NCBI GenBank assembly: GCA_016190245.1
Contig: JACPQY010000085.1
Coordinates: forward strand, 68,861-132,860
DNA: 64,000 nucleotides
Reading direction: 5' to 3'
From: Nitrospirota bacterium
Lineage (GTDB): Bacteria > JACPQY01
Shown here: positions 1-64,000 of the stretch, one piece after another
Position numbering within the stretch: position 1 is the stretch's first letter
Layout: each line of letters begins with the position of its first letter
Program-made: the position numbers and the translations under genes
The notes under the pieces: generated by a model
What the model was told of the DNA's origin: nothing
Seen by the model: the letters and a program-made list of their open reading frames with translations, nothing else
Database searches by the model: none

Positions 1-1925
1 GTGATTGTGACACTAGTGTCACCCGCAACTAACAGTGTGGCCGGATGGGGCTCGGGTTCAGGGGAACAGACCGCATCGGTCGGCCCGATCGTTCGGGTCA
101 CGAAATCGTACACCTCGCCCAACTTGGAACCCTTGAGGAACTCGCCGAAGACGGAGCGGACAACCGGGCCGTCGTAGCAGGTGCTGACGACCTCGCTGTA
201 GCCGAGGTAGCCGGTCGTGCCGGCATTGATGAATCCGTTCGGCAAGGAACCTCCGTAGTAGCTGCGGCAGGACCCGTTGAAGACGAGAGAGTTGGGACGC
301 GAGGGCCCGTAGGAGGCGGCGAAGCCGGGGGAGATGGCGTAGTAGGTCAACTGCGGAAGGCTGATTACCTTCCCGCCCAGGATTTCGCTCGCATACTGGG
401 TTTCCCGATCGGGGCTCTTGGGCGTCCCGGACAGCGCGATCGAGACAACGACGTCCGCTGGATCTGGATCACTCGGGCACACTTTCATGTTCCCCGGTTT
501 GCCGCAGTAAGCATCACCATGGGTGTCCAAGACAACGATGTCGTAGTCCTTCATCGTCTTGAGCGTGTCGATTCCGGCGTCCTGGTTGTACACGCGGTGT
601 GCTTCGAAAACGGGGCACTTGTGCCCCTCGATCATGGAGTGCACCTCATCGTACGCGGCGGCCGGCAGGCGATCGCCTTGGTCACGAAATGCGGAGGCGA
701 CGAGGACTTTCGGGTTGGTCAGCGCCGCCCGCTCGGACGATCGGGCTGGCTGACGCTTGTATCGAATCGGATCGGGGCGCCGCTTCTCGTCGGGTTTGGG
801 GGGCGCGGGGGCCGCGGGCGGTTCAGGCGCCGGTTTGGGAGCGCAGTTGACTCGCACCGGGCCGACTTTCGTCTTGAACGAGCCTCCACAGAATCCGTGC
901 CTGCCACTGTCGAGCAAGTAGCTGTACGTGTCACCACTCGAGGAGGCCTCGACCACGTTGGGCTGTTTTTTCAGCCATTCCGCCACCTGCCGGGCCGCCT
1001 CTTCATCGCCAGCTTCCACCCGCAGCTTCTCGTACATCGTTCCTGCTTGGCCTTCGATCTCCCAGCTCCGCGCCCACTGCTCCTCCGTCCACGGCACGTA
1101 CACTTGGGGCCCGAAAACCTCCGAATAGGCCCGGAACGAGCCGGCGCCCTCGCGTCCGCCCGAGACCGCGATTCGAAACCGCGCCCGCCCCTCGACGGTC
1201 TCGCGCAGGGTGGTCTTGTTGCTGAAGACGGCGTCCTTGGGGATGGAATCGGAGTGCTCCTTCTTGCCGTCGTCGAAAAGCTCGGCGATCGTTTCGATCG
1301 CCTCGTTGCCCTCGTTCACGCGCACGACTTCCACGCGATCGATCATGACGCCTTTGGCTTCCTGGATTCCGATCCGGATCAGAACCTCCTCGGGCTGGTC
1401 GGTCATGAGAACCGTCTCGGAGAGGTCGGGGTAGCTGATGAAGTCCACCTCGGTGGTGCGGATGACCCACAGCACCACGGAGCCCGTGTTGGCCGCCGCG
1501 TCCCAAGCCGTGATGGTGATCCGGTTGTCGCCCGGCTCCAGATGAATCCCGCGGGCCTCCCAGTGAAGGCCGAAGGGCTCTGGACGGACGTCCGCGATCC
1601 CTTGTCCCCCTCGATCGCTCTCCCACTTCACGCGGACGACGGCCCGATCATCGCCGGCCGAGCCGGTCAGGTCGAGGGTGGGTTCGCGCGTCGAGTACCC
1701 CTCGACGTGTTCGGGTCGGATGGGCTCCGAGACCGATACGGAGGGACCCTGAGTATCTCGATCGGGGGCCTGCACCTCGGCCTCAGCCCGACCTCGCATC
1801 CGGTCCCATCCCGATTCGATCTGGTCGCACCCGGCGACCAGTGCGCCGTGGGCCGCGAGCAACAGGATCGCGAGCAGGCGGCCAAGAAAACGCGGCCGGA
1901 TCTCAGTCCATCGGCGTCGCCCCAC
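1..1925 (-). CDS. Secreted lipoprotein with caspase-like (clan CD) peptidase region, 3' end beyond window
   Basis: The minus strand is open from a GTG at 1925 to the left edge (about 641 codons), so the C-terminus is missing. A GGAGGAGGG ribosome site lies just upstream. The N-terminus is a lipoprotein signal (ILLLAAHGALVAGC; Cys after VAG). Next come an Ig/cadherin-like stretch (DLTGSAGDDRAVVRVKW; DNRITITAWDAAANTGSV), a charged middle part, and a Pro-rich linker. The C-terminal half has VVLDTHGD and, later, LVFNGSCRSYYG. A His-Gly after a hydrophobic strand and a Cys after a small residue are the hallmark dyad of clan CD (caspase/gingipain) peptidases. Activity as a surface peptidase is inference; no family was matched by search. 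An open plus-strand frame over the same bases is an antisense shadow. Confidence 0.6.
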   Translation of the reverse strand, partial: MGRRRWTEIRPRFLGRLLAILLLAAHGALVAGCDQIESGWDRMRGRAEAEVQAPDRDTQGPSVSVSEPIRPEHVEGYSTREPTLDLTGSAGDDRAVVRVKWESDRGGQGIADVRPEPFGLHWEARGIHLEPGDNRITITAWDAAANTGSVVLWVIRTTEVDFISYPDLSETVLMTDQPEEVLIRIGIQEAKGVMIDRVEVVRVNEGNEAIETIAELFDDGKKEHSDSIPKDAVFSNKTTLRETVEGRARFRIAVSGGREGAGSFRAYSEVFGPQVYVPWTEEQWARSWEIEGQAGTMYEKLRVEAGDEEAARQVAEWLKKQPNVVEASSSGDTYSYLLDSGRHGFCGGSFKTKVGPVRVNCAPKPAPEPPAAPAPPKPDEKRRPDPIRYKRQPARSSERAALTNPKVLVASAFRDQGDRLPAAAYDEVHSMIEGHKCPVFEAHRVYNQDAGIDTLKTMKDYDIVVLDTHGDAYCGKPGNMKVCPSDPDPADVVVSIALSGTPKSPDRETQYASEILGGKVISLPQLTYYAISPGFAASYGPSRPNSLVFNGSCRSYYGGSLPNGFINAGTTGYLGYSEVVSTCYDGPVVRSVFGEFLKGSKLGEVYDFVTRTIGPTDAVCSPEPEPHPATLLVAGDTSVTI

Positions 1926-1989
1926 CCCCTGCCCTCCTCCACCCAGGCCCGAATTGCCGCCCGTGGCGCGTGGTGGTACGATTCTCTTC

Positions 1990-2205
1990 GTGGCAAGAAA
2001 GCGGGAAACCTTTCGCGCGACGTTCGTAAAGGACGGCAAGTGGTGGGTAGCCTGGACGGATGACGTGCCCGGTGCCCTCACGCAGGGCGCAACTCTGGCA
2101 GAGGCTCGCGAGAACCTGAGGGACGCCATTCGACTCATGCTTGAGCCCCTCGACTTGACCCGGCTGCCCAAGCGGGACGTCCGCGTCGAAACGATCTCCG
2201 TTTGA
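1990..2205 (+). CDS. hicB: HicB-like antitoxin
   Basis: A protein of about 71 aa starting at GTG 1990 (an in-frame TTG at 1954 would add 12 residues without a better ribosome site). FRATFVKDGKWWVAWTDDVP followed by GATLAEARENLRDAIRLMLE is the typical HicB partial RNase-H-like fold: FxVxxxxxGxWWVAxxxDxPG then TxxEAxxNLxDAI. No obvious C-terminal DNA-binding domain is present, so it is a short HicB. Its stop overlaps the start of the HicA gene by four bases, indicating translational coupling. Expected role: binds and neutralises HicA and may help autoregulation. Confidence 0.8.
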   Translation: MARKRETFRATFVKDGKWWVAWTDDVPGALTQGATLAEARENLRDAIRLMLEPLDLTRLPKRDVRVETISV

Positions 2206-2393
2206 AGCGCCGCGAGTTGATCCGTCATCTCGAAAGCCACGGGTGTGCGCTGATCCGAGAGGGAGCCAAGCACAGCCGGTACGTGAATCTCGCCGACCCT
2301 CGACGCCAGACTTCGGTGCCGAGGCACCGAGAAATCGCCGACCTCCTCGCGGTCAAGATCTGCCGCCAGCTCGGCGTTCCGGATATCCGGTAG
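2202..2393 (+). CDS. hicA: HicA-like mRNA interferase toxin
   Basis: A 63-aa protein starting at TTG 2202 inside the hicB stop region. KRRELIRHLESHGCALIREGAKHSRYVN matches the HicA double-stranded-RNA-binding-like fold. The His in GAKHSRY is the conserved catalytic position. The C-terminus (VPRHREIADLLAVKICRQLGV) matches the usual HicA tail. It is expected to cleave mRNA independently of the ribosome when HicB is lost. The order HicB then HicA is the reverse of the most common arrangement but is well known. The pair is an island in the plus orientation within a block of minus-strand secreted-protein genes. Confidence 0.82.
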   Translation: MKRRELIRHLESHGCALIREGAKHSRYVNLADPRRQTSVPRHREIADLLAVKICRQLGVPDIR

Positions 2394-2568
2394 TCGGAAC
2401 CTCCGCTCTCCTCCATCTGCGCGCCTCGCCTTCCGCCCCATGCAATGCGGCCGGTTCTGGTCCATCGTCAAGCTCTGACCTCAAAGTTCAGCTCCTGCAT
2501 TGTCCGAAGCTGACAGCTGATCGCTGACCGCTGAAGGCCTACAGGATTCAGTACCTGCTTCATTCTCC
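2394..2568. other. Intergenic spacer between convergent genes
   Basis: This 175-base spacer carries the dispersed phrase GTCAAGCTCTGACC (about 2469), also seen near 10541 and 59795. It also has short imperfect repeats of the type GCTGACAGCTGATCGCTGACC. No gene seen. Confidence 0.5.
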
Positions 2569-3897
2569 CTACCTCCCTCGCCCCCTGATGTGCCCAAGCT
2601 GTTGTTCGTCCCACTCGTTGGCCACCTCGGCCAGCCGCTGCAACCGCTCCGAATAGCCCGCCACCGTCAGCCCCGTGCTCGCTTCCAACCCCTGCCGCAT
2701 GGCCCGGATGCGGGGGAGGGCCGCACGCAGGTAGGGCTCAAGCATCGGGAACATCGGATCGCCGCCGTACCCCAGTTCCCACCCGGCCGTCCGCGCCTCG
2801 GCATCCGCAAGCTGGGCCTCGATTCCACCGAGCGTCTGGAGCGCCTCCCCCACGGCCACGAACGTGGCCAAGGATTCCACCCCCTCACATCGCGTCGGCG
2901 TTCTGGACGCGTCCCACAGCACATTCCCACACTCCTTCATGTAGAGCTTGAACACACTGAAGGGCACGCCCAGTTTCTTGAGCACCGTCGAGAACTCCTT
3001 GTTGTCGGGAATGTTGCCGGGCGTGTTGGGGATACCGGCCGAGAGGACCGGCAAGCCATCCGAGGCCTCCAGGATCTGGTAGGCGAGCGGCTTCGGATCG
3101 CTGGGATTTCCCGACCACTTCAGTTGCGCCTCGACCACGTCGTAAGTGGTCTTCGCTGGACTCGACACCACCACGCCATTCGTTGCCACCCAGTTCCCCG
3201 CCTCCACGTCGCCCAGGAGATCCCACGACGGCGAATCCACACCGGCGCCGCTGAGAACCGTCGAGAGCTTGAGCGGGGGCACAGCCACACCCTTGTTGGC
3301 GACCTCCATCGCATCCTTGGGATTCTCGATGCAATCCTCCTGGTCACCGCCGAAACGCATACAGGTGGCCAACAGAAGACTGGAGATATCGGGCGCCCCA
3401 TCACCGCCTCCGCCAGACCCAGCCAAAGTTGAAAGCGCCTGCGTCGTGGCCCCCTGAGACAGATCTCCAAGCTGCCCCTGCTGCATGGCCTTGGTAAGGA
3501 GGTCCCCAACAGATGGGAGGGCTGCCGTCATTGTCAGTTGGGTCAGGAAAATCCGCGACGTCGGCAGACTAAGGAGCGTGTCTTTCACCTTCGACTTGCC
3601 GTCCTCCGCCCACTTTTTCCCCAACTTCCCGGTCCGTTCCTTCATCATCCGGCCTACTCCTCGATCCAACGGTTGGACGGTCGTGGCCGCTGGAGAGCCG
3701 GCTCCGGCCTGCCCACCTGCCGGCGTGGCCGTCCCTGCCTGCGGCTGCCCCGCAGCCGGGGCCGGGCCGGTGCTCTGCACCTGCTTGGGCTTCTTGATTC
3801 CCCGCATGACCTGTTCCGTTTCCGCCGCGCGGGCGGTGGAGCCGAGCAGGCCGATCACAAGCGCACTGCCCATCCCGATGATGATTGCCTTTCGCAT
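2569..3897 (-). CDS. Secreted protein of unknown function (442 aa)
   Basis: The start at 3897 gives a clean Sec signal peptide (MRKAIIIGMGSALVIGLLG then ARAAE). A low-complexity Pro/Ala/Gly linker (residues 40-75) follows, then a mostly helical body with four spaced Cys (LLATCMRFGGDQEDC; MKECGNVLWDASRTPTRC). No catalytic motif or family is recognised. It lies 80 bases downstream of the 1150-aa secreted protein in the same direction, after an AT-rich gap, and may share its operon or have its own promoter there. A periplasmic or surface role alongside that protein is inference from context only. Confidence 0.6.
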   Translation of the reverse strand: MRKAIIIGMGSALVIGLLGSTARAAETEQVMRGIKKPKQVQSTGPAPAAGQPQAGTATPAGGQAGAGSPAATTVQPLDRGVGRMMKERTGKLGKKWAEDGKSKVKDTLLSLPTSRIFLTQLTMTAALPSVGDLLTKAMQQGQLGDLSQGATTQALSTLAGSGGGGDGAPDISSLLLATCMRFGGDQEDCIENPKDAMEVANKGVAVPPLKLSTVLSGAGVDSPSWDLLGDVEAGNWVATNGVVVSSPAKTTYDVVEAQLKWSGNPSDPKPLAYQILEASDGLPVLSAGIPNTPGNIPDNKEFSTVLKKLGVPFSVFKLYMKECGNVLWDASRTPTRCEGVESLATFVAVGEALQTLGGIEAQLADAEARTAGWELGYGGDPMFPMLEPYLRAALPRIRAMRQGLEASTGLTVAGYSERLQRLAEVANEWDEQQLGHIRGRGR

Positions 3898-3977
3898 ATC
3901 TCACCCCTTTCCCCTCATTAGTGTGTCCATCATGTCATCATATATATCTATGCCATATGATATCAATGTCAATATCC

Positions 3978-6900
3978 CTATTGCCACACGCACATCGTGG
4001 GCGGCGTGGCCAGGAATTCAGCCGACCTCGAAGTGTTCGGTTCGTCCATCTTCGGACACTCGACCATGTTGGGTTGATCCGTGTTCGGATCCGTCCCAAG
4101 CTGATAGTGCGTCGGCGGGCTGCACTCCGCTCCGGGAGCGCAGGTGAGCTGGCATTGGGCAGGTACCCCACCTGCCGGTGGCGGTCCCGCGTCGGAATAA
4201 ATCGGAACGGATTGGCCCGTCGCCGGGTCTCGAAACGTACCGGGACAGCCGCCTCCCTTGCGGATGCCGCTGTCGGAGTCCTGGGCACTCGGGTCCGCCG
4301 AGTCGAACTTCTCGGGGTAGCCGGTACACGTGCAAATCTGCTTGTCACTCCCATCCGGCAGCCGGAACCACATGCACTTGCGCATCCGGATCTTGTGCGA
4401 TCCGTTGCCGAACGCAGGATCCGTGTCCGTGCAATAGGCCACCGAGCACCCGCCCAAGAAGGCCACGCGTTTCTTGGGATCCTTCAGGCCGGTCAGCATC
4501 CGGCGGTAGAGGTCATAGCTCGAGTACGGAATGCCGACTCCCCCCGCCACGTGCTGCATGTCCGTCGCGTTGGATCGCGAACATTCGACGAGCGAGGCAT
4601 CGGCGTTCCAGTCCAAGGCAGGACAGCTCAACGGATCGGCGGGGTCTCGCGGAGTCTTCTCGGTCGTGGAGCTGTCGCACAGGCCCTTGGGCTTGATGGA
4701 CTCCTCCAGGGCCACCTTCTGAGCCGCATCCGTGATGCCACATCCGAAAACCTTGTATGCGTCTGAATCCGTCTTCCCCGCGTCGGCCAGCCAGCCACAC
4801 GCGTCCTTGGGCTCGGGATGGACGGCAGGGTCCGGGGGGACCGGCTTGGGCAGATTGCGGCCGCGCCTCTGCCGCTCTTCCCAAAGCCTGAGATCGTATT
4901 CGTATTGGGCCCATTTCTCCGCGGCGACCACTTCGGGAGCGGGATTGTTCTTCAGTTGCTCGTTGAGGTCATGTGCCTCCTTGGCCAAGTCCATTCCCTG
5001 ACGAATCCCGTCCTGCACAGGCTGAGGCAGCGCGCTCATCGGCGCGCTGGACAGGATCGCCTTGCCCAAAGTCGATCCCGAACCACCCAAACGAATATCC
5101 TCGTACACCTTGTCCTCAACACATCGGGCGATCTCACCGGGGCGAGGCTTGCCGGTGGGGACGCAGCCCGCGAACGGCCCGGCAGGGGACTGCGCAGCCA
5201 ACGTTTCCAACGCCTGATTGGCCAAGCCTGAAAACAAGCCCACACCGGCATCCTTGTCCCTATAGCGTTCGCGATTGACCTGGCACTGGCGGATCACATC
5301 GCGCGCCTCCAAGTCCAATGGGAGGTGCTTGACCGCCACCCCGGCCAACGCCTGGCGAACATCGGGCCTGAGGGCACCGTAGAAACCCTGCCCACAGTGC
5401 ACCGAAGCAAGCGGGGCGTCGCAAAGCCGGTCGCGGGCCACTCGATTCAGCGTGGAAACATCCTGCCCCAAGTATGGGGGATTCGTGTCCAAAATCCGGC
5501 CCTGACAGCCCTGCCAAGGGTCGGGCATGGGCGTCCACACGAGGGGACACCACGGCGGGCACCGGTCGAGGCACACGCCGTCGAGGGCCGTGAAATCCCC
5601 AGCCGTGGCCGGAAGGTGAGGGAAAAGGGCCGCCACCTCGTCGGGCGGCCGATTGAACAGATCGCCCATCTCATCGATAGTCCACTTGCCCGCCTTCCGG
5701 TCCGATTCGGACCCCCCGAACAGATCGTCGCACGCCTCCGGCGCACCGTTGCGGATTGCGCAGTGCCCTGCGTCCTCCGGCGCGACGGGCGGGATTGCAT
5801 TGAGATCGCCCGGGGCACACTTGACGCGAACGGCCCCGTGAATCTTGTCCGCCAGGACTTGGCTCCCGATGGTCTGGATCGTGCCGCCAAACCGGACCAC
5901 GCTGATGACCGTGTTGAGATTGCGGAACACCTTCTCGATACTCCCACCGGGAAAGGCCTGCTGGCAGGCCGGAAGCGAGGGCGTTTGCGCCACATCCGCC
6001 TTCGCAACAACACCCACCAGATCGCTGATCTCACCCAGGCATTCGACCGCGTGCTCGACCATCGCGATGGCTTGCCGAATCTGACTGTAGAGGGTGCGCA
6101 ACTTGTTGACGACGTCGACGATCTTGGCGAGGATGGAAGCCGCCTCAATCGCGGCCAGCGCGATCTCGCAGGTGGGGCCAGAGAATACTGTCGTTACACT
6201 GCATGTTGGCGCATATTTTGCAGCTTCCGCGGCTGCCATGTCCGATAGCGAGGTCATCAGGCACTGCTGCAGCTTGCTCGTATCGCCCGCCTCGGTCCAA
6301 ACGATGAACCCATAGGAACTCTGCCTGGCAAACTTCGTCGGGTCGGTGCGACGCGCAGAGACACTGTACTCGGCAGGAATGGTGATCGTGATGTTGCCGT
6401 CGGCATCATTCTCGGGTGCAAAGCAGCCCGTCTTCTCCGGCCAGATCGCGTTGAATTGGTACTTTGACGGCTCGGCGAAAACATCACCATGCTCCACAAG
6501 CTTACCGCTCAGCGCCGTGGCTGCCCGAGAAAAACCCCGCAGGGCCATCTGGAACGACGAAAGGAGCGGGTCCGTTGATGCGACCACGCCCTTGCGGGCA
6601 TACTGTTGGATCGCCGTACTCCGTCCGACCGAGTCGTCCTCCCAAATCACCTTCTTGCCCAAACCCAGTCCTTCACCGAAGCTCAGATCGAACAACCCAG
6701 TGTTCCACTGGAACCAGTCCACCTCGGAGAAGTAGACGGGAAAGATGATCGGGGTGTCCTTCTGGGGCGGAAGATAGTCCGGGATCTTGTAGTTGTTCTC
6801 TACGAGCTGGAACATTTCAGGAAGCATCGCGTCCGCCGCATGGCAGATCAGGATCTGGAAGAGTTCCGAGACAAACTCGGGGTTGTTGTACTTCCACACG

Positions 6901-7430
6901 TGGACATCCCGGAACTGGATTCCACCTCCGCCGGCGTCGTTCACACCCGTGCGACCCTTGAGATCGACCGAACTGGAAAGAAGCGTGGAGAGGCCGCCCC
7001 AATCGAATCCTGGAAGCGCGTCGCCGATCGCCTTCATCACGACCTTCTTGGACGATTCCACCTTGGTCACGTCCGCGAGCTTGCGGAGAAAGTTTGTCCC
7101 ATGCGGCGGAAACAAGAGCGTCTGCTCCCGCTCGGTCACCACTTCGATGTAGTACGTGGGGACCCAGAACTTCACCTCAAACCCAAGGGGAGTTGACGCC
7201 GGTGCCGTGAACTTGAAATCGAGGCAACTGGGTTCAATGAAGCCCTCCGCGTAGATATCCGCTGTGACCCCCCAGCCCTGAGCATGCGCAGGTACCCCAG
7301 CCATGGAGACCAAGCTACTCGCGACCACCATGATCACGTACCGCGCATTCGCTGCTCTTCTTCGGCCAAGGTAAGCCGGAAAACTAGTCGGGAGGCGCAC
7401 ATTGATCGCCCGCTCGGGATCATGCGCCAT
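3978..7430 (-). CDS. Large Cys-rich secreted protein (about 1150 aa), possibly a remote TraU-like protein
   Basis: The chosen ATG at 7430 lies five bases from the upstream gene's stop (GAGGTGAGCAGATG), consistent with coupling; an upstream in-frame start would add 25 Arg-rich residues. An atypical signal peptide follows (YVIMVVASSLVSMAGVPAHAQG). The N-terminal third has GFEVKFWVPTYYIEVV and FPVYFSEVDWFQWNTG. These loosely recall the TraU/PFL_4710 secretion proteins of conjugative elements (VxVRxYxPxxVV; PYxLSxLDxxAWR). This is a weak resemblance recalled from memory. The C-terminal third is dense in Cys (CMWFRLPDGSDKQICTCTG; CQLTCAPGAEC). It is far longer than TraU, and no other conjugation gene is in the window, so the function is open. 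Confidence 0.6.
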   Translation of the reverse strand: MAHDPERAINVRLPTSFPAYLGRRRAANARYVIMVVASSLVSMAGVPAHAQGWGVTADIYAEGFIEPSCLDFKFTAPASTPLGFEVKFWVPTYYIEVVTEREQTLLFPPHGTNFLRKLADVTKVESSKKVVMKAIGDALPGFDWGGLSTLLSSSVDLKGRTGVNDAGGGGIQFRDVHVWKYNNPEFVSELFQILICHAADAMLPEMFQLVENNYKIPDYLPPQKDTPIIFPVYFSEVDWFQWNTGLFDLSFGEGLGLGKKVIWEDDSVGRSTAIQQYARKGVVASTDPLLSSFQMALRGFSRAATALSGKLVEHGDVFAEPSKYQFNAIWPEKTGCFAPENDADGNITITIPAEYSVSARRTDPTKFARQSSYGFIVWTEAGDTSKLQQCLMTSLSDMAAAEAAKYAPTCSVTTVFSGPTCEIALAAIEAASILAKIVDVVNKLRTLYSQIRQAIAMVEHAVECLGEISDLVGVVAKADVAQTPSLPACQQAFPGGSIEKVFRNLNTVISVVRFGGTIQTIGSQVLADKIHGAVRVKCAPGDLNAIPPVAPEDAGHCAIRNGAPEACDDLFGGSESDRKAGKWTIDEMGDLFNRPPDEVAALFPHLPATAGDFTALDGVCLDRCPPWCPLVWTPMPDPWQGCQGRILDTNPPYLGQDVSTLNRVARDRLCDAPLASVHCGQGFYGALRPDVRQALAGVAVKHLPLDLEARDVIRQCQVNRERYRDKDAGVGLFSGLANQALETLAAQSPAGPFAGCVPTGKPRPGEIARCVEDKVYEDIRLGGSGSTLGKAILSSAPMSALPQPVQDGIRQGMDLAKEAHDLNEQLKNNPAPEVVAAEKWAQYEYDLRLWEERQRRGRNLPKPVPPDPAVHPEPKDACGWLADAGKTDSDAYKVFGCGITDAAQKVALEESIKPKGLCDSSTTEKTPRDPADPLSCPALDWNADASLVECSRSNATDMQHVAGGVGIPYSSYDLYRRMLTGLKDPKKRVAFLGGCSVAYCTDTDPAFGNGSHKIRMRKCMWFRLPDGSDKQICTCTGYPEKFDSADPSAQDSDSGIRKGGGCPGTFRDPATGQSVPIYSDAGPPPAGGVPAQCQLTCAPGAECSPPTHYQLGTDPNTDQPNMVECPKMDEPNTSRSAEFLATPPTMCVWQ

Positions 7431-7434
7431 CTGC

Positions 7435-8031
7435 TCACCTCGGCCTCTGCGGCGCAAACGCCCCGCCGAGGAATGCGGCCTTGCACTTGGGATCCTCGGG
7501 GCCATTTCTCATGATCTCTGCCGCAAGCTTGCAAGAAGGAATGTTCGCAGCGAGCTTGAACTCCTCTGTCACTCTCGCGTCGTCCGGACCATAGAAGCTA
7601 CCCGTCACTTCCATGTACGGACAGAGGCTTGCGGCAGGGCTTGCGTCGACATCTGACACGCACTGTTCGTACGCCTCGATTGCTCTTCGGGAGATTGCTT
7701 CGAGGGACGTCGCAAGATTGGGGCACTCCCCGGCAATTGTCTTGTTGCCTTCCAGAGCCTCGCTCACGGCAACATTCTCAAAGGCGCGCAGACATTCCTC
7801 GGGCGTCCCATGGATTCTTACTAGGGGGGCCTCGGGTGCACACACAAATGCAACCTCGCATACTTCCTTTTTCAGGAATTTCATCGCCGCCTCGTCGAAC
7901 CTTCTGACTTCGTCGCTTTTCGCGCCTCCGCTCTTCTCTTCTCCGCCGCATGCTGCAAGGGCGAGCGTGAGAAAGACGCCTCCCATTGCGAATCTCGCGC
8001 CGCCAAGCCTGAAATGAAGACGCCCGCGCAT
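7435..8031 (-). CDS. Cys-rich lipoprotein, 198 aa
   Basis: The N-terminus is FLTLALAACGGEEKSG, a good lipobox (LAAC) followed by a GGEE linker. The mature part has paired Cys (VCEVAFVCAP; PEECLRAF; GECPNL; QCVSDV; SLCPYM; SCKLAAEI; PKCKAAF), suggesting disulfides. The pattern resembles the neighbouring 8045-8701 product (CxVxFxC, then ECRA, then CxxxV), so the two look like diverged tandem paralogues. Function unknown. It is first or second in a minus-strand run ending with the two large secreted proteins, and its stop is coupled to the next start. Confidence 0.65.
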   Translation of the reverse strand: MRGRLHFRLGGARFAMGGVFLTLALAACGGEEKSGGAKSDEVRRFDEAAMKFLKKEVCEVAFVCAPEAPLVRIHGTPEECLRAFENVAVSEALEGNKTIAGECPNLATSLEAISRRAIEAYEQCVSDVDASPAASLCPYMEVTGSFYGPDDARVTEEFKLAANIPSCKLAAEIMRNGPEDPKCKAAFLGGAFAPQRPR

Positions 8032-8044
8032 CGTTCCTCCCCTT

Positions 8045-8701
8045 TCAACCCTTCACCAAGGGTCGTTTCGACCCGCGCTCCGGGGCAAACAACAAGTCGG
8101 TGTAGCCTTGCATCACATCGCCACAGGGATCCCCAGCGCTAAGCCGCTGGAACTCCTCTAATGAGACCCTGTTGTCTTGCCGAAAAAAATAGTCCTTGCA
8201 ACCCGAGCTTGAAGCCTGTCCCAGGATTCCGAAGTCATCACCATCGTAGTAGGGCGCTTCGGACACATCCACGAACTGACACAGGCTTTCATTGGGCAGC
8301 GATGCGACATCCTCCATACATGACACGTACGACGACGACAGGCCAGTCGCGCGAAGAAACTCTGCACACCTCGCACGGTCTGGAATCTCCAGAGATCCAC
8401 TGACTCGCTGGTCCATCAATGCCCGGCACTCCCCCACTGTCGCCGGCGAAACCCGGATCGAAGTAGCGCTGTCAAAGATAGCCGCTTTTCTGCCATACCC
8501 ACAGGCAAATAGGACGTCACACGTCTTGTGGTATCGGACCTGTAGTGCATGGAGGTGGTTCTCAATTGGGTCCCCCTCGTTCCCCCCTCCCTCATCCCCC
8601 CCCCCGCAGGTGGGAAGAATCGTGAAGGGGAATGTGTAAAGGGTGAGCAGCAGGGCCAGGATCGAGAACCGTGAACCGAGAATCGTGAATCGATGGGTCA
8701 T
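8045..8701 (-). CDS. Cys-rich secreted or lipoprotein, 218 aa
   Basis: A hydrophobic N-terminus (FSILALLLTLYTFPFTILPTC then GGGDEGGG) looks like a lipoprotein signal, although LPTC is a poor lipobox. The mature part has TCDVLFACGYG, GECRALM, RCAEFL, SCMEDV, LCQFV, GCKDY and DPCGDV, the same Cys layout as the next gene. Its first 50 bases are built from the short repeat that fills 8643-9000 (units such as TTCACGATTCTCGG), so part of the signal peptide is repeat-encoded. The true start could therefore be internal. Function unknown. Confidence 0.55.
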   Translation of the reverse strand: MTHRFTILGSRFSILALLLTLYTFPFTILPTCGGGDEGGGNEGDPIENHLHALQVRYHKTCDVLFACGYGRKAAIFDSATSIRVSPATVGECRALMDQRVSGSLEIPDRARCAEFLRATGLSSSYVSCMEDVASLPNESLCQFVDVSEAPYYDGDDFGILGQASSSGCKDYFFRQDNRVSLEEFQRLSAGDPCGDVMQGYTDLLFAPERGSKRPLVKG

Positions 8702-8840
8702 GTCAGGCTCCTTTCAGAACCGCAAATCGGGAATCGTGAATCGGAAATCGAAAACCGAGAAAGGAGAACGGCTCTTGTGGCGAACCCTGAAGCGTGAAGC
8801 GAGACCCCATGCGGCATCGGCGCCGAGGCCCGGGAGTAAC

Positions 8841-8885
8841 GATCATGCGTTCCGTCCCATCCGCCGCCACGACCCGCCGACGCGG
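8841..8885 (+). repeat. 45-bp direct repeat, copy 1
   Basis: Matches 9046-9090 with one mismatch at an offset of 205 bases; begins GATCATGCGTTCCGTCCC. Read on the minus strand both copies contain the peptide GRGGGWDGTHD, hinting at a duplicated gene fragment. Confidence 0.8.
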
Positions 8886-9045
8886 TCGAGCAAACGGTGA
8901 GCAGTGAACGGTGAACAGCGGGGCGAGAACCGGGAATCGGGAACGGGGGGCCAGAAGCCGAGAACCGGGGAACCGTCTGTAAAGTCTTTGGGGACGTTGC
9001 CAAGCAAAGCAACTCCCGCCGACTTCACTATGGGCCGCCCGTGAC

Positions 9046-9090
9046 GATCGTGCGTTCCGTCCCATCCGCCGCCACGACCCGCCGACGCGG
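9046..9090 (+). repeat. 45-bp direct repeat, copy 2
   Basis: Second copy of the 8841-8885 repeat; begins GATCGTGCGTTCCGTCCC. The intervening 160 bases differ, so this is not a simple tandem array. Confidence 0.8.
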
Positions 9091-9407
9091 CCGCCGTGCA
9101 CGAATCCGTGCGCAGATCAAGCCTCGGGAAGTTGTAGATCGCGTCGCCGTCAACGTCGGGAGGGCCGCCGTCAAAGCGGGCACGGCTCTGCGACTGCACC
9201 TTGGGGACAGGCAAGTCAGATTGCCCCATCAGGAATGCTCCTCTCGGGGATCGCGGAACCTTCGGGACGTTGCCAAGAAAGTCAAGCTGTGCCATCGGGG
9301 GTGCTCCTTTCGGAATCGGGAATCGCAAATAGGGGAACGGGGAGCCAGGGAGCCGGGGAACCGGGAAATGCAAATCGGGAATCGGAAACTGAGAACAGCC
9401 GGTCTGG

Positions 9408-9479
9408 ATTCCGGCTTCCACCGGAATGACGGACCTTGACCCCGCAGCGCGCCGGATTCCCCGCCAGCCGGCGGGGAAT
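9408..9479. repeat. Two adjacent REP-like hairpins
   Basis: First hairpin: ATTCCGG (9408-9414), loop of six, CCGGAAT (9421-9427). Second: ATTCCCCGCC (9456-9465), loop of four, GGCGGGGAAT (9470-9479). Both are followed by GAC, the usual layout of dispersed ATTCC...GGAATGAC elements. Confidence 0.65.
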
Positions 9480-9953
9480 GACGCACCCCCCTGCCGCGGC
9501 GCGGGCGCGTCTCCGAAAACCCCTCCTGTCTCTCCATAGGCATTCCCCCTCGGAATGCCCGCACCCTCGGTTCTTCGGCTCGCCCTCTCCGCCACGGCGG
9601 ACTCGCCTGATCCTCGGGTACTGGGCCTTCGTGGCCCGCACCGCTCGAAATCCCGCCTCACCTTCCCGGCTCGGCCGGTACTCACGGCACGGGGTCGTCC
9701 TGGCCCGCCACTCCACCTCTCTGGTGAGGTTCCCTGACTCATCCCCTACCATGGGCCACCTGATCGCGCAAGCGCAGCACGGCAGTCGGCAGCGGGCAGC
9801 CGGACCACCTGTCCGGGCGAGTGTATTGGAGTATGCCGTCCCCGGTAATACCGGTGGTATGGGGGATGCCGGGTAAATCCCTGCCGGAACGTCGGAATCG
9901 TCGCCGGCGGGTCCGCTCTCCAATCGCTCGATCCCCGGGGGCGTGAACGGTGC

Positions 9954-9959
9954 TACAAT
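9954..9959 (+). promoter_or_regulatory. -10 box (TACAAT) for a leaderless mRNA
   Basis: TACAAT ends exactly six bases before the ATG at 9966, with no room for a ribosome site. The same spacing occurs at five other genes in the window. Confidence 0.55.
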
Positions 9960-9965
9960 GCCCCC

Positions 9966-10343
9966 ATGAGCGTCATCCAGAAGTCGATCACGCTGGAAGG
10001 CTCCAAGCGCCGACGCCGCGAGGAGGCTCTCTTCAACAGCGGCGCCACCTACTCCTGCATCCGGGAGGACGTGGCGCGCTCCTTGGACCTGTTGATCCCC
10101 CTGCCTCGCCCCCTCCGCTTCGGAACCGCCGAGAATGGCCATACCGTCAAGGCCACACACGCGGTCCGCCTCGACTTCCGAATCGGGCGATACCGGTTCT
10201 CGGATGAATTCATGGTCATCCCATCGCTCTCCGAACCCGTCCTCATCGGCGCCGCCACACTCCAGAAGTGGCGGTTCAAGCTCGACTTCGAGAACGACGA
10301 GGTGATCATCGACCCAAGGGTCACGAAGCTCAGGCTGCTGTAG
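9966..10343 (+). CDS. Retropepsin-like protein with altered catalytic motif
   Basis: 125 aa. It has the fold signature of single-domain clan AA (retropepsin-like) proteins: a short strand region, then ALFNSGATYSCI where an active enzyme has D[ST]GA, and a second conserved region with SEPVLIGAATLQKW and DFENDEVIIDPR. The Asp of the D[ST]GA motif is Asn here, whereas the twin at 10587 keeps DSGA, so this copy is probably inactive or regulatory. The twins are nearly identical in the last 90 bases and diverge upstream. Transcription is predicted to start at the ATG. Substrate and partner unknown. Confidence 0.65.
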   Translation: MSVIQKSITLEGSKRRRREEALFNSGATYSCIREDVARSLDLLIPLPRPLRFGTAENGHTVKATHAVRLDFRIGRYRFSDEFMVIPSLSEPVLIGAATLQKWRFKLDFENDEVIIDPRVTKLRLL

Positions 10344-10498
10344 GCCGCACGCTTCGCAAGGAATTGAGATGCCTTCCTGGCATCTCTTTGCTGCTCCGCG
10401 TACAGGCCATCCGTGGCCGCACGCCTCGCGAGGAGTTGAGATGCCTTCCTGGCATCTCTTTGCTGCTCCGCGTACAGGCCATCCGTGGCCGCACGCCT
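10343..10498 (+). repeat. 72-bp tandem repeat, 2.2 copies, each with a hairpin
   Basis: Units at 10343-10414 and 10415-10486 plus a partial third. Each holds GAGATGCC, loop TTCCT, GGCATCTC followed by TTTGCTG, a terminator-like hairpin after the first retropepsin-like gene. The first unit begins directly after the stop codon. Confidence 0.8.
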
Positions 10499-10574
10499 CC
10501 ACTCCCGCCCCACGCGATGCGGCAGGTCTCCGGTCCATGGTCAAGCTCTGACCCCCCAAGGCTTTGAACCGTGC

Positions 10575-10580
10575 TACAAT
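10575..10580 (+). promoter_or_regulatory. -10 box (TACAAT) for a leaderless mRNA
   Basis: TACAAT followed by GCCCCA and the ATG at 10587. It shares the flanking CGTGCTACAATGCCCC with the first retropepsin-like gene, so the promoter was duplicated with the gene. Confidence 0.55.
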
Positions 10581-10586
10581 GCCCCA

Positions 10587-10964
10587 ATGAGCGTCATTCA
10601 GAAGACGGTTCAGCTGGAGGGATCGAAGGGAGCCGCCGAGTCCCCCGCCCTGTTCGACAGCGGAGCAAGCTATTCCTGCATCAGCCCCGATCTCGCCTCT
10701 CAACTCGGCACGCTTGAGCCACTCCGCCGACCCCTTTCGCTCGGGACCGCCAAGAACGGCGACACCCTGACCGCGACACACCGAGTGACCCTCGATTTCT
10801 ACCTCCAGGGCTTTCATTTCTCGGACGAATTCCTCCTCATCCCAGACCTTTCCGAGCAGGTCATCATCGGCGCCGCCACACTCCAAAAGTGGCGGTTCAA
10901 GCTCGACTTCGAGAACGACGAGGTGATCATCGATCCCCGGGTCACGAAGCTGCGGCTGCTCTAA
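10587..10964 (+). CDS. Retropepsin-like aspartic protease domain protein
   Basis: 125 aa, twin of the 9966 gene. ALFDSGASYSCI has the catalytic DSGA. It continues with FSDEFLLIPDLSEQVIIGAATLQKW and DFENDEVIIDPRVTKL, where IIGAATLQ matches the second hydrophobic-hydrophobic-Gly motif of single-domain retropepsins. Proteins of this size usually work as homodimers. It lacks a signal peptide, so it is probably cytoplasmic. The 3' ends of the twins are almost identical at DNA level, which suggests recent duplication or gene conversion. It is convergent with the RCC1 gene, only 32 bases away. Confidence 0.7.
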   Translation: MSVIQKTVQLEGSKGAAESPALFDSGASYSCISPDLASQLGTLEPLRRPLSLGTAKNGDTLTATHRVTLDFYLQGFHFSDEFLLIPDLSEQVIIGAATLQKWRFKLDFENDEVIIDPRVTKLRLL

Positions 10965-10996
10965 CGGTCGCCGCCGTTCCACGGACTCTCCACCCT

Positions 10997-13900
10997 TCAT
11001 GGCAGATTGATCACGACGGTTGCGCTCAGCTTCATGGCCGTCGTCCCATCCCCCACTTGGCCGCTCGTGTTCCCTCCCCAGCACTTGGCCGACCCGTCCG
11101 AGAGAGATGCGCACGTGAAGTCGCCTCCTCCCGTCAGCGCCACCACGCCGGAGAGGCCGGTCACGGACACCGCGGTGTTGCGGTCGAGGATCGAGCCGTC
11201 CCCGAGCTGGCCGCTGGCGTTGTCCCCCCAGCATTTCGCGGCCCCACTGGCGTACCACGTGCAGCTATGGTTCTTGCCCGTCACGATCGACCGCACCGTG
11301 TTTGCCCCGCTCACCGCCGCCGGCGTGTTCCTCGTGGTGTTCGTCCCGTCCCCGAGCTGGCCATCCGTGTTCAGCCCCCAGCACTGTGCCGCCGAGGCAG
11401 TCGTGGCAAAACACGCGTGATCGCCTCCCGCGGCGATCGCCCTCACCCCCGTCGGCGAACCGAAGAGCGTCACGGGCGCGTTCTGGTTCACGTTGTCCCC
11501 GTTGCCGAGCTGCCCGCTCGCGTTGTAGCCCCAGCACCTCGGCGTTCCATCCGCGAGGACCGCGCAGGTGTGGTTGTCTCCCGCCGAGAGACCCACGGCC
11601 GTCGCGATCACGCTCACCGACACGGGCGTCAAACTCTGGTTGTTCGTCCCATCCCCGAGCTGCCCGGACGTGTTCAGCCCCCAGCACTTGATCGTGCCGT
11701 CATAGATCAAGGCGCACGTGTGGCTGCCTCCGGCCGCGATCGCCGCGACCTTCGAGAGCGACGTGGCGCACGTCCCCACGTCACACACCGCCACGGGACT
11801 CGTCCCCTCCGTCGTCGAATTGTCCCCCAACTGGCCGTTCGTGTTCTTGCCGAAGCATTTCACGGTCCCACCGGCCACGAGAACGCACGTGTGTGAGCCT
11901 CCGCCCGCCACCGACAGGACATTCGCCAACGTCGAGATGTTGAGCGGCACGGAGCTGTTCGTCGTGCTCCCGATCCCGAGCTGACCGTTCCCGCCCAGCC
12001 CCCAGCATCGCACCTTCCCCTCCGTCACGACGGCGCACGCGTGACCGTCACCGCCGGTCATTGGCTCTTGGGCCCGCGTAGGGCGGGCTCCCCACCCCGA
12101 CGCAAGCGCCCGGCTCGGCGAGATCAGCCCCACCGGCCCCTCGAGGACCGTCACCGCTCCCGGCTGGTACCAGCCGGATCCCGACACCCGCCCCAGGACG
12201 CCCGATCCGGCGTCATATCCCCAGCTCTGGAGCGTCCCGTCCGCCATGAGGGCAAAGCTGTGCTGACTGCCGTTCGAGGCCCCCGCCACCGACGTGAGGG
12301 TCAGCACCGCCCCCGACGACTTGCCGCAGGCATTGCCTGCACAGTCATCGGGCCCCGTGTTGTTCCCGTTCCCAAGCTGCCCGTAATAGTTCAGCCCCCA
12401 GCATCGCTCGGTCCCGTCCGACATCACCGTGCAGGCGTGGTCGGCACCCCCGCTATCCCCCGTCGCCACCCCCAGCGCACCCGTGCCCGCGCCGAACCCC
12501 AGGACGATGGCCGGCGTGTTGGACGACGACGTCCCCCCATTCCCCAACTGGCCGTTATTGCTTATTCCCCAGCACCTCGCCCCACCGTCCGAAAGCGTCG
12601 CGCACGTGTACCGATTCGCGGCCGCGATCGCCACGACCTTCGAGAGCGAGGTCCCGCAATCGCTCACGTTGCACACCGCCACGGGGGTCATCTGGCAGGG
12701 TTGGCCGTTGCAGTTGCCGCTGGGGTTCCCCTGCCCGAGCTGGCCCTGGTCATCCCGGCCCCAGCACTTGGCGCCCCCTCCATCAACAGCCGCGCAGGCG
12801 TGCTCGGTCCCCGTGCTGATCGCCACGGAAGTGAAGCCCCCGGAGACCGTGGCCGGGGTGTAGCTGTCGGTCGTGCTCCCGATCCCGAGCTGGCCATAGT
12901 AGTTGTCCCCCCAGCAAACCGCCACCCCATTCACCCGCAGCGCACACGCGTAAAAGCCGCCCACGCTGATCGCTATGGCGTCCGTCAGAGAGCCTTGCAC
13001 CTGCATCGGCAGCTTCGAACACGCCACGGTGGAACAAGTGCTCGGCCCCGTGCTGGTCCCGATCCCGAGCTGCCCCTGGTCGTTCCTCCCCCAGCACCAG
13101 ACCGTGCCATCATGCTTGAGCGCGCAGGTCTCCTTCGCATCGTCGCCCCGCCCCGCGAAGACGGCTATCACACCCGTCAAGGACCCCGCACCGCAGCCGG
13201 TCGAGGCGCAGACGGTCACCGGCGTCGTCGAGGCCGTCGTCGAATCGTTGCCGAGTTGGCCGTAGGTATTGCCCCCCCAGCACTTCACGGTCCCGTCCCC
13301 CACCAGGGCGCAGGCGTAGGTGTCCGAGCCCGCTCCCCCCGAACTCATCCCCACCACACTCTGGGTGGAGTGCGTGTAGGCGCTCTTCTCCACCACGTTC
13401 GTGTCCACGTTGCCCGCCTCGTCCCGGGCCCGGATCACGAAGAAATAGCGTGTCCCCACACTTAGGGGCGTGGCCGAATACGATACGGCACCGGCGCTCG
13501 TCGTGTAGGTGGCCGTGAAGCTCGAGGCGCACCCCGTGTAGGTCGTGCTCCAACATATCTGATAGACCATGTTGGCCGCCGAGGTGACGGAATCCGTCGC
13601 CGCGCTCCAGGTCAGGTTGATCTGGGTGGACGACACCGCACCCGCCGTGGTCGCCCCGCTGAAGGTCGGCGCCGTCCCGTCGTGCACATACGTGACCCCC
13701 GTCGAGGGGTTCGAGACATTCCCGGCCGCGTCGGTCGCCTTGGCCGTGATCGCGTTCGAGGCGTTCAGACTCACCGCCGTGGTCACGGTCACGGAGAACG
13801 CCCCGCCGGCATTGGCGCTCCCCGTCCCGATGAGCTCCCCGTCATCGAAGATCTGGATCGTGGCATTGGCCTCCGCGCTCCCCGTCACCGTGGGCTTGCT

Positions 13901-16039
13901 GTTGCTGCCCGGGCTCGCGGGACTCGTGGCCAGGCCCGTGGGCGCCCCCGGCGCCGTCGTGTCCACCAGGATCCCGTTCGAGGCCACCCATGCCCCGCTG
14001 TTCGCAGCCGTGTCGCGCGCCCGGACGCAGTTGTAGTACGTGGCGCTGTTGACGAGCGTGAGCCCCGTCGTGGTCTTGGCCGTCACCGCCCCCACGTTCA
14101 CCGCCCCCACCGTCTCCCCACCGCAGGATGTCGAGAGGCTCAGGTTGTACTCGTAGCTCGCGATCCCGTTCGCGTCCGCGAACCCGCTCCAGGCCGCCGT
14201 CATGCTCGCCGTGTTGTTCTGGGCGACGACGTCCGTCGGTCCCCCGTCCGTGACCGCCCCGCCCGACGGGACCACGTTGTCGTGCACGTAGGTCAGGGTG
14301 TTCGAGACCGCCGACACGTTGCCCGCGTTGTCCGCGGCCTTGGCCGTGATCGCGTTCGAGGCGTTGCCGCTCACCGCCGTCGAGACCACAATCGAGAAGG
14401 ACCCACCGCTCCCGACCGACCCGGTTCCGATAAGCGCCCCATCGTCGAAAATCTGCACCGCGATGTTCGCCTCCGTCGTCCCCGAGACCGTGGGCAGGAG
14501 GGAGTTGCCCGGGCTGGACGGGGTCAGGGAGCTTAGGGTCACCGCCGGCGCCGTCTTGTCGTTGGTGAGCGGGAGGGCCTGGCTCACGTTGCCGGCCGCG
14601 TCCACGGCCACGACGTAGATCTTGTCCGAGGCATCCCCCTTGTTGTCGCCGATCCCCACGGACGCGAAAGACCCGCTCGCTTGAGCGGTCGTCTCCGCCA
14701 ACTTGGACGTGAGGAGCGCGTCCTCGTAGATCTTCACCGTCGCCGAGGTCTCCACGGCGCCCGCCGAACCGCTCACTTGGTCCGACGTGCCCGGCGCGTT
14801 CATGGTGACCGTCACTTTCGCCACGTCCGGCGAGCCCGGCGCGGTCGTGTCCACCGTCCACGTGTGCGCCACGATGGCCGACTCGTTGCCGGCGGGATCT
14901 ATGGCCTTGACCTGGAGCGTGTGGGAACCGTCGGCAAGACCGGCCAACGCATAGGGCGAGGTGCAGGCCGAGAAAACTCCGCCGTCGAGCGCACAATTGG
15001 TCCCACAATTGAGCTCGCTGCACGAGAACGTGAACGAGGCGCTGTTGGAGGCCACGATCGCGCCGGGACCCCCCGTCACGGTCGTTGTGGGCGCCGCCGT
15101 GTCAATCGTCCACGTGTAGCTGACCGGTGTGGAATCGGCCACGCCGTCCGCCGAAACACCCCGCGCTTGGAACGTGTGCTTGCCCTGGGGCAGGCCCTCG
15201 TGGAGGCTGGGCGACTTGCAGTCGGCGAACCCCGCGCCGTCCAGATTGCACTGCGTGGAGACACCCGTGGTCGTGAACCGGAATGTGGCCGAGGTCGAGT
15301 TGGTCAGCGCAGGCGGCTTCGCCTGGAGGCTCGTCTCGGGCTCGGAGCCCGCGGCCACCGTGGGCGGGGTGATGACCGCGCCCGTGACCGGGTCCACCAG
15401 AGTCGTCCCCGCAGTGGTCGTCTGGCCTGAGGAAATGGCGCCCTGGAACGCGTCCGTGAGGGTGGATGAGGCCTGCGTCACCTGCTCAGCCGTGGGCTTG
15501 CTGAGCGCGTTCTGGGGATCCGTGCCCAGGATCAGCTCGATGAAGTTTGCAATGGTGTCTCCATCGTCATCTGCGATGACCACGCCCGAGGCGTCGAGCA
15601 GAATGAGAACGTCGGAGCCGGAGAAATCGATCACACCGGTCGCGGTGAGAATGAGAGTGCCGCTTTTGTCGATCACATAGACCTCGAAGGTCACCTGGGA
15701 GGCTTGGCGGCGCGGGCTGCCTCTGACACCCGCGGCATCGAGGGCCACTTCCTCAGGCAGTGCGAGCGACAGCGCAGCCCCCGAGTCTGATTCCGCCATC
15801 GTCAGGGCCAAGCCCTCACCCACGGTGCGACCGTTCACCGAGATCGTGGCCGTGCCGTCGCGCGCCTTCACGGCGCCCGCCACTTCAACAGCGACGGGAA
15901 TGGCGATCGTAAGCGTTTCCTCTTCGCCCGATCCCTTCTTCTTGCAGCCAGGGCCGGCCACGAGAAGCAGGCACAAAGCTGAAAGCAACAAGCGAACGAA
16001 AGATGGAACGTGGTTGGACGGATGAGACGAACGCAGCAT
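10997..16039 (-). CDS. RCC1-repeat and Ig-like domain lipoprotein (about 1680 aa)
   Basis: The start at ATG 16039 has GGAGGGGAG six bases upstream. SFVRLLLSALCLLLVAGPGC is a lipoprotein signal. An acidic, calcium-loop-like stretch follows near residue 185 (DDDGDTIANFIELILGTDP). The middle (about residues 270-920) holds several bacterial Ig-like or fibronectin-like repeats (SYTWTIDTAAP; NAITAKATDAAGNVS), two of them near-duplicates. The last 700 residues are RCC1 propeller repeats of the form CALxxDGTxxCWGxNxxGQLG, more than ten copies, enough for one or two seven-bladed propellers. It is probably surface-anchored and involved in protein-protein contacts; no enzyme motif is seen. It diverges from an XRE regulator with shared control DNA. 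Confidence 0.85.
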   Translation of the reverse strand: MLRSSHPSNHVPSFVRLLLSALCLLLVAGPGCKKKGSGEEETLTIAIPVAVEVAGAVKARDGTATISVNGRTVGEGLALTMAESDSGAALSLALPEEVALDAAGVRGSPRRQASQVTFEVYVIDKSGTLILTATGVIDFSGSDVLILLDASGVVIADDDGDTIANFIELILGTDPQNALSKPTAEQVTQASSTLTDAFQGAISSGQTTTAGTTLVDPVTGAVITPPTVAAGSEPETSLQAKPPALTNSTSATFRFTTTGVSTQCNLDGAGFADCKSPSLHEGLPQGKHTFQARGVSADGVADSTPVSYTWTIDTAAPTTTVTGGPGAIVASNSASFTFSCSELNCGTNCALDGGVFSACTSPYALAGLADGSHTLQVKAIDPAGNESAIVAHTWTVDTTAPGSPDVAKVTVTMNAPGTSDQVSGSAGAVETSATVKIYEDALLTSKLAETTAQASGSFASVGIGDNKGDASDKIYVVAVDAAGNVSQALPLTNDKTAPAVTLSSLTPSSPGNSLLPTVSGTTEANIAVQIFDDGALIGTGSVGSGGSFSIVVSTAVSGNASNAITAKAADNAGNVSAVSNTLTYVHDNVVPSGGAVTDGGPTDVVAQNNTASMTAAWSGFADANGIASYEYNLSLSTSCGGETVGAVNVGAVTAKTTTGLTLVNSATYYNCVRARDTAANSGAWVASNGILVDTTAPGAPTGLATSPASPGSNSKPTVTGSAEANATIQIFDDGELIGTGSANAGGAFSVTVTTAVSLNASNAITAKATDAAGNVSNPSTGVTYVHDGTAPTFSGATTAGAVSSTQINLTWSAATDSVTSAANMVYQICWSTTYTGCASSFTATYTTSAGAVSYSATPLSVGTRYFFVIRARDEAGNVDTNVVEKSAYTHSTQSVVGMSSGGAGSDTYACALVGDGTVKCWGGNTYGQLGNDSTTASTTPVTVCASTGCGAGSLTGVIAVFAGRGDDAKETCALKHDGTVWCWGRNDQGQLGIGTSTGPSTCSTVACSKLPMQVQGSLTDAIAISVGGFYACALRVNGVAVCWGDNYYGQLGIGSTTDSYTPATVSGGFTSVAISTGTEHACAAVDGGGAKCWGRDDQGQLGQGNPSGNCNGQPCQMTPVAVCNVSDCGTSLSKVVAIAAANRYTCATLSDGGARCWGISNNGQLGNGGTSSSNTPAIVLGFGAGTGALGVATGDSGGADHACTVMSDGTERCWGLNYYGQLGNGNNTGPDDCAGNACGKSSGAVLTLTSVAGASNGSQHSFALMADGTLQSWGYDAGSGVLGRVSGSGWYQPGAVTVLEGPVGLISPSRALASGWGARPTRAQEPMTGGDGHACAVVTEGKVRCWGLGGNGQLGIGSTTNSSVPLNISTLANVLSVAGGGSHTCVLVAGGTVKCFGKNTNGQLGDNSTTEGTSPVAVCDVGTCATSLSKVAAIAAGGSHTCALIYDGTIKCWGLNTSGQLGDGTNNQSLTPVSVSVIATAVGLSAGDNHTCAVLADGTPRCWGYNASGQLGNGDNVNQNAPVTLFGSPTGVRAIAAGGDHACFATTASAAQCWGLNTDGQLGDGTNTTRNTPAAVSGANTVRSIVTGKNHSCTWYASGAAKCWGDNASGQLGDGSILDRNTAVSVTGLSGVVALTGGGDFTCASLSDGSAKCWGGNTSGQVGDGTTAMKLSATVVINLP

Positions 16040-16150
16040 GTGACTCCCCTCCTCACTCATGCGGGACGACAACATGGGACCAGAGGTACCCCTTTCACTC
16101 GCCACCCTCTGAAACCCCACTCTGGCCCAGGTGACTTGCGACTTGTGATT

Positions 16151-16179
16151 TCCATAGAATATGGCATCTTATTTGTCAA
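16151..16179 (-). promoter_or_regulatory. Promoter and overlapping dyad for the RCC1 lipoprotein gene
   Basis: Minus strand: TTGACA (16179-16174), a 17-base spacer, TATGGA (16156-16151). The dyad CCATA-GAA-TATGG (16152-16164) covers the -10, so a repressor bound there would block the promoter. The divergent XRE gene is the obvious candidate. Confidence 0.5.
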
Positions 16180-16232
16180 GTTAGCTCACCTTTTGGACCC
16201 TTCCAAAAGCGCGGGAAGGATGGTGATGGTTG

Positions 16233-16655
16233 ATGGATGATCGGAGCAAGCGGCGGAGACGCCACCCGCCTCGGACCGTGACGGTCAAACCCACTGAACT
16301 GGGCCTTCGGCTCGGCGCCCGCATCAGGGCGTTGCGCGAGCGGGGCGGGGTCACGCAGGTGCAGCTTGCGGAACGCGCAAGCATCGGCATCGAGACCGTC
16401 AGCCGCCTCGAGCGGGGCATCGAGAACCCCACGATCGGGATCCTCGAGACGGTCTGCCGGGCGCTGAACGTGGACATCCACGAATTGTTCGAGCGGGCGT
16501 ATTCGGTTGAGGAGTACATCCGGAAGCAGGAGGTGCGCCAGATCGCCGAGAGGCTCGGGGGGGCCACCCCTGCCGAGCTTGCCGCCTTCCGCACCCTGGC
16601 CAATGGGATCCGTACGCGGGGCTCGAAGCCATACCGGCAACGGCGCTCGCGGTAG
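16233..16655 (+). CDS. XRE-family HTH transcriptional regulator
   Basis: 140 aa from ATG 16233. A basic N-terminus (SKRRRRHPPR) precedes a Cro/CI-type HTH: LGARIRALRERGGVTQVQL, then AERASIGIETVSRLERG, then ENPTIGILETVCRALNVDIHELF, the full XRE signature. The C-terminal 45 residues are a charged helix region with no known ligand domain. It is divergent from the RCC1 lipoprotein gene, and a dyad sits over that gene's -10, so local control is likely (inference). Confidence 0.85.
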   Translation: MDDRSKRRRRHPPRTVTVKPTELGLRLGARIRALRERGGVTQVQLAERASIGIETVSRLERGIENPTIGILETVCRALNVDIHELFERAYSVEEYIRKQEVRQIAERLGGATPAELAAFRTLANGIRTRGSKPYRQRRSR

Positions 16656-16796
16656 AGTCCAGCCCCGCAGAATCCCCCGTTCCCATCTTTTTCAGGCCCT
16701 CTGAGCAACCCCATATCATTTGCCCCTATTAACATTAGACTCCTGAGACCCGCGTTTTGTTCCAATGTGGACTCGGCCACTCTTCATCAGCCCCCC

Positions 16797-17196
16797 TCAC
16801 TGAGCCACCGCGGCCACCTGCACCGGAGTGGCCGACTGGGTGGTGCCTTCATCGCCCAGTTCGCCGTGGTCGCTGTCCCCCCAGCACCGAGCACTCCCGT
16901 CCGACAAGACAGTGCAGGTGTGCAGATTCCCCGCCGCAATGCCCACAGCCGATGAAAGTCCCACAACCGGGGCAGCAATGGGGAAACTGGTCAACTCAAT
17001 CAACTTGGCAAACTGGTAAGATGGGACCATGGCACCAGTGAGAGCCCCCGTTCCCAACTGGCCGACCACGTTGCCACCCCAACACCGAACCGTCCCATCC
17101 GAAATGAGCGCGCAACTGTAGTCGCTGCCCACGGCGATTGCCTTCGCACGGGAAACGCCCGCGACCGTGGCCGGCACTTTGGAGTACGTCCGCAGG
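16797..17196 (-). pseudogene. RCC1-repeat gene remnant (3' part only)
   Basis: The minus-strand frame from the RAYT left inverted repeat to a stop at 16797 encodes two to three RCC1 repeats (YSCALISDGTVRCWGGNVVGQLG; HTCTVLSDGSARCWGDSDHGELG), about 130 residues with no start, signal or N-terminal part. Intact relatives, such as the 1680-aa neighbour, carry a signal and ten or more repeats. The frame continues upstream only through the transposase end and antisense of its gene. The most likely reading is a tail separated from its 5' part by the mobile element or an associated deletion. Confidence 0.65.
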
Positions 17197-17932
17197 GAAA
17201 AGGGGACATTCCTATTTTTCACGGCAGCAGCCTCGGGCGACCCCGCGGCCGAAGGCTGGACTCCAACCCCAGATGCGCTGCGGTCACGAGCACCCAGTCC
17301 CGGCGACCGAACGGAGTTCCCTTGTTTACACATGTGCGCACGCGATCCAACTCCCCAGGCGCGAACGGCGTGTTGACCCAATCCGCCCAGCTGGCGGGCC
17401 ACACCACTGGACCTCCATCCAGCTCGATGTGGTTTCGGACGCCCAGACGAACGCCGCTGCTGGACCACTCCCACTCACTGGCCCTCCTGACCAAGCCCGC
17501 CCGAACCGGGTTCCGCTCGATATAGCGAGCCGCGACAAGAAGATGCCCGTCCTGCTGAATCGGAAAGGCCTTGAACCGGCCCTGCCAAATCCGGCCGCTC
17601 GTACCGTAATGCTTGTTGTACCGGCAGACGTGTGTCGTGAGCAGCCAGTGCATGTAGCGGCTCAGGTCGTCATCACCGTGAGGCCAGAGCAGGAGATGAA
17701 AATGATTTGGCATCAGGCAATACGCCAACAATCGCATGCCCACGCGAGCCCCAGCCTCTCTGAGGAGTTCAACAAAAGCCTGGTAATCGTCGCAATTGTG
17801 GAAAATCTCGCGGCGACCGTTTCCGCGATTGATCACGTGGTAGCAGATGTCACCCACGCAGGCCCGTGAGGTTCGAGGCATCAGGATCGCTCTACTCCGC
17901 GTCTTGTCGAAAAATAGGAATGTCCCCTTTTC
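17197..17932. mobile_element. RAYT element bounded by perfect 24-bp inverted repeats
   Basis: Left end 17197-17220 (GAAAAGGGGACATTCC...) and right end 17909-17932 are exact reverse complements. They enclose a single Y1 transposase gene read leftward. No target duplication is evident. The right end lies six bases from the stop codon of the FG-GAP gene and the left end abuts the RCC1 remnant. Confidence 0.8.
17219..17881 (-). CDS. REP-associated tyrosine transposase (RAYT, Y1/TnpA_REP family)
   Basis: 220 aa. It shows the complete family signature: YHVINRGNGRREIFHNCDDY at the N-terminus, the metal-binding HxH in MPNHFHLLL, RIWQGRFKAFPIQ, and the nucleophile region ARYIERNPVRAGLV with Tyr. RAYTs are single-strand DNA transposases of the IS200/IS605 superfamily that act on short palindromic REP sequences. 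This genome has several palindrome families that could be its substrates (inference). The gene fills its element almost end to end, and its start is near the right inverted repeat. Confidence 0.9.
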   Translation of the reverse strand: MPRTSRACVGDICYHVINRGNGRREIFHNCDDYQAFVELLREAGARVGMRLLAYCLMPNHFHLLLWPHGDDDLSRYMHWLLTTHVCRYNKHYGTSGRIWQGRFKAFPIQQDGHLLVAARYIERNPVRAGLVRRASEWEWSSSGVRLGVRNHIELDGGPVVWPASWADWVNTPFAPGELDRVRTCVNKGTPFGRRDWVLVTAAHLGLESSLRPRGRPRLLP

Positions 17933-17937
17933 TTCAT

Positions 17938-20900
17938 CTAGTCCCTCAGCGTGTTCCGATACGCCTCGACGGCGCGGTCGGCGCGGCCGGCCACGACGGC
18001 GTCGGGAGCACCATCGCCATCGAGATCGCCCAGCTTCAACTCGTGGGCGCCCGAGGCGACCGATTCGAAGAAGGGGCGACAGTAGCGCCCGCCGCCGAGC
18101 GATTTGAGGAGCATCAACTCATCGCCTTTCCCGCGCCGCCCCCCGGCGCCGACGACGGCCAGGAGGTCGCCGCGCCCATCCGCATCGAGATCCGCCTGTT
18201 GCAGGGCCAAAATGGGAGCCTCGATCTCCCGGCTCCGAAGGAGCGTGATAGGGGGCGCCGACCCCGGTGCAGGGTTGTAGAAGAGCAGGTGCCCGCTGTG
18301 CGTCCCCACGATGACCTCGCTCTTTCCGTCGCCGTCCGTGTCCCCCGCCGCCAGCGCCGAGGGCACACCCGGAAGCTTGAGAGCCATGGGCGCGCCATAC
18401 GACCCGGTGGCGGGATCTCCCAGGGCGATGGAAAGCGACGAGGTGATCGGGTGGATCGCGAGGAGGTCCTTCTTGCCATCGCCATCCACGTCCAGGAAGA
18501 GTTGACCTTCCGGATCGGGCAGGGTCGTGGCGCTGCGGGCCGTGAACGCGCCCCCTGAGTTGAGGAACCACGTGACCTTGTCCTTCGCCGGAATCACATG
18601 GGCGAGGTCGAGCCTTCCGTCGCCGTCCAGATCCGCCGCCGTCAGCGCCAGACCGTTCTTCTCCGTCGAGAGGCTCGCGATGGATTGGTACGTGTCACCC
18701 CGCACGAGCAGGACCGAGCCTTCGTCCAGCAGCACGGCAAGGTCTTCCACCGTGCCGCCGGTGAGAGGACCCGCGCCGAGGGAGGAGCCGGCGGAGGTGG
18801 TGGTGAGGGTGTCCACCACTCCGAGGAGGTTCCCCACGGAGCCGAGCCCGTAGGCGTAGATCTTCTTGTTCGCGAGGTCCGAGACGTGAACGCGCGCCAC
18901 CCGCCCTCGCTCGGAGATCAGGCCCACGGCCACGGGGTCCGGCTGGGGATCGGTGACAAACGCGGTGGAGAGATGGCCGCTCGATTGCCGATAGACCGCA
19001 AGCTTCTCCGATGTGAGCGCCACCACCTCGGACGTGCCGTTGCCATCGAGATCCGCCATCGCCAACGATTCTGCGGGGCCGAATGCAGACGCGGCGGAGC
19101 CCGTCACGGTGGTCTGCACCATGCCGATGGGCTTGAGGGCGGCGCTGATGAGCATGGACCGAATCACCGCTCCGCCGTTTTCCAAGAAAACGAGGTCCTC
19201 GATGCCGTCGGTGTTAAGGTGACCGATAACGGGTCGCTCGGGTGCGTCCAGCCCCTCTTGGATCGTCGGCGTTTGGAAAAGGCCCTCCGGTTCCATCTCG
19301 AGGATTCGAAGTTCGCTCTCCGAGAGGGCGATGATCTCGGGCGCGGCGTCGCCATCGAGGTCGGCCCCAAGAATCTCCGTGAGCGGCGGAAGGCCGCTCT
19401 CTCTACGAACGAATTCGTAGCGGCCGTCCTTCTTGGGCGAATCGAAAACGTTGAGAGCGCCCTCGAGCAGCGAGGCCGTGCCGAACACGAGCTCGGTCAC
19501 GCCGTCCTGGTCGTAGTCCACCGCGGCGACACCGATCACGCCCGAGAGGCCCGTGCGGGTTGAGGCCAGCGGCGTGAGGAGCAAACCCTTGGTCGCATCG
19601 TAGCGGCCCTTGGCGGTGAGGATCGTCGCGGTGCGCAGGTCCACCCCCACGAAGTCGTAGAGGCCGTCGGCATCAACGTCCGTCCACTCTGCCGGCATCA
19701 ACAGCGTGCCGGGGTTCTCGCGCACGGGATGTTCCTTGCCCGCGAACGGACGCCCGTTGGAATCCACGCGAGACGAGAGGGCGATGTAGGGTCCCCTCAG
19801 CCCGGCCGCGGTCAGGATGGCATCGCGGACGCCGTCCGAATCCACATCGAAATACACAACCTGTTCGGGGGCCCCCACGTCGAGGTCGAGCCGGTCGAGG
19901 TGTGTGGCCAGCCGGGTGAGCGTGGGCGCTTCGAGCAGCCAGAGCCGGCTTGAGGCCGCCGAGACCATCATGAGTTCCTCCCGACCGTCGAGGTTCACGT
20001 CCGTGCCCGTGGCGCGGGCCTCACCCGAGGGGTAGATCCCCAGGTCCGTGGTCCACAAACGTTCGAGGGGGCGGACGCCCTTCACCTCGATCGTCAGCGG
20101 GAGCCCGCCAAAATCCGGCTTCTCCCCCTTGGGCCCGCGCAGCTTCACGCCGTCTTCGGTGAGCTTGAGAGTGAGCGACCGGCCGGAGAGAGACGGCCCG
20201 GCGCAATCCGCCTCGACCGCGATCACGAACCCGGTTGCGCCGCCGCTGAGCGAGATTTCCTCCCCCTCCCCCTCGCGCACGAGGCGCAAGCGGAACTTTC
20301 CTTCGCCGGTCGGCTGCGGCGCGATCTCGCCGAGCTTGATGTCCCCCTCGGAAACGGCGTGGTCTCCATCCACATCCTGGTAAAGGAAGACACGCGTCAC
20401 CGCCCCCAGCGCCGCCGAATCCGAGCCCTCCACCTCGAGTTCGACGCCCCGGAAGAGGAGCGGTGAGTTGGCGTTGATCTCGAAGGCGAGCAGCGTGCCC
20501 ACCCCAGAGAAGGCGCTCACCTTGGAGGAATCGGAAGCCACGCGGATGTTGCCCGCCTGCGGGATGGTATTGATCAAGCGGAGGGCGTAGGTCTCTCGCA
20601 CTTCGAAAGTGCCCGCGCCACCGACGCGCACCACCAGACGGACGGGATACGTCCCGTCCGGGTTGGTGTTCTTCTGGCTGAGAATGTAACCGACCTCGTA
20701 CCTGCCGTCCGGGAGGGCCTGGATGGTGACGGCATCCGCGGCGTACCCCGTGTCAACGGCTGAGAAGTCCGCCTGGACGGACCCCTCTTGCGGCGCGAGG
20801 CCGGAGAGACCGAGGTCGAGCGTGAGAACCACCCGATCCCCGTTGCGCACTTCGGAGGGCCCCGTCACGGTGATGGCGGGACCGATGGGAGCCTCCTGGG

Positions 20901-20955
20901 CCTGTTCGCAGGCGACTGCAAGTGCGAGCAGAACAGCGAGCGACCCCCTCTTCAT
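17938..20955 (-). CDS. FG-GAP/VCBS beta-propeller lipoprotein (1005 aa)
   Basis: MKRGSLAVLLALAVACEQAQE is a lipoprotein signal with the Cys at residue 16. An N-terminal Ig-like region leads to about a dozen calcium-binding propeller loops of the form DxDxDGxxD (DVNLDGREELMMV; DVDSDGVRDAIL; DYDQDGVTELVFG; DLDGDGRLDLAHV; DTDGDGKSEVIVG; DLDGDGAPDAVVAG). These are FG-GAP/integrin-type repeats, usually surface adhesion or scaffold modules. The repeats run to the last residues, so the protein appears complete despite the mobile element six bases past its stop. Its start overlaps the end of a small upstream frame. Confidence 0.85.
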   Translation of the reverse strand: MKRGSLAVLLALAVACEQAQEAPIGPAITVTGPSEVRNGDRVVLTLDLGLSGLAPQEGSVQADFSAVDTGYAADAVTIQALPDGRYEVGYILSQKNTNPDGTYPVRLVVRVGGAGTFEVRETYALRLINTIPQAGNIRVASDSSKVSAFSGVGTLLAFEINANSPLLFRGVELEVEGSDSAALGAVTRVFLYQDVDGDHAVSEGDIKLGEIAPQPTGEGKFRLRLVREGEGEEISLSGGATGFVIAVEADCAGPSLSGRSLTLKLTEDGVKLRGPKGEKPDFGGLPLTIEVKGVRPLERLWTTDLGIYPSGEARATGTDVNLDGREELMMVSAASSRLWLLEAPTLTRLATHLDRLDLDVGAPEQVVYFDVDSDGVRDAILTAAGLRGPYIALSSRVDSNGRPFAGKEHPVRENPGTLLMPAEWTDVDADGLYDFVGVDLRTATILTAKGRYDATKGLLLTPLASTRTGLSGVIGVAAVDYDQDGVTELVFGTASLLEGALNVFDSPKKDGRYEFVRRESGLPPLTEILGADLDGDAAPEIIALSESELRILEMEPEGLFQTPTIQEGLDAPERPVIGHLNTDGIEDLVFLENGGAVIRSMLISAALKPIGMVQTTVTGSAASAFGPAESLAMADLDGNGTSEVVALTSEKLAVYRQSSGHLSTAFVTDPQPDPVAVGLISERGRVARVHVSDLANKKIYAYGLGSVGNLLGVVDTLTTTSAGSSLGAGPLTGGTVEDLAVLLDEGSVLLVRGDTYQSIASLSTEKNGLALTAADLDGDGRLDLAHVIPAKDKVTWFLNSGGAFTARSATTLPDPEGQLFLDVDGDGKKDLLAIHPITSSLSIALGDPATGSYGAPMALKLPGVPSALAAGDTDGDGKSEVIVGTHSGHLLFYNPAPGSAPPITLLRSREIEAPILALQQADLDADGRGDLLAVVGAGGRRGKGDELMLLKSLGGGRYCRPFFESVASGAHELKLGDLDGDGAPDAVVAGRADRAVEAYRNTLRD

Positions 20956-21197
20956 CCCATTACTCCCTGGCCCGGATCGGCGCGGCGGCAGACCTTCTCC
21001 GCACCCACAACTTCGAGAATGCTCCCGTGCAGGCAGCCCCTCTTGGAAGGTCCGATGCGCATAACTAGTCCCTCTATAGTTATTAGACCCTTGGTGGCTA
21101 CCTTCTCTTCCGGGCCGGTTATGGGGCGCCCCTCTTTTGCGATGGGGGGAATCGGTGCAGAGGATGACGGCGAGGGGGCAGACTCAGCCCAGGACAA
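20952..21197 (-). CDS. Possible small protein (81 aa) ahead of the FG-GAP gene
   Basis: An open frame from 21197 whose stop overlaps the FG-GAP start (ATGGGATGA), which would allow coupling. The composition (GPEEKVATKGLITIEGLVMRIGPS) is protein-like, but no domain is recognised. It may equally be 5' leader DNA. Nothing else is visible in 20956-21283. Confidence 0.25.
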   Translation of the reverse strand: MSWAESAPSPSSSAPIPPIAKEGRPITGPEEKVATKGLITIEGLVMRIGPSKRGCLHGSILEVVGAEKVCRRADPGQGVMG

Positions 21198-21283
21198 CCG
21201 CCTGCTTCAATCAAACAGATTGAAAATACTAGCCTAATCGTGCGAGCGGGGAGCTCGCCTGGTGGACGGGGCGCCCCGCGGGG

Positions 21284-21979
21284 CTATGCGGTGGGGGTCG
21301 GACCCTCCTTGCTCAACACCCGAACGAGAATCTCTTTGAAGAAGTCCTTCCAGGCGTTCCAGGTTCCTTCGCTCGGTTCTTCGGCTAGGATGAGGCCAAG
21401 CAACGGTCGAGCACCGAAGAAGATCACCATGAGGCCCAGCGCGCAGGCCACCACCTTTTCCGCATCCACCTTGTTCAGCAACCCCGAGTCCATGGCCTGC
21501 TGCAGGATGTCGATCATCCGCTTGATCTGGAACTTGAAGATCTCGGGGTGTCGCCTGCGGATCTCTTCGAAATACTCGCCGCCGTTGGCCGACTCCCTGA
21601 GGATGATACGCATGATCTGTTCGCTGGTCTTGTAGAGCTCAAAGTTGCGGTCGAAGATCTCGAGGGCCACGCTGATGGGCTCGGTGATCTTGGAGAGCGC
21701 CGACTCGGTCTCGGTGGCGATACGCGTCACGAGCGATTCCAGCACGGCGAGATAGAGGCCCTCCTTGCTGCCGAAGTGGTAGTAGATCATGGCCTTGTTC
21801 ACGTCGGCCTTGCGCGCAATCACATCAATGCGCGAGCCTTCGAGGCCGACGTCGGCAAAGACCTCTGCCGCCGCCCCGAGGATCCGTTCCCTCGACCCCC
21901 CGGGCTCCAGCGCGCCCTCGCCCCCCCCCGATGGAGGCGAGCCGCCGGGACGCTTGGGTTCGGACACCGGATGGCTCAC
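21284..21979 (-). CDS. TetR/AcrR-family transcriptional regulator
   Basis: 231 aa. After a Gly/Pro-rich N-terminus comes the TetR HTH: RERILGAAAEVFADVGLEG, then SRIDVIARKADVNKAMIYYHF and GSKEGLYLAVLE. The C-terminal ligand domain is helical and ends near EGTWNAWKDFFKEILVRVL. The start may be internal, because the first 28 residues are low complexity. Its ATG overlaps the stop of the Rieske gene by four bases, so the two are co-transcribed. Regulation of redox or lipid genes is a guess without target evidence. Confidence 0.88.
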   Translation of the reverse strand: MSHPVSEPKRPGGSPPSGGGEGALEPGGSRERILGAAAEVFADVGLEGSRIDVIARKADVNKAMIYYHFGSKEGLYLAVLESLVTRIATETESALSKITEPISVALEIFDRNFELYKTSEQIMRIILRESANGGEYFEEIRRRHPEIFKFQIKRMIDILQQAMDSGLLNKVDAEKVVACALGLMVIFFGARPLLGLILAEEPSEGTWNAWKDFFKEILVRVLSKEGPTPTA

Positions 21980-22296
21980 GGGGTTTCCGGCACCTCCACC
22001 AGGAGGGCGTCGCCGTCCTGACGCACGTCATACACCGTGGCCCGTGTCTCTTCGCTCATCGCGCTCTTCCCACCCTGGGCAAGGTCAAACTCCCAACCGT
22101 GCCAGGGGCAGGTGATCACCGTGCCTTCGATCTCTCCTTCGCCCACCGGGCCGCCCTTGTGCGGGCAGATGTTTTTCAGGGCGTACACGGCCTCCCCCAT
22201 GCGAACCAACGCGATTTCGATGCCCTTCACGTTCACGATTTTCGGGCGGCGATCCTCCAGTTCGGCCACCTTGGCCACCTTCACGAACTCTGCCAT
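21976..22296 (-). CDS. Rieske [2Fe-2S] ferredoxin, non-heme dioxygenase type
   Basis: 106 aa, a stand-alone Rieske domain: CPHKGGPVGEG and CPWHGWEFDLAQG give the Cys-x-His...Cys-x-x-His cluster ligands. The spacing and lack of a disulfide loop match NirD/BphF-like soluble ferredoxins rather than bc1 Rieske proteins. It is an electron carrier for an oxygenase or reductase not identified here. It is the first gene of a two-gene unit with the TetR regulator and is divergent from the radical-SAM gene. Confidence 0.9.
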   Translation of the reverse strand: MAEFVKVAKVAELEDRRPKIVNVKGIEIALVRMGEAVYALKNICPHKGGPVGEGEIEGTVITCPWHGWEFDLAQGGKSAMSEETRATVYDVRQDGDALLVEVPETP

Positions 22297-22435
22297 GTCG
22301 AACCTCCCGTTCGATCCTGCGATTCACCCGCTGCGGACGTGTCCGCCTTCGGCAACGGCCGCCCGCGCGCGGAAGGTCATTATCGGGCGTGTCCCCCAAG
22401 TGTCAAGGGCGCCGCTTACGCGCGGGGCTGCATGC

Positions 22436-22441
22436 TATACT
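22436..22441 (+). promoter_or_regulatory. -10 box (TATACT) for a leaderless mRNA
   Basis: TATACT, then TTGCGC, then the GTG start at 22448. Six-base spacing as at the other leaderless candidates. Confidence 0.55.
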
Positions 22442-22447
22442 TTGCGC

Positions 22448-24175
22448 GTGATCCCGTTCCGGCTCGAGGAGAAAAGGCGGCGTCTGCTCGAGGACGAGCA
22501 AGGCACGATCCACAAGGCAGGGGCGGATCTCTGCGTGGCCCTCGTGTATCCCAACATTTACTCCGTGGGCATGGGCAATCTCGGTTTCCAGGCGGTGTAT
22601 GGCTATCTCAACGGCCTGGAAGGCGTCTCGTGCGAGCGGGCGTTTCTCCCCGATGCCGACGATGCCCCGCTCTACGACCGTCACGACACGCACCTGTTCA
22701 CGCTCGAATCGGGTCGGCCCCTCTCGGCGTTCGACGTGGTGGCTTTTTCGATTTCCTTCGAGGATGACATCATGAACCTTCCCCGCCTATTCCGGCACGC
22801 GCGGATTCCCGCTCTCGCTCGTGAGCGCGCCGACGGTCACCCCCTCATCCTCGGGGGGGGGATGTGCGCCTTCATGAACCCGGAACCTCTCTCGCCGCTG
22901 ATGGATGCGCTCTTTCTCGGCGAGGCAGAGGCGGGCATCTCGGAAGCGATGCAGGCCGTGCGAGCGTCGCTCCGGCAGGGCGGCGGAAGGAGCCGGATGC
23001 TGTCCGCCCTGGTGGGCGTGCCGGGCGTGTATCTCCCCTCGCTGTACGAGGTGATCTACGACGAGCGGCGCTGGGTGGCGGAGCGGCGCCCGCTCGGCGA
23101 TGCGCCGGAACGTGTCCCGCGGCAGCGGGTAAGCGATCTGCGCGGCCTCAAGACCCAAAGCGTGATCCGAACACCCCACAGCGAATTCGGCGCGATGCAC
23201 CTGATCGAAGTGACCCGGGGCTGCGGATGGCGCTGCCGGTTTTGCGCGGAGGGCCACGTGTATCTCCCGCCTCGTACCCACGCCGCGGCCGACGTATTGG
23301 CAGCACTCCCCGCCGCCGATGGTGCGCAGAAGGTCGGTCTGATCGGCACCTCGCTTCCCGAGCATCCCGATCTCGACCGGATCCTCGACGGCCTCATCCT
23401 CGATCAGCGCACGGTCTGCACGGCGAGCCTGCGGATGGACGGCGCAAACCGTCAGATCCTCGCGCGGATGGCGGAAGGCGCGCAGAAAACCCTCACGATC
23501 GCCCCCGAGGCCGGCAACGAGCGCATGCGGCGGGTGATCAACAAGCCCATCTCCGATCGCGCGCTGCTGCGCTCCGTGGAGTCCGCGCTCGAGTGCGGGA
23601 TCAAGAACATCAAACTCTACTTCATCGTCGGCCTCCCCTTCGAGAGCGACGAGGACGTGCGCGACATCGCCCGCCTCAGCCGCGAGGTGTGGACCGTGAT
23701 CGAAGGGCGGAGCCGCCACCCTGACTCGAAGCTGACGCTCAGCGTCAACCCGTTCATCCCCAAGCCCTGGACACCGTTTCAATGGTCGCCGCTCCAGGAT
23801 CAGGCCGTGCTGCGCGCGCGGGTGCAGACCCTGCGCGAGGGGCTCAAGGATCTACCTCGAGTGCGCGTGGGCGGCTATTCCCCGCGCCAGGCCATCCTTC
23901 AGACGCTCCTCTCGCTGGGAGACCGCCGCGTGGGGGAGGCGGTGGCGTCAGGAGGGGGAGACGGCCGCCGCTCGTGGGCCGATCGGTTCGGCGGACTCGA
24001 TTTCATCGTGCACCGGGCGAAAAGCGTGGATGAACATCTGCCGTGGGATTTCGTGGATCATGGACTCCGGAAGTCTTTCCTCGTGGATGAGTACCGCCGC
24101 GCGGAGTCCGAGACGCGCACGCGGGCGTGTCACGTGCCGACATGCCGGATTTGCGGCGTGTGCCACGACCCGTGA
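22448..24175 (+). CDS. B12-binding-type radical SAM protein (575 aa)
   Basis: GTG start at 22448 directly after a -10 box. The N-terminal 190 residues look like a B12-binding Rossmann region (ADLCVALVYPNIYSVGMGNLGFQAVYGYLN; HPLILGGGMCAFMNPEPL). The radical-SAM core has EVTRGCGWRCRFCAEGH, the CxxxCxxC iron-sulfur motif, and LTIAPEAGNERMRRVINKPI. A third region ends in a Cys cluster (CHVPTCRICGVCHDP) that could hold another cluster. The layout matches the uncharacterised radical-SAM family often associated with tRNA or cofactor chemistry (TIGR03960-like, from memory). Substrate unknown. It is convergent with nothing and is followed by repeat DNA and a glycosyltransferase. Confidence 0.8.
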   Translation: MIPFRLEEKRRRLLEDEQGTIHKAGADLCVALVYPNIYSVGMGNLGFQAVYGYLNGLEGVSCERAFLPDADDAPLYDRHDTHLFTLESGRPLSAFDVVAFSISFEDDIMNLPRLFRHARIPALARERADGHPLILGGGMCAFMNPEPLSPLMDALFLGEAEAGISEAMQAVRASLRQGGGRSRMLSALVGVPGVYLPSLYEVIYDERRWVAERRPLGDAPERVPRQRVSDLRGLKTQSVIRTPHSEFGAMHLIEVTRGCGWRCRFCAEGHVYLPPRTHAAADVLAALPAADGAQKVGLIGTSLPEHPDLDRILDGLILDQRTVCTASLRMDGANRQILARMAEGAQKTLTIAPEAGNERMRRVINKPISDRALLRSVESALECGIKNIKLYFIVGLPFESDEDVRDIARLSREVWTVIEGRSRHPDSKLTLSVNPFIPKPWTPFQWSPLQDQAVLRARVQTLREGLKDLPRVRVGGYSPRQAILQTLLSLGDRRVGEAVASGGGDGRRSWADRFGGLDFIVHRAKSVDEHLPWDFVDHGLRKSFLVDEYRRAESETRTRACHVPTCRICGVCHDP

Positions 24176-24306
24176 GGTCGGGAAATCGGGATGTCGTGAG
24201 ATCGAGCGAGCGGGACTTCACGGAGAGCGCCCATCAGCCGCGCCACCCTCGCGCGGGGTTTGCACCCACGACGTCCCGACCTCGCGACTTCCCGACCTCC
24301 CGAGGC
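24176..24306. repeat. Long imperfect inverted repeat upstream of the GT9 gene
   Basis: GAGGTCGGGAAATCGGGATGTCGTGAG near the left end and a matching CACGACGTCCCGACCTCGCGACTTCCCGACCTC near the right end form an imperfect foldback of about 130 bases. Confidence 0.55.
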
Positions 24307-24309
24307 CGC

Positions 24310-25512
24310 GTGCTGTTCATCCGCCTGAGTTCGCTGGGAGACGTGGTCCGCGTTCTCCCCGTGTTGGCCGGGTTCAAGGCCGCCGCGCCAGGGGTCGCGG
24401 TCGGACTGCTCACGGGCCGGGCCTACGGTCCGCTGTTCGCCCGCCTCCCCCTCATCGACCGCCTCCATCTTTGGCCCGGCCCCTCGGCCAGTGACGGCAC
24501 CGTGACGCAGGCCCCTGGAGCGCCCGGCGCCAGGACGCGGGCTGCCTGCCCGCCGAAGTCCGTCCGCCGTGGCGGACTGGACAGGCGGGAAGCCCGCGGC
24601 TACCGGGAACGAGCATCCGAGGTAGGCGCACCCGTGGGACGGGGCACAGCAGGCTTTGAGCCTGCGGACCTCTCGCGCCAGATGCTCATTCCCTCCAATG
24701 CGCTGAGAACCTTGCGCGAGATCCGAGGGATCGGCTACGAGCGCTGCTTCAACCTTCATCCCGGACTCCGCAGCGGTCTCATCACCGGCCTTTTGGGGAT
24801 TCGAGAGAGCTACGGGTTCGGCCGGACGCTGGACCGGGAGGGCGGGTTCCTCTTTTCACGTCACACGGTTGATCCACCGGCCATTCTCCACCGTGTGGAC
24901 CAGTACATTGAGCTCCTCCGCGTCTCGGGTACGCCTGTCACTTCTTCGTTCGAGCGGCTTGCACTCGGAAGCGATTCGAGGTCGGAAATGTTGGATCGTT
25001 TTGTGAGGGCCAACGGCCTTGAGGGCGCACATCCCGTCGCCCTCTTCCCAGGTTCGAGCGGAACAAGAGACTCCAAGCGCTGGCCGGAGGAGTGCTACGG
25101 CGAAGTGGCCCGTCTGCTCCGAACACAGACCGGCTGCCGCGTGGTGGTCGTGCCCGGCCTCGGCGAGACCGACCTCGCGAGGCGCGTCGCCGAGCGAAGC
25201 GGCGGCGCGGCCCTCCTCGCCCCCGAGTGGGGGTTGGCCGACCTCGCGAGCTTTCTTGCGTCGTGCGATCTGGTGGTCGGCGGAGACACGGGTCCAATTC
25301 ACCTCGCAGATGCGCTGGGCGTGCCCGTTGTCGCCATCTTCGGTCCCACCGACCCCGCGGTGTACGGCCCTCGCGGCGCCCGCGCCGTCGCGCTCGGCGG
25401 TCGGCCGGGTACGGGACGCCCCCATCGCGGCCATTCCCGCCGGCTTGCCCCGCCGACTGCTGACGTGACCGTGGAACAGGTCGTCAACGCCTGCGCGGAG
25501 TCATTGCGGTAG
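24310..25512 (+). CDS. Glycosyltransferase family 9 (heptosyltransferase-like) with in-frame repeat insertion
   Basis: 400 aa from GTG 24310 (upstream in-frame codons are repeat DNA). The start VLFIRLSSLGDVVRVLPVL is the canonical GT9 N-terminus. The C-terminal nucleotide-sugar site is present: HPVALFPGSSGTRDSKRWPEE, then LVVGGDTGPIHLADALGVPVVAIFGPTDP. It is expected to add ADP-heptose or a related sugar to lipopolysaccharide core. Between residues of about 66 and 125 there is an Arg/Gly-rich stretch absent from the family. It is encoded by a palindromic repeat related to the one at 34040-34150, yet the frame is intact. Whether the enzyme works with this insert is unknown. Confidence 0.8.
   Translation: MLFIRLSSLGDVVRVLPVLAGFKAAAPGVAVGLLTGRAYGPLFARLPLIDRLHLWPGPSASDGTVTQAPGAPGARTRAACPPKSVRRGGLDRREARGYRERASEVGAPVGRGTAGFEPADLSRQMLIPSNALRTLREIRGIGYERCFNLHPGLRSGLITGLLGIRESYGFGRTLDREGGFLFSRHTVDPPAILHRVDQYIELLRVSGTPVTSSFERLALGSDSRSEMLDRFVRANGLEGAHPVALFPGSSGTRDSKRWPEECYGEVARLLRTQTGCRVVVVPGLGETDLARRVAERSGGAALLAPEWGLADLASFLASCDLVVGGDTGPIHLADALGVPVVAIFGPTDPAVYGPRGARAVALGGRPGTGRPHRGHSRRLAPPTADVTVEQVVNACAESLR
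24506..24682. repeat. Palindromic repeat inserted in frame in the GT9 gene
   Basis: Core foldback GCGGGCT (24537-24543) to AGCCCGC (24591-24597) enclosing CCGCCGTGGCGG. It shares CTGCCTGCC, GGACAGGCGGGAAG and the inner palindrome with the intergenic copy at 34097-34133. Edges are approximate. Confidence 0.6.
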
Positions 25513-25591
25513 GAGTTCAGTGTGCCCCGGTCAATGACATTCAGGCCCAACTTGCCTGCATCCCTTGAAACCAAGCAGGTATCCGAACTGA

Positions 25592-25720
25592 TGGGGAACG
25601 ATCTCCGGCAAGGAATATCTCATTCGTGTCGTCGTTGAGTTGAGGGACGGAACTCCGTACATCATCACCGTTTACAACACTTCCAAAATCGGCAAGTATT
25701 GGGGGGTGGAGGCCGTATGA
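25592..25720 (+). pseudogene. Truncated DUF4258-like toxin remnant
   Basis: The frame following a stop at 25589 encodes KEYLIRVVVELRDGTPYIITVYNTSKIGKYW. This is the typical C-terminal strand and YxTSKxxKYW tail of DUF4258-type proteins that partner DUF2283 genes. No start codon and no N-terminal half are present in this frame, so it looks decayed. Its stop overlaps the DUF2283 ATG by four bases (ATGA), the usual operon junction for an intact pair. Confidence 0.55.
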
Positions 25721-25926
25721 AGGCGGTTTACGACCGGGACACAGATACGTTGACTCTCGTTCTCTGTGAAGTTCCGATCGCAGAGAGCGATGAACTGAAG
25801 GAAGGTGTCATTGTTGATTACGACGACAAGGGACATGTCGTGTCCGTCGAGCTCTTGGATGCCTCCCGCCATGCGACCGATCCGGCCCGAATCGCCTACG
25901 AAGTGAAACCTGCAATCGCAGGTTAG
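25717..25926 (+). CDS. DUF2283 family protein, probable antitoxin
   Basis: 69 aa. MKAVYDRDTDTLTLVLCEVP, ESDELKEGVIVDYDDKGHVVSVELLDAS is the full DUF2283 pattern (YDxxxDxLxIxL...E....I.DyDxxGxivGiEiLdAS). Members usually follow a DUF4258-like toxin gene, and here that gene survives only as a remnant. This one may be an orphan antitoxin. Gene boundaries are clear: ATG overlapping the remnant's stop and a single stop codon. Confidence 0.8.
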   Translation: MKAVYDRDTDTLTLVLCEVPIAESDELKEGVIVDYDDKGHVVSVELLDASRHATDPARIAYEVKPAIAG

Positions 25927-25991
25927 AGGCGCTACATCGTCTTTCAGATCACCGGGAGGTTATCTCCGGTTACTCTGTTCCCTTACAGTCC

Positions 25992-26426
25992 CTAGCCCTG
26001 GCTCTTCAGCGCCGCAGCCAGGCCTTCGTTGAACTTCTCGTAGACGGGCGCGAGGCGGGCGCGGGCCAAACGGATGAGAACCTCTCCGACCACGCCGCCA
26101 AAACACTCACCATGAATCCACAGCGTGGCGCGGCCATCGCGGACGGGCTTGGCCATGAAGTAGTGCTCCCCCGAAAATCCGGGCACGGCGCCCCGCCACC
26201 GCAGATGGCCTTCCTCGGCCGCGATGATGCGGGCCTTCACCGGCATCGCGGGCAGGCCCGGCGCACAGATCTTCAGCCGACGCGATTTCCCAACGACGAA
26301 CGGCTCCCCCACCTGACCATCCTCGACGAAGCGAGCAATCTTGGGCCAGTTCGAGGAATCGATGAAGAACGACCACAGCCGCCTGGAGTCCACGGGGATC
26401 TCGATTTCGGACTTGATTTCGACCAT
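25992..26426 (-). CDS. SRPBCC (START-like) domain protein
   Basis: 144 aa from ATG 26426. MVEIKSEIEIPVDSRRLWSFFIDSSNWPKI is the standard SRPBCC opening (EIxAPxExVWxxxxDxxxWPxW). It is followed by GGxxR-like KSRRLKI, LRWRGAVPGFSGEHYF and the long C-terminal helix (LARARLAPVYEKFNEGLAAALK). Such proteins bind lipids or aromatic ligands in a helix-grip fold, as polyketide cyclase/CoxG-like proteins do. Ligand unknown. It is downstream of the CgeB-like glycosyltransferase gene in the same direction, 37 bases away. Confidence 0.8.
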   Translation of the reverse strand: MVEIKSEIEIPVDSRRLWSFFIDSSNWPKIARFVEDGQVGEPFVVGKSRRLKICAPGLPAMPVKARIIAAEEGHLRWRGAVPGFSGEHYFMAKPVRDGRATLWIHGECFGGVVGEVLIRLARARLAPVYEKFNEGLAAALKSQG

Positions 26427-26463
26427 GACTGCGGGTGCACGATAGACCCGCTGGCGCGGTGGG

Positions 26464-27885
26464 TCAAGGCGAGGGCAAGATCGCCTGTGGGCAGCCCCGG
26501 GAGAGAACCTCAGGAATGGAGTCGCCACCGCGATTCGCACCGGAGCCATGACCCATCCGATAGGCAATCAGCCCGACACCCGCTTCCACCACCCTGCCGC
26601 CGGCCCGCACCAAGAGCCCCAATCGCCCCTGCGCGGGGAGCCGCGGGCATGAGCCATTCCTAGGCCTTCCCCCCACGACCGTCAGGTCTCGCGGCAAGCG
26701 GTCTCTCACTCCCTTGAGCGTCGCATCGGCCATGAAGAGATCTCCGCGCAGTGCGTGGACAAGACCGGCCAGCGCGCGCCCACCCGAATAGTACGGCGAG
26801 GTCACAGGGATCCGCTCGCACGCCGCAAGAGTAGTTTCGAGGTAGAGGTGCGCGAGCTTCTCGAAGGCCATCGCCTCCTCCGCGCCGCTCGCCACGGGCC
26901 GTAGGAGCAGAACGGCCATGAGCGACATCCCGAGGTGAAACGCCGCCTCATCCTCCGCCACCGGCCACGGCCCCATCCGAATCATCTCGCGCACGAGTTC
27001 GCCCCACCGCTCCATCCGCCTCGCCATGAGGTGGTCACGATGCGTCACATTCCAGCCGGACCGCGCCACCGCCAACGAGCCCTCGGGGTCCTCCAAGGCC
27101 CGCATCACGACTCGCGCGGCGTCCCTCGCGTCCCCCCAGCGGTAGGTGAGGAGGTCCCGTCCGGGCTCGAGCAGACCGCGCAGGCTCGCCGGGCAGTGAC
27201 CGCTCACCACGAGTGCTCCGCAGGACATGGCCTCGAAAATCCTCAGAGTGGCTTCTCCCTTCAACGAGTGATTCAAAACGATCTTCGACCGCGGGTACAC
27301 TTCGCGAGGGTCTCCACGCCCGAAGAAGTACGAGACGCTCTGCGGGAGCCACCTCGCCACATCGTTCAGGAACCGATGGCGATCGGCGTCGTAGCGATGG
27401 GCCGAAACGAATCCGCCAATGAATGAGACGTCGAGGGGGCGGTCGAAGGAGGGTTCCAACCGCGCGCACGTTGCGGGCGGAGTTCCAGAGAACGGCGGAA
27501 ACTGTTCCATGCGGAACCCCAGCGCACGTCCCGCGTCCATGTAAGGCGTCTGCAGAACCGCCGTCCGGTCGAAGAGCGGCGCATAGTACCGCTCAACCGG
27601 CCACGTCACCTGGGCGTCCCGGATCACATAGATGCTCGGCAGGGACAACCGATCGAGATCCACGATCCGGAAACCGTAGCCGTCCTCCACCACAAGCACG
27701 TCGGGCTTGACCTGGTCCACCACCGGTCCCAACACGTAGAGACCCTGCCACGGGAGCCGGATGTCCGCGTGAGACTCGGGGCCCACGCGAACCACCTCCA
27801 GGTTCTGCCAGTGCATGTTTCCGTAGAGGCTCGACGAGAACCACAGAACCCGCGGGCGCTGCGATGCGGTTCGAATGACAGTCAT
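26464..27885 (-). CDS. CgeB-like glycosyltransferase (473 aa)
   Basis: The N-terminal part (RPRVLWFSSSLYGNMHWQNLE; PDVLVVEDGYGFRIVD; YVIRDAQVTWPVERYYAPLFDRTAVLQTPYM) resembles the DUF3880 half of CgeB-type proteins. The second half has FIGGFVSAHRYDADRHRFLNDVA, SKIVLNHSLKGEATLRIFEAMSCGALVV and GRDLLTYRWGD, matching the glycosyl transferases group 1 (GT4-like) module that recognises nucleotide sugar. The last 150 residues are a helical tail. It probably modifies a surface polysaccharide or protein. It is divergent from the GGDEF-GAF gene. Confidence 0.75.
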   Translation of the reverse strand: MTVIRTASQRPRVLWFSSSLYGNMHWQNLEVVRVGPESHADIRLPWQGLYVLGPVVDQVKPDVLVVEDGYGFRIVDLDRLSLPSIYVIRDAQVTWPVERYYAPLFDRTAVLQTPYMDAGRALGFRMEQFPPFSGTPPATCARLEPSFDRPLDVSFIGGFVSAHRYDADRHRFLNDVARWLPQSVSYFFGRGDPREVYPRSKIVLNHSLKGEATLRIFEAMSCGALVVSGHCPASLRGLLEPGRDLLTYRWGDARDAARVVMRALEDPEGSLAVARSGWNVTHRDHLMARRMERWGELVREMIRMGPWPVAEDEAAFHLGMSLMAVLLLRPVASGAEEAMAFEKLAHLYLETTLAACERIPVTSPYYSGGRALAGLVHALRGDLFMADATLKGVRDRLPRDLTVVGGRPRNGSCPRLPAQGRLGLLVRAGGRVVEAGVGLIAYRMGHGSGANRGGDSIPEVLSRGCPQAILPSP

Positions 27886-27950
27886 GTCCTCATCGTCAGG
27901 ATCGGCGGGAATCCGGGGGGTCTTGAGTCCCCGCTTCAGCCGGTCTCGGC

Positions 27951-27956
27951 TATAAT
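27951..27956 (+). promoter_or_regulatory. -10 box (TATAAT) for a leaderless mRNA
   Basis: A consensus TATAAT, then CGCCCC, then the GTG at 27963. Confidence 0.6.
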
Positions 27957-27962
27957 CGCCCC

Positions 27963-29039
27963 GTGGACAAGCCGGCAGGTCCAGGGCGGGACGACGAGTT
28001 GATTCGGCTCGCCCACACGGACCCGCTCACCAACACCTTCAATCGCCGGTACCTCGAGGCCAAGTTGCAGGAGGAGTTCCGTCGCGCGCGACGTGACCGT
28101 GCCTCTCTCGCGCTCGTCCTCCTCGATGTGGACCACTTCAAGCTCTACAACGACACGCTGGGGAACGCCTGGGGCGACCGCCTGCTCCAGCGCCTCGCGG
28201 AAGTGATCCAGAGCCAACTCGAGCAGACGGACCTCCTCTGCCGGTACGGGGGCGACGAATTCGCCGTCCTCCTTCCCGGTCGCGACCTGAAAAGCGCGAC
28301 ATCCTACGCGAAGAATCTCCTGAGGGCGATCTCAGGGGGACGCTATCCCGGCCACGAGTTGTTCGACGCGCTCTACTCGCAGGGACGGCTCACGGCGAGC
28401 ATCGGCGTGGCCGCCATCCACCCCCGCCTCGAGCACGAGACGGACCTCATCGCGTGGGCGGATTACGCCGTCTATCGGGCCAAGCGGGCGGGGCGGAACC
28501 AAGTCATCGCGCAGGACGGCCCCCCTCACACGTCCGATTCAAGGCGGCAGCCGCTCAAACTCTTCGAAACCCTCGCCGGCATCTTCTCAAAGGCGGACGA
28601 GGCCGCACGAAAACTGCAGCAAACCGTTACCGTCATCCAGGACTGGCTGGGCGTGGACGTCTGCTCGCTCTACCTCCACGAGGCGGGCGATCTCGTGCTC
28701 AGGGCCACGGTGGGACTCCACCCCGAATCGGTGGGACGTGTGCGCATGAGCCCAAGCGAGGGACTCACCGGGCTCGCCGTTCAGACCTTGACGATGATCT
28801 GCGCGCCGGACGCCGCGCGGCACCCGCGTTACAAGTATTTTCCTGAAACGGGGGAGGAACGGTTCGCGTCCTACCTCGGCGTGCCGATCCTCTACGAGGC
28901 GAGGCCGCTCGGCGTGATCGTCGTGCAGACGCGCGCGATGCGCGACTTCTCGGACGAGGAAACCTCCACCGTCAGGGCCATCGCCGGGTTGCTCGGGGGA
29001 TTTCTCGTTCCGCTCGCCGAGGCAGCACCTCGCGCCTGA
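27963..29039 (+). CDS. Diguanylate cyclase with C-terminal GAF domain
   Basis: 358 aa, GTG start. The GGDEF domain occupies about residues 12-180: AHTDPLTNTFNRRYLE, LVLLDVDHFKLYNDTLGNAWGDRLL, and the active site RYGGDEFAVLLPG. The inhibitory RxxD site that normally lies just before is ExxD here (EQTDLLCRYGGDEF), so product inhibition may be lost. A GAF domain fills residues 200-350 (VDVCSLYLHEAGDLVLRATVGL; SPSEGLTGLAVQT; YLGVPILYEARPLGVIVVQT), similar to the GAF of PtsP/NifA. No membrane segment, so it is a soluble signal-sensing c-di-GMP synthase. Confidence 0.88.
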   Translation: MDKPAGPGRDDELIRLAHTDPLTNTFNRRYLEAKLQEEFRRARRDRASLALVLLDVDHFKLYNDTLGNAWGDRLLQRLAEVIQSQLEQTDLLCRYGGDEFAVLLPGRDLKSATSYAKNLLRAISGGRYPGHELFDALYSQGRLTASIGVAAIHPRLEHETDLIAWADYAVYRAKRAGRNQVIAQDGPPHTSDSRRQPLKLFETLAGIFSKADEAARKLQQTVTVIQDWLGVDVCSLYLHEAGDLVLRATVGLHPESVGRVRMSPSEGLTGLAVQTLTMICAPDAARHPRYKYFPETGEERFASYLGVPILYEARPLGVIVVQTRAMRDFSDEETSTVRAIAGLLGGFLVPLAEAAPRA

Positions 29040-29106
29040 CCCCCACTCGAAACCGCGCGACCTGCTTTGCGCGCGCGCAATCCCGGTGGCCGCGGCGCCG
29101 AATTCC

Positions 29107-30297
29107 TCAGCGGTTCTTCCAGGCCCAATGCAACGGGGCCGGAAGCCACATGAGAAGCCGGCGAACCCGGGCGTGGAGATCGTCGTCCGACACGGTGCAG
29201 GTTGAACACACGGGGAGGGCCGACTTCCTCGCAAGCATCCCGCGGCGAAAGTCTGCGTATCTCTCCCCGCGCCAGATCTCACCGAACGAGCGATCGAACA
29301 CGTTGCCCATCTTCAGCGAACCCTCGCGGTCCACCGAGAAACAGCAGGGGTACACATCGCCGCGCGCGTCCACGTAGGCGGTCGTCCACGGCTTGTAGCA
29401 CACTCGGCTTGGCCCTGGCGGCGTACAGGCCTCGCGCGCCGCCCGCCGCCAACGCTCGTAGAAATCGAGCGCGTCCGGCGGGGTCCCGTCGCGCGCGCGA
29501 CCGTCAAGCCGTGCCTCCATGTCGGCCAGGAGGGACTCCTCGGCCCGGCAGGTCCGGGCCACCTCCGGCTGCTCCAGGTACTTGACGGGAATGAGCTGGA
29601 TCGTGAGTCCGAGCTCCCGCTGGAGGGCCAGGGCGTGGTCAAAATCCATCAGATTGCCCTTCTGCACCACGAAGAGGACACGAAGCTCCGGTGCTGTGGC
29701 CGCGTGGCGGGCGCACAGATCGCGGAAGAGCCGAACATGCCCCATCACCTTCTCGAACCGGGACCCCTTTCGCACGGCCTCGAAACTGTCCTTTGTCGCC
29801 CCGTCGAGAGAGAAACTCAGAACGTCCAACCCCGCCTCGATCAGCTTGCGACCTCGAACCTCGCTGGTGATCGTCATGTTGGACGGCATCACCACGATGC
29901 ACCCCAGGGCCTTCGCCGCCTTGATCTTGTCGGCCAGCCCGCGATCCAGAAGGGGCTCGCCATCGCCGTTGAGAGTGAGGTAGGAAGGCCGCGCCTCGGC
30001 CAAGAGCGTCGCGAAACGATCGTTGGGGAAATCCTTGCTGAAAACGTCGCGGAATTCCCGGGCGCACATGATACAGGAGAGGTTGCACTTGTTGGTGGGC
30101 TCCACCTGCAGCCGGATCGGGAGCGGTGGCCTCGCGGGCAGGAATGCAATGGCCCAGGCGGTGCGGAGGAGGTGGACGATCCGCCGCGCGAGCGTGCGGA
30201 GGTAACCCCAGCCGGCGGCGCTGCGCGGCCAATCCGCCAGAAGTGTATCGAAAGGGTAAGGGATTCTTCGGTGAAACGGCCGCGCGGGCGTCGTCAT
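29107..30297 (-). CDS. Radical SAM/SPASM domain protein
   Basis: About 396 aa from ATG 30297 (ten more residues if 30327 is used). LQVEPTNKCNLSCIMCAREF is the radical-SAM CxxxCxxC motif. LTLNGDGEPLLDRG and SLDGATKDSFEAVRKGSRFEKV are further core signatures. A C-terminal SPASM-like cluster region follows (CYKPWTTAYVDARGDVYPCC; GNVFDRSFGEIWRGERY; PVCSTC). The family includes enzymes that modify peptides or sugars, and MoaA/NirJ relatives. No peptide substrate gene is seen beside it. It is convergent with the GGDEF-GAF gene. Confidence 0.85.
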   Translation of the reverse strand: MTTPARPFHRRIPYPFDTLLADWPRSAAGWGYLRTLARRIVHLLRTAWAIAFLPARPPLPIRLQVEPTNKCNLSCIMCAREFRDVFSKDFPNDRFATLLAEARPSYLTLNGDGEPLLDRGLADKIKAAKALGCIVVMPSNMTITSEVRGRKLIEAGLDVLSFSLDGATKDSFEAVRKGSRFEKVMGHVRLFRDLCARHAATAPELRVLFVVQKGNLMDFDHALALQRELGLTIQLIPVKYLEQPEVARTCRAEESLLADMEARLDGRARDGTPPDALDFYERWRRAAREACTPPGPSRVCYKPWTTAYVDARGDVYPCCFSVDREGSLKMGNVFDRSFGEIWRGERYADFRRGMLARKSALPVCSTCTVSDDDLHARVRRLLMWLPAPLHWAWKNR

Positions 30298-30359
30298 TGC
30301 TCGCAGGCTATCACCCGCGCGACCCACGGGCCAGACCGCGCCACGCCCGCGGCGAGGGT

Positions 30360-31151
30360 CTACTTCCCCTTGAACTCAGGCTCGCGCTTCTGAATGAATG
30401 CGCTCACGCCCTCAACCAAATCTTCGGTCTGAGTCACGAGCGTCTGGCACAGCGCCTCGTACTCAAGGGCCGCACGGAGGTCGGACTCGACCTGCCGGTA
30501 CACCGCGCGCTTGACAAGCCTCATGGGGACAGCCGGCCCCTTCGCCAGTTTTCCCACGAACGCCTCGGTCACGGCCCGCAGTTCGGCGGGTTCGGCCACC
30601 TTGTTGACAAGACCGACCCGGAGGGCCTCGTCCGCCTCGATCATCTCGGAGGTCCAGATGAGCTCCAGTGCCTTCGAAAGGCCGACCAGTCGAGGAATGA
30701 GATACGTGCCGCCCATGCCGGGACTGAGCCCGATCCGGAGAAAGCCCGTGCTCAGCTTCGCCGCGCGGGACATGATCCGGATGTCGCACGCCAGCGCCAG
30801 CATCATCCCCGCGCCCACCGCGTGCCCATTGATCATCGCCACCGTCGGGATCTCGATCTCCGTGACGCAGAGGAACTTGGGGTAGAACTTGAGGAACCCT
30901 TCGCGGCGCTCGGGAGGCGGGAGCTGGAAATCCGCCGAGGTGCTCCGGAGGTCACCGCCGGAGGAAAACGACTTCCCTTCCCCCCCGATCACGAATACGC
31001 GCACGTCACGATCGTTCTTCACCTCCGTGACCACGCGGGAGAACTCGTCCCCCATTTCATTGCTCATCGCGTTGCGCATGTCCGGCCGGTTCAGTGTGAC
31101 CCAGACGACGCCGTCTCTGCGTTCAACCTTCAGCGTGGTGTATTCGGCCAT
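30360..31151 (-). CDS. Enoyl-CoA hydratase/isomerase family protein
   Basis: 263 aa, full crotonase length. GVVWVTLNRPDMRNAMSNEM, then FVIGGEGKSFSSGGDLRST (oxyanion hole), AMINGHAVGAGMMLALACDIRIMSRAAKLS and GFLRIGLSPGMGGTYLIPRLVG. The usual catalytic Glu positions are A/S-variable here: GLSPGMGGTY has Gly-Met where hydratases often have an acid, so hydratase chemistry is uncertain and an isomerase or hydrolase is possible. It may supply the C4/C5 acyl-CoA flow of the island that follows at 32.5 kb, but transcription is opposite. Confidence 0.85.
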   Translation of the reverse strand: MAEYTTLKVERRDGVVWVTLNRPDMRNAMSNEMGDEFSRVVTEVKNDRDVRVFVIGGEGKSFSSGGDLRSTSADFQLPPPERREGFLKFYPKFLCVTEIEIPTVAMINGHAVGAGMMLALACDIRIMSRAAKLSTGFLRIGLSPGMGGTYLIPRLVGLSKALELIWTSEMIEADEALRVGLVNKVAEPAELRAVTEAFVGKLAKGPAVPMRLVKRAVYRQVESDLRAALEYEALCQTLVTQTEDLVEGVSAFIQKREPEFKGK

Positions 31152-31211
31152 CAGCCCTCCTTCATTCAGATCGCCCTGAGATTGGTTGCGATTCTAGCCC
31201 GTGTTCGTTCA

Positions 31212-31332
31212 ACACCCCCCATCCTCTCCGCCACGGGCGGATTCCCCCGCAAGGGGGGAAGGGATCGGAAAAGAGGCGACCCACCTCATTTCCCCCTCCC
31301 CCTCGATGGGGGAGGGTCAGGGTGGGGGTGAA
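31212..31332. repeat. Dispersed GC-rich repeat, intergenic copy
   Basis: Contains ACCCCCCATCCTC, CCCCCGCAAGGGGGGAAGGGA, CCCCTCCCCCT and GGGGGAGGGT...GGGTGGGGGTGAAC. The same ordered blocks occur in frame inside the ethylmalonyl-CoA mutase gene at 43719-43826. Nothing else is recognised in 31152-31552. Confidence 0.75.
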
Positions 31333-31552
31333 CCTGCACTCTAGTCCAAACGGGAGGAGTGGGCACGTCAACTCGCCGGTGTGGGAACGTCTTCCTGAGG
31401 GCAGAGGGACTCAAACGGGTGCAGAACCGAGTTCCCTCCGCCTCCAAGCCGGCCTGACGGCGGCCTCCGGCAGGAGGAGCGAGATTTCGCGGACGCGATA
31501 GTGCAGGGGCCGTCCGCCTCCCGCCGGCCCCCGCGAATACCAGCGTCCTACA

Positions 31553-31951
31553 CTACGCAGCCTCGGGCGTGCCCTGCTCGAAGTCGAGTCGCAGATTCTG
31601 CTCCGGTGCTCGGATCTCGCCCATGTACCGCCCACCCTCTTGGGCAAGCGCCTGGGCCATCAGCTTTCGGTGACAGAAGGCATCCGGCGGGCAGTAGCAG
31701 GTCAACACCACCCGGTACCGGCTGAGGAGCTCCTCCCACGCGCGGAAGTTCGTCTCCCGCGTTCGCCGGAGGTGCTCGAGGTACCAACTGGCGTATGCCT
31801 GCTTGCCGACGCGCCCCCGCTTGAACGCCATCACCATTCCCCATGATGGCGGCGCGAAAACGCGCCCGATCCCCCGCGCCGTGCCGATCGACACGTCAAC
31901 GGCGTCCGGCCATTTGTAATGGCCGACGCACGCGGTATAGATCTCCCCCAT
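31553..31951 (-). CDS. Hypothetical protein with DUF488-like CxC...CHR motif
   Basis: 132 aa from ATG 31951 (144 aa if 31987 is used). MGEIYTACVGHYKWPDAVDVSIG at the start and RYRVVLTCYCPPDAFCHRKLMAQAL near the end resemble DUF488 proteins, in which a short strand followed by C and CHR may bind metal. Function unknown. A strong promoter lies about 160 bases upstream (TTGACA, 16 bases, TATACT at 32146-32119), so the gene is probably transcribed alone with a long leader. Confidence 0.6.
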   Translation of the reverse strand: MGEIYTACVGHYKWPDAVDVSIGTARGIGRVFAPPSWGMVMAFKRGRVGKQAYASWYLEHLRRTRETNFRAWEELLSRYRVVLTCYCPPDAFCHRKLMAQALAQEGGRYMGEIRAPEQNLRLDFEQGTPEAA

Positions 31952-32118
31952 GTTCGGCCCCCTTGGGACCTCCATCGTCCCGGTCACTGCTTTTCAGGCC
32001 CATCCTTTGGCGTTGCGGGGGGTGGGAGGGCTCCAATCCTTGGCCGCTCCACCCGTCGCACGCAGCCTTGCAGTGCTACCCCCTATCCCTTCCGTGGGGG
32101 CTATCCTACTCATTCATT

Positions 32119-32146
32119 AGTATAGCAAACCATACACCAATGTCAA
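32119..32146 (-). promoter_or_regulatory. Strong sigma70-like promoter
   Basis: Minus strand TTGACA (32146-32141), 16-base spacer, TATACT (32124-32119), in an AT-rich stretch, pointing at the 31553-31951 gene. Confidence 0.6.
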
Positions 32147-32338
32147 GTCGCACCCATGTGTATTGGATGGAACCCACAACCTTTCTCATGCGCTCCTTCA
32201 TGCCTTGTGAGCCTCTCCCCATTGCTGGGGATTCTTGTCCTCAAACGTCGACTTTCCCGACACCGGGCGTGGCCGCGCGCCCAACGCTCGGCCAAAACCA
32301 GCCTATCGGGAAGTCCACGTTCCCACCGGTTCGGACCC

Positions 32339-32434
32339 GGACGCATGGGAATGCGTCCCTACGGGGATGGTGTTGGAACCTCTTCCCGGCCGCCACGGAC
32401 CGCTATCTTCGTAGGGACCGATTCCTATCGGTCC
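32339..32434. repeat. Two copies of a dispersed 20-bp palindrome
   Basis: GGACGCAT/ATGCGTCC (32339-32358) and GGACCGAT/ATCGGTCC (32415-32434), each with a four-base loop, and with the flank GTAGGGA on opposite strands. A third copy, GGATCGAT/ATCGATCC, is at 34171-34190. Confidence 0.7.
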
Positions 32435-32521
32435 GAATCGGGATCCTTACGGACGAAGCCGGTTTGACATCCTCGAGCGCGGAGGTTATGTAAGCCCAGC
32501 GAAGCCCACAACGCGAAGAGC

Positions 32522-32929
32522 ATGTTCCGCAAAATCGACCACATCGGGATTGCCGTGCCGAACCTGGCCGAGGCCCTGCGAGTTTACCGAGACACACTTG
32601 GATTCACGGTGGACCATCAACAGCGCGTGGAGGACCAGCAGGTCACGACCGCGTTTATCCCTGTCGGCGGTACCCACCTTGAGCTCCTGGAGCCCACCTC
32701 CCCCGACAGTCCCATCGGCAAGTTCCTGGCCAAGCGCGGGGCCGGGCTGCATCACGTGGCCATCGCCGTGGACGACATAGAGGCCGCGATCAGGGACTAC
32801 ACCAGCCGGGGCATCCGGATGATCGATCCCAAGCCGCGCCTCGGCGCGCATGGGAAGAAGATCGCGTTCGTGCATCCCAAGTCCACCGGTGGGATTCTGC
32901 TCGAGCTGTGCGAAACACCGGAGAAATAG
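32522..32929 (+). CDS. mce: Methylmalonyl-CoA/ethylmalonyl-CoA epimerase
   Basis: 135 aa, VOC-fold. FRKIDHIGIAVPNLAEALRVYRDTLGF, TAFIPVGGTHLELLEPTSPDSPIGKFL, GAGLHHVAIAVDDIEAAI and GILLELCE give the metal ligands (His in DHIGIAV, His in GLHHVA, Glu in LLELCE) and the standard length. It interconverts (R)- and (S)-methylmalonyl-CoA, and the same enzyme serves ethylmalonyl-CoA in the ethylmalonyl-CoA pathway. It is followed after 31 bases by malyl-CoA lyase, which has a GGAGGAG ribosome site, so the two form one unit. Confidence 0.92.
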   Translation: MFRKIDHIGIAVPNLAEALRVYRDTLGFTVDHQQRVEDQQVTTAFIPVGGTHLELLEPTSPDSPIGKFLAKRGAGLHHVAIAVDDIEAAIRDYTSRGIRMIDPKPRLGAHGKKIAFVHPKSTGGILLELCETPEK

Positions 32930-32960
32930 GCGCCCCGCGTCTTGTTGAAGGAGGAGATCC

Positions 32961-34007
32961 ATGTTTGTGGTTGACGAAGGCAAGCGAACGGTAGTCCCTC
33001 GGACAGAACTCACCTACCCGGGCCACGACCTGAAATTCCATCGCAACGCCGCGGATCCGGTGAAGGCGCCCGTGGACCACGTCATGGCCGATCTCGAGGA
33101 CGCCTGCCCATACGAATTCAAGGGCGAGAAGAGCCGCAAGACGGTGATCGAGGCGTTCAACACCCTCGACTTCGGCCGGAAAGTGATCACGTTCCGTCCC
33201 AACAACATCAAGTCGCCGTTTTTCGAGGACGACGTCCGCGCCGTGGTGGCGGGTGCGCCGAACCGCTTCCACGGGGTAATCCTGCCCAAGATCTTCGGGC
33301 CGGAGGACGTTCACCGCCTGGCCAAACTGCTGGACGACTGCGAGCGCAAGGCCGGCTGGCGGTTCAAGCTCCAGATCGAGACGCTCATCGAGAACCCGGT
33401 GTCGCTGGAAAACGCCTACGAGATCGCCGCCTGCTCGCCACGGATGGCCGGGTTGATTTTCGGGATCGCGGACTACTCATCGTGGATGAGGATTCGAGAC
33501 ATCGTAAAAGATCAGAACATCAACTTTGCCTATGCGAAACAGCGGACCGCGGCCGCCGCGAAGTCCCACGGCCTTCACGCCATCGACAACGTGTACCTCC
33601 GCCTTCCCCGCAAAGGCGCTGCACCGGAGGAGCTGGCCGACATCGAGAAAGGACAGCGCGAGAAGAACCTCGGCGCGGCGGCAATGGGGATGGACGGGAC
33701 TTGGGTCATTCATCCCAGCCAGATCGCCATCGCCAACGAGTGCTACACACCGACGCCGCAGCAGGTGGAAGACGCCAAGCGCGTGATCGAGATGTACCAC
33801 GCGCAAGGGGGCGGCGCGATGTTCGACCAGGAGAAGGGCGAGATGGTGGACGAGGCCACGGCCAAGATGGCGCTCGGGGATCTCTCGAAGGGCGTCCAGG
33901 CGGGCGTCGTGGACGCCGCCTATCTGGCGGAAAAGGCCGCTCGCAGCGCGAAGATCACGGGGTACGACATCCTCCGGGCCGGTCGAGAGGCCCGAGCGGC
34001 GGCCTGA
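32961..34007 (+). CDS. mcl1: L-malyl-CoA/beta-methylmalyl-CoA lyase, HpcH/HpaI family
   Basis: 348 aa. MADLEDACPYEFKGEKSRKTVIEAF, ITFRPNNIKSPFFEDD, LPKIFGPEDVHRLAKLL, and FKLQIETLIENPVSLENAYEIA give the metal-binding Glu and Asp of the CitE-like aldolase fold. GLIFGIADYSSWMRI and GMDGTWVIHPSQIAIANECYTP are family hallmarks. In the ethylmalonyl-CoA pathway this lyase splits beta-methylmalyl-CoA into glyoxylate and propionyl-CoA and also acts on malyl-CoA. With mesaconyl-CoA hydratase and ccr genes within 8 kb this assignment is preferred over citrate lyase beta chain. Confidence 0.85.
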   Translation: MFVVDEGKRTVVPRTELTYPGHDLKFHRNAADPVKAPVDHVMADLEDACPYEFKGEKSRKTVIEAFNTLDFGRKVITFRPNNIKSPFFEDDVRAVVAGAPNRFHGVILPKIFGPEDVHRLAKLLDDCERKAGWRFKLQIETLIENPVSLENAYEIAACSPRMAGLIFGIADYSSWMRIRDIVKDQNINFAYAKQRTAAAAKSHGLHAIDNVYLRLPRKGAAPEELADIEKGQREKNLGAAAMGMDGTWVIHPSQIAIANECYTPTPQQVEDAKRVIEMYHAQGGGAMFDQEKGEMVDEATAKMALGDLSKGVQAGVVDAAYLAEKAARSAKITGYDILRAGREARAAA

Positions 34008-34039
34008 GGCGGCCGGCAGGCCTCGGAGCCTATCCGAAA

Positions 34040-34150
34040 ACCCCGGCACTCGTAGGGGAGCATCTTTCAGATGCTCCCTCCTCATGGGCGGGTCTGCCTG
34101 CCTGTCCGCCGCGGCGGACAGGCGGGAAGACCCGCCCCTACAGGGGTTCT
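34040..34150. repeat. Palindromic repeat, intergenic copy
   Basis: GTAGGGG...GATGCTCCCTC, then GGGCGGGTCT, CCTGTCCGCCGCGGCGGACAGG, AGACCCGCCC and CCTACAG: a nested foldback. It shares its core with the in-frame insert of the GT9 gene at 24537-24597. Confidence 0.65.
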
Positions 34151-34180
34151 AGGATAGGCTGTTGGAGTAGGGATCGATTC

Positions 34181-35182
34181 TCATCGATCCGGTCCTCCCG
34201 GCCAATTGCGCTTTAGATACCCCATCGCGTTGTCGAACAGGATCTTGCGGCTGAGAGTCTCGCCGAAGCGCTTGACGAGCGCATCGTGAAGGCGTGGCAT
34301 CCCGGCAATGTCACCGATCTCCTTGAGCAGAACGACGCCGCCCATGTCGCTCCCGATGGCCACGTGATCCTCGCCCCCCAGCGAGAGCCAGTGGTCCAGG
34401 TGGCGGAAGACGTCCTCCATCTTCCCCCACACGGCGCCGATCCGCAGATAGTGCGGGTAGAGGATCACTCCTAGCAACCCATCCCGCCGGATGATCTCGC
34501 GGCTCTGGTCGTCCGTGAGGTGCCGGTCGTGGCGGCAAACGGATTTCGCTCCGCCATGGGAGTAGATCGGCGCGCGCTTCGCGACCTCCATCACATCCCA
34601 GAATCCCTTCTCGGACGAGTGCGCCACGTCCACGATGAGGCCCGCCTTCTCCATCCCCCCGATCAGCCGCCGGCCGAATGCGCGCAAGCCCTTTGTGCGG
34701 GTGAACCGCGAGGCCAGATAGGTATCGCCGACCGGCGTGTTGATGAAGTGCGTGAGCGTAATGTAGAAGACGCCCCTCTGCTTGAAATACGCGAGGTTGG
34801 CGGGATCGTTCCCGACGTGATGTCCGCCCTCCAGGGCGAGCACGGCCGCGATCTTTCCACCGGCAACCGCGGCTTGGATCTCCGCGGGCGTTTTTGCATG
34901 CACGAGCACATCGGGGTGGCGTGCCACTAACCCCTCGAAAAGGGCGATCTGAGCCTTCGCGGTCTCAAAACAGTCTCGATGGGGCCAACGGAAGAACGCA
35001 TAGACGGCGAAGGTGAGCAGTTTCACGCCGCTCTCGCGAATCCGCGGGACGTCGATGTGACTTGAGGTCGGGAGGTACGGAAGGAGCCAGGGTGTCCGGC
35101 CGCGCGTGTCGAGGGTCTTGCGCCAGTAGTACATGGACATCAGCGCGTGCGAGTGCAAATCGGCCATGGGGAGAAGATCCAT
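34181..35182 (-). CDS. Membrane dipeptidase family (M19) metallopeptidase
   Basis: 333 aa from ATG 35182 (or ATG 35167). MADLHSHALMS contains the paired His metal ligands. AAVLALEGGHHVGN provides the bridging Glu. GVFYITLTHFINTPVGDT, GLIVDVAHSSEKGFWDVM and PIYSHGGAKSVCRHDRHLTDDQ add the other His ligands, and VAIGSDMGG the Asp. This is the full M19 (renal dipeptidase-like) binuclear zinc set. It is expected to hydrolyse dipeptides or similar amides in the cytoplasm, since no signal peptide is seen. It is convergent with the mcl1 gene and sits as an unrelated gene in the metabolic island. Confidence 0.88.
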   Translation of the reverse strand: MDLLPMADLHSHALMSMYYWRKTLDTRGRTPWLLPYLPTSSHIDVPRIRESGVKLLTFAVYAFFRWPHRDCFETAKAQIALFEGLVARHPDVLVHAKTPAEIQAAVAGGKIAAVLALEGGHHVGNDPANLAYFKQRGVFYITLTHFINTPVGDTYLASRFTRTKGLRAFGRRLIGGMEKAGLIVDVAHSSEKGFWDVMEVAKRAPIYSHGGAKSVCRHDRHLTDDQSREIIRRDGLLGVILYPHYLRIGAVWGKMEDVFRHLDHWLSLGGEDHVAIGSDMGGVVLLKEIGDIAGMPRLHDALVKRFGETLSRKILFDNAMGYLKRNWPGGPDR

Positions 35183-35249
35183 GGGGATGGAGTCTACCGC
35201 CGATCCCGGTCCCACGCACTTGCTCGCGATCCGACATGGGGAGATAGTG

Positions 35250-35385
35250 GGATGTAGGGGAAACCATGGCCGGGTATTCGGGGCTGAGATTGCTTCGCTC
35301 CGCTCGCATTGACAGAGGGTTGGTGTCATTGCGAAGGAGTCCCCGCCACCCGGCGGGGACGACTCAAGCAATCTCGGCCAAGACT
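35250..35385. repeat. Dispersed ATTGC repeat fragments
   Basis: GAGATTGCTTCGCTCCGCTCGCATTGACAG and GTCATTGCGAAGGAG...CAAGCAATCT are the two halves of a common dispersed element; a CCCCGCCACCCGGCGGGG hairpin lies inside the second. Confidence 0.5.
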
Positions 35386-35411
35386 TGTCCACCGCACCAG
35401 TAGTGCGCTTC

Positions 35412-36194
35412 ATGAAGTCGCCGTCGACCAAGCCGAGACAAACGGCCCCACCGAACAGTTTCCACACCGAGGTCCGCGAGGCCCTCGAGCGGAAAGCACA
35501 CCGCCGCGTGAAGGAGTCCTACGAGAGGTATTTCAAGGGGGCGGTGCAATTCGTCGGTGTGCGCACGCCCGCCGTGCGCGCAGTCGAACGAGCGATGAAG
35601 CCGCACTTCTTGCGTCTGACCGTTCCTGAAGCCAGCCGCGAGGCATTGGCCCTGCTCGCGTCTCCATTCATGGAGGAAAGGCAGATCGCTGTGAGCCTCT
35701 TGCGCTCCATGGCAAAGAGTCTATCGAACGATTTTCTGGACCGCTTGGAGCCGCTCTTTGACGGCACAGTGAAGGATTGGGGCTCGTGCGACGGCGTTGC
35801 GGGGCGCGTCCTGCGCCATCTGCTCAAGCGCGATCCCAAGTTCCTCTATCGTGTGATCTCATGGAGCACGTCGCGCAACCTCTGGCGCCAACGGGCCTCG
35901 GCGGTGGCCTTCGTCAACGAGGCCCGCCACGGCCGCTACAACAAGGAAATCCTGACGGTGTGCGAAAACATCGTGGGGAATCCCGAGAGGTTCGTTCAAC
36001 TCGGTCTGGGATGGGTGCTTCGGGAGCTCTTCCTCGCGAACCGCGATCTTGCCCTTGGGTTCCTCGCCGCGCACTACCCTCAGATCAGCCGGGAGGGGCT
36101 GCGTTACGCCATCGAGAAGATGCCGGTCTCGCTGCGCGAGCGAATCTTGACGGAACACGCGAAGGCGCAGCGATCGGGCACCGGAAGGCGCTGA
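35412..36194 (+). CDS. DNA alkylation repair (AlkD-like HEAT repeat) protein
   Basis: About 260 aa from ATG 35412 (an upstream TTG at 35385 is possible). EVREALERKAHRRVKESYERYFKGAVQFVGVRTPAVRAVER, DRLEPLFDGTVKDWGSCDGVAGRVL and ISWSTSRNLWRQRASAVAFV match the AlkD family: a HEAT-repeat superhelix that removes positively charged alkylated bases. The DWGSCD motif carries the conserved Trp-Asp. The ATG has no strong ribosome site. It is convergent with the acyl-CoA carboxylase gene, only 18 bases apart. Confidence 0.8.
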   Translation: MKSPSTKPRQTAPPNSFHTEVREALERKAHRRVKESYERYFKGAVQFVGVRTPAVRAVERAMKPHFLRLTVPEASREALALLASPFMEERQIAVSLLRSMAKSLSNDFLDRLEPLFDGTVKDWGSCDGVAGRVLRHLLKRDPKFLYRVISWSTSRNLWRQRASAVAFVNEARHGRYNKEILTVCENIVGNPERFVQLGLGWVLRELFLANRDLALGFLAAHYPQISREGLRYAIEKMPVSLRERILTEHAKAQRSGTGRR

Positions 36195-36212
36195 ACAGGC
36201 AGCGCCCCGCGC

Positions 36213-37796
36213 TCAGACCGGGAAGACGCCGTGGCGCTTGGGCGGGCGCTCGATCTGCTTGTCCCACGCCAGTTCGAGCATCCGGGCGATCGCGAGCCGC
36301 GTTTCCCGGGGGTCGATCACATCGTCAATCATCGCCTGGCGGGCGGGCAGGAAGGGGTGAATGTTCTTCTTGATCTCTTCGATGAGCGCCTGTTTCATGG
36401 CCTCCGGGTTGTCGCTGGCCTCCAGACCCTTGCGCGCGAAGATGCTCACGAAGCCCTCGGGCCCCATGAGGGCGATCTCCGCCGTGGGCCACGCCGCGAT
36501 GTAGTCCGGCTCGTAGGCGCGACCGTTCATCACAAAGTAGCCCGCGCCGTAGGCCTTGCGGATCACGATCGTGATCTTGGGCACCGTCGCCGAGGCCACG
36601 GCGTGAAGCATCTTGGAGCCGTGACGGATAATGCCCTCCTTCTCGACTTTCGATCCCACCATGAAGCCCGGCACGTCCACGAGGAAAACGAGCGGGATGC
36701 GGAAGGCATCGCAGAGCCCGACGAATCGCGCGGCTTTGTCGGCGCTGTCGTTGTCCAGCACGCCGCCGAAGTACATCGGGTTGTTGGCCACGATGCCCGC
36801 GGGCCGGCCGCCGAACCGGGCCAGACACGTCACGAGGCTACGCGCCCACTTGGGCTTCATTTCGAAATACTTCCCGTGGTCGGCAATCATGCCGATGAGC
36901 CGCTTCATGTCGTAGGCGCGGCGCGGGTTCTCCGGGACGATCGTGAGGAGCCCTTCCTCGCGGCGGTCCACGGGGTCGTCGCACGGAACCACCGGCGGGA
37001 CTTCATCGCAGAAGGAGGGGAAGTAGGAGAGATAGTCACGGATGACCTTCATGCACGCCTCGTCGTTTTCCACTTCGAGGTCGCCCACGCCGCTGAGCTC
37101 GCAGTGGACTTTCGAGCCGCCCATTTCCTCTTCGGTGACGTCCTCGCCGATCGCGGCCTTCACGAGATACCGGCCGCCGAGGGCCATCGAACTGGTCCCT
37201 TTCACCATGGGCACGAAGTCGGCCAGGCCCGGCAGATAGGCCGTGCCCGCGGCGCCCGGTCCGACCATCGCGCAGACCTGCGGGACCACGCCGCTCATCA
37301 CAACCTGCTCGCGGAAGAGATACCCCATGCCGGCGAACAGCGAGGCCTGCTCGTGCCCCCCCCCCGACTCGTGGATCCGCGCGCCGGCGGAATCGCACAG
37401 CCAGATGATCGGCATCCGCCACTTGAGCGTCATCTCACGCAGGCGGGTCACTTTGGTCTCACCGGTCACCCCGATAGACCCCCCGAGGACGGTGAAGTCA
37501 TACGCCGCCACGCCCACCCTTCTTCCCTCGATCTTGCCGTAGCCGGTCACGACGCCGTCCGCCGCTCCACGCACGTCCCGGCCGGGCAGAACCTTGAGCT
37601 CGGGATACGGCTCGGCGAGGATGCCGAATTCCACGAAGCTGCCCGGGTCGAGCAGAAGGTCGATCCTCTCCCGGGCGGTGAGCTTCCCTTTCGCGTGCTG
37701 TTTGGTGACTTTCTCGGGCCCACCCATCTCTTTGGCCCGGGCCCGCTTGCTCTCGATCTCAGCGACAAGGTCTTTCATCGTGGCCATGGCTCTCAT
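36213..37796 (-). CDS. pccB: Propionyl-/acyl-CoA carboxylase carboxyltransferase (beta) subunit
   Basis: 527 aa, normal length. It shows the carboxyltransferase pattern: KGKLTARERIDLLLDPGSF, YDFTVLGGSIGVTGETKVTRL, CDSAGARIHESGG, then IVANNPMYFGGVLDNDSADKAARFV, PLVFLVDVPGFMVGSKVEKEGIIRHG, and GAGYFVMNGRAYEPDYIAAWP with IDDVIDPRETR at the end. It transfers CO2 from biotin to propionyl-CoA, giving methylmalonyl-CoA, the step needed to recycle propionyl-CoA released by malyl-CoA lyase. The biotin carboxylase/carrier subunit is not in the window. The start overlaps the stop of the methyltransferase gene by four bases. Confidence 0.9.
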   Translation of the reverse strand: MRAMATMKDLVAEIESKRARAKEMGGPEKVTKQHAKGKLTARERIDLLLDPGSFVEFGILAEPYPELKVLPGRDVRGAADGVVTGYGKIEGRRVGVAAYDFTVLGGSIGVTGETKVTRLREMTLKWRMPIIWLCDSAGARIHESGGGHEQASLFAGMGYLFREQVVMSGVVPQVCAMVGPGAAGTAYLPGLADFVPMVKGTSSMALGGRYLVKAAIGEDVTEEEMGGSKVHCELSGVGDLEVENDEACMKVIRDYLSYFPSFCDEVPPVVPCDDPVDRREEGLLTIVPENPRRAYDMKRLIGMIADHGKYFEMKPKWARSLVTCLARFGGRPAGIVANNPMYFGGVLDNDSADKAARFVGLCDAFRIPLVFLVDVPGFMVGSKVEKEGIIRHGSKMLHAVASATVPKITIVIRKAYGAGYFVMNGRAYEPDYIAAWPTAEIALMGPEGFVSIFARKGLEASDNPEAMKQALIEEIKKNIHPFLPARQAMIDDVIDPRETRLAIARMLELAWDKQIERPPKRHGVFPV

Positions 37797-38527
37797 TCGC
37801 TCCCGTCTGCCGGAATTCGGCCACGCTTCGGTCGGTCGCCGCCCCGCGCGCCGGCCTTGCGGCCGAGCATGACCAGCGCGGGCGTTCCGTCGAGTCGCCG
37901 CGCCTCGGCTTCGGCCAAGGGGAGACCCGCCAGAAGGGCGCGCGCATCATCGAGATCGGGACCGTAGCCCGCCACTCCCATGCGGAAGGCGATCACCGCC
38001 AGACCTTTTATCACAGCCGGTACACGGTAACGCCCGACGAACCGCCGGGCATCATCCAGCTTGCAACCGCGGTCGGCCTCGAGGACCATGAGCCGTCCCC
38101 CGCGGCGCAGCACCCTCACGCACTCCGCCATGCCGCGCTCTTGGTCGGGCCAGTGCTTTATGGAGGCGATGCTGTAGACCCCGTCAAAAGTCTCGTCGGG
38201 AAACGGCAGATCGAGGGCGGAGGCGCGGACCACACGGACCCGACCGTCGCAACCCCGCGTCCGACGCGTGACCCGCTTCACCTGCCCCCACGAGAGGTCC
38301 AGGCCGGTGATCTGCAAACCTGGATTTCGAGAGGCGATGTCCGCAGTAATCTGGCCCCCGCCGCAGCCCACCTCGAGGAGGTGTCCACGCGGAGGAATCA
38401 TCTGTGCGAAATCGGCATCCCTTTCCTTCTTCAGGTCGAGCACCGCGGGAGCGATGAACCGATCATAGAACCACGCCTCCCAAGCCGAGTACGGCGCAGT
38501 GATGTCGAACGATCCGCTACCGATCAT
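37793..38527 (-). CDS. Class I SAM-dependent methyltransferase
   Basis: 244 aa from ATG 38527; a farther upstream start is possible but less likely. HLLEVGCGGGQITADIASRNPGLQITGLDLSWGQV is motif I with the acidic loop. RVVRASALDLPFPDETFDGVYSIASIKHWPDQERGMAECVRVLRRGGRLMVLE is motifs II-III of the UbiE/methyltransf_11 type. The substrate is unknown. It is translationally coupled to pccB (four-base overlap), which suggests a role connected to that operon, but no specific reaction can be inferred. Confidence 0.82.
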   Translation of the reverse strand: MIGSGSFDITAPYSAWEAWFYDRFIAPAVLDLKKERDADFAQMIPPRGHLLEVGCGGGQITADIASRNPGLQITGLDLSWGQVKRVTRRTRGCDGRVRVVRASALDLPFPDETFDGVYSIASIKHWPDQERGMAECVRVLRRGGRLMVLEADRGCKLDDARRFVGRYRVPAVIKGLAVIAFRMGVAGYGPDLDDARALLAGLPLAEAEARRLDGTPALVMLGRKAGARGGDRPKRGRIPADGSE

Positions 38528-38695
38528 GATGGCCCTCCAGTCCCGACCCACGGCGCCCATTGTATACGCCAAGCGCTCGACAAGGTCCAACCCCAAGCCG
38601 AGCCCACCACCCACCACCAAAGAGTCCACCCGCCCATTGAGGGACTACCGGGGTTGACATGACCCGACCGATTCGCTAATCCAAGAAACAGTCTA

Positions 38696-40366
38696 ATGGG
38701 GATCACGGGAGGTCTCGACGAAGCGCTCCGCGCGGCCGAAAGCGCCTGCCGGGAGGCCCTCGCCCACCTGGCGCGGCTGACGGCCAAGAACGGCGAGGTA
38801 TCCAACCAGGAACTCGATCGGCACCAGATTGCGGCGTACGACCTTGCCTTCCTCATGGCCGAACTCCACGCCACGGGTCACCTCCGACGCCACGCGGGTC
38901 GCCTGCGCGAACTTCGGGCCGACGGAAATTTCGAGACCGCGATGGCAGACACCATGGCCGCCGAGACTGTGCACGACATCCGATCGAAGTTGAGCGGCCG
39001 TCCCCAGAGCTTCGGTCCCGCGGCTGCCAAAGCGATCGATGAACTTTCCAAGGCCCCACTCTCAAGCGCCGTGGCCGAGGCCCAGGACCCCTCCCGCTAC
39101 ACGGCCCTCGCCATCGAGATCCGCCGACGGGGCGACGGCGGAACGTACGGCCTGTCGGAGGAACAGCAGCTCATGCGCGACTCCTTCCGGCGTTTCGCCG
39201 AAACGAAGGTCCGGCCCGTGGCCGAGAAAACCCACCGCGAGGACCACCTGATTCCGGAATCCATCATTGCAGAGCTTTCCGAGATGGGCTGCTTCGGCCT
39301 CTCCATTCCCCAGCGCTTCGGGGGGTTCCAGAGCGATGAGAAACCGGACAACATGGGCATGGTGATCGTGACCGAGGAGTTGTCGAGGGGATCTCTCGGC
39401 GTGGCCGGCAGTCTGATCACGCGCCCCGAGATCCTGGCCAAGGCCCTCCTCAAGGGCGGCACCGCGGAGCAGAAGGAAAAGTGGCTGCCGCAGATGGCCG
39501 CCGGAAAGAAGATGGTCGCGGTAGGCGTGACGGAGCCGGATTTCGGATCGGACGTGGCGGGGATGAAATGCTCCGCGACTCGCGCGAAGGGTGGGTGGCT
39601 CCTCGACGGCGCCAAGACGTGGTGCACCTTCGCGGGACGGGCCGAGCTCATCATGGTGCTTGCGCGGACGGATCCCGACCTCTCGAAAAAACACCGCGGG
39701 CTCTCCGTTTTCGTGGTCGAAAAGCCGCCGTTCGAAGGCCACAACTTCGAGCACCGGCAGGAGGGCGGCGGACGCCTCGCGGGCCGCGCGATCGGGACGA
39801 TCGGGTACCGCGGGATGCATTCGTACGAACTCCACTTCGAGAACTTCCTCGTTCCCGAGGACGCGCTCGTCGGCGGCGAGCAGGGGCTCGGCAAGGGCTT
39901 CTATCTCCAGATGGAAGGTTTTGCCGGCGGACGCCTCCAGACCGCGGCCCGCGCCAACGGCGTGATGCAGGCCGCCTTCGAGAAGGCGCTCGCCTATGCC
40001 CAGGAGCGCAAGGTCTTCGGCCGACCGATCCTGGACTTCCCGCTCACGCAGCACAAGCTTGCGCGGATGGCCATGCTGATTCAAGCCTCCCGTCAATTCA
40101 CGTACGCCGTCGCGCGGATGTTCGACGAGGGGAAGGGGCAGATGGAGGGCTCAACGGTGAAGTTCTTCGCATCCAAGATCGCCGAGTGGGTCTGCCGCGA
40201 GGCCATGCAGATCCACGGAGGCATGGGCTACGCAGAGGAGTACGACGTGTCGAGGTATTTCGTGGACGCGCGCGTGTTCTCCATCTTCGAGGGCGCAGAG
40301 GAGGTGCTGGCCCTCCGCGTGGTCGCGCGGTCGCTCATCGAACAAGCCGCCAAGGAGGCCGCATGA
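38696..40366 (+). CDS. mcd: (2S)-methylsuccinyl-CoA dehydrogenase-like acyl-CoA dehydrogenase
   Basis: 556 aa. Ordinary acyl-CoA dehydrogenases are near 380 aa. This one has a 160-residue helical N-terminal extension, as in methylsuccinyl-CoA dehydrogenase of the ethylmalonyl-CoA pathway. The core (residues about 160-556) has EEQQLMRDSFRRFAETKVRP, MVAVGVTEPDFGSDVAGMKC, GWLLDGAKTWCTFAGRA, GRLQTAARANGVMQAAFEKALAYAQERKVFGRPI and MQIHGGMGYAEEYDVSRYFVDARVFSIFEGAEE, where the family acid at the end is Glu. It oxidises methylsuccinyl-CoA to mesaconyl-CoA using FAD and passes electrons to Etf. The stop overlaps the next start by four bases. A TTGACA at 38654 may be its -35 box. Confidence 0.87.
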   Translation: MGITGGLDEALRAAESACREALAHLARLTAKNGEVSNQELDRHQIAAYDLAFLMAELHATGHLRRHAGRLRELRADGNFETAMADTMAAETVHDIRSKLSGRPQSFGPAAAKAIDELSKAPLSSAVAEAQDPSRYTALAIEIRRRGDGGTYGLSEEQQLMRDSFRRFAETKVRPVAEKTHREDHLIPESIIAELSEMGCFGLSIPQRFGGFQSDEKPDNMGMVIVTEELSRGSLGVAGSLITRPEILAKALLKGGTAEQKEKWLPQMAAGKKMVAVGVTEPDFGSDVAGMKCSATRAKGGWLLDGAKTWCTFAGRAELIMVLARTDPDLSKKHRGLSVFVVEKPPFEGHNFEHRQEGGGRLAGRAIGTIGYRGMHSYELHFENFLVPEDALVGGEQGLGKGFYLQMEGFAGGRLQTAARANGVMQAAFEKALAYAQERKVFGRPILDFPLTQHKLARMAMLIQASRQFTYAVARMFDEGKGQMEGSTVKFFASKIAEWVCREAMQIHGGMGYAEEYDVSRYFVDARVFSIFEGAEEVLALRVVARSLIEQAAKEAA

Positions 40367-41643
40367 AACCGGAAATCGTCGTCCCGTGCATCCCCCAAGA
40401 GGAACGAGGCCCCGCCCTGCCCGCCCAGATCGGCCCCAACGTAAGGGAGCCACAGTATGGCCGCTACCTCGCGGATTTCCTGGAAGGCGAGGTCTTCGAG
40501 CACCCTCGCGGGATCACCCTCACGCCGGCGTTTTGCCAGGACTTCGCCGCAACCTTCATGGAGACGAACCCCATCTACCTGAATGACGAATTCGCGCGCA
40601 CGCACGGCTTCGAGCGGCGGCCGGCTTCTCCCCTCCTCACGCTCAATCTGGCGCTGAGCCTCGGCGTGCAGAACGATTCCGAAAAAGCCATCGCGCATCT
40701 GGGCTATTACAACGTTCTCTTCCTGCGCCCGGCCTATCCCGGCGACACGATCCGCTCGCTCACGAAAGTGCTCAAGCGCCAGGAGCGGGGCGAGGGGAAA
40801 CCGGGGATCGTCAGCGTGCGGACGATCGGCCTCAACCAGCGCGAGGAAGTGGTGGTCCAGTACGATCGGAAGATCATGATTCCTGCAGGCGGGAGTCGGG
40901 ATACTCGCCCTTCTGGCGCGGCCTTCCTGGCCGCTCGGGAGGGGGCGAGTACCGCCTGCCTGCCGCGGCTCGGCGCAGGCACGGCGCCGTCCCTGGCTGG
41001 GTCGGCAGTCGGCAGTGGGCGGAAGGCGGTCCGCTTTCCGGAAGAAGGCAAAGCAAGCATTCACCTGCCCAAACCGAACGGGGCGTATCCAGCGAACCTC
41101 ACCGGCCCAAATACGTACTTCGAGGATTTCGCGGTGGGCGAGATCATCGTTCACGCCAATGGCCGCACCATCACGGACGAACACTATGGCTGGACGTACA
41201 AGCTGGGCAACACTCATCCGCTGCACTACGACAAACTTTACAGTGCGGGACGCGGCGGGCCGCTCAGCGGCGAGCCGGTGGTGTACGGCGGACTCGTCTT
41301 CGCCTGGCTGGCAGGACTCGCGAGCCGGGACACCGAGGAGAACGCGCTCTGGGATTTCGGCTACACCGAGGGCTACCACACGCAGCCGTCGGTCTCGGGC
41401 GACACGGTCTCCGCCCTCTCGCGCGTGCTGCACAAGGAGGACGGACCACCGGGGCTTCACGCGGGCGTCGTGACGTTCCAACTCATCGGCGTGAAGGGGC
41501 TGAAAGCGAAGGATGCGCTCGCGAAATACGGCCCCGATCTGTTCCTCAAAGAAAACGACAAGAAGGACAAAGGCAAAGAGAAGATCTCGGAAAAGATTTT
41601 CGAGATCGAACGCCGGCTTCTCATTAAGAAGCGGCCGACCTGA
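40363..41643 (+). CDS. mch: Mesaconyl-CoA hydratase (double MaoC domain) with in-frame repeat insertion
   Basis: 426 aa from ATG 40363, overlapping the dehydrogenase stop. Two hot-dog domains are visible: an N-terminal one ([41 protein letters not shown]) and a C-terminal one ([58 protein letters not shown]). The second carries the Asp/His pair of MaoC hydratases. The known enzyme is about 340-350 aa; the excess is an Arg/Gly/Ala-rich linker near residues 178-230 encoded by repeat-like DNA. It hydrates mesaconyl-CoA to beta-methylmalyl-CoA. It lies between mcd and ccr in one operon. Confidence 0.84.
40885..41045. repeat. Repeat-like DNA inserted in frame in mch
   Basis: CGGGAGTCGGGATACTCGCCC, CTGCCTGCCGCGGCTCGGCGCAGGCACGGCGCCG and GTCGGCAGTCGGCAGTGGGCGG resemble dispersed repeat units elsewhere (42925-42960). 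Edges are approximate and only the linker between the two MaoC domains is affected. Confidence 0.5.
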
Positions 41644-41657
41644 GGAGACGCGCCACC

Positions 41658-42923
41658 ATGTCCACCCCTGCCCTTCAAGTCGTAAAGGAGATCTACGAGG
41701 TCGGCGAATCGCCGCCCCTTGGCTGCGTGCCCCGGGAGATGTACGCCCACGTCATTCGGTCCTCCCGATTCGGCGAGCCGAAGACGGCCTTCCAAGTCGA
41801 ACGGATCGCCGTGCCCGAGCCGAAGCCCAACGAAGTGCTCGTGTACGTCATGGCGGCCGGCATCAACTACAACAACGTCTGGGCCGCACGGGGGGTCCCC
41901 GTGGACGTGATCAAGGCCCGGCAGAAGCAGGGCGATCCCAACGATTTCCACATCGGCGGGAGCGACGCGTCCGGAATCGTCTGGGCCGTGGGTTCGGAGG
42001 TGAGGAACGTCAAGGTCGGTGATCCCGTCGTGATCCACTGCGGCTCATGGGACCCGCAGGACCCGTTCATCGTCGAGGGCGGCGATCCGATGCTGAGTTC
42101 GAGTCAGCTCATCTGGGGCTACGAAACCAACTGGGGCAGCTTTGCCCAGTTCACGCTCGTTCAGGCCCACCAATGCCTCCCCAAACCACCGGCCCTCACG
42201 TGGGAGGCCGCGGCGGCGTACATGCTGGTGGGGGCCACGGCGTATCGGATGCTCCGCGGCTGGCCTCCGCACACCGTGCAGAGAAACGACGCCGTTCTCG
42301 TCTGGGGCGCCGCAGGAGGGCTCGGCTCGATGGCCGTTCAAATCGTGAAGGCCTTCGGGGGCATCCCGGTCGGAGTCGTTTCCGGAGAGGACAAGTTCGA
42401 CTACTGCATCAAGCTCGGCGCGAAGGGGTGCATCAACCGGAAGCGCTTTTCTCACTGGGGCATGCCTCCGCATTGGAAAGACACCGAGGGACAGGCCAGG
42501 TGGTGCGAGGGCGCGCGCGCATTCGGCAAGGCGATCTGGAACGTGGTGGGCGAGCGCCGCAACCCCCGCATCGTCTTCGAGCACCCTGGGGAGGACACCG
42601 TCCCCACCTCCATGTTCGTCTGCGACACCGGCGGGATGGTCGTGATCTGTGCCGGCACCACGGGGTACAGCGCCGTCTCGGATCTGCGCTACCTCTGGAT
42701 GCGCCAGAAGCGGTTCCAAGGCTCCCACTTCGCGAACGACGACCAGTGCGCCGCGCTCAACCACCTCGTCGCCCAGGGCGTGGTGGACCCGTGCCTCTCG
42801 CGGACCTTCACCTTCGACGAGATCCCGCTTGCGCACCAACTCATGCACGAGAACAAACACCCCAGCGGCAACATGGCCGCCCTCGTGGGCGCGCCGCGGC
42901 CGGGCATGAGGGACGTGGGGTGA
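41658..42923 (+). CDS. ccr: Crotonyl-CoA carboxylase/reductase
   Basis: 421 aa, MDR-superfamily, with the GAGGAGACG ribosome site at normal distance. [80 protein letters not shown] and [15 protein letters not shown] are characteristic of Ccr (NNVWA and GSDASG are diagnostic), and the length matches. It reductively carboxylates crotonyl-CoA to ethylmalonyl-CoA with NADPH and CO2, the signature reaction of the ethylmalonyl-CoA pathway. It sits 14 bases after mch. Polyketide-linked homologues exist, but the neighbours argue for central metabolism. Confidence 0.93.
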
Positions 42924-43080
42924 GATCGGCAGTCGAGAGTCGGCAGTAGGCAGTCGGGAGTCAGCCGTCCACAGTCCATCTCCGATCGTGCGTCGTCGAT
43001 AGTCCATCGTCCATGGTCGATCGTCCATAGTCCGTTGTCGTTACGCCCGGCCTGACCTTGTCCCTTCCAACGCCCGCGGG
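42924..43080. repeat. Degenerate short repeats between ccr and ecm
   Basis: Units such as GTCGGCAGT, GTCGATAGTCCATCGTCC and GTCCATAGTCCG recur imperfectly; the block ends at the -10 box of the next gene. Confidence 0.6.
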
Positions 43081-43081
43081 G

Positions 43082-43087
43082 TACAAT
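43082..43087 (+). promoter_or_regulatory. -10 box (TACAAT) for a leaderless mRNA
   Basis: TACAAT, then GACCTC, then the GTG of ecm at 43094. A TTGTCC lies 18 bases upstream as a possible -35 box. Confidence 0.55.
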
Positions 43088-43093
43088 GACCTC

Positions 43094-45244
43094 GTGAGTC
43101 ACAAAGACAAGCCGTGGATCATGCGGACGTATGCGGGGCACTCGTCCGCGGCCGCCTCGAACGAACTGTACCGCGCGAACCTCGCCAAAGGCCAGACGGG
43201 ACTCTCCATCGCCTTCGACCTGCCCACGCAGATCGGCTACGACTCGGATCACTCACTCGCCCACGGCGAAGTCGGCAAGGTGGGGGTCCCCATCTGCTCG
43301 ATCGAGGATCTCGACCGGCTCCTCGAGGGCATCCCCCTCGACCGGATGAACACTTCGATGACGATCAACGCCACCGCCGCGTGGCTTCTCTCTCTCTACA
43401 TCGCGCTTGCCGAAAACCGCGGGATCGCTCCGCAGACACTCCAAGGCACCACGCAAAACGACATCATCAAGGAATACCTCTCGCGCGGGACCTACATCTT
43501 CCCGCCCGACCCCTCGATGCGACTCATCACCGACGTGGTGCTGTACACCGTGGGGAACGTGCCGAAATGGAACCCGATCAATGTGTGCAGCTATCACCTC
43601 CAGGAGGCGGGCGCCACGCCGGTCCAGGAGATCGCCTTCGCCCTCTGCACGGCAATCGCGGTGCTGGACGGGACACGGGCGGCCCTTGCGCAAAGAAACC
43701 GCCAAGCATCCATTCACTACCCCCCATCCTCACCTTCCCCCGCAAGGGGGGAAGGGACACATGAGGAGGCGCCGCCCCCTTCTTTCCCCTCCCCCTGGAC
43801 GGGGGAGGGTATGGGTGGGGGTGAACTCCCGCCCGCTGGAAATCGTCAAGTGCCAAGCCTGACCCCGGATGGGGTGGATGCGATCGTCGGGAGGATGTCG
43901 TTCTTCCTGAACTCGGGGATTCGCTTCGTGGAGGAGATGTGCAAGGTGCGCGCCTTTACCGAGTTGTGGGATGAGCTTGCGCGGAGCCGCTACGGCGTCG
44001 AGGATCCGCAATACCGCCGCTTCCGGTACGGCGTGCAGGTGAACTCGCTCGGCCTCACGGAGAGACAGCCCGAGAACAACATCATGCGGATCGCCTTCGA
44101 GGCGCTGGGTGTCGTCCTATCGAAGAGCGCGCGCGCACGCTCGCTCCAGCTCCCCGCTTGGAACGAGGCCCTCGGACTGCCACGGCCGTGGGACCAGCAG
44201 CTCTCGCTCCGGCTCCAGCAGATCCTCGCTCACGAGACTGATGTTCTCGAATACGAAGACCTCTTCGACGGCTCGCCCGTCATCCGCGCAAAGGTGGACG
44301 AGCTCACGGCCGCCGCCAAGGAGGAGATGAATCGGATCCTGGAGATGGGCGGGATCGTCCGCGCCGTCGAGACGGGATACGTGAAGCAGCGGCTGGTCGA
44401 ATCGAACGCGGCGAGGCTGCGGGCCATCGAAGCCGGGGAACAGACCGTGGTCGGTGTGAACAAGCTGACCGAGACCGCCCCCTCGCCTCTCACGGCATCC
44501 GACGAGAATCCTCTCATCCTGAAAGTGGACCCCAGAGCCGGGGAGGAACAACTCGCCCGGCTGCGCGCATTTCGATCGCGGCGAAACGCGAGGGACGTGG
44601 AGGCGGCGCTCAAGGGTCTGGGGGATACCGCGCGACAGGGGGCGAACCTCATGCCGGCCTCCATCCGCGCCGCCCACGCGGGCGTCACAACAGGTGAGTG
44701 GGCCGACGTCCTGCGCGAGGTCTTCGGTGAATACCGGGCCCCAACAGGCGTAGCCCCGTCCATCGGAACAGTCCCTTCGAATGGATCGGGGACCGCACGC
44801 AATGCCCCCGATGAAGCCCAACGCGCGATGGGGCGCAGAGTGCGCATCCTCATCGGCAAGCCGGGCCTGGACGGGCACTCGAACGGCGCGGAACAGATCG
44901 CCGTGCGCGCCCGGGACGCAGGGATGGAGGTGATCTACGCCGGCATCCGCCTCACACCCGAACAGATCGCCGTCTCCGCGCTCCAGGAAGACGTGGATCT
45001 CATCGGCCTCAGCATCCTCTCGGGTTCGCACGTTGAGCTCGTGACCGAGGTCATGTCACACCTCAACAAACAAGGCCTGGTCGACGTGCCCGTCGTCGTC
45101 GGCGGCATCATCCCCCCCCCCGATCACGACGCCCTCCGGAAGCTTGGCGTCAAACGGATCTACACGCCGAAGGATTTCGAGCTGAACGCCATCCTCTCCG
45201 ACCTCCTCACCCTCGCCGCCGAGGCCCGGCGTCATTCATCCTGA
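43094..45244 (+). CDS. ecm: Ethylmalonyl-CoA mutase (B12) with in-frame repeat insertion
   Basis: 716 aa from GTG 43094. PWIMRTYAGHSSAAASNELYRANLAKGQTGLSIAFDLPTQIGYDSDH is the ethylmalonyl-type mutase opening (methylmalonyl-CoA mutases have YAGFSTA). The TIM-barrel (residues about 1-530) includes MNTSMTINATAAWLLSLYIAL, DIIKEYLSRGTYIFPP and NIMRIAFEAL. The C-terminal B12 domain has RRVRILIGKPGLDGHSNGAEQIA (base-off His) and LIGLSILSGSH. About 45 residues near 205-255 (SSPSPARGEGTHEEAPPP) come from a GC-rich repeat. It rearranges ethylmalonyl-CoA to methylsuccinyl-CoA. A -10 box six bases before the start predicts a leaderless transcript separate from ccr. Confidence 0.88.
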   Translation: MSHKDKPWIMRTYAGHSSAAASNELYRANLAKGQTGLSIAFDLPTQIGYDSDHSLAHGEVGKVGVPICSIEDLDRLLEGIPLDRMNTSMTINATAAWLLSLYIALAENRGIAPQTLQGTTQNDIIKEYLSRGTYIFPPDPSMRLITDVVLYTVGNVPKWNPINVCSYHLQEAGATPVQEIAFALCTAIAVLDGTRAALAQRNRQASIHYPPSSPSPARGEGTHEEAPPPSFPSPWTGEGMGGGELPPAGNRQVPSLTPDGVDAIVGRMSFFLNSGIRFVEEMCKVRAFTELWDELARSRYGVEDPQYRRFRYGVQVNSLGLTERQPENNIMRIAFEALGVVLSKSARARSLQLPAWNEALGLPRPWDQQLSLRLQQILAHETDVLEYEDLFDGSPVIRAKVDELTAAAKEEMNRILEMGGIVRAVETGYVKQRLVESNAARLRAIEAGEQTVVGVNKLTETAPSPLTASDENPLILKVDPRAGEEQLARLRAFRSRRNARDVEAALKGLGDTARQGANLMPASIRAAHAGVTTGEWADVLREVFGEYRAPTGVAPSIGTVPSNGSGTARNAPDEAQRAMGRRVRILIGKPGLDGHSNGAEQIAVRARDAGMEVIYAGIRLTPEQIAVSALQEDVDLIGLSILSGSHVELVTEVMSHLNKQGLVDVPVVVGGIIPPPDHDALRKLGVKRIYTPKDFELNAILSDLLTLAAEARRHSS
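43719..43826. repeat. Dispersed GC-rich repeat inserted in frame in ecm
   Basis: Same ordered blocks as the intergenic copy at 31212-31332 (ACCCCCCATCCTC, CCCCCGCAAGGGGGGAAGGGA, GGGGGAGGGT, GGGTGGGGGTGAAC). The reading frame is preserved. Confidence 0.75.
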
Positions 45245-45289
45245 CCCGGACGCTTTTTCCCCCACCCAGCAACCCGGCCCCACCCCCCG

Positions 45290-45547
45290 TCAGTAGATGT
45301 CGCCACGCGGGCCGATCGTCTCTACCAAGACGCAATTCCTCTCCCCGTCGATCGAGTAGACGACTCGCATGGAACCAACCCCGTAGCGATAGCTCCCCGT
45401 CAACTCACCTCGCAGCTTTCGGACATGGGCACCCGCAAAGGGATCCACCTGAGGTGAAGCGAAGCAACGATCCAACTTCCGGGGTGTCTTGGACGACACC
45501 TTTCGGCAGAACTTGAGGGCTTCGTCGGAGAGGCGGACCTCAAACAC
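45290..45547 (-). CDS. RelE/ParE-family toxin
   Basis: 85 aa. FEVRLSDEALKFCRKVSSKTPRKLDRCF, then DPFAGAHVRKLRGELTGSYRYGVGSMRVVYSIDGERNCVLVETIGPRGDIY gives the RelE fold: KLxGxxxGxYRxRxGxxRVxYxID...VxixxIxxRxxxY. An Arg/Tyr catalytic set in the second half is plausible, so mRNA cleavage on the ribosome is expected. The gene overlaps its upstream partner's stop by eight bases, the usual antitoxin-toxin layout. Confidence 0.85.
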   Translation of the reverse strand: MFEVRLSDEALKFCRKVSSKTPRKLDRCFASPQVDPFAGAHVRKLRGELTGSYRYGVGSMRVVYSIDGERNCVLVETIGPRGDIY

Positions 45548-45779
45548 GCCGGCGGACGCTTCGCCAGGGCGTGGTCTTTCCTCGACGAACCTGATCGCGA
45601 CCGCGGCGCCAAGACTTCATGAGCGCGGCGTCGCCGGTCAGCTCCGATGTGGCTTCCCATTCCTCCTTCTCACGGAGGAACCGTAGAAACACCACGGCCT
45701 CCTGGAGTCGATCCGACGGCAACGCCTTGAGAAGGTTGAACGCCTGGTTTCTCATCCCCACTGGATTATCCTGGTTCAT
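45540..45779 (-). CDS. Putative antitoxin partner of the RelE-like toxin
   Basis: About 79 aa from ATG 45779 (100 aa if an upstream start is used). QAFNLLKALPSDRLQEAVVFLRFLREKEEWEATSEL resembles short helical antitoxins of the DUF2281/YoeB-partner kind, with a conserved LPxxxLxEvxdFixFL motif. It lacks an obvious DNA-binding domain. The overlap with the toxin start supports co-translation. The assignment rests on position and that motif. Confidence 0.6.
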   Translation of the reverse strand: MNQDNPVGMRNQAFNLLKALPSDRLQEAVVFLRFLREKEEWEATSELTGDAALMKSWRRGRDQVRRGKTTPWRSVRRRV

Positions 45780-45870
45780 CAACCCCTGCGTTGGCAATTC
45801 CAAAGGCCTTGACAGATTTCGACTCCGCGCCTCCAACCGCATCCGCGCGGTTCAGACATCCGGCACGGCA

Positions 45871-45909
45871 CGGGATCGGAAGTAGGCCAGGAGTTCCCGC
45901 TTGCCGAGG
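45871..45909 (-). pseudogene. Duplicated fragment of the cas9 3' end
   Basis: 39 bases matching 46810-46848 at 35 positions. Read on the minus strand it encodes LGKRELLAYFRSR, the exact Cas9 C-terminal sequence, followed by a different short tail and a stop. It is a remnant, not a gene. Confidence 0.75.
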
Positions 45910-45936
45910 CTTGGGAAACCTGCTCGGCAACAACCC

Positions 45937-46353
45937 TCAGTCTTTCAGCGCACAGGCAGGAAGGTGTTCTTGGATTTTGTCACGGACACGACGGGCGACT
46001 TCAACGGCCCCCTGCGCCTCGTGAAACGGAATCGGTTCCCACCCGCCCGGGTAGCGTGCCGAGGTCGCATACTGCGTCAGTCGCCGTCGCTCTTCGGCGC
46101 TCAGCGGGACCACCACATCGCCGGGGACGAGCCTCGTGATCTGATCCAAATCGTGCGTCTTTGGGAAGTCGATGGCTCTGTGGACAAGCAAGGCCTTCAG
46201 ATATTTCTCAACGGATTGTTGGGCATGGAAGCACACGGCGCCTGTTGGACAATCCACATGCTTTTCCAACAGAAAAGCAGCCGCCCGAAGGTCATCCTCC
46301 GCAACCTGTACCCATTCGCGAGCCAGCCCCTCGGGTGTATCAGCAGCGCTCAT
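45937..46353 (-). CDS. HEPN domain protein, partner of MNT nucleotidyltransferase
   Basis: About 138 aa from ATG 46353. AREWVQVAEDDLRAAAFLLEKH, CPTGAVCFHAQQSVEKYLKALLVHRAIDFPKTHDLDQI is the core of the HEPN family (PF05168-type): WxxxAExDlxxAxxL....vcfHaQQavEKyLKAlLv..g..fpkTHdL..L. The RNase RX4-6H motif of toxic HEPN proteins is not obvious, so RNase activity is doubtful. It follows the nucleotidyltransferase gene with a 14-base overlap and forms the common MNT/HEPN pair. Such pairs are often toxin-antitoxin modules in which AMP transfer silences the HEPN protein (family knowledge). Confidence 0.8.
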   Translation of the reverse strand: MSAADTPEGLAREWVQVAEDDLRAAAFLLEKHVDCPTGAVCFHAQQSVEKYLKALLVHRAIDFPKTHDLDQITRLVPGDVVVPLSAEERRRLTQYATSARYPGGWEPIPFHEAQGAVEVARRVRDKIQEHLPACALKD

Positions 46354-46687
46354 AGAGGACGATGCCCTCACGGAGGGCAGGCCGCAGGATAGTGCCGACG
46401 AGATTTCCAAATCGGTGCACGTCGTCGGGTGTAAACACGATGATATCCTTGGAGACTGGGATGTCGCATAGATCCACCCCGATGCGAACGCTCGCCTCCC
46501 TCCTGGACGCTTCCACCGGCATGATGATGAGGAGGTCCACGTCGCTGTCCGGCCTCGGGTTCCCCCGGGCGTGCGAACCGAAAAGGACGATTTTCTCCGG
46601 GTTGTATTTCTCGACGATAATGGACACCATTTGGCCGATTTCGCCCCGGAGCCTCGGCGTCGGGCCGGCGGAACGCATGGTGCTCAC
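46340..46687 (-). CDS. MNT-type minimal nucleotidyltransferase
   Basis: 115 aa, start GTG 46687 or ATG 46678. KIVLFGSHARGNPRPDSDVDLLIIM is the nucleotidyltransferase signature GSxARGxxRxxSDxDLxV with both catalytic Asp. SKDIIVFTPDDVHRFGNLVGTIL matches the C-terminal half. It is expected to AMPylate or nucleotidylate its HEPN partner. A perfect dyad (46689-46703) lies just before the start, compatible with autoregulation. The pair lies between cas9 and a second copy of the cas9 tail. Confidence 0.85.
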   Translation of the reverse strand: MSTMRSAGPTPRLRGEIGQMVSIIVEKYNPEKIVLFGSHARGNPRPDSDVDLLIIMPVEASRREASVRIGVDLCDIPVSKDIIVFTPDDVHRFGNLVGTILRPALREGIVLYERC

Positions 46688-46688
46688 A

Positions 46689-46703
46689 CGAGTAGCCTAC
46701 TCG
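46689..46703. promoter_or_regulatory. Dyad operator candidate upstream of the MNT/HEPN pair
   Basis: CGAGTA-GCC-TACTCG, six-base arms, two bases from the GTG start. Confidence 0.35.
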
Positions 46704-46790
46704 GCCCGGGAAAATCGCACAAGGACGTTAGCCGCCCGGCGTCTTCACGTACGGCCTTTAAGGGGCGTGGAGGTCCGGTGCTGGACGATC

Positions 46791-49631
46791 TCAGGTCGCC
46801 GGATCCGGCCGGGAACGAAAATAGGCCAGGAGTTCCCGTTTGCCGAGGGTGCGCTCCGGCGAAGCCGCTCTCTGCTCCCGGGGAATGCCCTGCCGATCCG
46901 CCAAGGCGTCCGGGAGCGCATTCTCAGGGATCACGATCACGTTGTCGCGGGACAGCTCCTTGACGCGATAGAAAACTCCATCCAACCGAATCACTTCCCC
47001 TCGCTCAATTCGGCCGATCTTCTTTGCTCTCTTCGGCAAAGGCGGATCGATCATGTCTTGAACGAGTTCCCTGATCGCACGAGGACGCACGCGGGAAAGG
47101 CACAGACTCTCCCGCGATCCCCTCACCACGCTCCACAAGATAGCTGCTTCCGATTGAATGGGCTTGACTTGGACCTTTCTGACCCCGCTTGTTCCATCGT
47201 GATGGGGTACTCGCACCACGAGTCCGCCCTTCTGACTCTTTGCGGTGTAGCGCCGTTGTCCCGTCGTTGTCGGCTGCGGCAGGGGTTTGTGGACCCAAAG
47301 CTTGGGCGTGTCCACGTTGGCGGGCTGCTGAAACAGGCTGAGATCCATCAGTTGCCTTCGCCATGTCGCCTTCAGCTTTCCGAGTTCCCGCACAATGGGA
47401 ACGGCTCGCCGTCTCAGGAATCCGGCCCAGTCCGGCGCAAGTGCCAACAGCGCGACTCCCGGCCGTGGTCGCAACTCATGTTCAAACGAACCATTCTCCA
47501 GAACCACCAAGGCTCCTTTTTCATCCTTCTTGACGCAGGGGCGAACGGCGGTCTCGCACAGTATGCGAGGTCGCCAGGTGTGCGGCGGCGTGGCGGCGAG
47601 CAGGGCGGCGTCCTGCGCATGATTGAACAAATCCGTACGATCCTTCCTTGGGAAGTTCTCCTGTCGAGCCTCGCGGTCGTGGAAGAGCCAAGACATGCGG
47701 AGGTCGCGGGTCCATCGACCGGAAACCACCTGGAGGTGCGGTTTCCCGAGGATATACGCCGGGGACGGCGGTTCGACTCCATACGTCTTGAAAAGTTCGG
47801 CGATTTCCGCAGCAAACGCTCCGCTTCGGGCGGCGACCCGCGCCAAGGGAGTCGGGTCGTCCGGGTAGTTCGCGCCCGCCGGGAGCAGAAGAAGCATGCG
47901 CTTGAAGTCGGGCATGTTGATTCGCCTGACTCTTTCTTCAAAACGTAGCCATTCCTCCTCCTTCTTCCACTCGCTCGGCAGTCTGTTGCCTTTCCCCGTG
48001 TCGGGATGATTGCATGTGTGGCAGGCAGCCACGCGATTGAGTTGGAGGTCGGGACCACCGCGTGCCCTCGGCACGATGTGGTCCATCTCCGTTGCCTCCA
48101 CCGGGATCTCCTTCCCGCAATACATGCAAGTCCCGCCTGATTCGCCGTGCAGTCTCTCCCGGATGGACAGGGTCTTCCGCTCAGTTTGCTTCCCCTTCCC
48201 CACCCGCTCCGTCTGAGGGTCGGGAATCTCCAAGGTAAGAAGGGCCACCGGACCATGTCGCCACGCTACCTGACCCTTCTTCCCTCGAATGAACAAGATC
48301 TCCTCCAGTCTCCTCAACACGCGCTGATCATGCTGCTCCCGACGCGGATTCGGGGCGTGGCGGCCCCGCATCTGTTGCCAGGCCAGCCCTGCATCCATCA
48401 TGCTTCCGCCACCAGCGGCCAGATCGAGATGTTGCATGCACAACTTGGCACGGCCTCGGCGAGGAGTACGATTCAGAAGATCGTTCAACTGCGGAAGCAT
48501 CGGGTGGTCGAGGTTCCATTGCCCCTTGGAGTTCTTCATCCATCTCCTCGGCGATTCGATGGAATCCAGGTACTTGCTGATGTTGTCCTCCGACGGGGCG
48601 CGTTCGGTCACGGGGACCTTCGGACCTTTCGGGAAATCAGATCCGCTCGCCCGTTTTTCCCACCAATCAAGCAATGGCTTCCGCTCCTCATTCGACAGGG
48701 AGCGAAACTCCCTCGCACCTGTCCATTTTGGGACACGCAGATTACCGACGGCCGCGCGGAATGCCTTGAATCGGACCTCGGGTTTCTTGAGTCTTGGCGT
48801 CTTCTTCCCGCACCACGAGCAACCCGACCTCAATCGATTGTCGAATCGGGCGGGGCGTAAAACTCTGTTCAGAAGACCGACCAATTCCTTGCACCACCGC
48901 TCGATAACCATTGGCTCCATCCGGTGTTTTTCGCCGAACCGTTGCACGATCACTCGAACAGCGTTTTCCTTGATCTGCCGGGGAACCGCTTTACGCGGTT
49001 CGGGTGGCCTGTTCAGCGAGTTCTCATAGGCAGCCGTCAGCTTCGGTCTGGCGCGACGCTCGACCTCGGCCCTGAGTTGCTCCGCCATCGTGCCGGCCTC
49101 TCTCAGGATGCAGCAGGATTCGAGAAAGTCGTGGAGCCGCGCATCGGGCAGATCCTCGAAATCCTTGTCGTCATACCTGTAGCCGCGTTTCTTGAAGATC
49201 AGCGTTATCGCTCGAACAAAACCACGGGCATCGAGACCATCCTTCTGCGCCACTTCAATCCAACCCGGACCGCCGCAGGGGTCGGCCCCTTTCGTTTCGT
49301 AAGTGCCCGGTTTCGGCCAGAATCTCTTGTCGGCCAGTACGTCATAGGGGTCCGGAAGCCGCTCTCCGTTCGGAAGCTTCTGTCTCAGAACCCATGACCG
49401 AAGGCGCGCGAGTCGCATTTTCTTGGCGTGGCGGGTCCTCCTCCCCCTTCGCAGGATCCGGCGCTGTTCAAGTGTGGCATCGTGAAAATCCACATACGTT
49501 TCGGCATGAAGGATTTCGCGATTCCTGACAACGGCGATGCCGCCCGCGGCCTCACCGAGATCAACACCCACCCGCACAGAATTCAGAAAACTGTCAACAC
49601 GCGATGCCAAGTCGGGAGGAACGCCATTCAT
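46791..49631 (-). CDS. cas9: Compact Cas9 (type II-C2-like), 946 aa
   Basis: All nuclease elements are present. RuvC-I is RVGVDLGEAAGGIAVV (Asp24). An Arg-rich bridge helix (55-85, QRRILRRGRRTRHAKKMRLA) follows. RuvC-II is VALLTLEIPDP (Glu468). The HNH is at 500-545 with EMDHIVPRARGG (His518) and N532/N541, framed by a CMYC/CHTC zinc ribbon. RuvC-III is NHAQDAALLA (His671, Asp674). A further CSWC sits at 271-274. ARLRSWVLRQKL, FVRAITLIFKKRGYRY and AKSQKGGLVVRV match, from memory, the 950-aa Cas9 of the archaeon ARMAN-1, the type member of II-C2. It cuts both DNA strands under crRNA:tracrRNA guidance. The start ATG 49631 sits just past a tracrRNA terminator. The cas genes read divergently. Confidence 0.93.
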   Translation of the reverse strand: MNGVPPDLASRVDSFLNSVRVGVDLGEAAGGIAVVRNREILHAETYVDFHDATLEQRRILRRGRRTRHAKKMRLARLRSWVLRQKLPNGERLPDPYDVLADKRFWPKPGTYETKGADPCGGPGWIEVAQKDGLDARGFVRAITLIFKKRGYRYDDKDFEDLPDARLHDFLESCCILREAGTMAEQLRAEVERRARPKLTAAYENSLNRPPEPRKAVPRQIKENAVRVIVQRFGEKHRMEPMVIERWCKELVGLLNRVLRPARFDNRLRSGCSWCGKKTPRLKKPEVRFKAFRAAVGNLRVPKWTGAREFRSLSNEERKPLLDWWEKRASGSDFPKGPKVPVTERAPSEDNISKYLDSIESPRRWMKNSKGQWNLDHPMLPQLNDLLNRTPRRGRAKLCMQHLDLAAGGGSMMDAGLAWQQMRGRHAPNPRREQHDQRVLRRLEEILFIRGKKGQVAWRHGPVALLTLEIPDPQTERVGKGKQTERKTLSIRERLHGESGGTCMYCGKEIPVEATEMDHIVPRARGGPDLQLNRVAACHTCNHPDTGKGNRLPSEWKKEEEWLRFEERVRRINMPDFKRMLLLLPAGANYPDDPTPLARVAARSGAFAAEIAELFKTYGVEPPSPAYILGKPHLQVVSGRWTRDLRMSWLFHDREARQENFPRKDRTDLFNHAQDAALLAATPPHTWRPRILCETAVRPCVKKDEKGALVVLENGSFEHELRPRPGVALLALAPDWAGFLRRRAVPIVRELGKLKATWRRQLMDLSLFQQPANVDTPKLWVHKPLPQPTTTGQRRYTAKSQKGGLVVRVPHHDGTSGVRKVQVKPIQSEAAILWSVVRGSRESLCLSRVRPRAIRELVQDMIDPPLPKRAKKIGRIERGEVIRLDGVFYRVKELSRDNVIVIPENALPDALADRQGIPREQRAASPERTLGKRELLAYFRSRPDPAT

Positions 49632-49644
49632 GGTTCATCATGAG

Positions 49645-49680
49645 GAGAGAGAAAGAGGCGGCTGGGCTCGGCAGCCGCCC
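49645..49680 (-). terminator. Rho-independent-type terminator of the candidate tracrRNA
   Basis: Minus strand GGCGGCTG, loop of seven, CAGCCGCC (49679-49657) followed by TCTTTCTCTCTCC. It ends only 13 bases before the cas9 ATG. Confidence 0.6.
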
Positions 49681-49806
49681 GGGAGTCCTTGCCCTTCCGC
49701 AGAGCCGGCCTTGCGGTGGCGGGGCCAGGCATTGGGGAGAGCGGGTAGCTGGACTCTGTCATCCGGTCCCGTGTCCTGGCGCCTGGGCTTCTTTCATTCT
49801 GGAAGC
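49645..49806 (-). ncRNA. Candidate tracrRNA (about 160 nt)
   Basis: The minus strand here contains GTGCTTCC-AGAATGAAAG (49808-49791). It pairs with the first half of the CRISPR repeat as read on the minus strand (CTTTCATTCT-C-GGAAGCAT): ten pairs, one bulged C, eight pairs (one a G-U). The 3' side of the anti-repeat pairs with the 5' end of the crRNA repeat, the correct geometry for a type II guide. Downstream there are possible stems (CCCAGGC with GCCTGGC; CCGCA/TGCGG) and a terminator. Promoter: TTGACA (49841-49836), 17 bases, TGAAGT (49818-49813). Boundaries and expression are inferred. Confidence 0.72.
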
Positions 49807-49812
49807 ACCTCT

Positions 49813-49863
49813 ACTTCAGCACCGGAATACTGGCTTGTCAAGTACTACATACCTGTGTATGCT
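49813..49863. promoter_or_regulatory. Divergent promoters for tracrRNA/cas9 and cas1-cas2-cas4
   Basis: Rightward: TTGTCA (49835-49840), 17 bases, TATGCT (49858-49863). Leftward: TTGACA (49841-49836), 17 bases, TGAAGT (49818-49813). The two -35 boxes are the halves of one palindrome, CTTGTCAAG, so the promoters should exclude each other. Confidence 0.55.
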
Positions 49864-49952
49864 ATACGAACGGGGGAGGGAGGCGACATGGAGGCGGGCT
49901 CATCGCGTGCGACTGGGCAGCCCCTTTTGGGATAGGGAATAGGAGGGAACGT

Positions 49953-51059
49953 ATGGAACAGGTGATCGTGGATCAATTCGGGGCCTATCTGTCCAAGAAG
50001 AGCGAAAGGCTCGTGGTGAAGGCGCCGAGAGCGCCGGAACTGCGGCCCGCGGATGGGATTCAGCTTCTGCTCCCGTTCCCCGACCCGCCGGATGCCGGCG
50101 AGGCCAGACCGGCGCCCCTTCGGAAGGGAACGATTCTGGCCGAGATTCCATTTTTCCGAATCTGCGAGATCCTCGTGACCTCCAGGGGGGTGTCGCTCTC
50201 GACCGACCTGATCGAGGAGTGTTGCCGGAGGGGGATTCGGATCACACTACTGGCGGGGAGCCGACCCTTCGCCATGCTCTCCTCGCCGATGCTGACCGCC
50301 ACGGTGCAAACGCGCCGCGAACAGATGCAGGCGTATCTGGACGAACGCGGGTTCGAACTGGCGCGCGCGTTCTGCGCGGGCAAGGTCCGCAACCAGATCC
50401 GCCTTCTCCGTTACTACGGCAAGTATCTCAAGGAGGCTCACCCCGATCGGTACGAGCAGGTAGCGTCCGGCACGGGGGCGATTGAGGCCATCGAAGGGAA
50501 ACTCCGCGAAGTGCAGGCGGCGGACATTGATTCGGCGCGCGAGGTCCTCATGGGTCTGGAGGGCACGGCGGCGCGTGTCTACTGGTCGGGCATTCGATGC
50601 CTCTTGGAAGGCCACATCGAGTTCTCCGGGCGCGAGCATCGGGGGGCCGCCGACCCCGTGAACGCTTCGCTCAATTACGGCTACGGGATTCTCTACTCCG
50701 TCGTGTGGGGCGCCATCCTGAACGCCGGGCTCGAGCCGTTCGCCGGCTTCCTGCACGTGGACCGGCCGGGGAAGCCGTCGCTCGTCCTCGACATGACCGA
50801 GGAGTTCCGTGCCCCGGTGGTGGATCGGGCCGTGGTCGGCCTGTTCACGAGAGACCAGAAGGTGGGGATGGCAGAGGGCCTCCTTGATGCGGAAAGCCGG
50901 AAGCTCATTGCCGATCGCGTGAAGGACCGGCTCTCGGCCCCGGAACCATATCGGGGGGCGAAGTACCAAGTGCGCTCGATCATCCAGGCGCAGGCGCGCC
51001 GCGTGGCCGTGGCCGTCCGGCGAGAGGGGCGATACGAGCCCTTCGGATTCACCTGGTAG
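49953..51059 (+). CDS. cas1: Cas1 integrase
   Basis: 368 aa, ribosome site GGAGGGAACG. N-terminal beta domain (about 1-120: VIVDQFGAYLSKKSERLVVK; SRGVSLSTDLIEECCRRGIRITLL) and helical domain. Metal ligands are Glu203 (LMGLEGTAARVYW), His268 (EPFAGFLHVDRPGKPSLVLD) and Asp280/Glu283 (MTEEFR). NASLNYGYGILYSVVW is the conserved central motif. A Pro-rich linker at 40-56 is unusual. It forms the Cas1-Cas2 complex that inserts spacers. First gene of cas1-cas2-cas4; cas2 starts six bases after its stop. It is closer in style to type I/V Cas1 than to the II-A version (impression). Confidence 0.93.
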   Translation: MEQVIVDQFGAYLSKKSERLVVKAPRAPELRPADGIQLLLPFPDPPDAGEARPAPLRKGTILAEIPFFRICEILVTSRGVSLSTDLIEECCRRGIRITLLAGSRPFAMLSSPMLTATVQTRREQMQAYLDERGFELARAFCAGKVRNQIRLLRYYGKYLKEAHPDRYEQVASGTGAIEAIEGKLREVQAADIDSAREVLMGLEGTAARVYWSGIRCLLEGHIEFSGREHRGAADPVNASLNYGYGILYSVVWGAILNAGLEPFAGFLHVDRPGKPSLVLDMTEEFRAPVVDRAVVGLFTRDQKVGMAEGLLDAESRKLIADRVKDRLSAPEPYRGAKYQVRSIIQAQARRVAVAVRREGRYEPFGFTW

Positions 51060-51064
51060 GGGCG

Positions 51065-51361
51065 ATGGACGAGATCCTCACGCTGGCCGTGTACGACATC
51101 GAGCAGGACCGCATCCGCGCGAAGATCGCCGATATCTGCAAGGACTACGGCCTCGAGCGGATCCAGTTCAGCGCGTTCATGGGCCGTCTCTCCCGAAACC
51201 GCCGGGAGGAGCTGTTTCTCAAACTCACCGGGAGACTTGGGGACACGCCCGGTCAAATCCTCGTCGTGCCCATCTGCGAGAAAGACGCCCGGGCCGTCCA
51301 GGAGAAGACGGTCCCACCCGCGCGCGAGGCACACGGCGCCGAGGAGACCTCGGCACCATGA
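51065..51361 (+). CDS. cas2: Cas2
   Basis: 98 aa. LAVYDIEQDRIRAKIADICKDYGLERIQFSAFMGRLSRNRREELFLKL is the ferredoxin-fold Cas2 opening (Y-D-I, then RxKIAxxCxxYGLxRIQxSvF). GQILVVPICEKDARAVQ is the fourth strand. The tail beyond residue 80 is short and polar. It bridges Cas1 dimers during spacer capture. Its stop overlaps the cas4 ATG by four bases. Confidence 0.92.
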   Translation: MDEILTLAVYDIEQDRIRAKIADICKDYGLERIQFSAFMGRLSRNRREELFLKLTGRLGDTPGQILVVPICEKDARAVQEKTVPPAREAHGAEETSAP

Positions 51362-51930
51362 TCCTCCGCGTGGCGGACCTCAGGCAGTACGCGTACTGTC
51401 CACGCGTCGTCTACTTCACGTACGTCCAACCCCTCGATCGGCAGCCCACGTACAAAATGAAGGAGGGGAACTCCGCCGAGTCCAAGACCATACCCACGGA
51501 AAGACGGCGAACGCTCGCCCGCTACGAATTGCCCCAAGGCGTTCGAACATTCGGCGTATCGCTCTCCTCCCCAAGAATCGGACTGAGCGGAAAACTCGAT
51601 CTCCTGATCGAAGCCGAGGGAAGGTACTATCCCGTGGAGTTCAAGACCACCCGTCCCAGTGTTTTTCCCAACATGCGATGCCAGCTCGCGGGCTACGCCC
51701 TGTTGGTCGAGGAACGATCCGGTACACCGGTGGAGAGCGGATTCATCCAGTTTCTTCCTTCCGGCCGAACCTTCCCGGTGGATCTCCCGAGCACGCTCAA
51801 GGCCGAGACGCGCGGACTCGTTGAGACCATGCGCCGGATGATCGAACGGGAGGAGATGCCGGAGCCCACGCCACGGCAGCAGCGGTGCGCGGACTGCGAA
51901 TATCGAAACTTCTGCGGGGATGTTTCGTGA
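51358..51930 (+). CDS. cas4: Cas4 nuclease
   Basis: 190 aa. The N-terminal Cys is in RQYAYCPRVVYF (Cys14); the C-terminal cluster is CADCEYRNFC (Cys177, 180, 186), together a 4Fe-4S site. The RecB/PD-(D/E)XK active site is GKLDLL (Asp81) and VEFKTT (Glu94, Lys96), with QLAGYALLVEE behind. Cas4 trims prespacers and selects PAM-adjacent ends. Cas4 is absent from II-A and II-C1 loci and found in II-B and II-C2, so it supports the II-C2 call with a short Cas9. The stop lies about 110 bases before the first repeat. Confidence 0.92.
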   Translation: MILRVADLRQYAYCPRVVYFTYVQPLDRQPTYKMKEGNSAESKTIPTERRRTLARYELPQGVRTFGVSLSSPRIGLSGKLDLLIEAEGRYYPVEFKTTRPSVFPNMRCQLAGYALLVEERSGTPVESGFIQFLPSGRTFPVDLPSTLKAETRGLVETMRRMIEREEMPEPTPRQQRCADCEYRNFCGDVS

Positions 51931-51951
51931 CGCCGGGCGTTTCGAAAATCC

Positions 51952-51980
51952 CCCGCCTTTTCCGGCGGGCTAGGCGTTTT
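51952..51980 (+). terminator. Terminator-like hairpin after cas4
   Basis: CCCGCC (51952-51957), loop TTTTCC, GGCGGG (51964-51969), then CTAGGCGTTTT. Confidence 0.45.
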
Positions 51981-52015
51981 CGAGGTCGTCTGGCTGTAGA
52001 AGCCGAAAATCGGCT

Positions 52016-52044
52016 GAAAGGGCGGGCACATGGCCCGCCCTTTC
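52016..52044. promoter_or_regulatory. Leader hairpin fused to the first repeat
   Basis: GAAAGGGCGGGC (52016-52027), loop ACATG, GCCCGCCCTTTC (52033-52044). The right arm is shared with the first five bases of repeat 1 (CTTTC). Confidence 0.5.
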
Positions 52045-52545
52045 AGAGGCTACCAAGATGCTTCCGAGAATGAAAGACTCGGTCACGCGGGCCTCTAGGG
52101 CGGCGCGGTCGGCTTTCAGAGGCTACCAAGATGCTTCCGAGAATGAAAGTCCTAAATGGAGGGCGTCCCGTTTCCGGGCGGTTTCTTTCAGAGGCTACCA
52201 AGATGCTTCCGAGAATGAAAGCCTCCTCAATGTCCTGCGTAAACGCGTCGCTCAGTCCTTTCAGAGGCTACCAAGATGCTTCCGAGAATGAAAGGTTGCT
52301 ATCCGGGGCTCGGCGGCGATTGCGGATCGGGACTTTCAGAGGCTACCAAGATGCTTCCGAGAATGAAAGATGCCCGTGCTGTCGGCGGGTACTAGAGAGC
52401 CACGACTTTCAGAGGCTACCAAGATGCTTCCGAGAATGAAAGGGCTGCTGCCGTGCCTCCGGGAGCGGCTGTTACTGTACAGTGGACGGCCGTCCACTGT
52501 ACAGTATGAGCTTGTGGGCGCCCGAACCGCTTCCCGGAATGAAAC
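52040..52545 (-). CRISPR. CRISPR array, six 37-bp repeats plus one degenerate unit
   Basis: Identical repeats at 52040-52076, 52113-52149, 52185-52221, 52258-52294, 52333-52369 and 52406-52442. Each runs CTTTCAGAGGCTACC...GAGAATGAAAG with terminal inverted CTTTCA/TGAAAG. Spacers are 36, 35, 36, 38 and 36 bases. A degenerate repeat at 52509-52545 keeps GCTTCC.GGAATGAAA, and the segment before it (52443-52508, 66 bases) contains a 34-bp palindrome. Degeneration on the right puts the acquisition end on the left, next to cas4. Pairing with the tracrRNA implies that crRNAs come from the minus strand. Spacer targets cannot be judged here. Confidence 0.95.
52473..52506. repeat. Perfect 34-bp palindrome within the last spacer interval
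   Basis: TACTGTACAGTGGACGG and its exact reverse complement, no loop. The interval is about 30 bases longer than the other spacers, as if the palindrome had been added to one. Confidence 0.9.
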
Positions 52546-52563
52546 GCCGTAGTGGGGACTGCG

Positions 52564-52959
52564 CTACAGCTCCACCCGCGAGCCCCGGCGGAGGGTGCGA
52601 TGGTCGATCGTGGGGGGGGGGGTGCTCTCGTCGATGACCATTCCCCATTCCTGGAGAAGGAGCGCGCCGAAAAGGATTTCGATCTTGGTGCCGTTTTCGT
52701 GCCCGAGGTCGTCCACGGGCAGAACGATGGTGGCGTACCGGTAGGAGCGGCCCCGACTGTCTCGCACCTCACCTTCCACCACTCTACCCTCGCTCAAACG
52801 GTACTTCTTGCCTCCCAAACGGATCGTCAGCTCAGGCAAGCGCACCTTGGGCTTGCGGGCCACCAGCTCGCGCAGCGCAAAGGACCTCCACGCACCGGTA
52901 TCCAGAATCGCGTTCACGGGTCGGCCACCCAGCTTCGCCTTTACGATCGGCCGAGCCAT
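52564..52959 (-). CDS. Retropepsin-like aspartic protease domain protein
   Basis: 131 aa from ATG 52959; the frame continues upstream through the tRNA and is not coding there. RPIVKAKLGGRPVNAILDTGAWRSFA contains the DTGA catalytic motif. RDSRGRSYRYATIVLPVDDLG and TKIEILFGALLLQEWGMVID give the second half-site (ILFGALLLQEW). It is similar in design to the twin genes at 9966 and 10587, but diverged. It lies between the CRISPR array and tRNA-Pro, reading toward the array. No signal peptide; substrate unknown. Confidence 0.7.
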   Translation of the reverse strand: MARPIVKAKLGGRPVNAILDTGAWRSFALRELVARKPKVRLPELTIRLGGKKYRLSEGRVVEGEVRDSRGRSYRYATIVLPVDDLGHENGTKIEILFGALLLQEWGMVIDESTPPPTIDHRTLRRGSRVEL

Positions 52960-53042
52960 CTTCCAAGTATCCCCGGCACTGGGACACCCTCCATGTCCGA
53001 GGTGGAGGGGAGTAGTGTTTCGACACACCAGAGCGCGATCAC

Positions 53043-53116
53043 TCCGGGAGCCCGGATTCGAACCGGGGACCCCCTGCTCCCAAAGCAGGTGCGCTACCAG
53101 GCTGCGCCACTCCCGG
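53043..53116 (-). tRNA. tRNA-Pro (anticodon UGG)
   Basis: 74 nt without encoded CCA. Acceptor CCGGGAG/CTCCCGG, D-arm GCGCAGCCTGGTAGCGC, anticodon arm CCTGC-TTTGGGA-GCAGG with TGG at 34-36, T-arm CCCGG-TTCGAAT-CCGGG, discriminator A. Its first 23 bases overlap the 3' end of the upstream isoaspartyl peptidase gene on the same strand. Confidence 0.93.
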
Positions 53117-54041
53117 CGGTTGCACAGGCCACATCCATGGCCTTGGTGTTGTAATGGTACGCGAGGCGGCCGCGCGCGTCCACACCGATGAGGCCGCATT
53201 CCACCCCCTCCCGGCGGGCGAGACGGATAGCCTGTCGGACGGCGCGCACCACTCCGAACCGCGGCGTCATCTCCGCGGCGCGATAGGTCAGCATCAAGCG
53301 GAGGATGCCTTCGCCCCACCCTGTTGCGGAGAATGCCGCGAGCGGTGAGGCATACGTGCCGGCCCCGATGATGGCGCTGTCCCCAACGCGACCGGGCAGT
53401 TTGAGCCACGTCCCTCCCGTAGAGGTGGCCGCGGCGAGACTGCCGTGGCGGTCGAGGGCGACGGCGCCAACGGTGCCCTTGCTCGTGAGTCGTGAGTCAT
53501 GAGTCGTGAGTCGAGGGAGGAGAAGCGGAAGGCGGGAGGAATGAGGCGAGAGGCGGCCAGACGCCGTGTGACCGCCTGCCCTGCGCTTCTGCAGTAGCTC
53601 GTAGTGCTGGCGCCGATCGGCCGTGATCAGATGAGTAGCCGGTGCGGTCAGGCCGCGCGTGAGAGCCTGGGGAAGACGACCCACGATCAGGACGTGCCGC
53701 GTCCGCTTCATCACGCGCTCGGCGAGGAGGATTGGGTGGCGGATGTTTCGCACCGCGCCGACGGCCCCGCACCGGCCGTCCGAGCTCATGAGGGACGCGT
53801 CGCACTCCACGGTGCCTTCCGAGGTCAGCACCGATCCTCTGCCGGCGTTGAAGAGGGGGTGGTCCTCCAGAACGCGGACGGCGCGGATCACCGCCTCGAG
53901 GGCGGCTCCGCCTTTCTTCAGGATCCGGGCGCCGGCCTGCGCCGCCTGGTGCAAGGCCGTCCGGCGCACCGCCACATCGGTCTGCTCGATCCGGCCCGCC
54001 CCACCGTGGACAATGATGGCGAGGCGGCGGCGGAGGCGCAC
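53094..54041 (-). CDS. iaaA: Isoaspartyl peptidase/L-asparaginase (Ntn-hydrolase), with repeat-derived linker
   Basis: 315 aa. LAIIVHGGAGRI, LEDHPLFNAGRGSVLTSEGTVECDASLMSS and RHPILLAERVM are the alpha-subunit signatures. The nucleophile Thr opens the beta subunit in SKGTVGAVALDRHGSLAAATSTGG, followed by GRVGDSAIIGAGTYA. The enzyme cleaves itself before that Thr and then hydrolyses isoaspartyl dipeptides. Just before it, the flexible linker is encoded by a tandem repeat (units GTCGTGAGT, 53484-53512), giving SRLTTHDSRLTSK. The C-terminus (CATAGSGAAW) extends into tRNA-Pro. Usual length. Confidence 0.88.
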   Translation of the reverse strand: MRLRRRLAIIVHGGAGRIEQTDVAVRRTALHQAAQAGARILKKGGAALEAVIRAVRVLEDHPLFNAGRGSVLTSEGTVECDASLMSSDGRCGAVGAVRNIRHPILLAERVMKRTRHVLIVGRLPQALTRGLTAPATHLITADRRQHYELLQKRRAGGHTASGRLSPHSSRLPLLLPRLTTHDSRLTSKGTVGAVALDRHGSLAAATSTGGTWLKLPGRVGDSAIIGAGTYASPLAAFSATGWGEGILRLMLTYRAAEMTPRFGVVRAVRQAIRLARREGVECGLIGVDARGRLAYHYNTKAMDVACATAGSGAAW

Positions 54042-54089
54042 GGGACTACCTCAGTCCCCCGACCCGCGAGAAAGAAACGACGCCGACGG

Positions 54090-54506
54090 CTACTTCTTCT
54101 TGCCCGGGTCCGGCTTCGCCTCGCCTACGCCCTTGCAACCCTGCTTGTTCAGAGAGCGGATGAACGCGACGATGTTCATCACCTTGTCGTCCGGCTTGAT
54201 CTGAGCGCCCCAGGCCGGCATGATGGGCGACTTCCCGACGGCCGCGCCCCCTTCCTTGATCGTCTTCATGAGTTGCTCGTCCGTCATGGCGCACATCTTG
54301 GCGGGATCCGAGTGATCCGCGGGCTTCACGGGCAGCGTCTTTGCCGCGGGACCGTCCCCCTTTCCTTCGGGGCCATGACAGCCCACGCAAAGTTTCTGGT
54401 AGGCGGCCTTGCCATCGGCCGCGTCGGCCTTCGAAACATCCGCGCGCGCGACCACCGGCACCACGACCAGCGCGCTCAACAAGAAGAAAAAACTCCCACG
54501 TTTCAT
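54090..54506 (-). CDS. c-type cytochrome with its own signal peptide, nested in the same frame
   Basis: 138 aa from ATG 54506, with AAAGGAGGTCG seven bases upstream, a near-perfect ribosome site. MKRGSFFFLLSALVVVPVVARADV is a Sec signal peptide. AAYQKLCVGCHGPEGKGDG holds the CxxCH heme site. IMPAWGAQIKPDDKVMNIVAFIRSLN has the distal Met and the last helix of a mono-heme class I cytochrome. It is expected to be a small periplasmic electron carrier. The in-frame extension into the upstream membrane enzyme has no stop, so both a free cytochrome and a fusion could be made. Confidence 0.8.
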   Translation of the reverse strand: MKRGSFFFLLSALVVVPVVARADVSKADAADGKAAYQKLCVGCHGPEGKGDGPAAKTLPVKPADHSDPAKMCAMTDEQLMKTIKEGGAAVGKSPIMPAWGAQIKPDDKVMNIVAFIRSLNKQGCKGVGEAKPDPGKKK

Positions 54507-55730
54507 CGAACGACCTCCTTTGGCGCCCGGGATTCCGGGATTCTGAAGGAGCGACGCGTCCGCGGCTTCGTCGGTGTTCACACCCGGCGGCGCCTGCTCC
54601 CGCTTCTTCCTAAACACGAGGATCCAGGATAAAACGGCGAAGACCATAGCATACTTGCCGATCATGAGCAACGCGTCCGACAGAGGGGAGTCAATCAGGA
54701 CGTAGCAGTCCACGCCAAAGAGAGCGGTCAAGAGCCAGATCGCGACCACCCCACGCTTGGACGACCCCAGGAGTTCCGCCACGCGATGATGGAAGTGGTC
54801 CCGACCGGTGTACTCGATCCAGTCGCGGAAGTTGTGCACCTTGCCTTCATAGATCCGTCCGAACGTGATCAGGAACATGTCGTAGATGGGCACGAAAAGG
54901 ATAATGAGAGGGATGCTGAGCGACACCCATTGATCGCTCGCCCACGCACCCATCACCGCCAGCGACGCGATGGTGAAACCCAGCAGCGTGCTGCCCCCAT
55001 CGCCGAGAAAGATCTCCGCCCGCCCCCGTACTCGGAAATTGAAAAGCAGGAACCCGAGACATCCGCCCGCCAGCGCGAAAGCGATCTGTCCGTAGGGCAA
55101 CGCATCGATCTTCAAGCCGATGGCGCCGAAGGAGAAAGCCGCGACGAGCGCTACCCCCGATGCGAGGCCGTCATAGCCGTCCAGGAAGTTGAACGCGTTT
55201 GTGATCCCGATAATCCACAGGGCCGTGAGGAGGACCTCCACGGCACGCCCCCACCACGTCCCGGGCATGAAGGTGAGGACGACATCGCCCTGCATGACCA
55301 ACGCCGTCGCGACGATCTGCACGATCAGGCGGAACAGGGCGGAGAGCCCCCTGAAGTCGTCCACCATCCCCGTGATCGTAAGGAGCGTGAGCGCGAGCAT
55401 GAGCCATCGGATCTTCGGGTAGTAGATGCCCACGAGGTAGACGCTCGCCAGCACGGAGATGCAGATCGCCGCCCCCCCCCACAAGGCCGTCTCCACGGTG
55501 TGGACCTTGCGCGGATCCGGCTCGTCCACCACCCGCAGGCGCTCGGCGATCACTTTCACCACCGGCACGAGGAGCACCGTCGAGGCAAAGGCGAAGGAAA
55601 AAACGATCAGGCCGCGCTGCCAGCCGGACTCGTCCGCCATCTCGGTCATCCAGAACGGGAGGAACATCCCGAGGATGACGATGAGGGCGGGTTGGAGAAG
55701 GAGGTACCAGCGGCTGACCAGGCTGCTCAT
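54090..55730 (-). CDS. MraY/WecA-like glycosyl-1-phosphate transferase reading in frame into a cytochrome c
   Basis: Open frame of 546 codons. Residues 1-375 form a polytopic membrane enzyme of the polyprenyl-phosphate N-acetylhexosamine-1-phosphate transferase family: AERLRVVDEPDPRKVHTVETALWGG, MVDDFRGL, ITNAFNFLDGYDGLASG, RAEIFLGDGGSTLLGF and GRDHFHHRVAELLG hold the DDxxD-like, NxxNxxDGxDGLA and HxH motifs. It starts O-antigen or enterobacterial-type polysaccharide synthesis. No stop separates it from the cytochrome region, whose own start and ribosome site lie at 54506. The joint sequence (REQAPPGVNTDEAADASLLQ) is linker-like. Fusion protein, internal translation or a sequencing error are all possible. 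Confidence 0.8.
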   Translation of the reverse strand: MSSLVSRWYLLLQPALIVILGMFLPFWMTEMADESGWQRGLIVFSFAFASTVLLVPVVKVIAERLRVVDEPDPRKVHTVETALWGGAAICISVLASVYLVGIYYPKIRWLMLALTLLTITGMVDDFRGLSALFRLIVQIVATALVMQGDVVLTFMPGTWWGRAVEVLLTALWIIGITNAFNFLDGYDGLASGVALVAAFSFGAIGLKIDALPYGQIAFALAGGCLGFLLFNFRVRGRAEIFLGDGGSTLLGFTIASLAVMGAWASDQWVSLSIPLIILFVPIYDMFLITFGRIYEGKVHNFRDWIEYTGRDHFHHRVAELLGSSKRGVVAIWLLTALFGVDCYVLIDSPLSDALLMIGKYAMVFAVLSWILVFRKKREQAPPGVNTDEAADASLLQNPGIPGAKGGRSMKRGSFFFLLSALVVVPVVARADVSKADAADGKAAYQKLCVGCHGPEGKGDGPAAKTLPVKPADHSDPAKMCAMTDEQLMKTIKEGGAAVGKSPIMPAWGAQIKPDDKVMNIVAFIRSLNKQGCKGVGEAKPDPGKKK

Positions 55731-55737
55731 CCGCCGC

Positions 55738-56352
55738 CTACAAAACGTACCTCAGCGGCACGTAGCCTTCGGCGTAGCGCGCGCGCGCCTGGATCCCGCG
55801 GGAATGGGCGTGCGAGCGGGCAATCTCGACCGCATTCATGCCCGCGATGTGGGTGCGCTCGACCTGGGACCGGTGGGCGGCCAAGGATTTCAGTTTCTCC
55901 TCCATGGCCGCGTCGTCCAAGGAGATGAACATCGAGGGGAGAAAATCCACGCTGGTCATGCTCTCGAAAAAGAGCACCTGGGAGATGTACCGCGTGGCCG
56001 TGATGACGTTGAGCGCAAGGTTGCGGTGATCCTGGTGGGTGTCGTTCGGCAGGTTGGTGATCACCAGATCCGGCTTGACCTCCGCGAGAACCCGTTCGAT
56101 GGAACCGATCGCTTCGCGGCTGTTGGTGAGCTCCGTGTCATGGAAATCCGCCCAGAAAACCTCCTGGGCCCCGATGATCCGCGCGGCCTCCATCTGTTCC
56201 TTCCGGCGGAGGTCGGGGGTGCCGCCCTTCTCACCGCAGGTCATGACCATGAGAAAAGCCTTGGCTCCGCGATCCCTCCGCATGCGGATGAGGGCGCCGG
56301 CGCATCCGAATTCGATGTCGTCCGGGTGCGCCCCGATGGCGAGGATGTTCAT
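55738..56352 (-). CDS. PIG-L family deacetylase (LmbE-like)
   Basis: 204 aa. MNILAIGAHPDDIEFGCAGAL contains the AHPDDxE zinc motif. GEKGGTPDLRRKEQMEAARIIGAQEV and ITNLPNDTHQDHRNLALNVI contain the second motif HxDH. The length is typical of GlcNAc-type de-N-acetylases such as BshB or MshB relatives. The ending AHSRGIQARARYAEGYVPLRYVL is typical of this group. It lies six bases downstream of nothing; its stop is eight bases from the MraY-like start, so it is probably the first gene of that unit. Confidence 0.88.
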   Translation of the reverse strand: MNILAIGAHPDDIEFGCAGALIRMRRDRGAKAFLMVMTCGEKGGTPDLRRKEQMEAARIIGAQEVFWADFHDTELTNSREAIGSIERVLAEVKPDLVITNLPNDTHQDHRNLALNVITATRYISQVLFFESMTSVDFLPSMFISLDDAAMEEKLKSLAAHRSQVERTHIAGMNAVEIARSHAHSRGIQARARYAEGYVPLRYVL

Positions 56353-56699
56353 GGGCGTCTCAGAGAGACGACTCCGACAGACGGGGGTGTGGGCACAGTT
56401 TCCGTGCGGGCTCTCCGCATCCGCCCCACAGTGTACGTTTCAACCTACTGGAATTCAAGCCGAAACCCGAGGCGCGCCGAACAGGTAGGCCCTCACCAAG
56501 CGTGCTGACGGCGACGTGGCTCAAACGGCAGCTCAAACGGCGAAGCTTGACACTCCCGGCGGATACCGGTATAGAGCACCCGACATGAACCCCGCACCGA
56601 TCCGGCGGAGGAGGGGTCGGCGACCGCAGGTTGCTGGGCGGATGGAGCCGACGCGGGCGTTCGAACGAAACACGCATTTCATGAAAGGTTAGGTTCGAG
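56353..56699. other. Intergenic region between divergent genes
   Basis: 347 bases. A small dyad CGTCTC-AGA-GAGACG (56356-56370) lies just before the PIG-L start. Otherwise no clear promoter, gene or repeat is recognised. Confidence 0.4.
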
Positions 56700-57455
56700 G
56701 TGAAGATTCTAGCCACAGTCAAGCGAGTGCCCGACCCTGAAGTGAAGATCAAGGTCCGCCCGGACGGCCTCGGGATCGTGACCGACAACGTGAAATACGT
56801 GGTCAACCCCTTCGACGAGATCGCCGTGGAGGAGTCGCTCCGGATCAAGGAGAAGGCGGCCGGCACGGAGATCGTGCTCGTGAGCATTGGCGCCAAGGCC
56901 GCCTCCGAACAAATTCGCACGGGGCTGGCCATGGGCGCGGACCGCGGCATCTTGGTGCTGGAGGAGTCCCAACTCGATCCGGACACCGTGGCCCAGATCC
57001 TGGTGAAGATCGTCGAGGAGGAGAAACCGGATCTTCTCATCATGGGCAAGCAGGCCATTGATGATGATGCCAACCAGTGCGGCCAGGCGCTGGCCGAATA
57101 CCTGGGCTACCCCCAGGCGTGTTTCGCCTCGAAGGTGGAGATCTCCGGCGACCAGAAGAAGGCGGTGGTCACCCGCGAGGTGGACGGCGGTCTCGAGGTC
57201 AAGGAGGTCGATCTTCCCGCGCTGATCACGGCCGATCTGCGCCTGAACCAGCCGCGCTATGCCTCCTTGCCGGGCATCATGAAGGCCCGCAGCAAACCCA
57301 TCAAGGAAGTCACCGCGCAGCAGTTGGGCGTGCAGGTGGCCCCGCGCGTGCGCGTGCTCAAGATGGAGCCGCCTCCCAAGCGCAGCGGCGGAAGGAAAGT
57401 GGAGTCGGTGGACGAACTCCTCGGGAAACTCAAGAACGAAGCGAAGGTGCTGTAA
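56700..57455 (+). CDS. etfB: Electron transfer flavoprotein beta subunit
   Basis: 251 aa, GTG start. KILATVKRVPDPEVKIKVRPDG, VKYVVNPFDEIAVEESLRIKE, LAMGADRGILV, LLIMGKQAIDDDANQCGQALAEYLGYPQA and LPALITADLRLNQPRYASLPGIMKARSKPI are textbook EtfB signatures including the AMP-binding region. It forms a heterodimer with EtfA encoded two bases further on. It accepts electrons from acyl-CoA dehydrogenases, for which the methylsuccinyl-CoA dehydrogenase at 38.7 kb is a candidate partner (inference). Confidence 0.95.
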   Translation: MKILATVKRVPDPEVKIKVRPDGLGIVTDNVKYVVNPFDEIAVEESLRIKEKAAGTEIVLVSIGAKAASEQIRTGLAMGADRGILVLEESQLDPDTVAQILVKIVEEEKPDLLIMGKQAIDDDANQCGQALAEYLGYPQACFASKVEISGDQKKAVVTREVDGGLEVKEVDLPALITADLRLNQPRYASLPGIMKARSKPIKEVTAQQLGVQVAPRVRVLKMEPPPKRSGGRKVESVDELLGKLKNEAKVL

Positions 57456-57457
57456 CC

Positions 57458-58447
57458 ATGGCTTGCATACTGGCTCTTGTCAGTCATCAGGACGGAAAGC
57501 TCAAGAAGGCGTCGCTCTCCTCGGTCAGCGCGGCCCGGGCCCTTTCCACCAAGACTGGCGCTCCGGTCGTGGCCGCCGCGATCGGATCAGGTCTGGACGG
57601 CGTGGCCCAGGATGCCGCCGCGTACGGACCCTCCAAAGTGGTCGTGGTGGACCACGCCCAGTACAAGACCTACATGGGCGAAACGTTCGCGGCCTGCGTG
57701 GCCGAACTGGCGAAGAAGTTGGGCGCGAAGGCCGTGGTGGCGAATGCGGACACGTTCGGGAAGGATTGCCTCCCCCGCGTGGCCGCCAAGCTGCACGCGC
57801 CGATGGTGAGCGAGGTGATGGAGGTCATCGCGGACAGCGCCAAGCCCCAGTTCAAGCGGCCGATGTATGCCGGCAACGTGATTGCCACCGTGGAGGTGAG
57901 CGGGGAGCCGGTCGTTCTCACGGTCCGGGGTACGTCCTTTGCCGCGCCGGAGAAGGCAACGCAAAAAGCGCCGGTCGAGAAGCTGGACAACCCCGTCTCG
58001 ACCCCGTTCGCGAAGGCCGCCTTCAAGGAATTCCAGCAGATCAAGTCCGAGCGTCCCGAGTTGGTGGACGCCAGCGTCATCGTGGCCGGCGGTCGCGGGC
58101 TGAAGACTCCGGAGGATTTCCGGAGGCTGTTGGAGCCCCTGGCCGACACGCTGGGAGCGGCCATTGGAGCAACACGCGCCGTGGTGGATGCCGGCTGGGT
58201 GCCGAACGACTCTCAGGTGGGCCAGACCGGGAAGGTGGTGGCTCCCACCCTCTACATGGCGTTCGGCATCTCCGGAGCCATCCAGCACGTGGCCGGGATG
58301 AAGGATTCCAAGGTCATCGTCGCCGTGAATCGGGATGGGGACGCCCCCATCTTCGAGGTCGCGGACTACGGGATTGTGGGAGACGCGTTCAAGGTCATCC
58401 CCGAGCTGACCGAGAAGATCAAGGCGCTGAAGGCCGAGCAGCAGTAG
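57458..58447 (+). CDS. etfA: Electron transfer flavoprotein alpha subunit
   Basis: 329 aa from ATG 57458, two bases after the etfB stop; a longer upstream frame is an antisense/other-frame artefact. [42 protein letters not shown] is the N-terminal domain. The FAD site is [110 protein letters not shown], all matching the EtfA C-terminal FAD signature. It transfers electrons to Etf:quinone oxidoreductase, not seen here. Confidence 0.95.
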
Positions 58448-58536
58448 GTTTGTTCGCCTGGCGGCCTGCCGCCGGGTGGTTACCCTCGATGCATCGCCCC
58501 GGGGGTGCGCACATTCAGTCTTGGCCCTCGGTCTGA

Positions 58537-58542
58537 TACCAT
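58537..58542 (+). promoter_or_regulatory. -10 box (TACCAT) for a leaderless mRNA
   Basis: TACCAT, then GTAGGC, then the ATG at 58549. Confidence 0.45.
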
Positions 58543-58548
58543 GTAGGC

Positions 58549-59760
58549 ATGCCAGAGATGGGACTCCCAATCCTGCTCTCCCTCTCCTCCGGCGTCCTCG
58601 CCTTCCTCTCTCCCTGCTTCCTCCCCATCCTGCCCGGCTTTCTCTCCTACGTCGCGGGGTCTTCCGTTCAGGAGATGTCGCCTGAGGCGCGCGGCTGGTA
58701 CGGCCCGCTCATGCGGAAGGTGCTCGCCTTCGTAGCGGGCTTCTCGCTGGTCTTCGTTACGCTGGGAGCAACGGCCACAGCCGTCGGGGCCTTCTTCCGC
58801 GCCCACCTCGAACCGCTGAGAATTGTCGCCGGCATCGCCCTGGTGATCCTCGGCCTCCATCTGACGGGTCTCGTGAAGATCCCGTTTCTACTCCAGGAAC
58901 GGAAACTGGGCGTCGCGGAACATCGGGTCGGCCTCGGCAAGGCCTTTCTCGTCGGCGTCTTCTTCGCACTCGGCTGGTCGCCCTGCATCGGCCCTCTGCT
59001 CGCCTTCGTCCTCGCCCTTGCGGCACGCGAGGAAACTGCCCGCCAGGGCATGGCGCTGCTGCTCGTCTTCAGCGCCGGGCTGGGCATTCCCCTGATCCTC
59101 TCCGCCGTCTTCTTCGAGGGATTCCTGCGATTCTCGGCAAGGGCGCGCAAGCATCTTCGCGCCATTGAAATCGCCTCCGGGGCGATCCTCACCCTTTTCG
59201 GCGTGCTGGTGATGACGGATCGGATCACCACGATCTCTTCCTACCTTGGCGGTGTCAGCGGGCTGGAGGAAAAGCTCTCCGGATGGATGGGAGGGCCCGA
59301 CGCCCTCTCGCTGCCGTCCGATGAGCCCCCCGCGGAGCCGGAGGGGGATACCTTCGATCTCCGAGCCCCGCTGGAGACTCTGGAGGGGACCCCCACGGAC
59401 CTGCGCGCCCACGTCGGCCGGCTGACGCTGGTCAATTTCTTCGCCACGTGGTGTGGCCCCTGCCGACTGGAGACGCCCGGCTTTGTGACCCTGCACCAAC
59501 GATACGGAGGCCACGGCTTTCAGGTCATCGCCATCGCGGAGGACAGCCCGGCCGACCAGATTCGGAAATTCATCCAGGAGTTCGGAATCGCCTATCCCGT
59601 CGTGCAGGACCCCGACGGAAAGGTCGGCGAGGATGTCGGTCTCATCGGATTGCCGGTGAGCTATCTCATCACTCCCGATGGAGTGATCGTGCGGATCTGG
59701 TCCGGCTACGTCAAGAAGGCCGAACTCGCGGCCGAGATCGAGGCGCGGCTGGGGGAATAG
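58549..59760 (+). CDS. CcdA-TlpA fusion: cytochrome c biogenesis thiol-disulfide protein
   Basis: 403 aa. The first 240 residues are a six-helix CcdA (DsbD-type) membrane domain with the paired Cys motifs FLSPCFLPILPGFLSYVAG and GWSPCIGPLLAFVLALAA. The second part is a TlpA/ResA thioredoxin fold: LVNFFATWCGPCRLETPGF, then GLPVSYLITPDGVIVRIWSGYV. CcdA carries electrons across the membrane and the TlpA domain reduces apocytochrome cysteines, so the pair is a self-contained heme-ligation helper. The cytochrome at 54.1 kb is a possible client. The -10-like box six bases before the ATG suggests a leaderless mRNA. Confidence 0.9.
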   Translation: MPEMGLPILLSLSSGVLAFLSPCFLPILPGFLSYVAGSSVQEMSPEARGWYGPLMRKVLAFVAGFSLVFVTLGATATAVGAFFRAHLEPLRIVAGIALVILGLHLTGLVKIPFLLQERKLGVAEHRVGLGKAFLVGVFFALGWSPCIGPLLAFVLALAAREETARQGMALLLVFSAGLGIPLILSAVFFEGFLRFSARARKHLRAIEIASGAILTLFGVLVMTDRITTISSYLGGVSGLEEKLSGWMGGPDALSLPSDEPPAEPEGDTFDLRAPLETLEGTPTDLRAHVGRLTLVNFFATWCGPCRLETPGFVTLHQRYGGHGFQVIAIAEDSPADQIRKFIQEFGIAYPVVQDPDGKVGEDVGLIGLPVSYLITPDGVIVRIWSGYVKKAELAAEIEARLGE

Positions 59761-59809
59761 GGGTCAGGGCTTGACTCTAGACACCGTGTCCAGAGTCAAG
59801 CTCTGACCC
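59761..59809. terminator. Bidirectional terminator-like hairpin between convergent genes
   Basis: 18-base arms, GGGTCAGGGCTTGACTCT (59761-59778) and AGAGTCAAGCTCTGACCC (59792-59809), with one mismatch. The loop contains GACAC/GTGTC. It reaches into the last codons of galU. Confidence 0.65.
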
Positions 59810-60668
59810 CCAACAGGGCCTTCAGGCCCTTTCGCACCTCGGGGGCGAGATCTTTCCGTTTGAGCGCGAAGTAGGCGGAGGCGACAACCAAGCCGGCGCG
59901 GCTGCCCATGTCGAGCCGACGCCCGCGGTGAACCAATCCGTAGACGGGTCCGCGTCGAAGGAGGGCGCGCAGGCCGTCGGTGAGCTGAATTTCTCCGCCC
60001 CAGCCGGGCCTCGTAGCTCGGATTGCGGGAAAAACCTCCGGAGGCAGCACATAGCGTCCCACGATGCCGAGGCACGACGGGGCGTGCTCGGGTCTGGGCT
60101 TCTCCACCATGTCCTCGATCCGAACCACGCGAGACGAGACTCGCCTGGCGCGAACGATCCCGTAGGACGACACCTCCTCACGCTTCACCTCGGCCAGCGA
60201 GATCACGGGTGCGTGGAAGCGGTCCCAGAGCCGAACCATTTCCGCCAGGCACGGCACAGGGGCGTCGAAGATGTCGTCCGGAAGCATGACGGCGAACGGG
60301 TGGCGACCGACGAACTTTTCCGCGCAAAGGACCGCGTGGCCCAGCCCGAGCGGGCGGCGCTGGAGGACGGAGGACACGCGCGCGAGGCGCGCGAGGGCTT
60401 CGAGTTGCCCTGCGAGTTCCGTTTTCCCCTTCCCCCGCAGCCATCCTTCGAGCTTGGGTGCCGGCCGGAAGTAGTCGACCAGCGCTTTCTTCCCTGGCGA
60501 CACGACGAGGGCCACGTCCCGTATGCCGGAGGCGGCCGCCTCCTCGATCACGTACTGGAGCGAGGGCCGGTCCACCAGCGGGAGAATCTCCTTGGGGACG
60601 ACCTTGGTGACGGGCAACAGCCGCGTGCCCACGCCCGCCGCCGGGATGACCGCTTTCAGCACTCGCAA
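59796..60668 (-). CDS. galU: UTP-glucose-1-phosphate uridylyltransferase
   Basis: 290 aa, TTG start at 60668 or GTG at 60662. VLKAVIPAAGVGTRLLPVTKVVPKEILPLVDRPSLQYVIEEA is the GalU sugar nucleotidyltransferase motif. PFAVMLPDDIFDAPVPCL, VKREEVSSYGIV, VRIEDMVEKPRPEHAPSCLGIVGRYVLPPEVF and GGEIQLTDGLRALLR complete the active site. It makes UDP-glucose for polysaccharide synthesis, fitting the envelope genes around it. Its start lies seven bases after the glpK stop, so they are co-transcribed. Confidence 0.95.
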   Translation of the reverse strand: MRVLKAVIPAAGVGTRLLPVTKVVPKEILPLVDRPSLQYVIEEAAASGIRDVALVVSPGKKALVDYFRPAPKLEGWLRGKGKTELAGQLEALARLARVSSVLQRRPLGLGHAVLCAEKFVGRHPFAVMLPDDIFDAPVPCLAEMVRLWDRFHAPVISLAEVKREEVSSYGIVRARRVSSRVVRIEDMVEKPRPEHAPSCLGIVGRYVLPPEVFPAIRATRPGWGGEIQLTDGLRALLRRGPVYGLVHRGRRLDMGSRAGLVVASAYFALKRKDLAPEVRKGLKALLGVRA

Positions 60669-60675
60669 GGAACCC

Positions 60676-62154
60676 TCAGACCCTCGCGATGGCTTCCTTC
60701 CACCTCTGGATGTGGGCGAGCCTCTCGTCCGCCTTCATCTTCGGCCTGAAGCGACGCTCTTCCTTCCACGCGTCTCTCACCGCGCCCATGGTGCGCCAGA
60801 AGTTCGTGTTGAGCCCCGCCATGAGCGCCACGCCGAGCGCGGTGGTGTCGATGATCCTCGGCCGGATCACTTCGAGCTCGAGGAGATCCGACTGGAACTG
60901 CATGAGGAAATCGTTCCTGGCCGCGCCGCCATCCACCTTGAGCGAGGTGACGCGGATTCCGGAGTCCTCTTCGGTCGCGCGCATGATGTCCCACACCTGG
61001 AAGGCCATCGCCTCCAGCACGGCCCTGGCGATGTGGCCTCGTGTGGTGCCGCGCGTCAGCCCCAGCAGCATGCCGCGCGCGTGGCTCTTCCAGTACGGCG
61101 CACCGAGGCCGACAAAGGCGGGAATGAAGACCACGCCGCCGGAGTCCTTGACGCTCAGGGCAAGCTCCGTGACCTCATCGGACTTCTTGATGATCCCCAA
61201 GCCGTCGCGCAGCCACTGCACGGCCGCGCCGGAGATGAAGATGCTGCCCTCGAGCGCATAGCGGATGTCCCCCTCCCGCTGCCAGGCCACGGACGAGAGG
61301 AGGCGCTGGCGCGAGATGACGGGCTGATCGCCGGTGTTGATGAGCAGAAACGCCCCCGTGCCGTAGGTGCACTTCGCATCGCCCTGGTTGATGCAGAGCT
61401 GGCCAAAGAGCGCCGCCTGCTGGTCTCCGGCGATGCCCGCGATCGGGATGCCGTCCGGCAGAAACGACAGGCCCTTGGTCACGCCGAACACCTCGGAGTT
61501 GGACTTAATCTCTGGGAGCACGTGGGAGGGGATGTTGAAGAGGCCGAGGAGTTCGGGTTCCCAGCGCAGCGTGCGCAGGTTCATCAGGCTCGTGCGGGAG
61601 GCGTTGGTGGGATCGGTCGCGTGGACCTTGCCGCCCGTGAGCTTCCAGAGCAGGTAGCTGTCCACCGTCCCCGCAATCCAATGGCCTTCGGCGATCCGGT
61701 TGCGGATGGCTTTCACGTTCTCGATGAGCCACTGGAGTTTGGTAGCGGAGAAGTAGGGATCCACCACCAAGCCCGTGCGCTGCTGGATGAGGGGTTCCTT
61801 GCCGAGCACCTTGAGCCGCTCGCAGCGATCGGCGGTCCGACGGCACTGCCAGACGATGGCGTTGTGGGCCGTGTGGCCGTCCTTGCGGTCCCAGAACAAG
61901 CAGGTTTCCCTCTGGTTGGTGACGCCGATGGCCGCCACGTCTTTCCCCTTCGCGTGAGCCGAGGCGAAGGCTTTCTTGACGGCCACACCCACGGAACCCC
62001 ATATCCCGGCCGGCGTATGCTCGACCCAGCCCGGCTGGGGATAGATTTGGCGGATCTCGGTATAGCCTCTTCCCACGACGCGTAGGTCCTTGGCGAGGAG
62101 GAGGACGGTGGTTCCGGTGGTGCCTTGATCGATGGCGAGGACGTATTTGGACAT
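60676..62154 (-). CDS. glpK: Glycerol kinase
   Basis: 492 aa. MSKYVLAIDQGTTGTTVLLLAKD is the N-terminal phosphate loop. IGVTNQRETCLFWDRKDGHTAHNAIVWQCRRTAD carries the glycerol-binding Arg-Glu and Trp. DPYFSATKLQWLIENV, GIAGDQQAALFGQLCINQGDAKCTYGTGAFLLINTG and LKVDGGAARNDFLMQFQSDLL are the remaining FGGY-kinase signatures. It phosphorylates glycerol to glycerol-3-phosphate. PgsA, which uses glycerol-3-phosphate, is encoded 15 bases upstream in the same operon. Confidence 0.95.
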   Translation of the reverse strand: MSKYVLAIDQGTTGTTVLLLAKDLRVVGRGYTEIRQIYPQPGWVEHTPAGIWGSVGVAVKKAFASAHAKGKDVAAIGVTNQRETCLFWDRKDGHTAHNAIVWQCRRTADRCERLKVLGKEPLIQQRTGLVVDPYFSATKLQWLIENVKAIRNRIAEGHWIAGTVDSYLLWKLTGGKVHATDPTNASRTSLMNLRTLRWEPELLGLFNIPSHVLPEIKSNSEVFGVTKGLSFLPDGIPIAGIAGDQQAALFGQLCINQGDAKCTYGTGAFLLINTGDQPVISRQRLLSSVAWQREGDIRYALEGSIFISGAAVQWLRDGLGIIKKSDEVTELALSVKDSGGVVFIPAFVGLGAPYWKSHARGMLLGLTRGTTRGHIARAVLEAMAFQVWDIMRATEEDSGIRVTSLKVDGGAARNDFLMQFQSDLLELEVIRPRIIDTTALGVALMAGLNTNFWRTMGAVRDAWKEERRFRPKMKADERLAHIQRWKEAIARV

Positions 62155-62169
62155 GGCGGTTCGGCCTCC

Positions 62170-62757
62170 TTACGAAGGGCGGTCTCCCAGCGCTGCCTTG
62201 AGGTAGAGCCTGAAGTAGTCTGCGCCAGACCACACTGTGTAGACCAGCGCAATCCAGATAAAAATGGTTCCAATATCGTGCGCATTGATTTCAACGTAAT
62301 CGTAATGGAGAAGCAACAGGCCCGTCCCGATATTCTGCAGAAGGGTCTTCTGCTTGCCGCTCTCGGACGCGGCGATGACGAGCCCCTGCGTTGTGGCCAC
62401 GCCCCGCAGCGTCGTCACGGCCAGTTCCCGCCCCACGATGACCATGGCAATCCACGCCGCGAGTCGGTCCATGTCAACCAGAAGGATCAGACAGGCCATG
62501 ATGAGCAGCTTGTCCGCAAGTGGGTCCACCAGCTTTCCGAGCGCGCTCACCTGTCCCAGGCGACGTGCGAGATAGCCATCAACCAAGTCGGAGAAGGTAG
62601 CCACGGTGAAAAGCGCCGCGCCCACGAAGCAGCTCGTGGGGGTGTCCGCGTGGACGAGGGCGAGGATGGCCGGGATCGTGGCGATCCGGAACAGGGTGAT
62701 CAGGTTGGGCCAACTGGCAAGGCCGCTCGTGCCGGGGGTCATGGTTTCAAGCCACAT
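62170..62757 (-). CDS. pgsA: CDP-diacylglycerol-glycerol-3-phosphate 3-phosphatidyltransferase
   Basis: 195 aa; ATG 62742 may be the true start. PNLITLFRIATIPAILALVH opens the first helix. The CDP-alcohol phosphotransferase motif is complete: SDLVDGYLARRLGQVSALGKLVDPLADKLLIM (DGxxARxxxxxxxxGxxxDxxxD). About four to five membrane segments follow. It makes phosphatidylglycerophosphate, the first step of phosphatidylglycerol synthesis. Directly upstream of glpK. Confidence 0.92.
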   Translation of the reverse strand: MWLETMTPGTSGLASWPNLITLFRIATIPAILALVHADTPTSCFVGAALFTVATFSDLVDGYLARRLGQVSALGKLVDPLADKLLIMACLILLVDMDRLAAWIAMVIVGRELAVTTLRGVATTQGLVIAASESGKQKTLLQNIGTGLLLLHYDYVEINAHDIGTIFIWIALVYTVWSGADYFRLYLKAALGDRPS

Positions 62758-62820
62758 CCCGCGAGACAGGCTCAGAGACCGGCCAGCGGGGCGCCATCGC
62801 TCGGTCGGGCACCGGGCACG

Positions 62821-63006
62821 TCAAGGAGAGCCGGCCCTCTTGGTCAGCGCTTCCGCGGCGATCGAGAACAGGAAGCAAAGCCCCGCGAGCGCGGCAAACG
62901 ACTTCGGCCCGACGCCGAGAACGTGCCCACCCCCTACCTTCAAGACAGCCCCCACCGCGGTGGAAAGAAGACCGAGGTAGAGGGCGAAAGGGGTGAGCCG
63001 CTGCAC
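62821..63006 (-). CDS. Small membrane protein of unknown function
   Basis: 61 aa, GTG start. RLTPFALYLGLLSTAVGAVLKVGGGHVLGVGPKSFAALAGLCFLFSIAAEAL contains two clear membrane segments. It lies between the Wza-like gene and pgsA in the same direction. No family recognised. Confidence 0.45.
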   Translation of the reverse strand: MQRLTPFALYLGLLSTAVGAVLKVGGGHVLGVGPKSFAALAGLCFLFSIAAEALTKRAGSP

Positions 63007-63074
63007 GGGACGCCTATCGACTCCGGCCCCGCCGCCACATCGACCGCTGGCGAGTCAACACCGCCGTCTGCTCC

Positions 63075-64000
63075 TCACTTCTTGGCCAGGTCATTGACCT
63101 GACGATACAATTGGAGAGGCACGAGCCCGGCCCGCACCAGATCGGTGTATGCCGTCACCCACTGGTTGATGGAGTACACCTTGTGGCGCGGCACATAGAC
63201 GATATCGCGATTCTGAAGGATCACGTTCTGACTGAGGTCTCCCTTCTTGATCAAGCGGTTGAGGTCAACAGTCAGTACTTCCGGCCGCTCGAGGTTCGTC
63301 CGGAGAATCCCCACATTGCCGAGCACCGCCTCACGAGAGTAGCCACCCGCCTCAGACACCAGATCAAGGACACTCATCCCCTGCCGGAGCGGGAATGCCC
63401 CCACCCGCGACAGCTCACCGAATGCATACACCTTCTGGCTCGATCTCGCCAGAGAGGGGACAAACACCACGTCCCCGGGCTGAACGTAGACGTTCTGGGC
63501 CTGGTCCCCTTCGAAAAGGACCCGGTAGAGGTTCACGTACTGCGCCTTGCCATGGGGGTTGGAGATCGAGACGTTTTCCAGGTCGGCCTCCGCGTGGGGG
63601 CCGCCTGCGAGGGCGACGACTTCAGCGAGGCGCGTCGCCTTCGAGAGCGTCACGATCTGGCTGCTCCCCGCGGTCGCTCCGATCGCGCCCATGACCAGCA
63701 CGCGCTGGCTCTGGTGCGATTCGACGCGAACGTCCACGAGCGGCTCGCGGAAGTAGCGTTTCAGCTCCTCCTCGATCACCTTGATGCATTCACGAACCGT
63801 GTACCCGCCCACGTTCACGTCCCGCAAGAACAAGAACGAGATAGTTCCGTCGGACCGGACGGTTACGGTATAGACCTCGGGCTTCCCACGTTGCCAAAGG
63901 GTGATCACCAGCACATCATCCGGGCCGATCGCATACGTCGGCGGGGTCTCGCCGGCAGGCGGAACGGTCGGCGGAAGGGGCGCGGGCGAGACTTGGGGGG
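63075..64000 (-). CDS. Wza-like polysaccharide export protein, 5' end beyond window
   Basis: The minus-strand frame is open to the right edge (more than 308 codons), so the signal peptide is missing. Before the edge, a Pro-rich linker precedes YAIGPDDVLVITLWQRG, the start of the Poly_export (PES) domain (through about EPLVDVRVE). Two SLBB domains follow (VLVMGAIGATAGSSQIVTL; VYAFGELSRVGAFPLRQGMSVLDLVSEAGGYS) and a final VYVPRHKVYSINQWV. Such proteins form the outer-membrane channel for capsule or exopolysaccharide. It fits with the GalU and MraY/WecA-like genes in the window. Confidence 0.9.
   Translation of the reverse strand, partial: PQVSPAPLPPTVPPAGETPPTYAIGPDDVLVITLWQRGKPEVYTVTVRSDGTISFLFLRDVNVGGYTVRECIKVIEEELKRYFREPLVDVRVESHQSQRVLVMGAIGATAGSSQIVTLSKATRLAEVVALAGGPHAEADLENVSISNPHGKAQYVNLYRVLFEGDQAQNVYVQPGDVVFVPSLARSSQKVYAFGELSRVGAFPLRQGMSVLDLVSEAGGYSREAVLGNVGILRTNLERPEVLTVDLNRLIKKGDLSQNVILQNRDIVYVPRHKVYSINQWVTAYTDLVRAGLVPLQLYRQVNDLAKK

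Follow-up and report, generated by a model that had tools for sequence, protein, structure and literature searches.

The locus at positions 45290–52545 of the window (the whole 64,000-nt stretch of Nitrospirota DNA that was analyzed) is very probably a complete CRISPR-Cas locus for adaptive immunity, of type II-D, in a bacterium. It adds a well-formed member to a described group and is no novel sort of system. In the 2025 classification, subtype II-D brings together what used to be II-C2 (ARMAN type) and the small variant of Cas9d, its named hosts are archaea and some bacteria, and monophyly of Cas1 is its second defining criterion (PMC12669027). Since the Cas9 of the window falls inside the Cas9d clade and its Cas1 inside the II-D Cas1 branch, the locus belongs to II-D by this definition; it also has cas1, cas2 and cas4 together, the RuvC and HNH catalytic residues and a predicted tracrRNA. 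The preliminary description had assigned it to II-C2 with ARMAN kinship; the trees and the presence of cas4 bear out the relatedness, but the subtype name is outdated, 'II-C2' being an older name for part of the II-D group.

Open reading frames were found where the preliminary description had placed the cas genes, and their families were confirmed with profiles from Pfam, NCBIfam and PADLOC, our sources for assigning Cas9, Cas1, Cas2 and Cas4. As described there, cas9 (46791–49631, 946 aa) lies on the minus strand, opposite a plus-strand operon (49953–51930) of cas1 (49953–51059, 368 aa; PF01867, TIGR00287), cas2 (51065–51361, 98 aa; PF09827, TIGR01573) and cas4 (51358–51930, 190 aa; TIGR00372, 120 bits; best PADLOC match Cas4_II). 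The reported lack of csn2, the mark of type II-A, also holds, with no further ORF in this operon before the array; the separation of its Cas9 from SpCas9 (below) likewise speaks against II-A.

Cas9 matches the NF049971 (CRISPR_Cas9d) model over its full length with 702 bits (cut-off 375) and the general Cas9 model TIGR01865 with only 75 bits (cut-off 100), and Pfam, NCBIfam and PADLOC identify HNH and RRXRR-type regions in it. We rejected the NF049971 match as sole proof of II-D, because the Cas9 of a Verrucomicrobiaceae locus (L041) scores higher (1112 bits) yet is accompanied by an ordinary type II Cas1; a match to this model alone does not define the subtype. The RuvC residues D24, E468, H671 and D674 and the HNH residue H518, all of them noted beforehand, line up with the catalytic positions of 59 aligned Cas9 and IscB rows, among which E468, H518, H671 and D674 are invariant and the D24 column holds D in 53 of the 59 rows (five gaps and one other residue). 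The zinc cysteines of the HNH domain (CMYC...CHTC; C502, C505, C537 and C540) are kept in every bacterial II-D row sampled, in both IscBs and in some II-C rows, and three of the four are missing from the archaeal II-D pair. The difference from ARMAN-1 that had been pointed out is therefore real, but it is no oddity of this protein: as judged from the alignment, the usual condition is to have the HNH zinc ribbon, which within the II-D group is missing only in the archaeal branch. In the REC region, C271, C274 and C398 are conserved in all II-D rows, which fits the zinc ribbons that have been reported in Cas9d and Cas9c2 (PMC9755519).

An AlphaFold2 model of Cas9 built from a seven-row alignment was weak (pLDDT 64.8, pTM 0.40). 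Its best VIA structural matches were the II-D structures 9lgi and 9k32 (Z 16.4), which lead other full-length Cas9s (Z 13–14.4) by only about 1.5–2 Z with this weak model, and Foldseek also placed 9k32 on top. The predicted structure agrees with the trees and adds little alone.

Cas9d-like proteins were few in a domain-wide sample of 386 genomes, and further relatives were taken from genome_contigs and from searches in the phyla of a Micrarchaeota protein (L042) and of a Nitrospirae protein (L038, isolate J017). L042 itself was discarded as an ARMAN-type candidate, since it is an ordinary II-C-like Cas9 with 712 bits to TIGR01865. No Cas9 relative appeared in two scans of viral contigs, and tblastn against plasmids and phages reached IscB and phage proteins at the HNH level only. 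Phylogenies were obtained as a quick full-length tree of 57 rows and a careful tree of 22 rows. The latter contains an eight-row II-D group with 100/98 support, also present in the quick tree, comprising the Cas9 of the window, L078, L038, L039 (Lindowbacteria), L064 (a Micrarchaeota-phylum protein), ARMAN-1, and the bacterial L040 and L079. The ARMAN-1 sequence in the trees and comparisons is a presumed one; L064 is 48 % identical to it and both take the same place in the tree. Along its entire length, the 736-aa L079 matches solved structure 9k32 (1649 bits). IscB is well separated from the Cas9 of the window.

These trees bear directly on whether the locus might be an ordinary II-C1 or II-B one, a reading that the size of its Cas9, close to that of small II-C Cas9s, and the presence of cas4, a gene that also occurs in II-B, would favor. 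The placement is a different one: the Cas9 of the window is split with 100/100 support from the Neisseriaceae and Sulfurospirillum II-C rows, from a 1526-aa Burkholderiales Cas9 and from SpCas9 in the 22-row tree, its score to TIGR01865 stays below the cut-off, and its Cas1 is outside the ordinary type II kind. We consider an II-C1 or II-B assignment, the outcome that the preliminary description had named as refuting it, practically discounted.

Cas1 also points to II-D. In a careful tree of 30 rows, the Cas1s of the window, L034, L035, L064, L078 and L079, all from loci in which cas1-cas2-cas4 adjoins cas9, form one branch with 99/98 support, within which that of the window is the first to diverge. 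This branch is sister to Cas1 of I-B-type loci, which have the identical gene order cas1-cas2-cas4, and is distant from the Cas1s that accompany other type II systems.

Within II-D, the Cas9 of the window groups with the bacterial L078, L038 and L039 (95/91), adjoining the archaeal pair but outside it. Its sister is L078 (100/99), an uncharacterized Cas9 from genome G927 that was found in the search of the phylum of isolate J017 and is the closest one recovered (40 % identity by BLAST over the full length). The preliminary description had presented an archaeal-type Cas9 in a bacterium, and the locus could on that basis be seen as a separate archaeal-type II-C2 (ARMAN) system that this bacterium recently obtained from an archaeon. 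Homology to the archaeal proteins is indeed clear, both to the Micrarchaeota-phylum Cas9 and to the presumed ARMAN-1 sequence (E 3e-104, with 30 % identity across most of its length). However, in alignment A2 the closest sequences come from bacteria (45 % and 41 % identity, versus 32 % for the Micrarchaeota-phylum protein), the ARMAN-type Cas9s branch within the bacterial set, with the bacterial L040 and L079 outside them, and Cas1 is nearer to that of the bacterial 736-aa Cas9d locus L079 (46.6 %) than to the archaeal one (34.5 %). Bacterial II-D loci were already known, II-C2 has been merged into II-D (PMC12669027), and the Cas9 of the window lies outside the archaeal pair; transfer from an archaeon is thus very unlikely, and the archaeal label overstated. 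Conversely, we tentatively propose, as a possibility somewhat short of even, that ARMAN-type Cas9 descends from bacterial II-D systems, in a radiation to which this locus belongs, Cas9d and an I-B-type adaptation module having been joined in bacteria, with later uptake by DPANN archaea and loss of the HNH zinc ribbon.

The CRISPR array (52040–52442) contains six identical 37-nt repeats and five spacers of 35–38 nt; it is a short array. The crRNA strand is probably the minus strand, because of which repeat end pairs with the anti-repeat, and on that strand the repeat reads CTTTCATTCTCGGAAGCATCTTGGTAGCCTCTGAAAG. A degenerate terminal repeat (52529–52545) follows after a last interval of 86 nt from the sixth repeat, which encloses a palindromic, REP-like dispersed element (52465–52520) with similar copies at more than 10 other places in the genome. 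A comparison of the whole array with phages and plasmids gave no convincing protospacer, the phage matches that did occur (21 nt, E 2) lying on the palindromic element and none on a spacer; neither did a comparison with the own genome, and three spacer seeds searched as exact patterns in viral contigs found no convincing target. There is thus no direct sign of recent immunity from the spacers searched.

Between cas9 and cas1, the plus strand at 49791–49810 reads CTTTCATTCTGGAAGCACCT, which corresponds to the reverse-complemented repeat apart from a single gap and a single mismatch (score 32; the highest score in 2800 background tests was 28). On the minus strand, this 20-nt stretch is an anti-repeat that forms a 20-bp helix with the 5′ end of the minus-oriented repeat (−37.2 kcal/mol for the duplex); in this helix the mismatch turns into a G-U pair, and the gap shows as a bulge of one base. 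The ca. 140 nt downstream of it end, just ahead of the cas9 start, in a terminator-like hairpin (49656–49680, minus strand) with a 9-bp stem and the T-rich tail CTTTCTCTCT. From the anti-repeat and the fold, we predict a tracrRNA of ca. 163 nt (49648–49810, minus strand), upstream of cas9 and in the same direction, with the anti-repeat in its 5′ part; neither this RNA nor the palindromic element of the array figured in the preliminary description. A plus-strand tracrRNA was our first idea. We dropped it since its anti-repeat would then base-pair at the spacer-distal end of the repeat, the spacer-proximal end staying single-stranded; the minus strand is preferred since pairing then begins at the spacer-proximal end and the terminator follows. 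Array and tracrRNA are thus both predicted to be transcribed from the minus strand. Anti-repeat-like stretches also occur just upstream of cas9, and on its strand, in L034, L035, L064 and L078, their placement implying transcription of the array towards cas4 in the window, L034, L035 and L078; the gene order of L064 differs from that of the other three. A candidate sgRNA layout for this Cas9 is CTTTCATTCTCGGAAGCATCT-GAAA-predicted tracrRNA.

The source genome (3.29 Mb in 86 contigs, 85 % complete) is one of two from its phylum in our comparison set, and the other one (G001), of the same family, has the tRNA-Pro and homologs of both flanking genes, for methylmalonyl-CoA mutase and an asparaginase-type peptidase, in the same order. 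The distance from the mutase gene to tRNA-Pro is 0.7 kb in G001 versus 7.8 kb in the window, which indicates that both flanks are native and that the CRISPR locus resides in an island adjoining tRNA-Pro, either gained in this genome or lost in G001. This synteny also led us to reject a chimeric contig, the other outcome named beforehand as refuting, and upholds the earlier view that the surroundings are bacterial. G+C content is 59–61 % over cas9 and ca. 64 % around it.

Next to cas9 is a HEPN-MNT toxin-antitoxin-like pair (45937–46687; MNT, 46340–46687, and its partner HEPN, 45937–46410, both on the minus strand), and on its far side is a second copy of the last ca. 50 nt of cas9 (45860–45909, minus strand, 82 % identical), which reads ...LGKRELLAYFRSRAVPDV*. 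This pair and a RelE/ParE-like pair, also within 45290–52545, are probably passengers. Passenger genes at the 3′ end of cas9, together with the shortness of the array, its 86-nt last interval broken by a dispersed palindrome and the lack of targets for the spacers searched, could be taken to mean that the locus is a degraded relic. Nevertheless, none of the four cas ORFs is interrupted or truncated, the catalytic residues are intact, the six repeats are identical and the predicted tracrRNA is complementary to them over 20 nt, which makes a relic improbable.

The most likely role of the complete II-D locus is adaptive immunity through DNA cleavage. This reading builds on the gene content, intact catalytic residues, Cas9 and Cas1 phylogeny, array, anti-repeat complementarity and RNase III gene established here, and takes transcription, processing, PAM dependence, cleavage and spacer acquisition from the relatives. 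Cas1-Cas2 would insert spacers of ca. 36 nt, with Cas4 presumably trimming prespacers and selecting their orientation; the array would be transcribed on the minus strand, and a tracrRNA of ca. 160 nt, transcribed just upstream of cas9, would pair with each repeat. The source genome has an RNase III gene, so processing of the crRNA:tracrRNA duplex by this enzyme is possible, unlike in archaea, and the host RNase III may cut the repeat:tracrRNA duplex. Cas9d would then load crRNA:tracrRNA and cut PAM-flanked DNA, with HNH cleaving the target strand and RuvC the opposite one. Published Cas9d and Cas9c2 enzymes cleave dsDNA under RNA guidance, with NGG, NRC or NAR as their PAMs (PMC9755519).

Although the picture of CRISPR diversity is unchanged by this locus, it contributes a complete bacterial II-D set of effector, adaptation genes, array and predicted tracrRNA from a sparsely sampled phylum. 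Such loci are useful for examining the kinship of archaeal and bacterial Cas9d and how an I-B-like adaptation module joined Cas9; the 946-aa Cas9 is also a candidate compact nuclease, although smaller ones are known.

Among known systems, IscB shares with the Cas9 of the window the RuvC-HNH-RuvC core, the HNH zinc ribbon and an arginine-rich bridge, but is far shorter and comes without a CRISPR array or adaptation genes. The small Cas9d proteins (L079, corresponding to NbaCas9 of 9k32; MG34-1; 8zq9 and 9lgi) belong to the same Cas9 clade and use a long guide RNA, as predicted for the window; the sgRNA of MG34-1 has 158 nt (PMC11706934). L079 also has cas1-cas2-cas4, and its Cas1 is the closest to that of the window, whose Cas9 is nonetheless ca. 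200 aa longer and only 23 % identical (alignment A2). With the larger, ARMAN-type Cas9d (former II-C2/Cas9c2) the window shares a Cas9 of 900–1050 aa, cas1-cas2-cas4, a tracrRNA (predicted in the window), the REC-region zinc cysteines and the Cas9 and Cas1 clades; it differs in its bacterial host, in keeping the HNH zinc ribbon and in a Cas9 identity of only 30–32 %. The L078 locus is similar in having cas1-cas2-cas4, an array and an anti-repeat upstream of cas9, but there cas9 and cas1-cas2-cas4 are on one strand, whereas in the window they are divergent.

Two toxin-antitoxin-like pairs (window 45290–46687) adjoin the type II-D cas9 gene: one is HEPN-MNT, and the other couples a ParE/RelE-like toxin to an unassigned protein of 100 aa. 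The final ca. 50 nt of cas9 occur in two copies that are 82 % identical (window 45860–45909 and 46799–46848) and stand either side of the HEPN-MNT pair, the outer copy (45860–45909) being still readable as a coding end that closes with LGKRELLAYFRSRAVPDV and a stop. Either the HEPN-MNT pair was inserted at the 3′ end of cas9, restoring the end of the gene, or related loci recombined at this point. A BLASTP search for HEPN or MNT proteins similar to those of the window found none near the related II-D loci that were fetched.

The last interval of the II-D array is lengthened to 86 nt by a perfect palindrome, CTGTACAGTGGACGGCCGTCCACTGTACAG (window 52465–52520), and similar copies are present at more than 10 other sites of the genome; apparently, therefore, a REP-like dispersed element was inserted at the end of the array.

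Two other genes of the window were compared with their homologs in G001, another genome of the same family. The methylmalonyl-CoA mutase gene (window 43058–45244) contains an in-frame insert, at about residues 209–272 of the product, with many PSPARGEG-like words. Since this insert is absent from the G001 mutase and its sequence matches many other sites in G001, it looks like a dispersed repeat within a coding gene. The ORF at window 54090–55730 is an in-frame fusion of a WecA/MraY-like transferase with a cytochrome c domain, which has a signal-peptide-like start of its own; the G001 homolog is 405 aa long, and the ORF represents either a true fusion or the loss of a stop codon.

Among the loci compared, the Nitrospirae J017 contig carries an IscB-like gene (L038/L066, 4287–5627, minus strand) at a distance of ca. 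650 nt from its II-D cas9. Separately, the Cas9 of Verrucomicrobiaceae UBA2429 (L041:7507–11728) scored 1112 bits to the NCBI Cas9d model, more than every II-D protein tested here, yet the Cas1 of its locus is an ordinary type II Cas1. The model is thus broader than subtype II-D when the subtype is delimited by Cas1.

The window's genome has a second CRISPR system, of type I-E (L095 = G000:C11:32000–42575, ORFs 2398–10089). Its Cas5e (L095:6474–7592) bears a C-terminal HNH domain (PF01844, residues 283–321) and is adjoined by Cas8e, Cas11, Cas7e, Cas6e and Cas1e; cas3 was not recognised among the ORFs scanned. Because of this combination, the system looks like the HNH-Cascade variant I-E2, described in PMC12669027.
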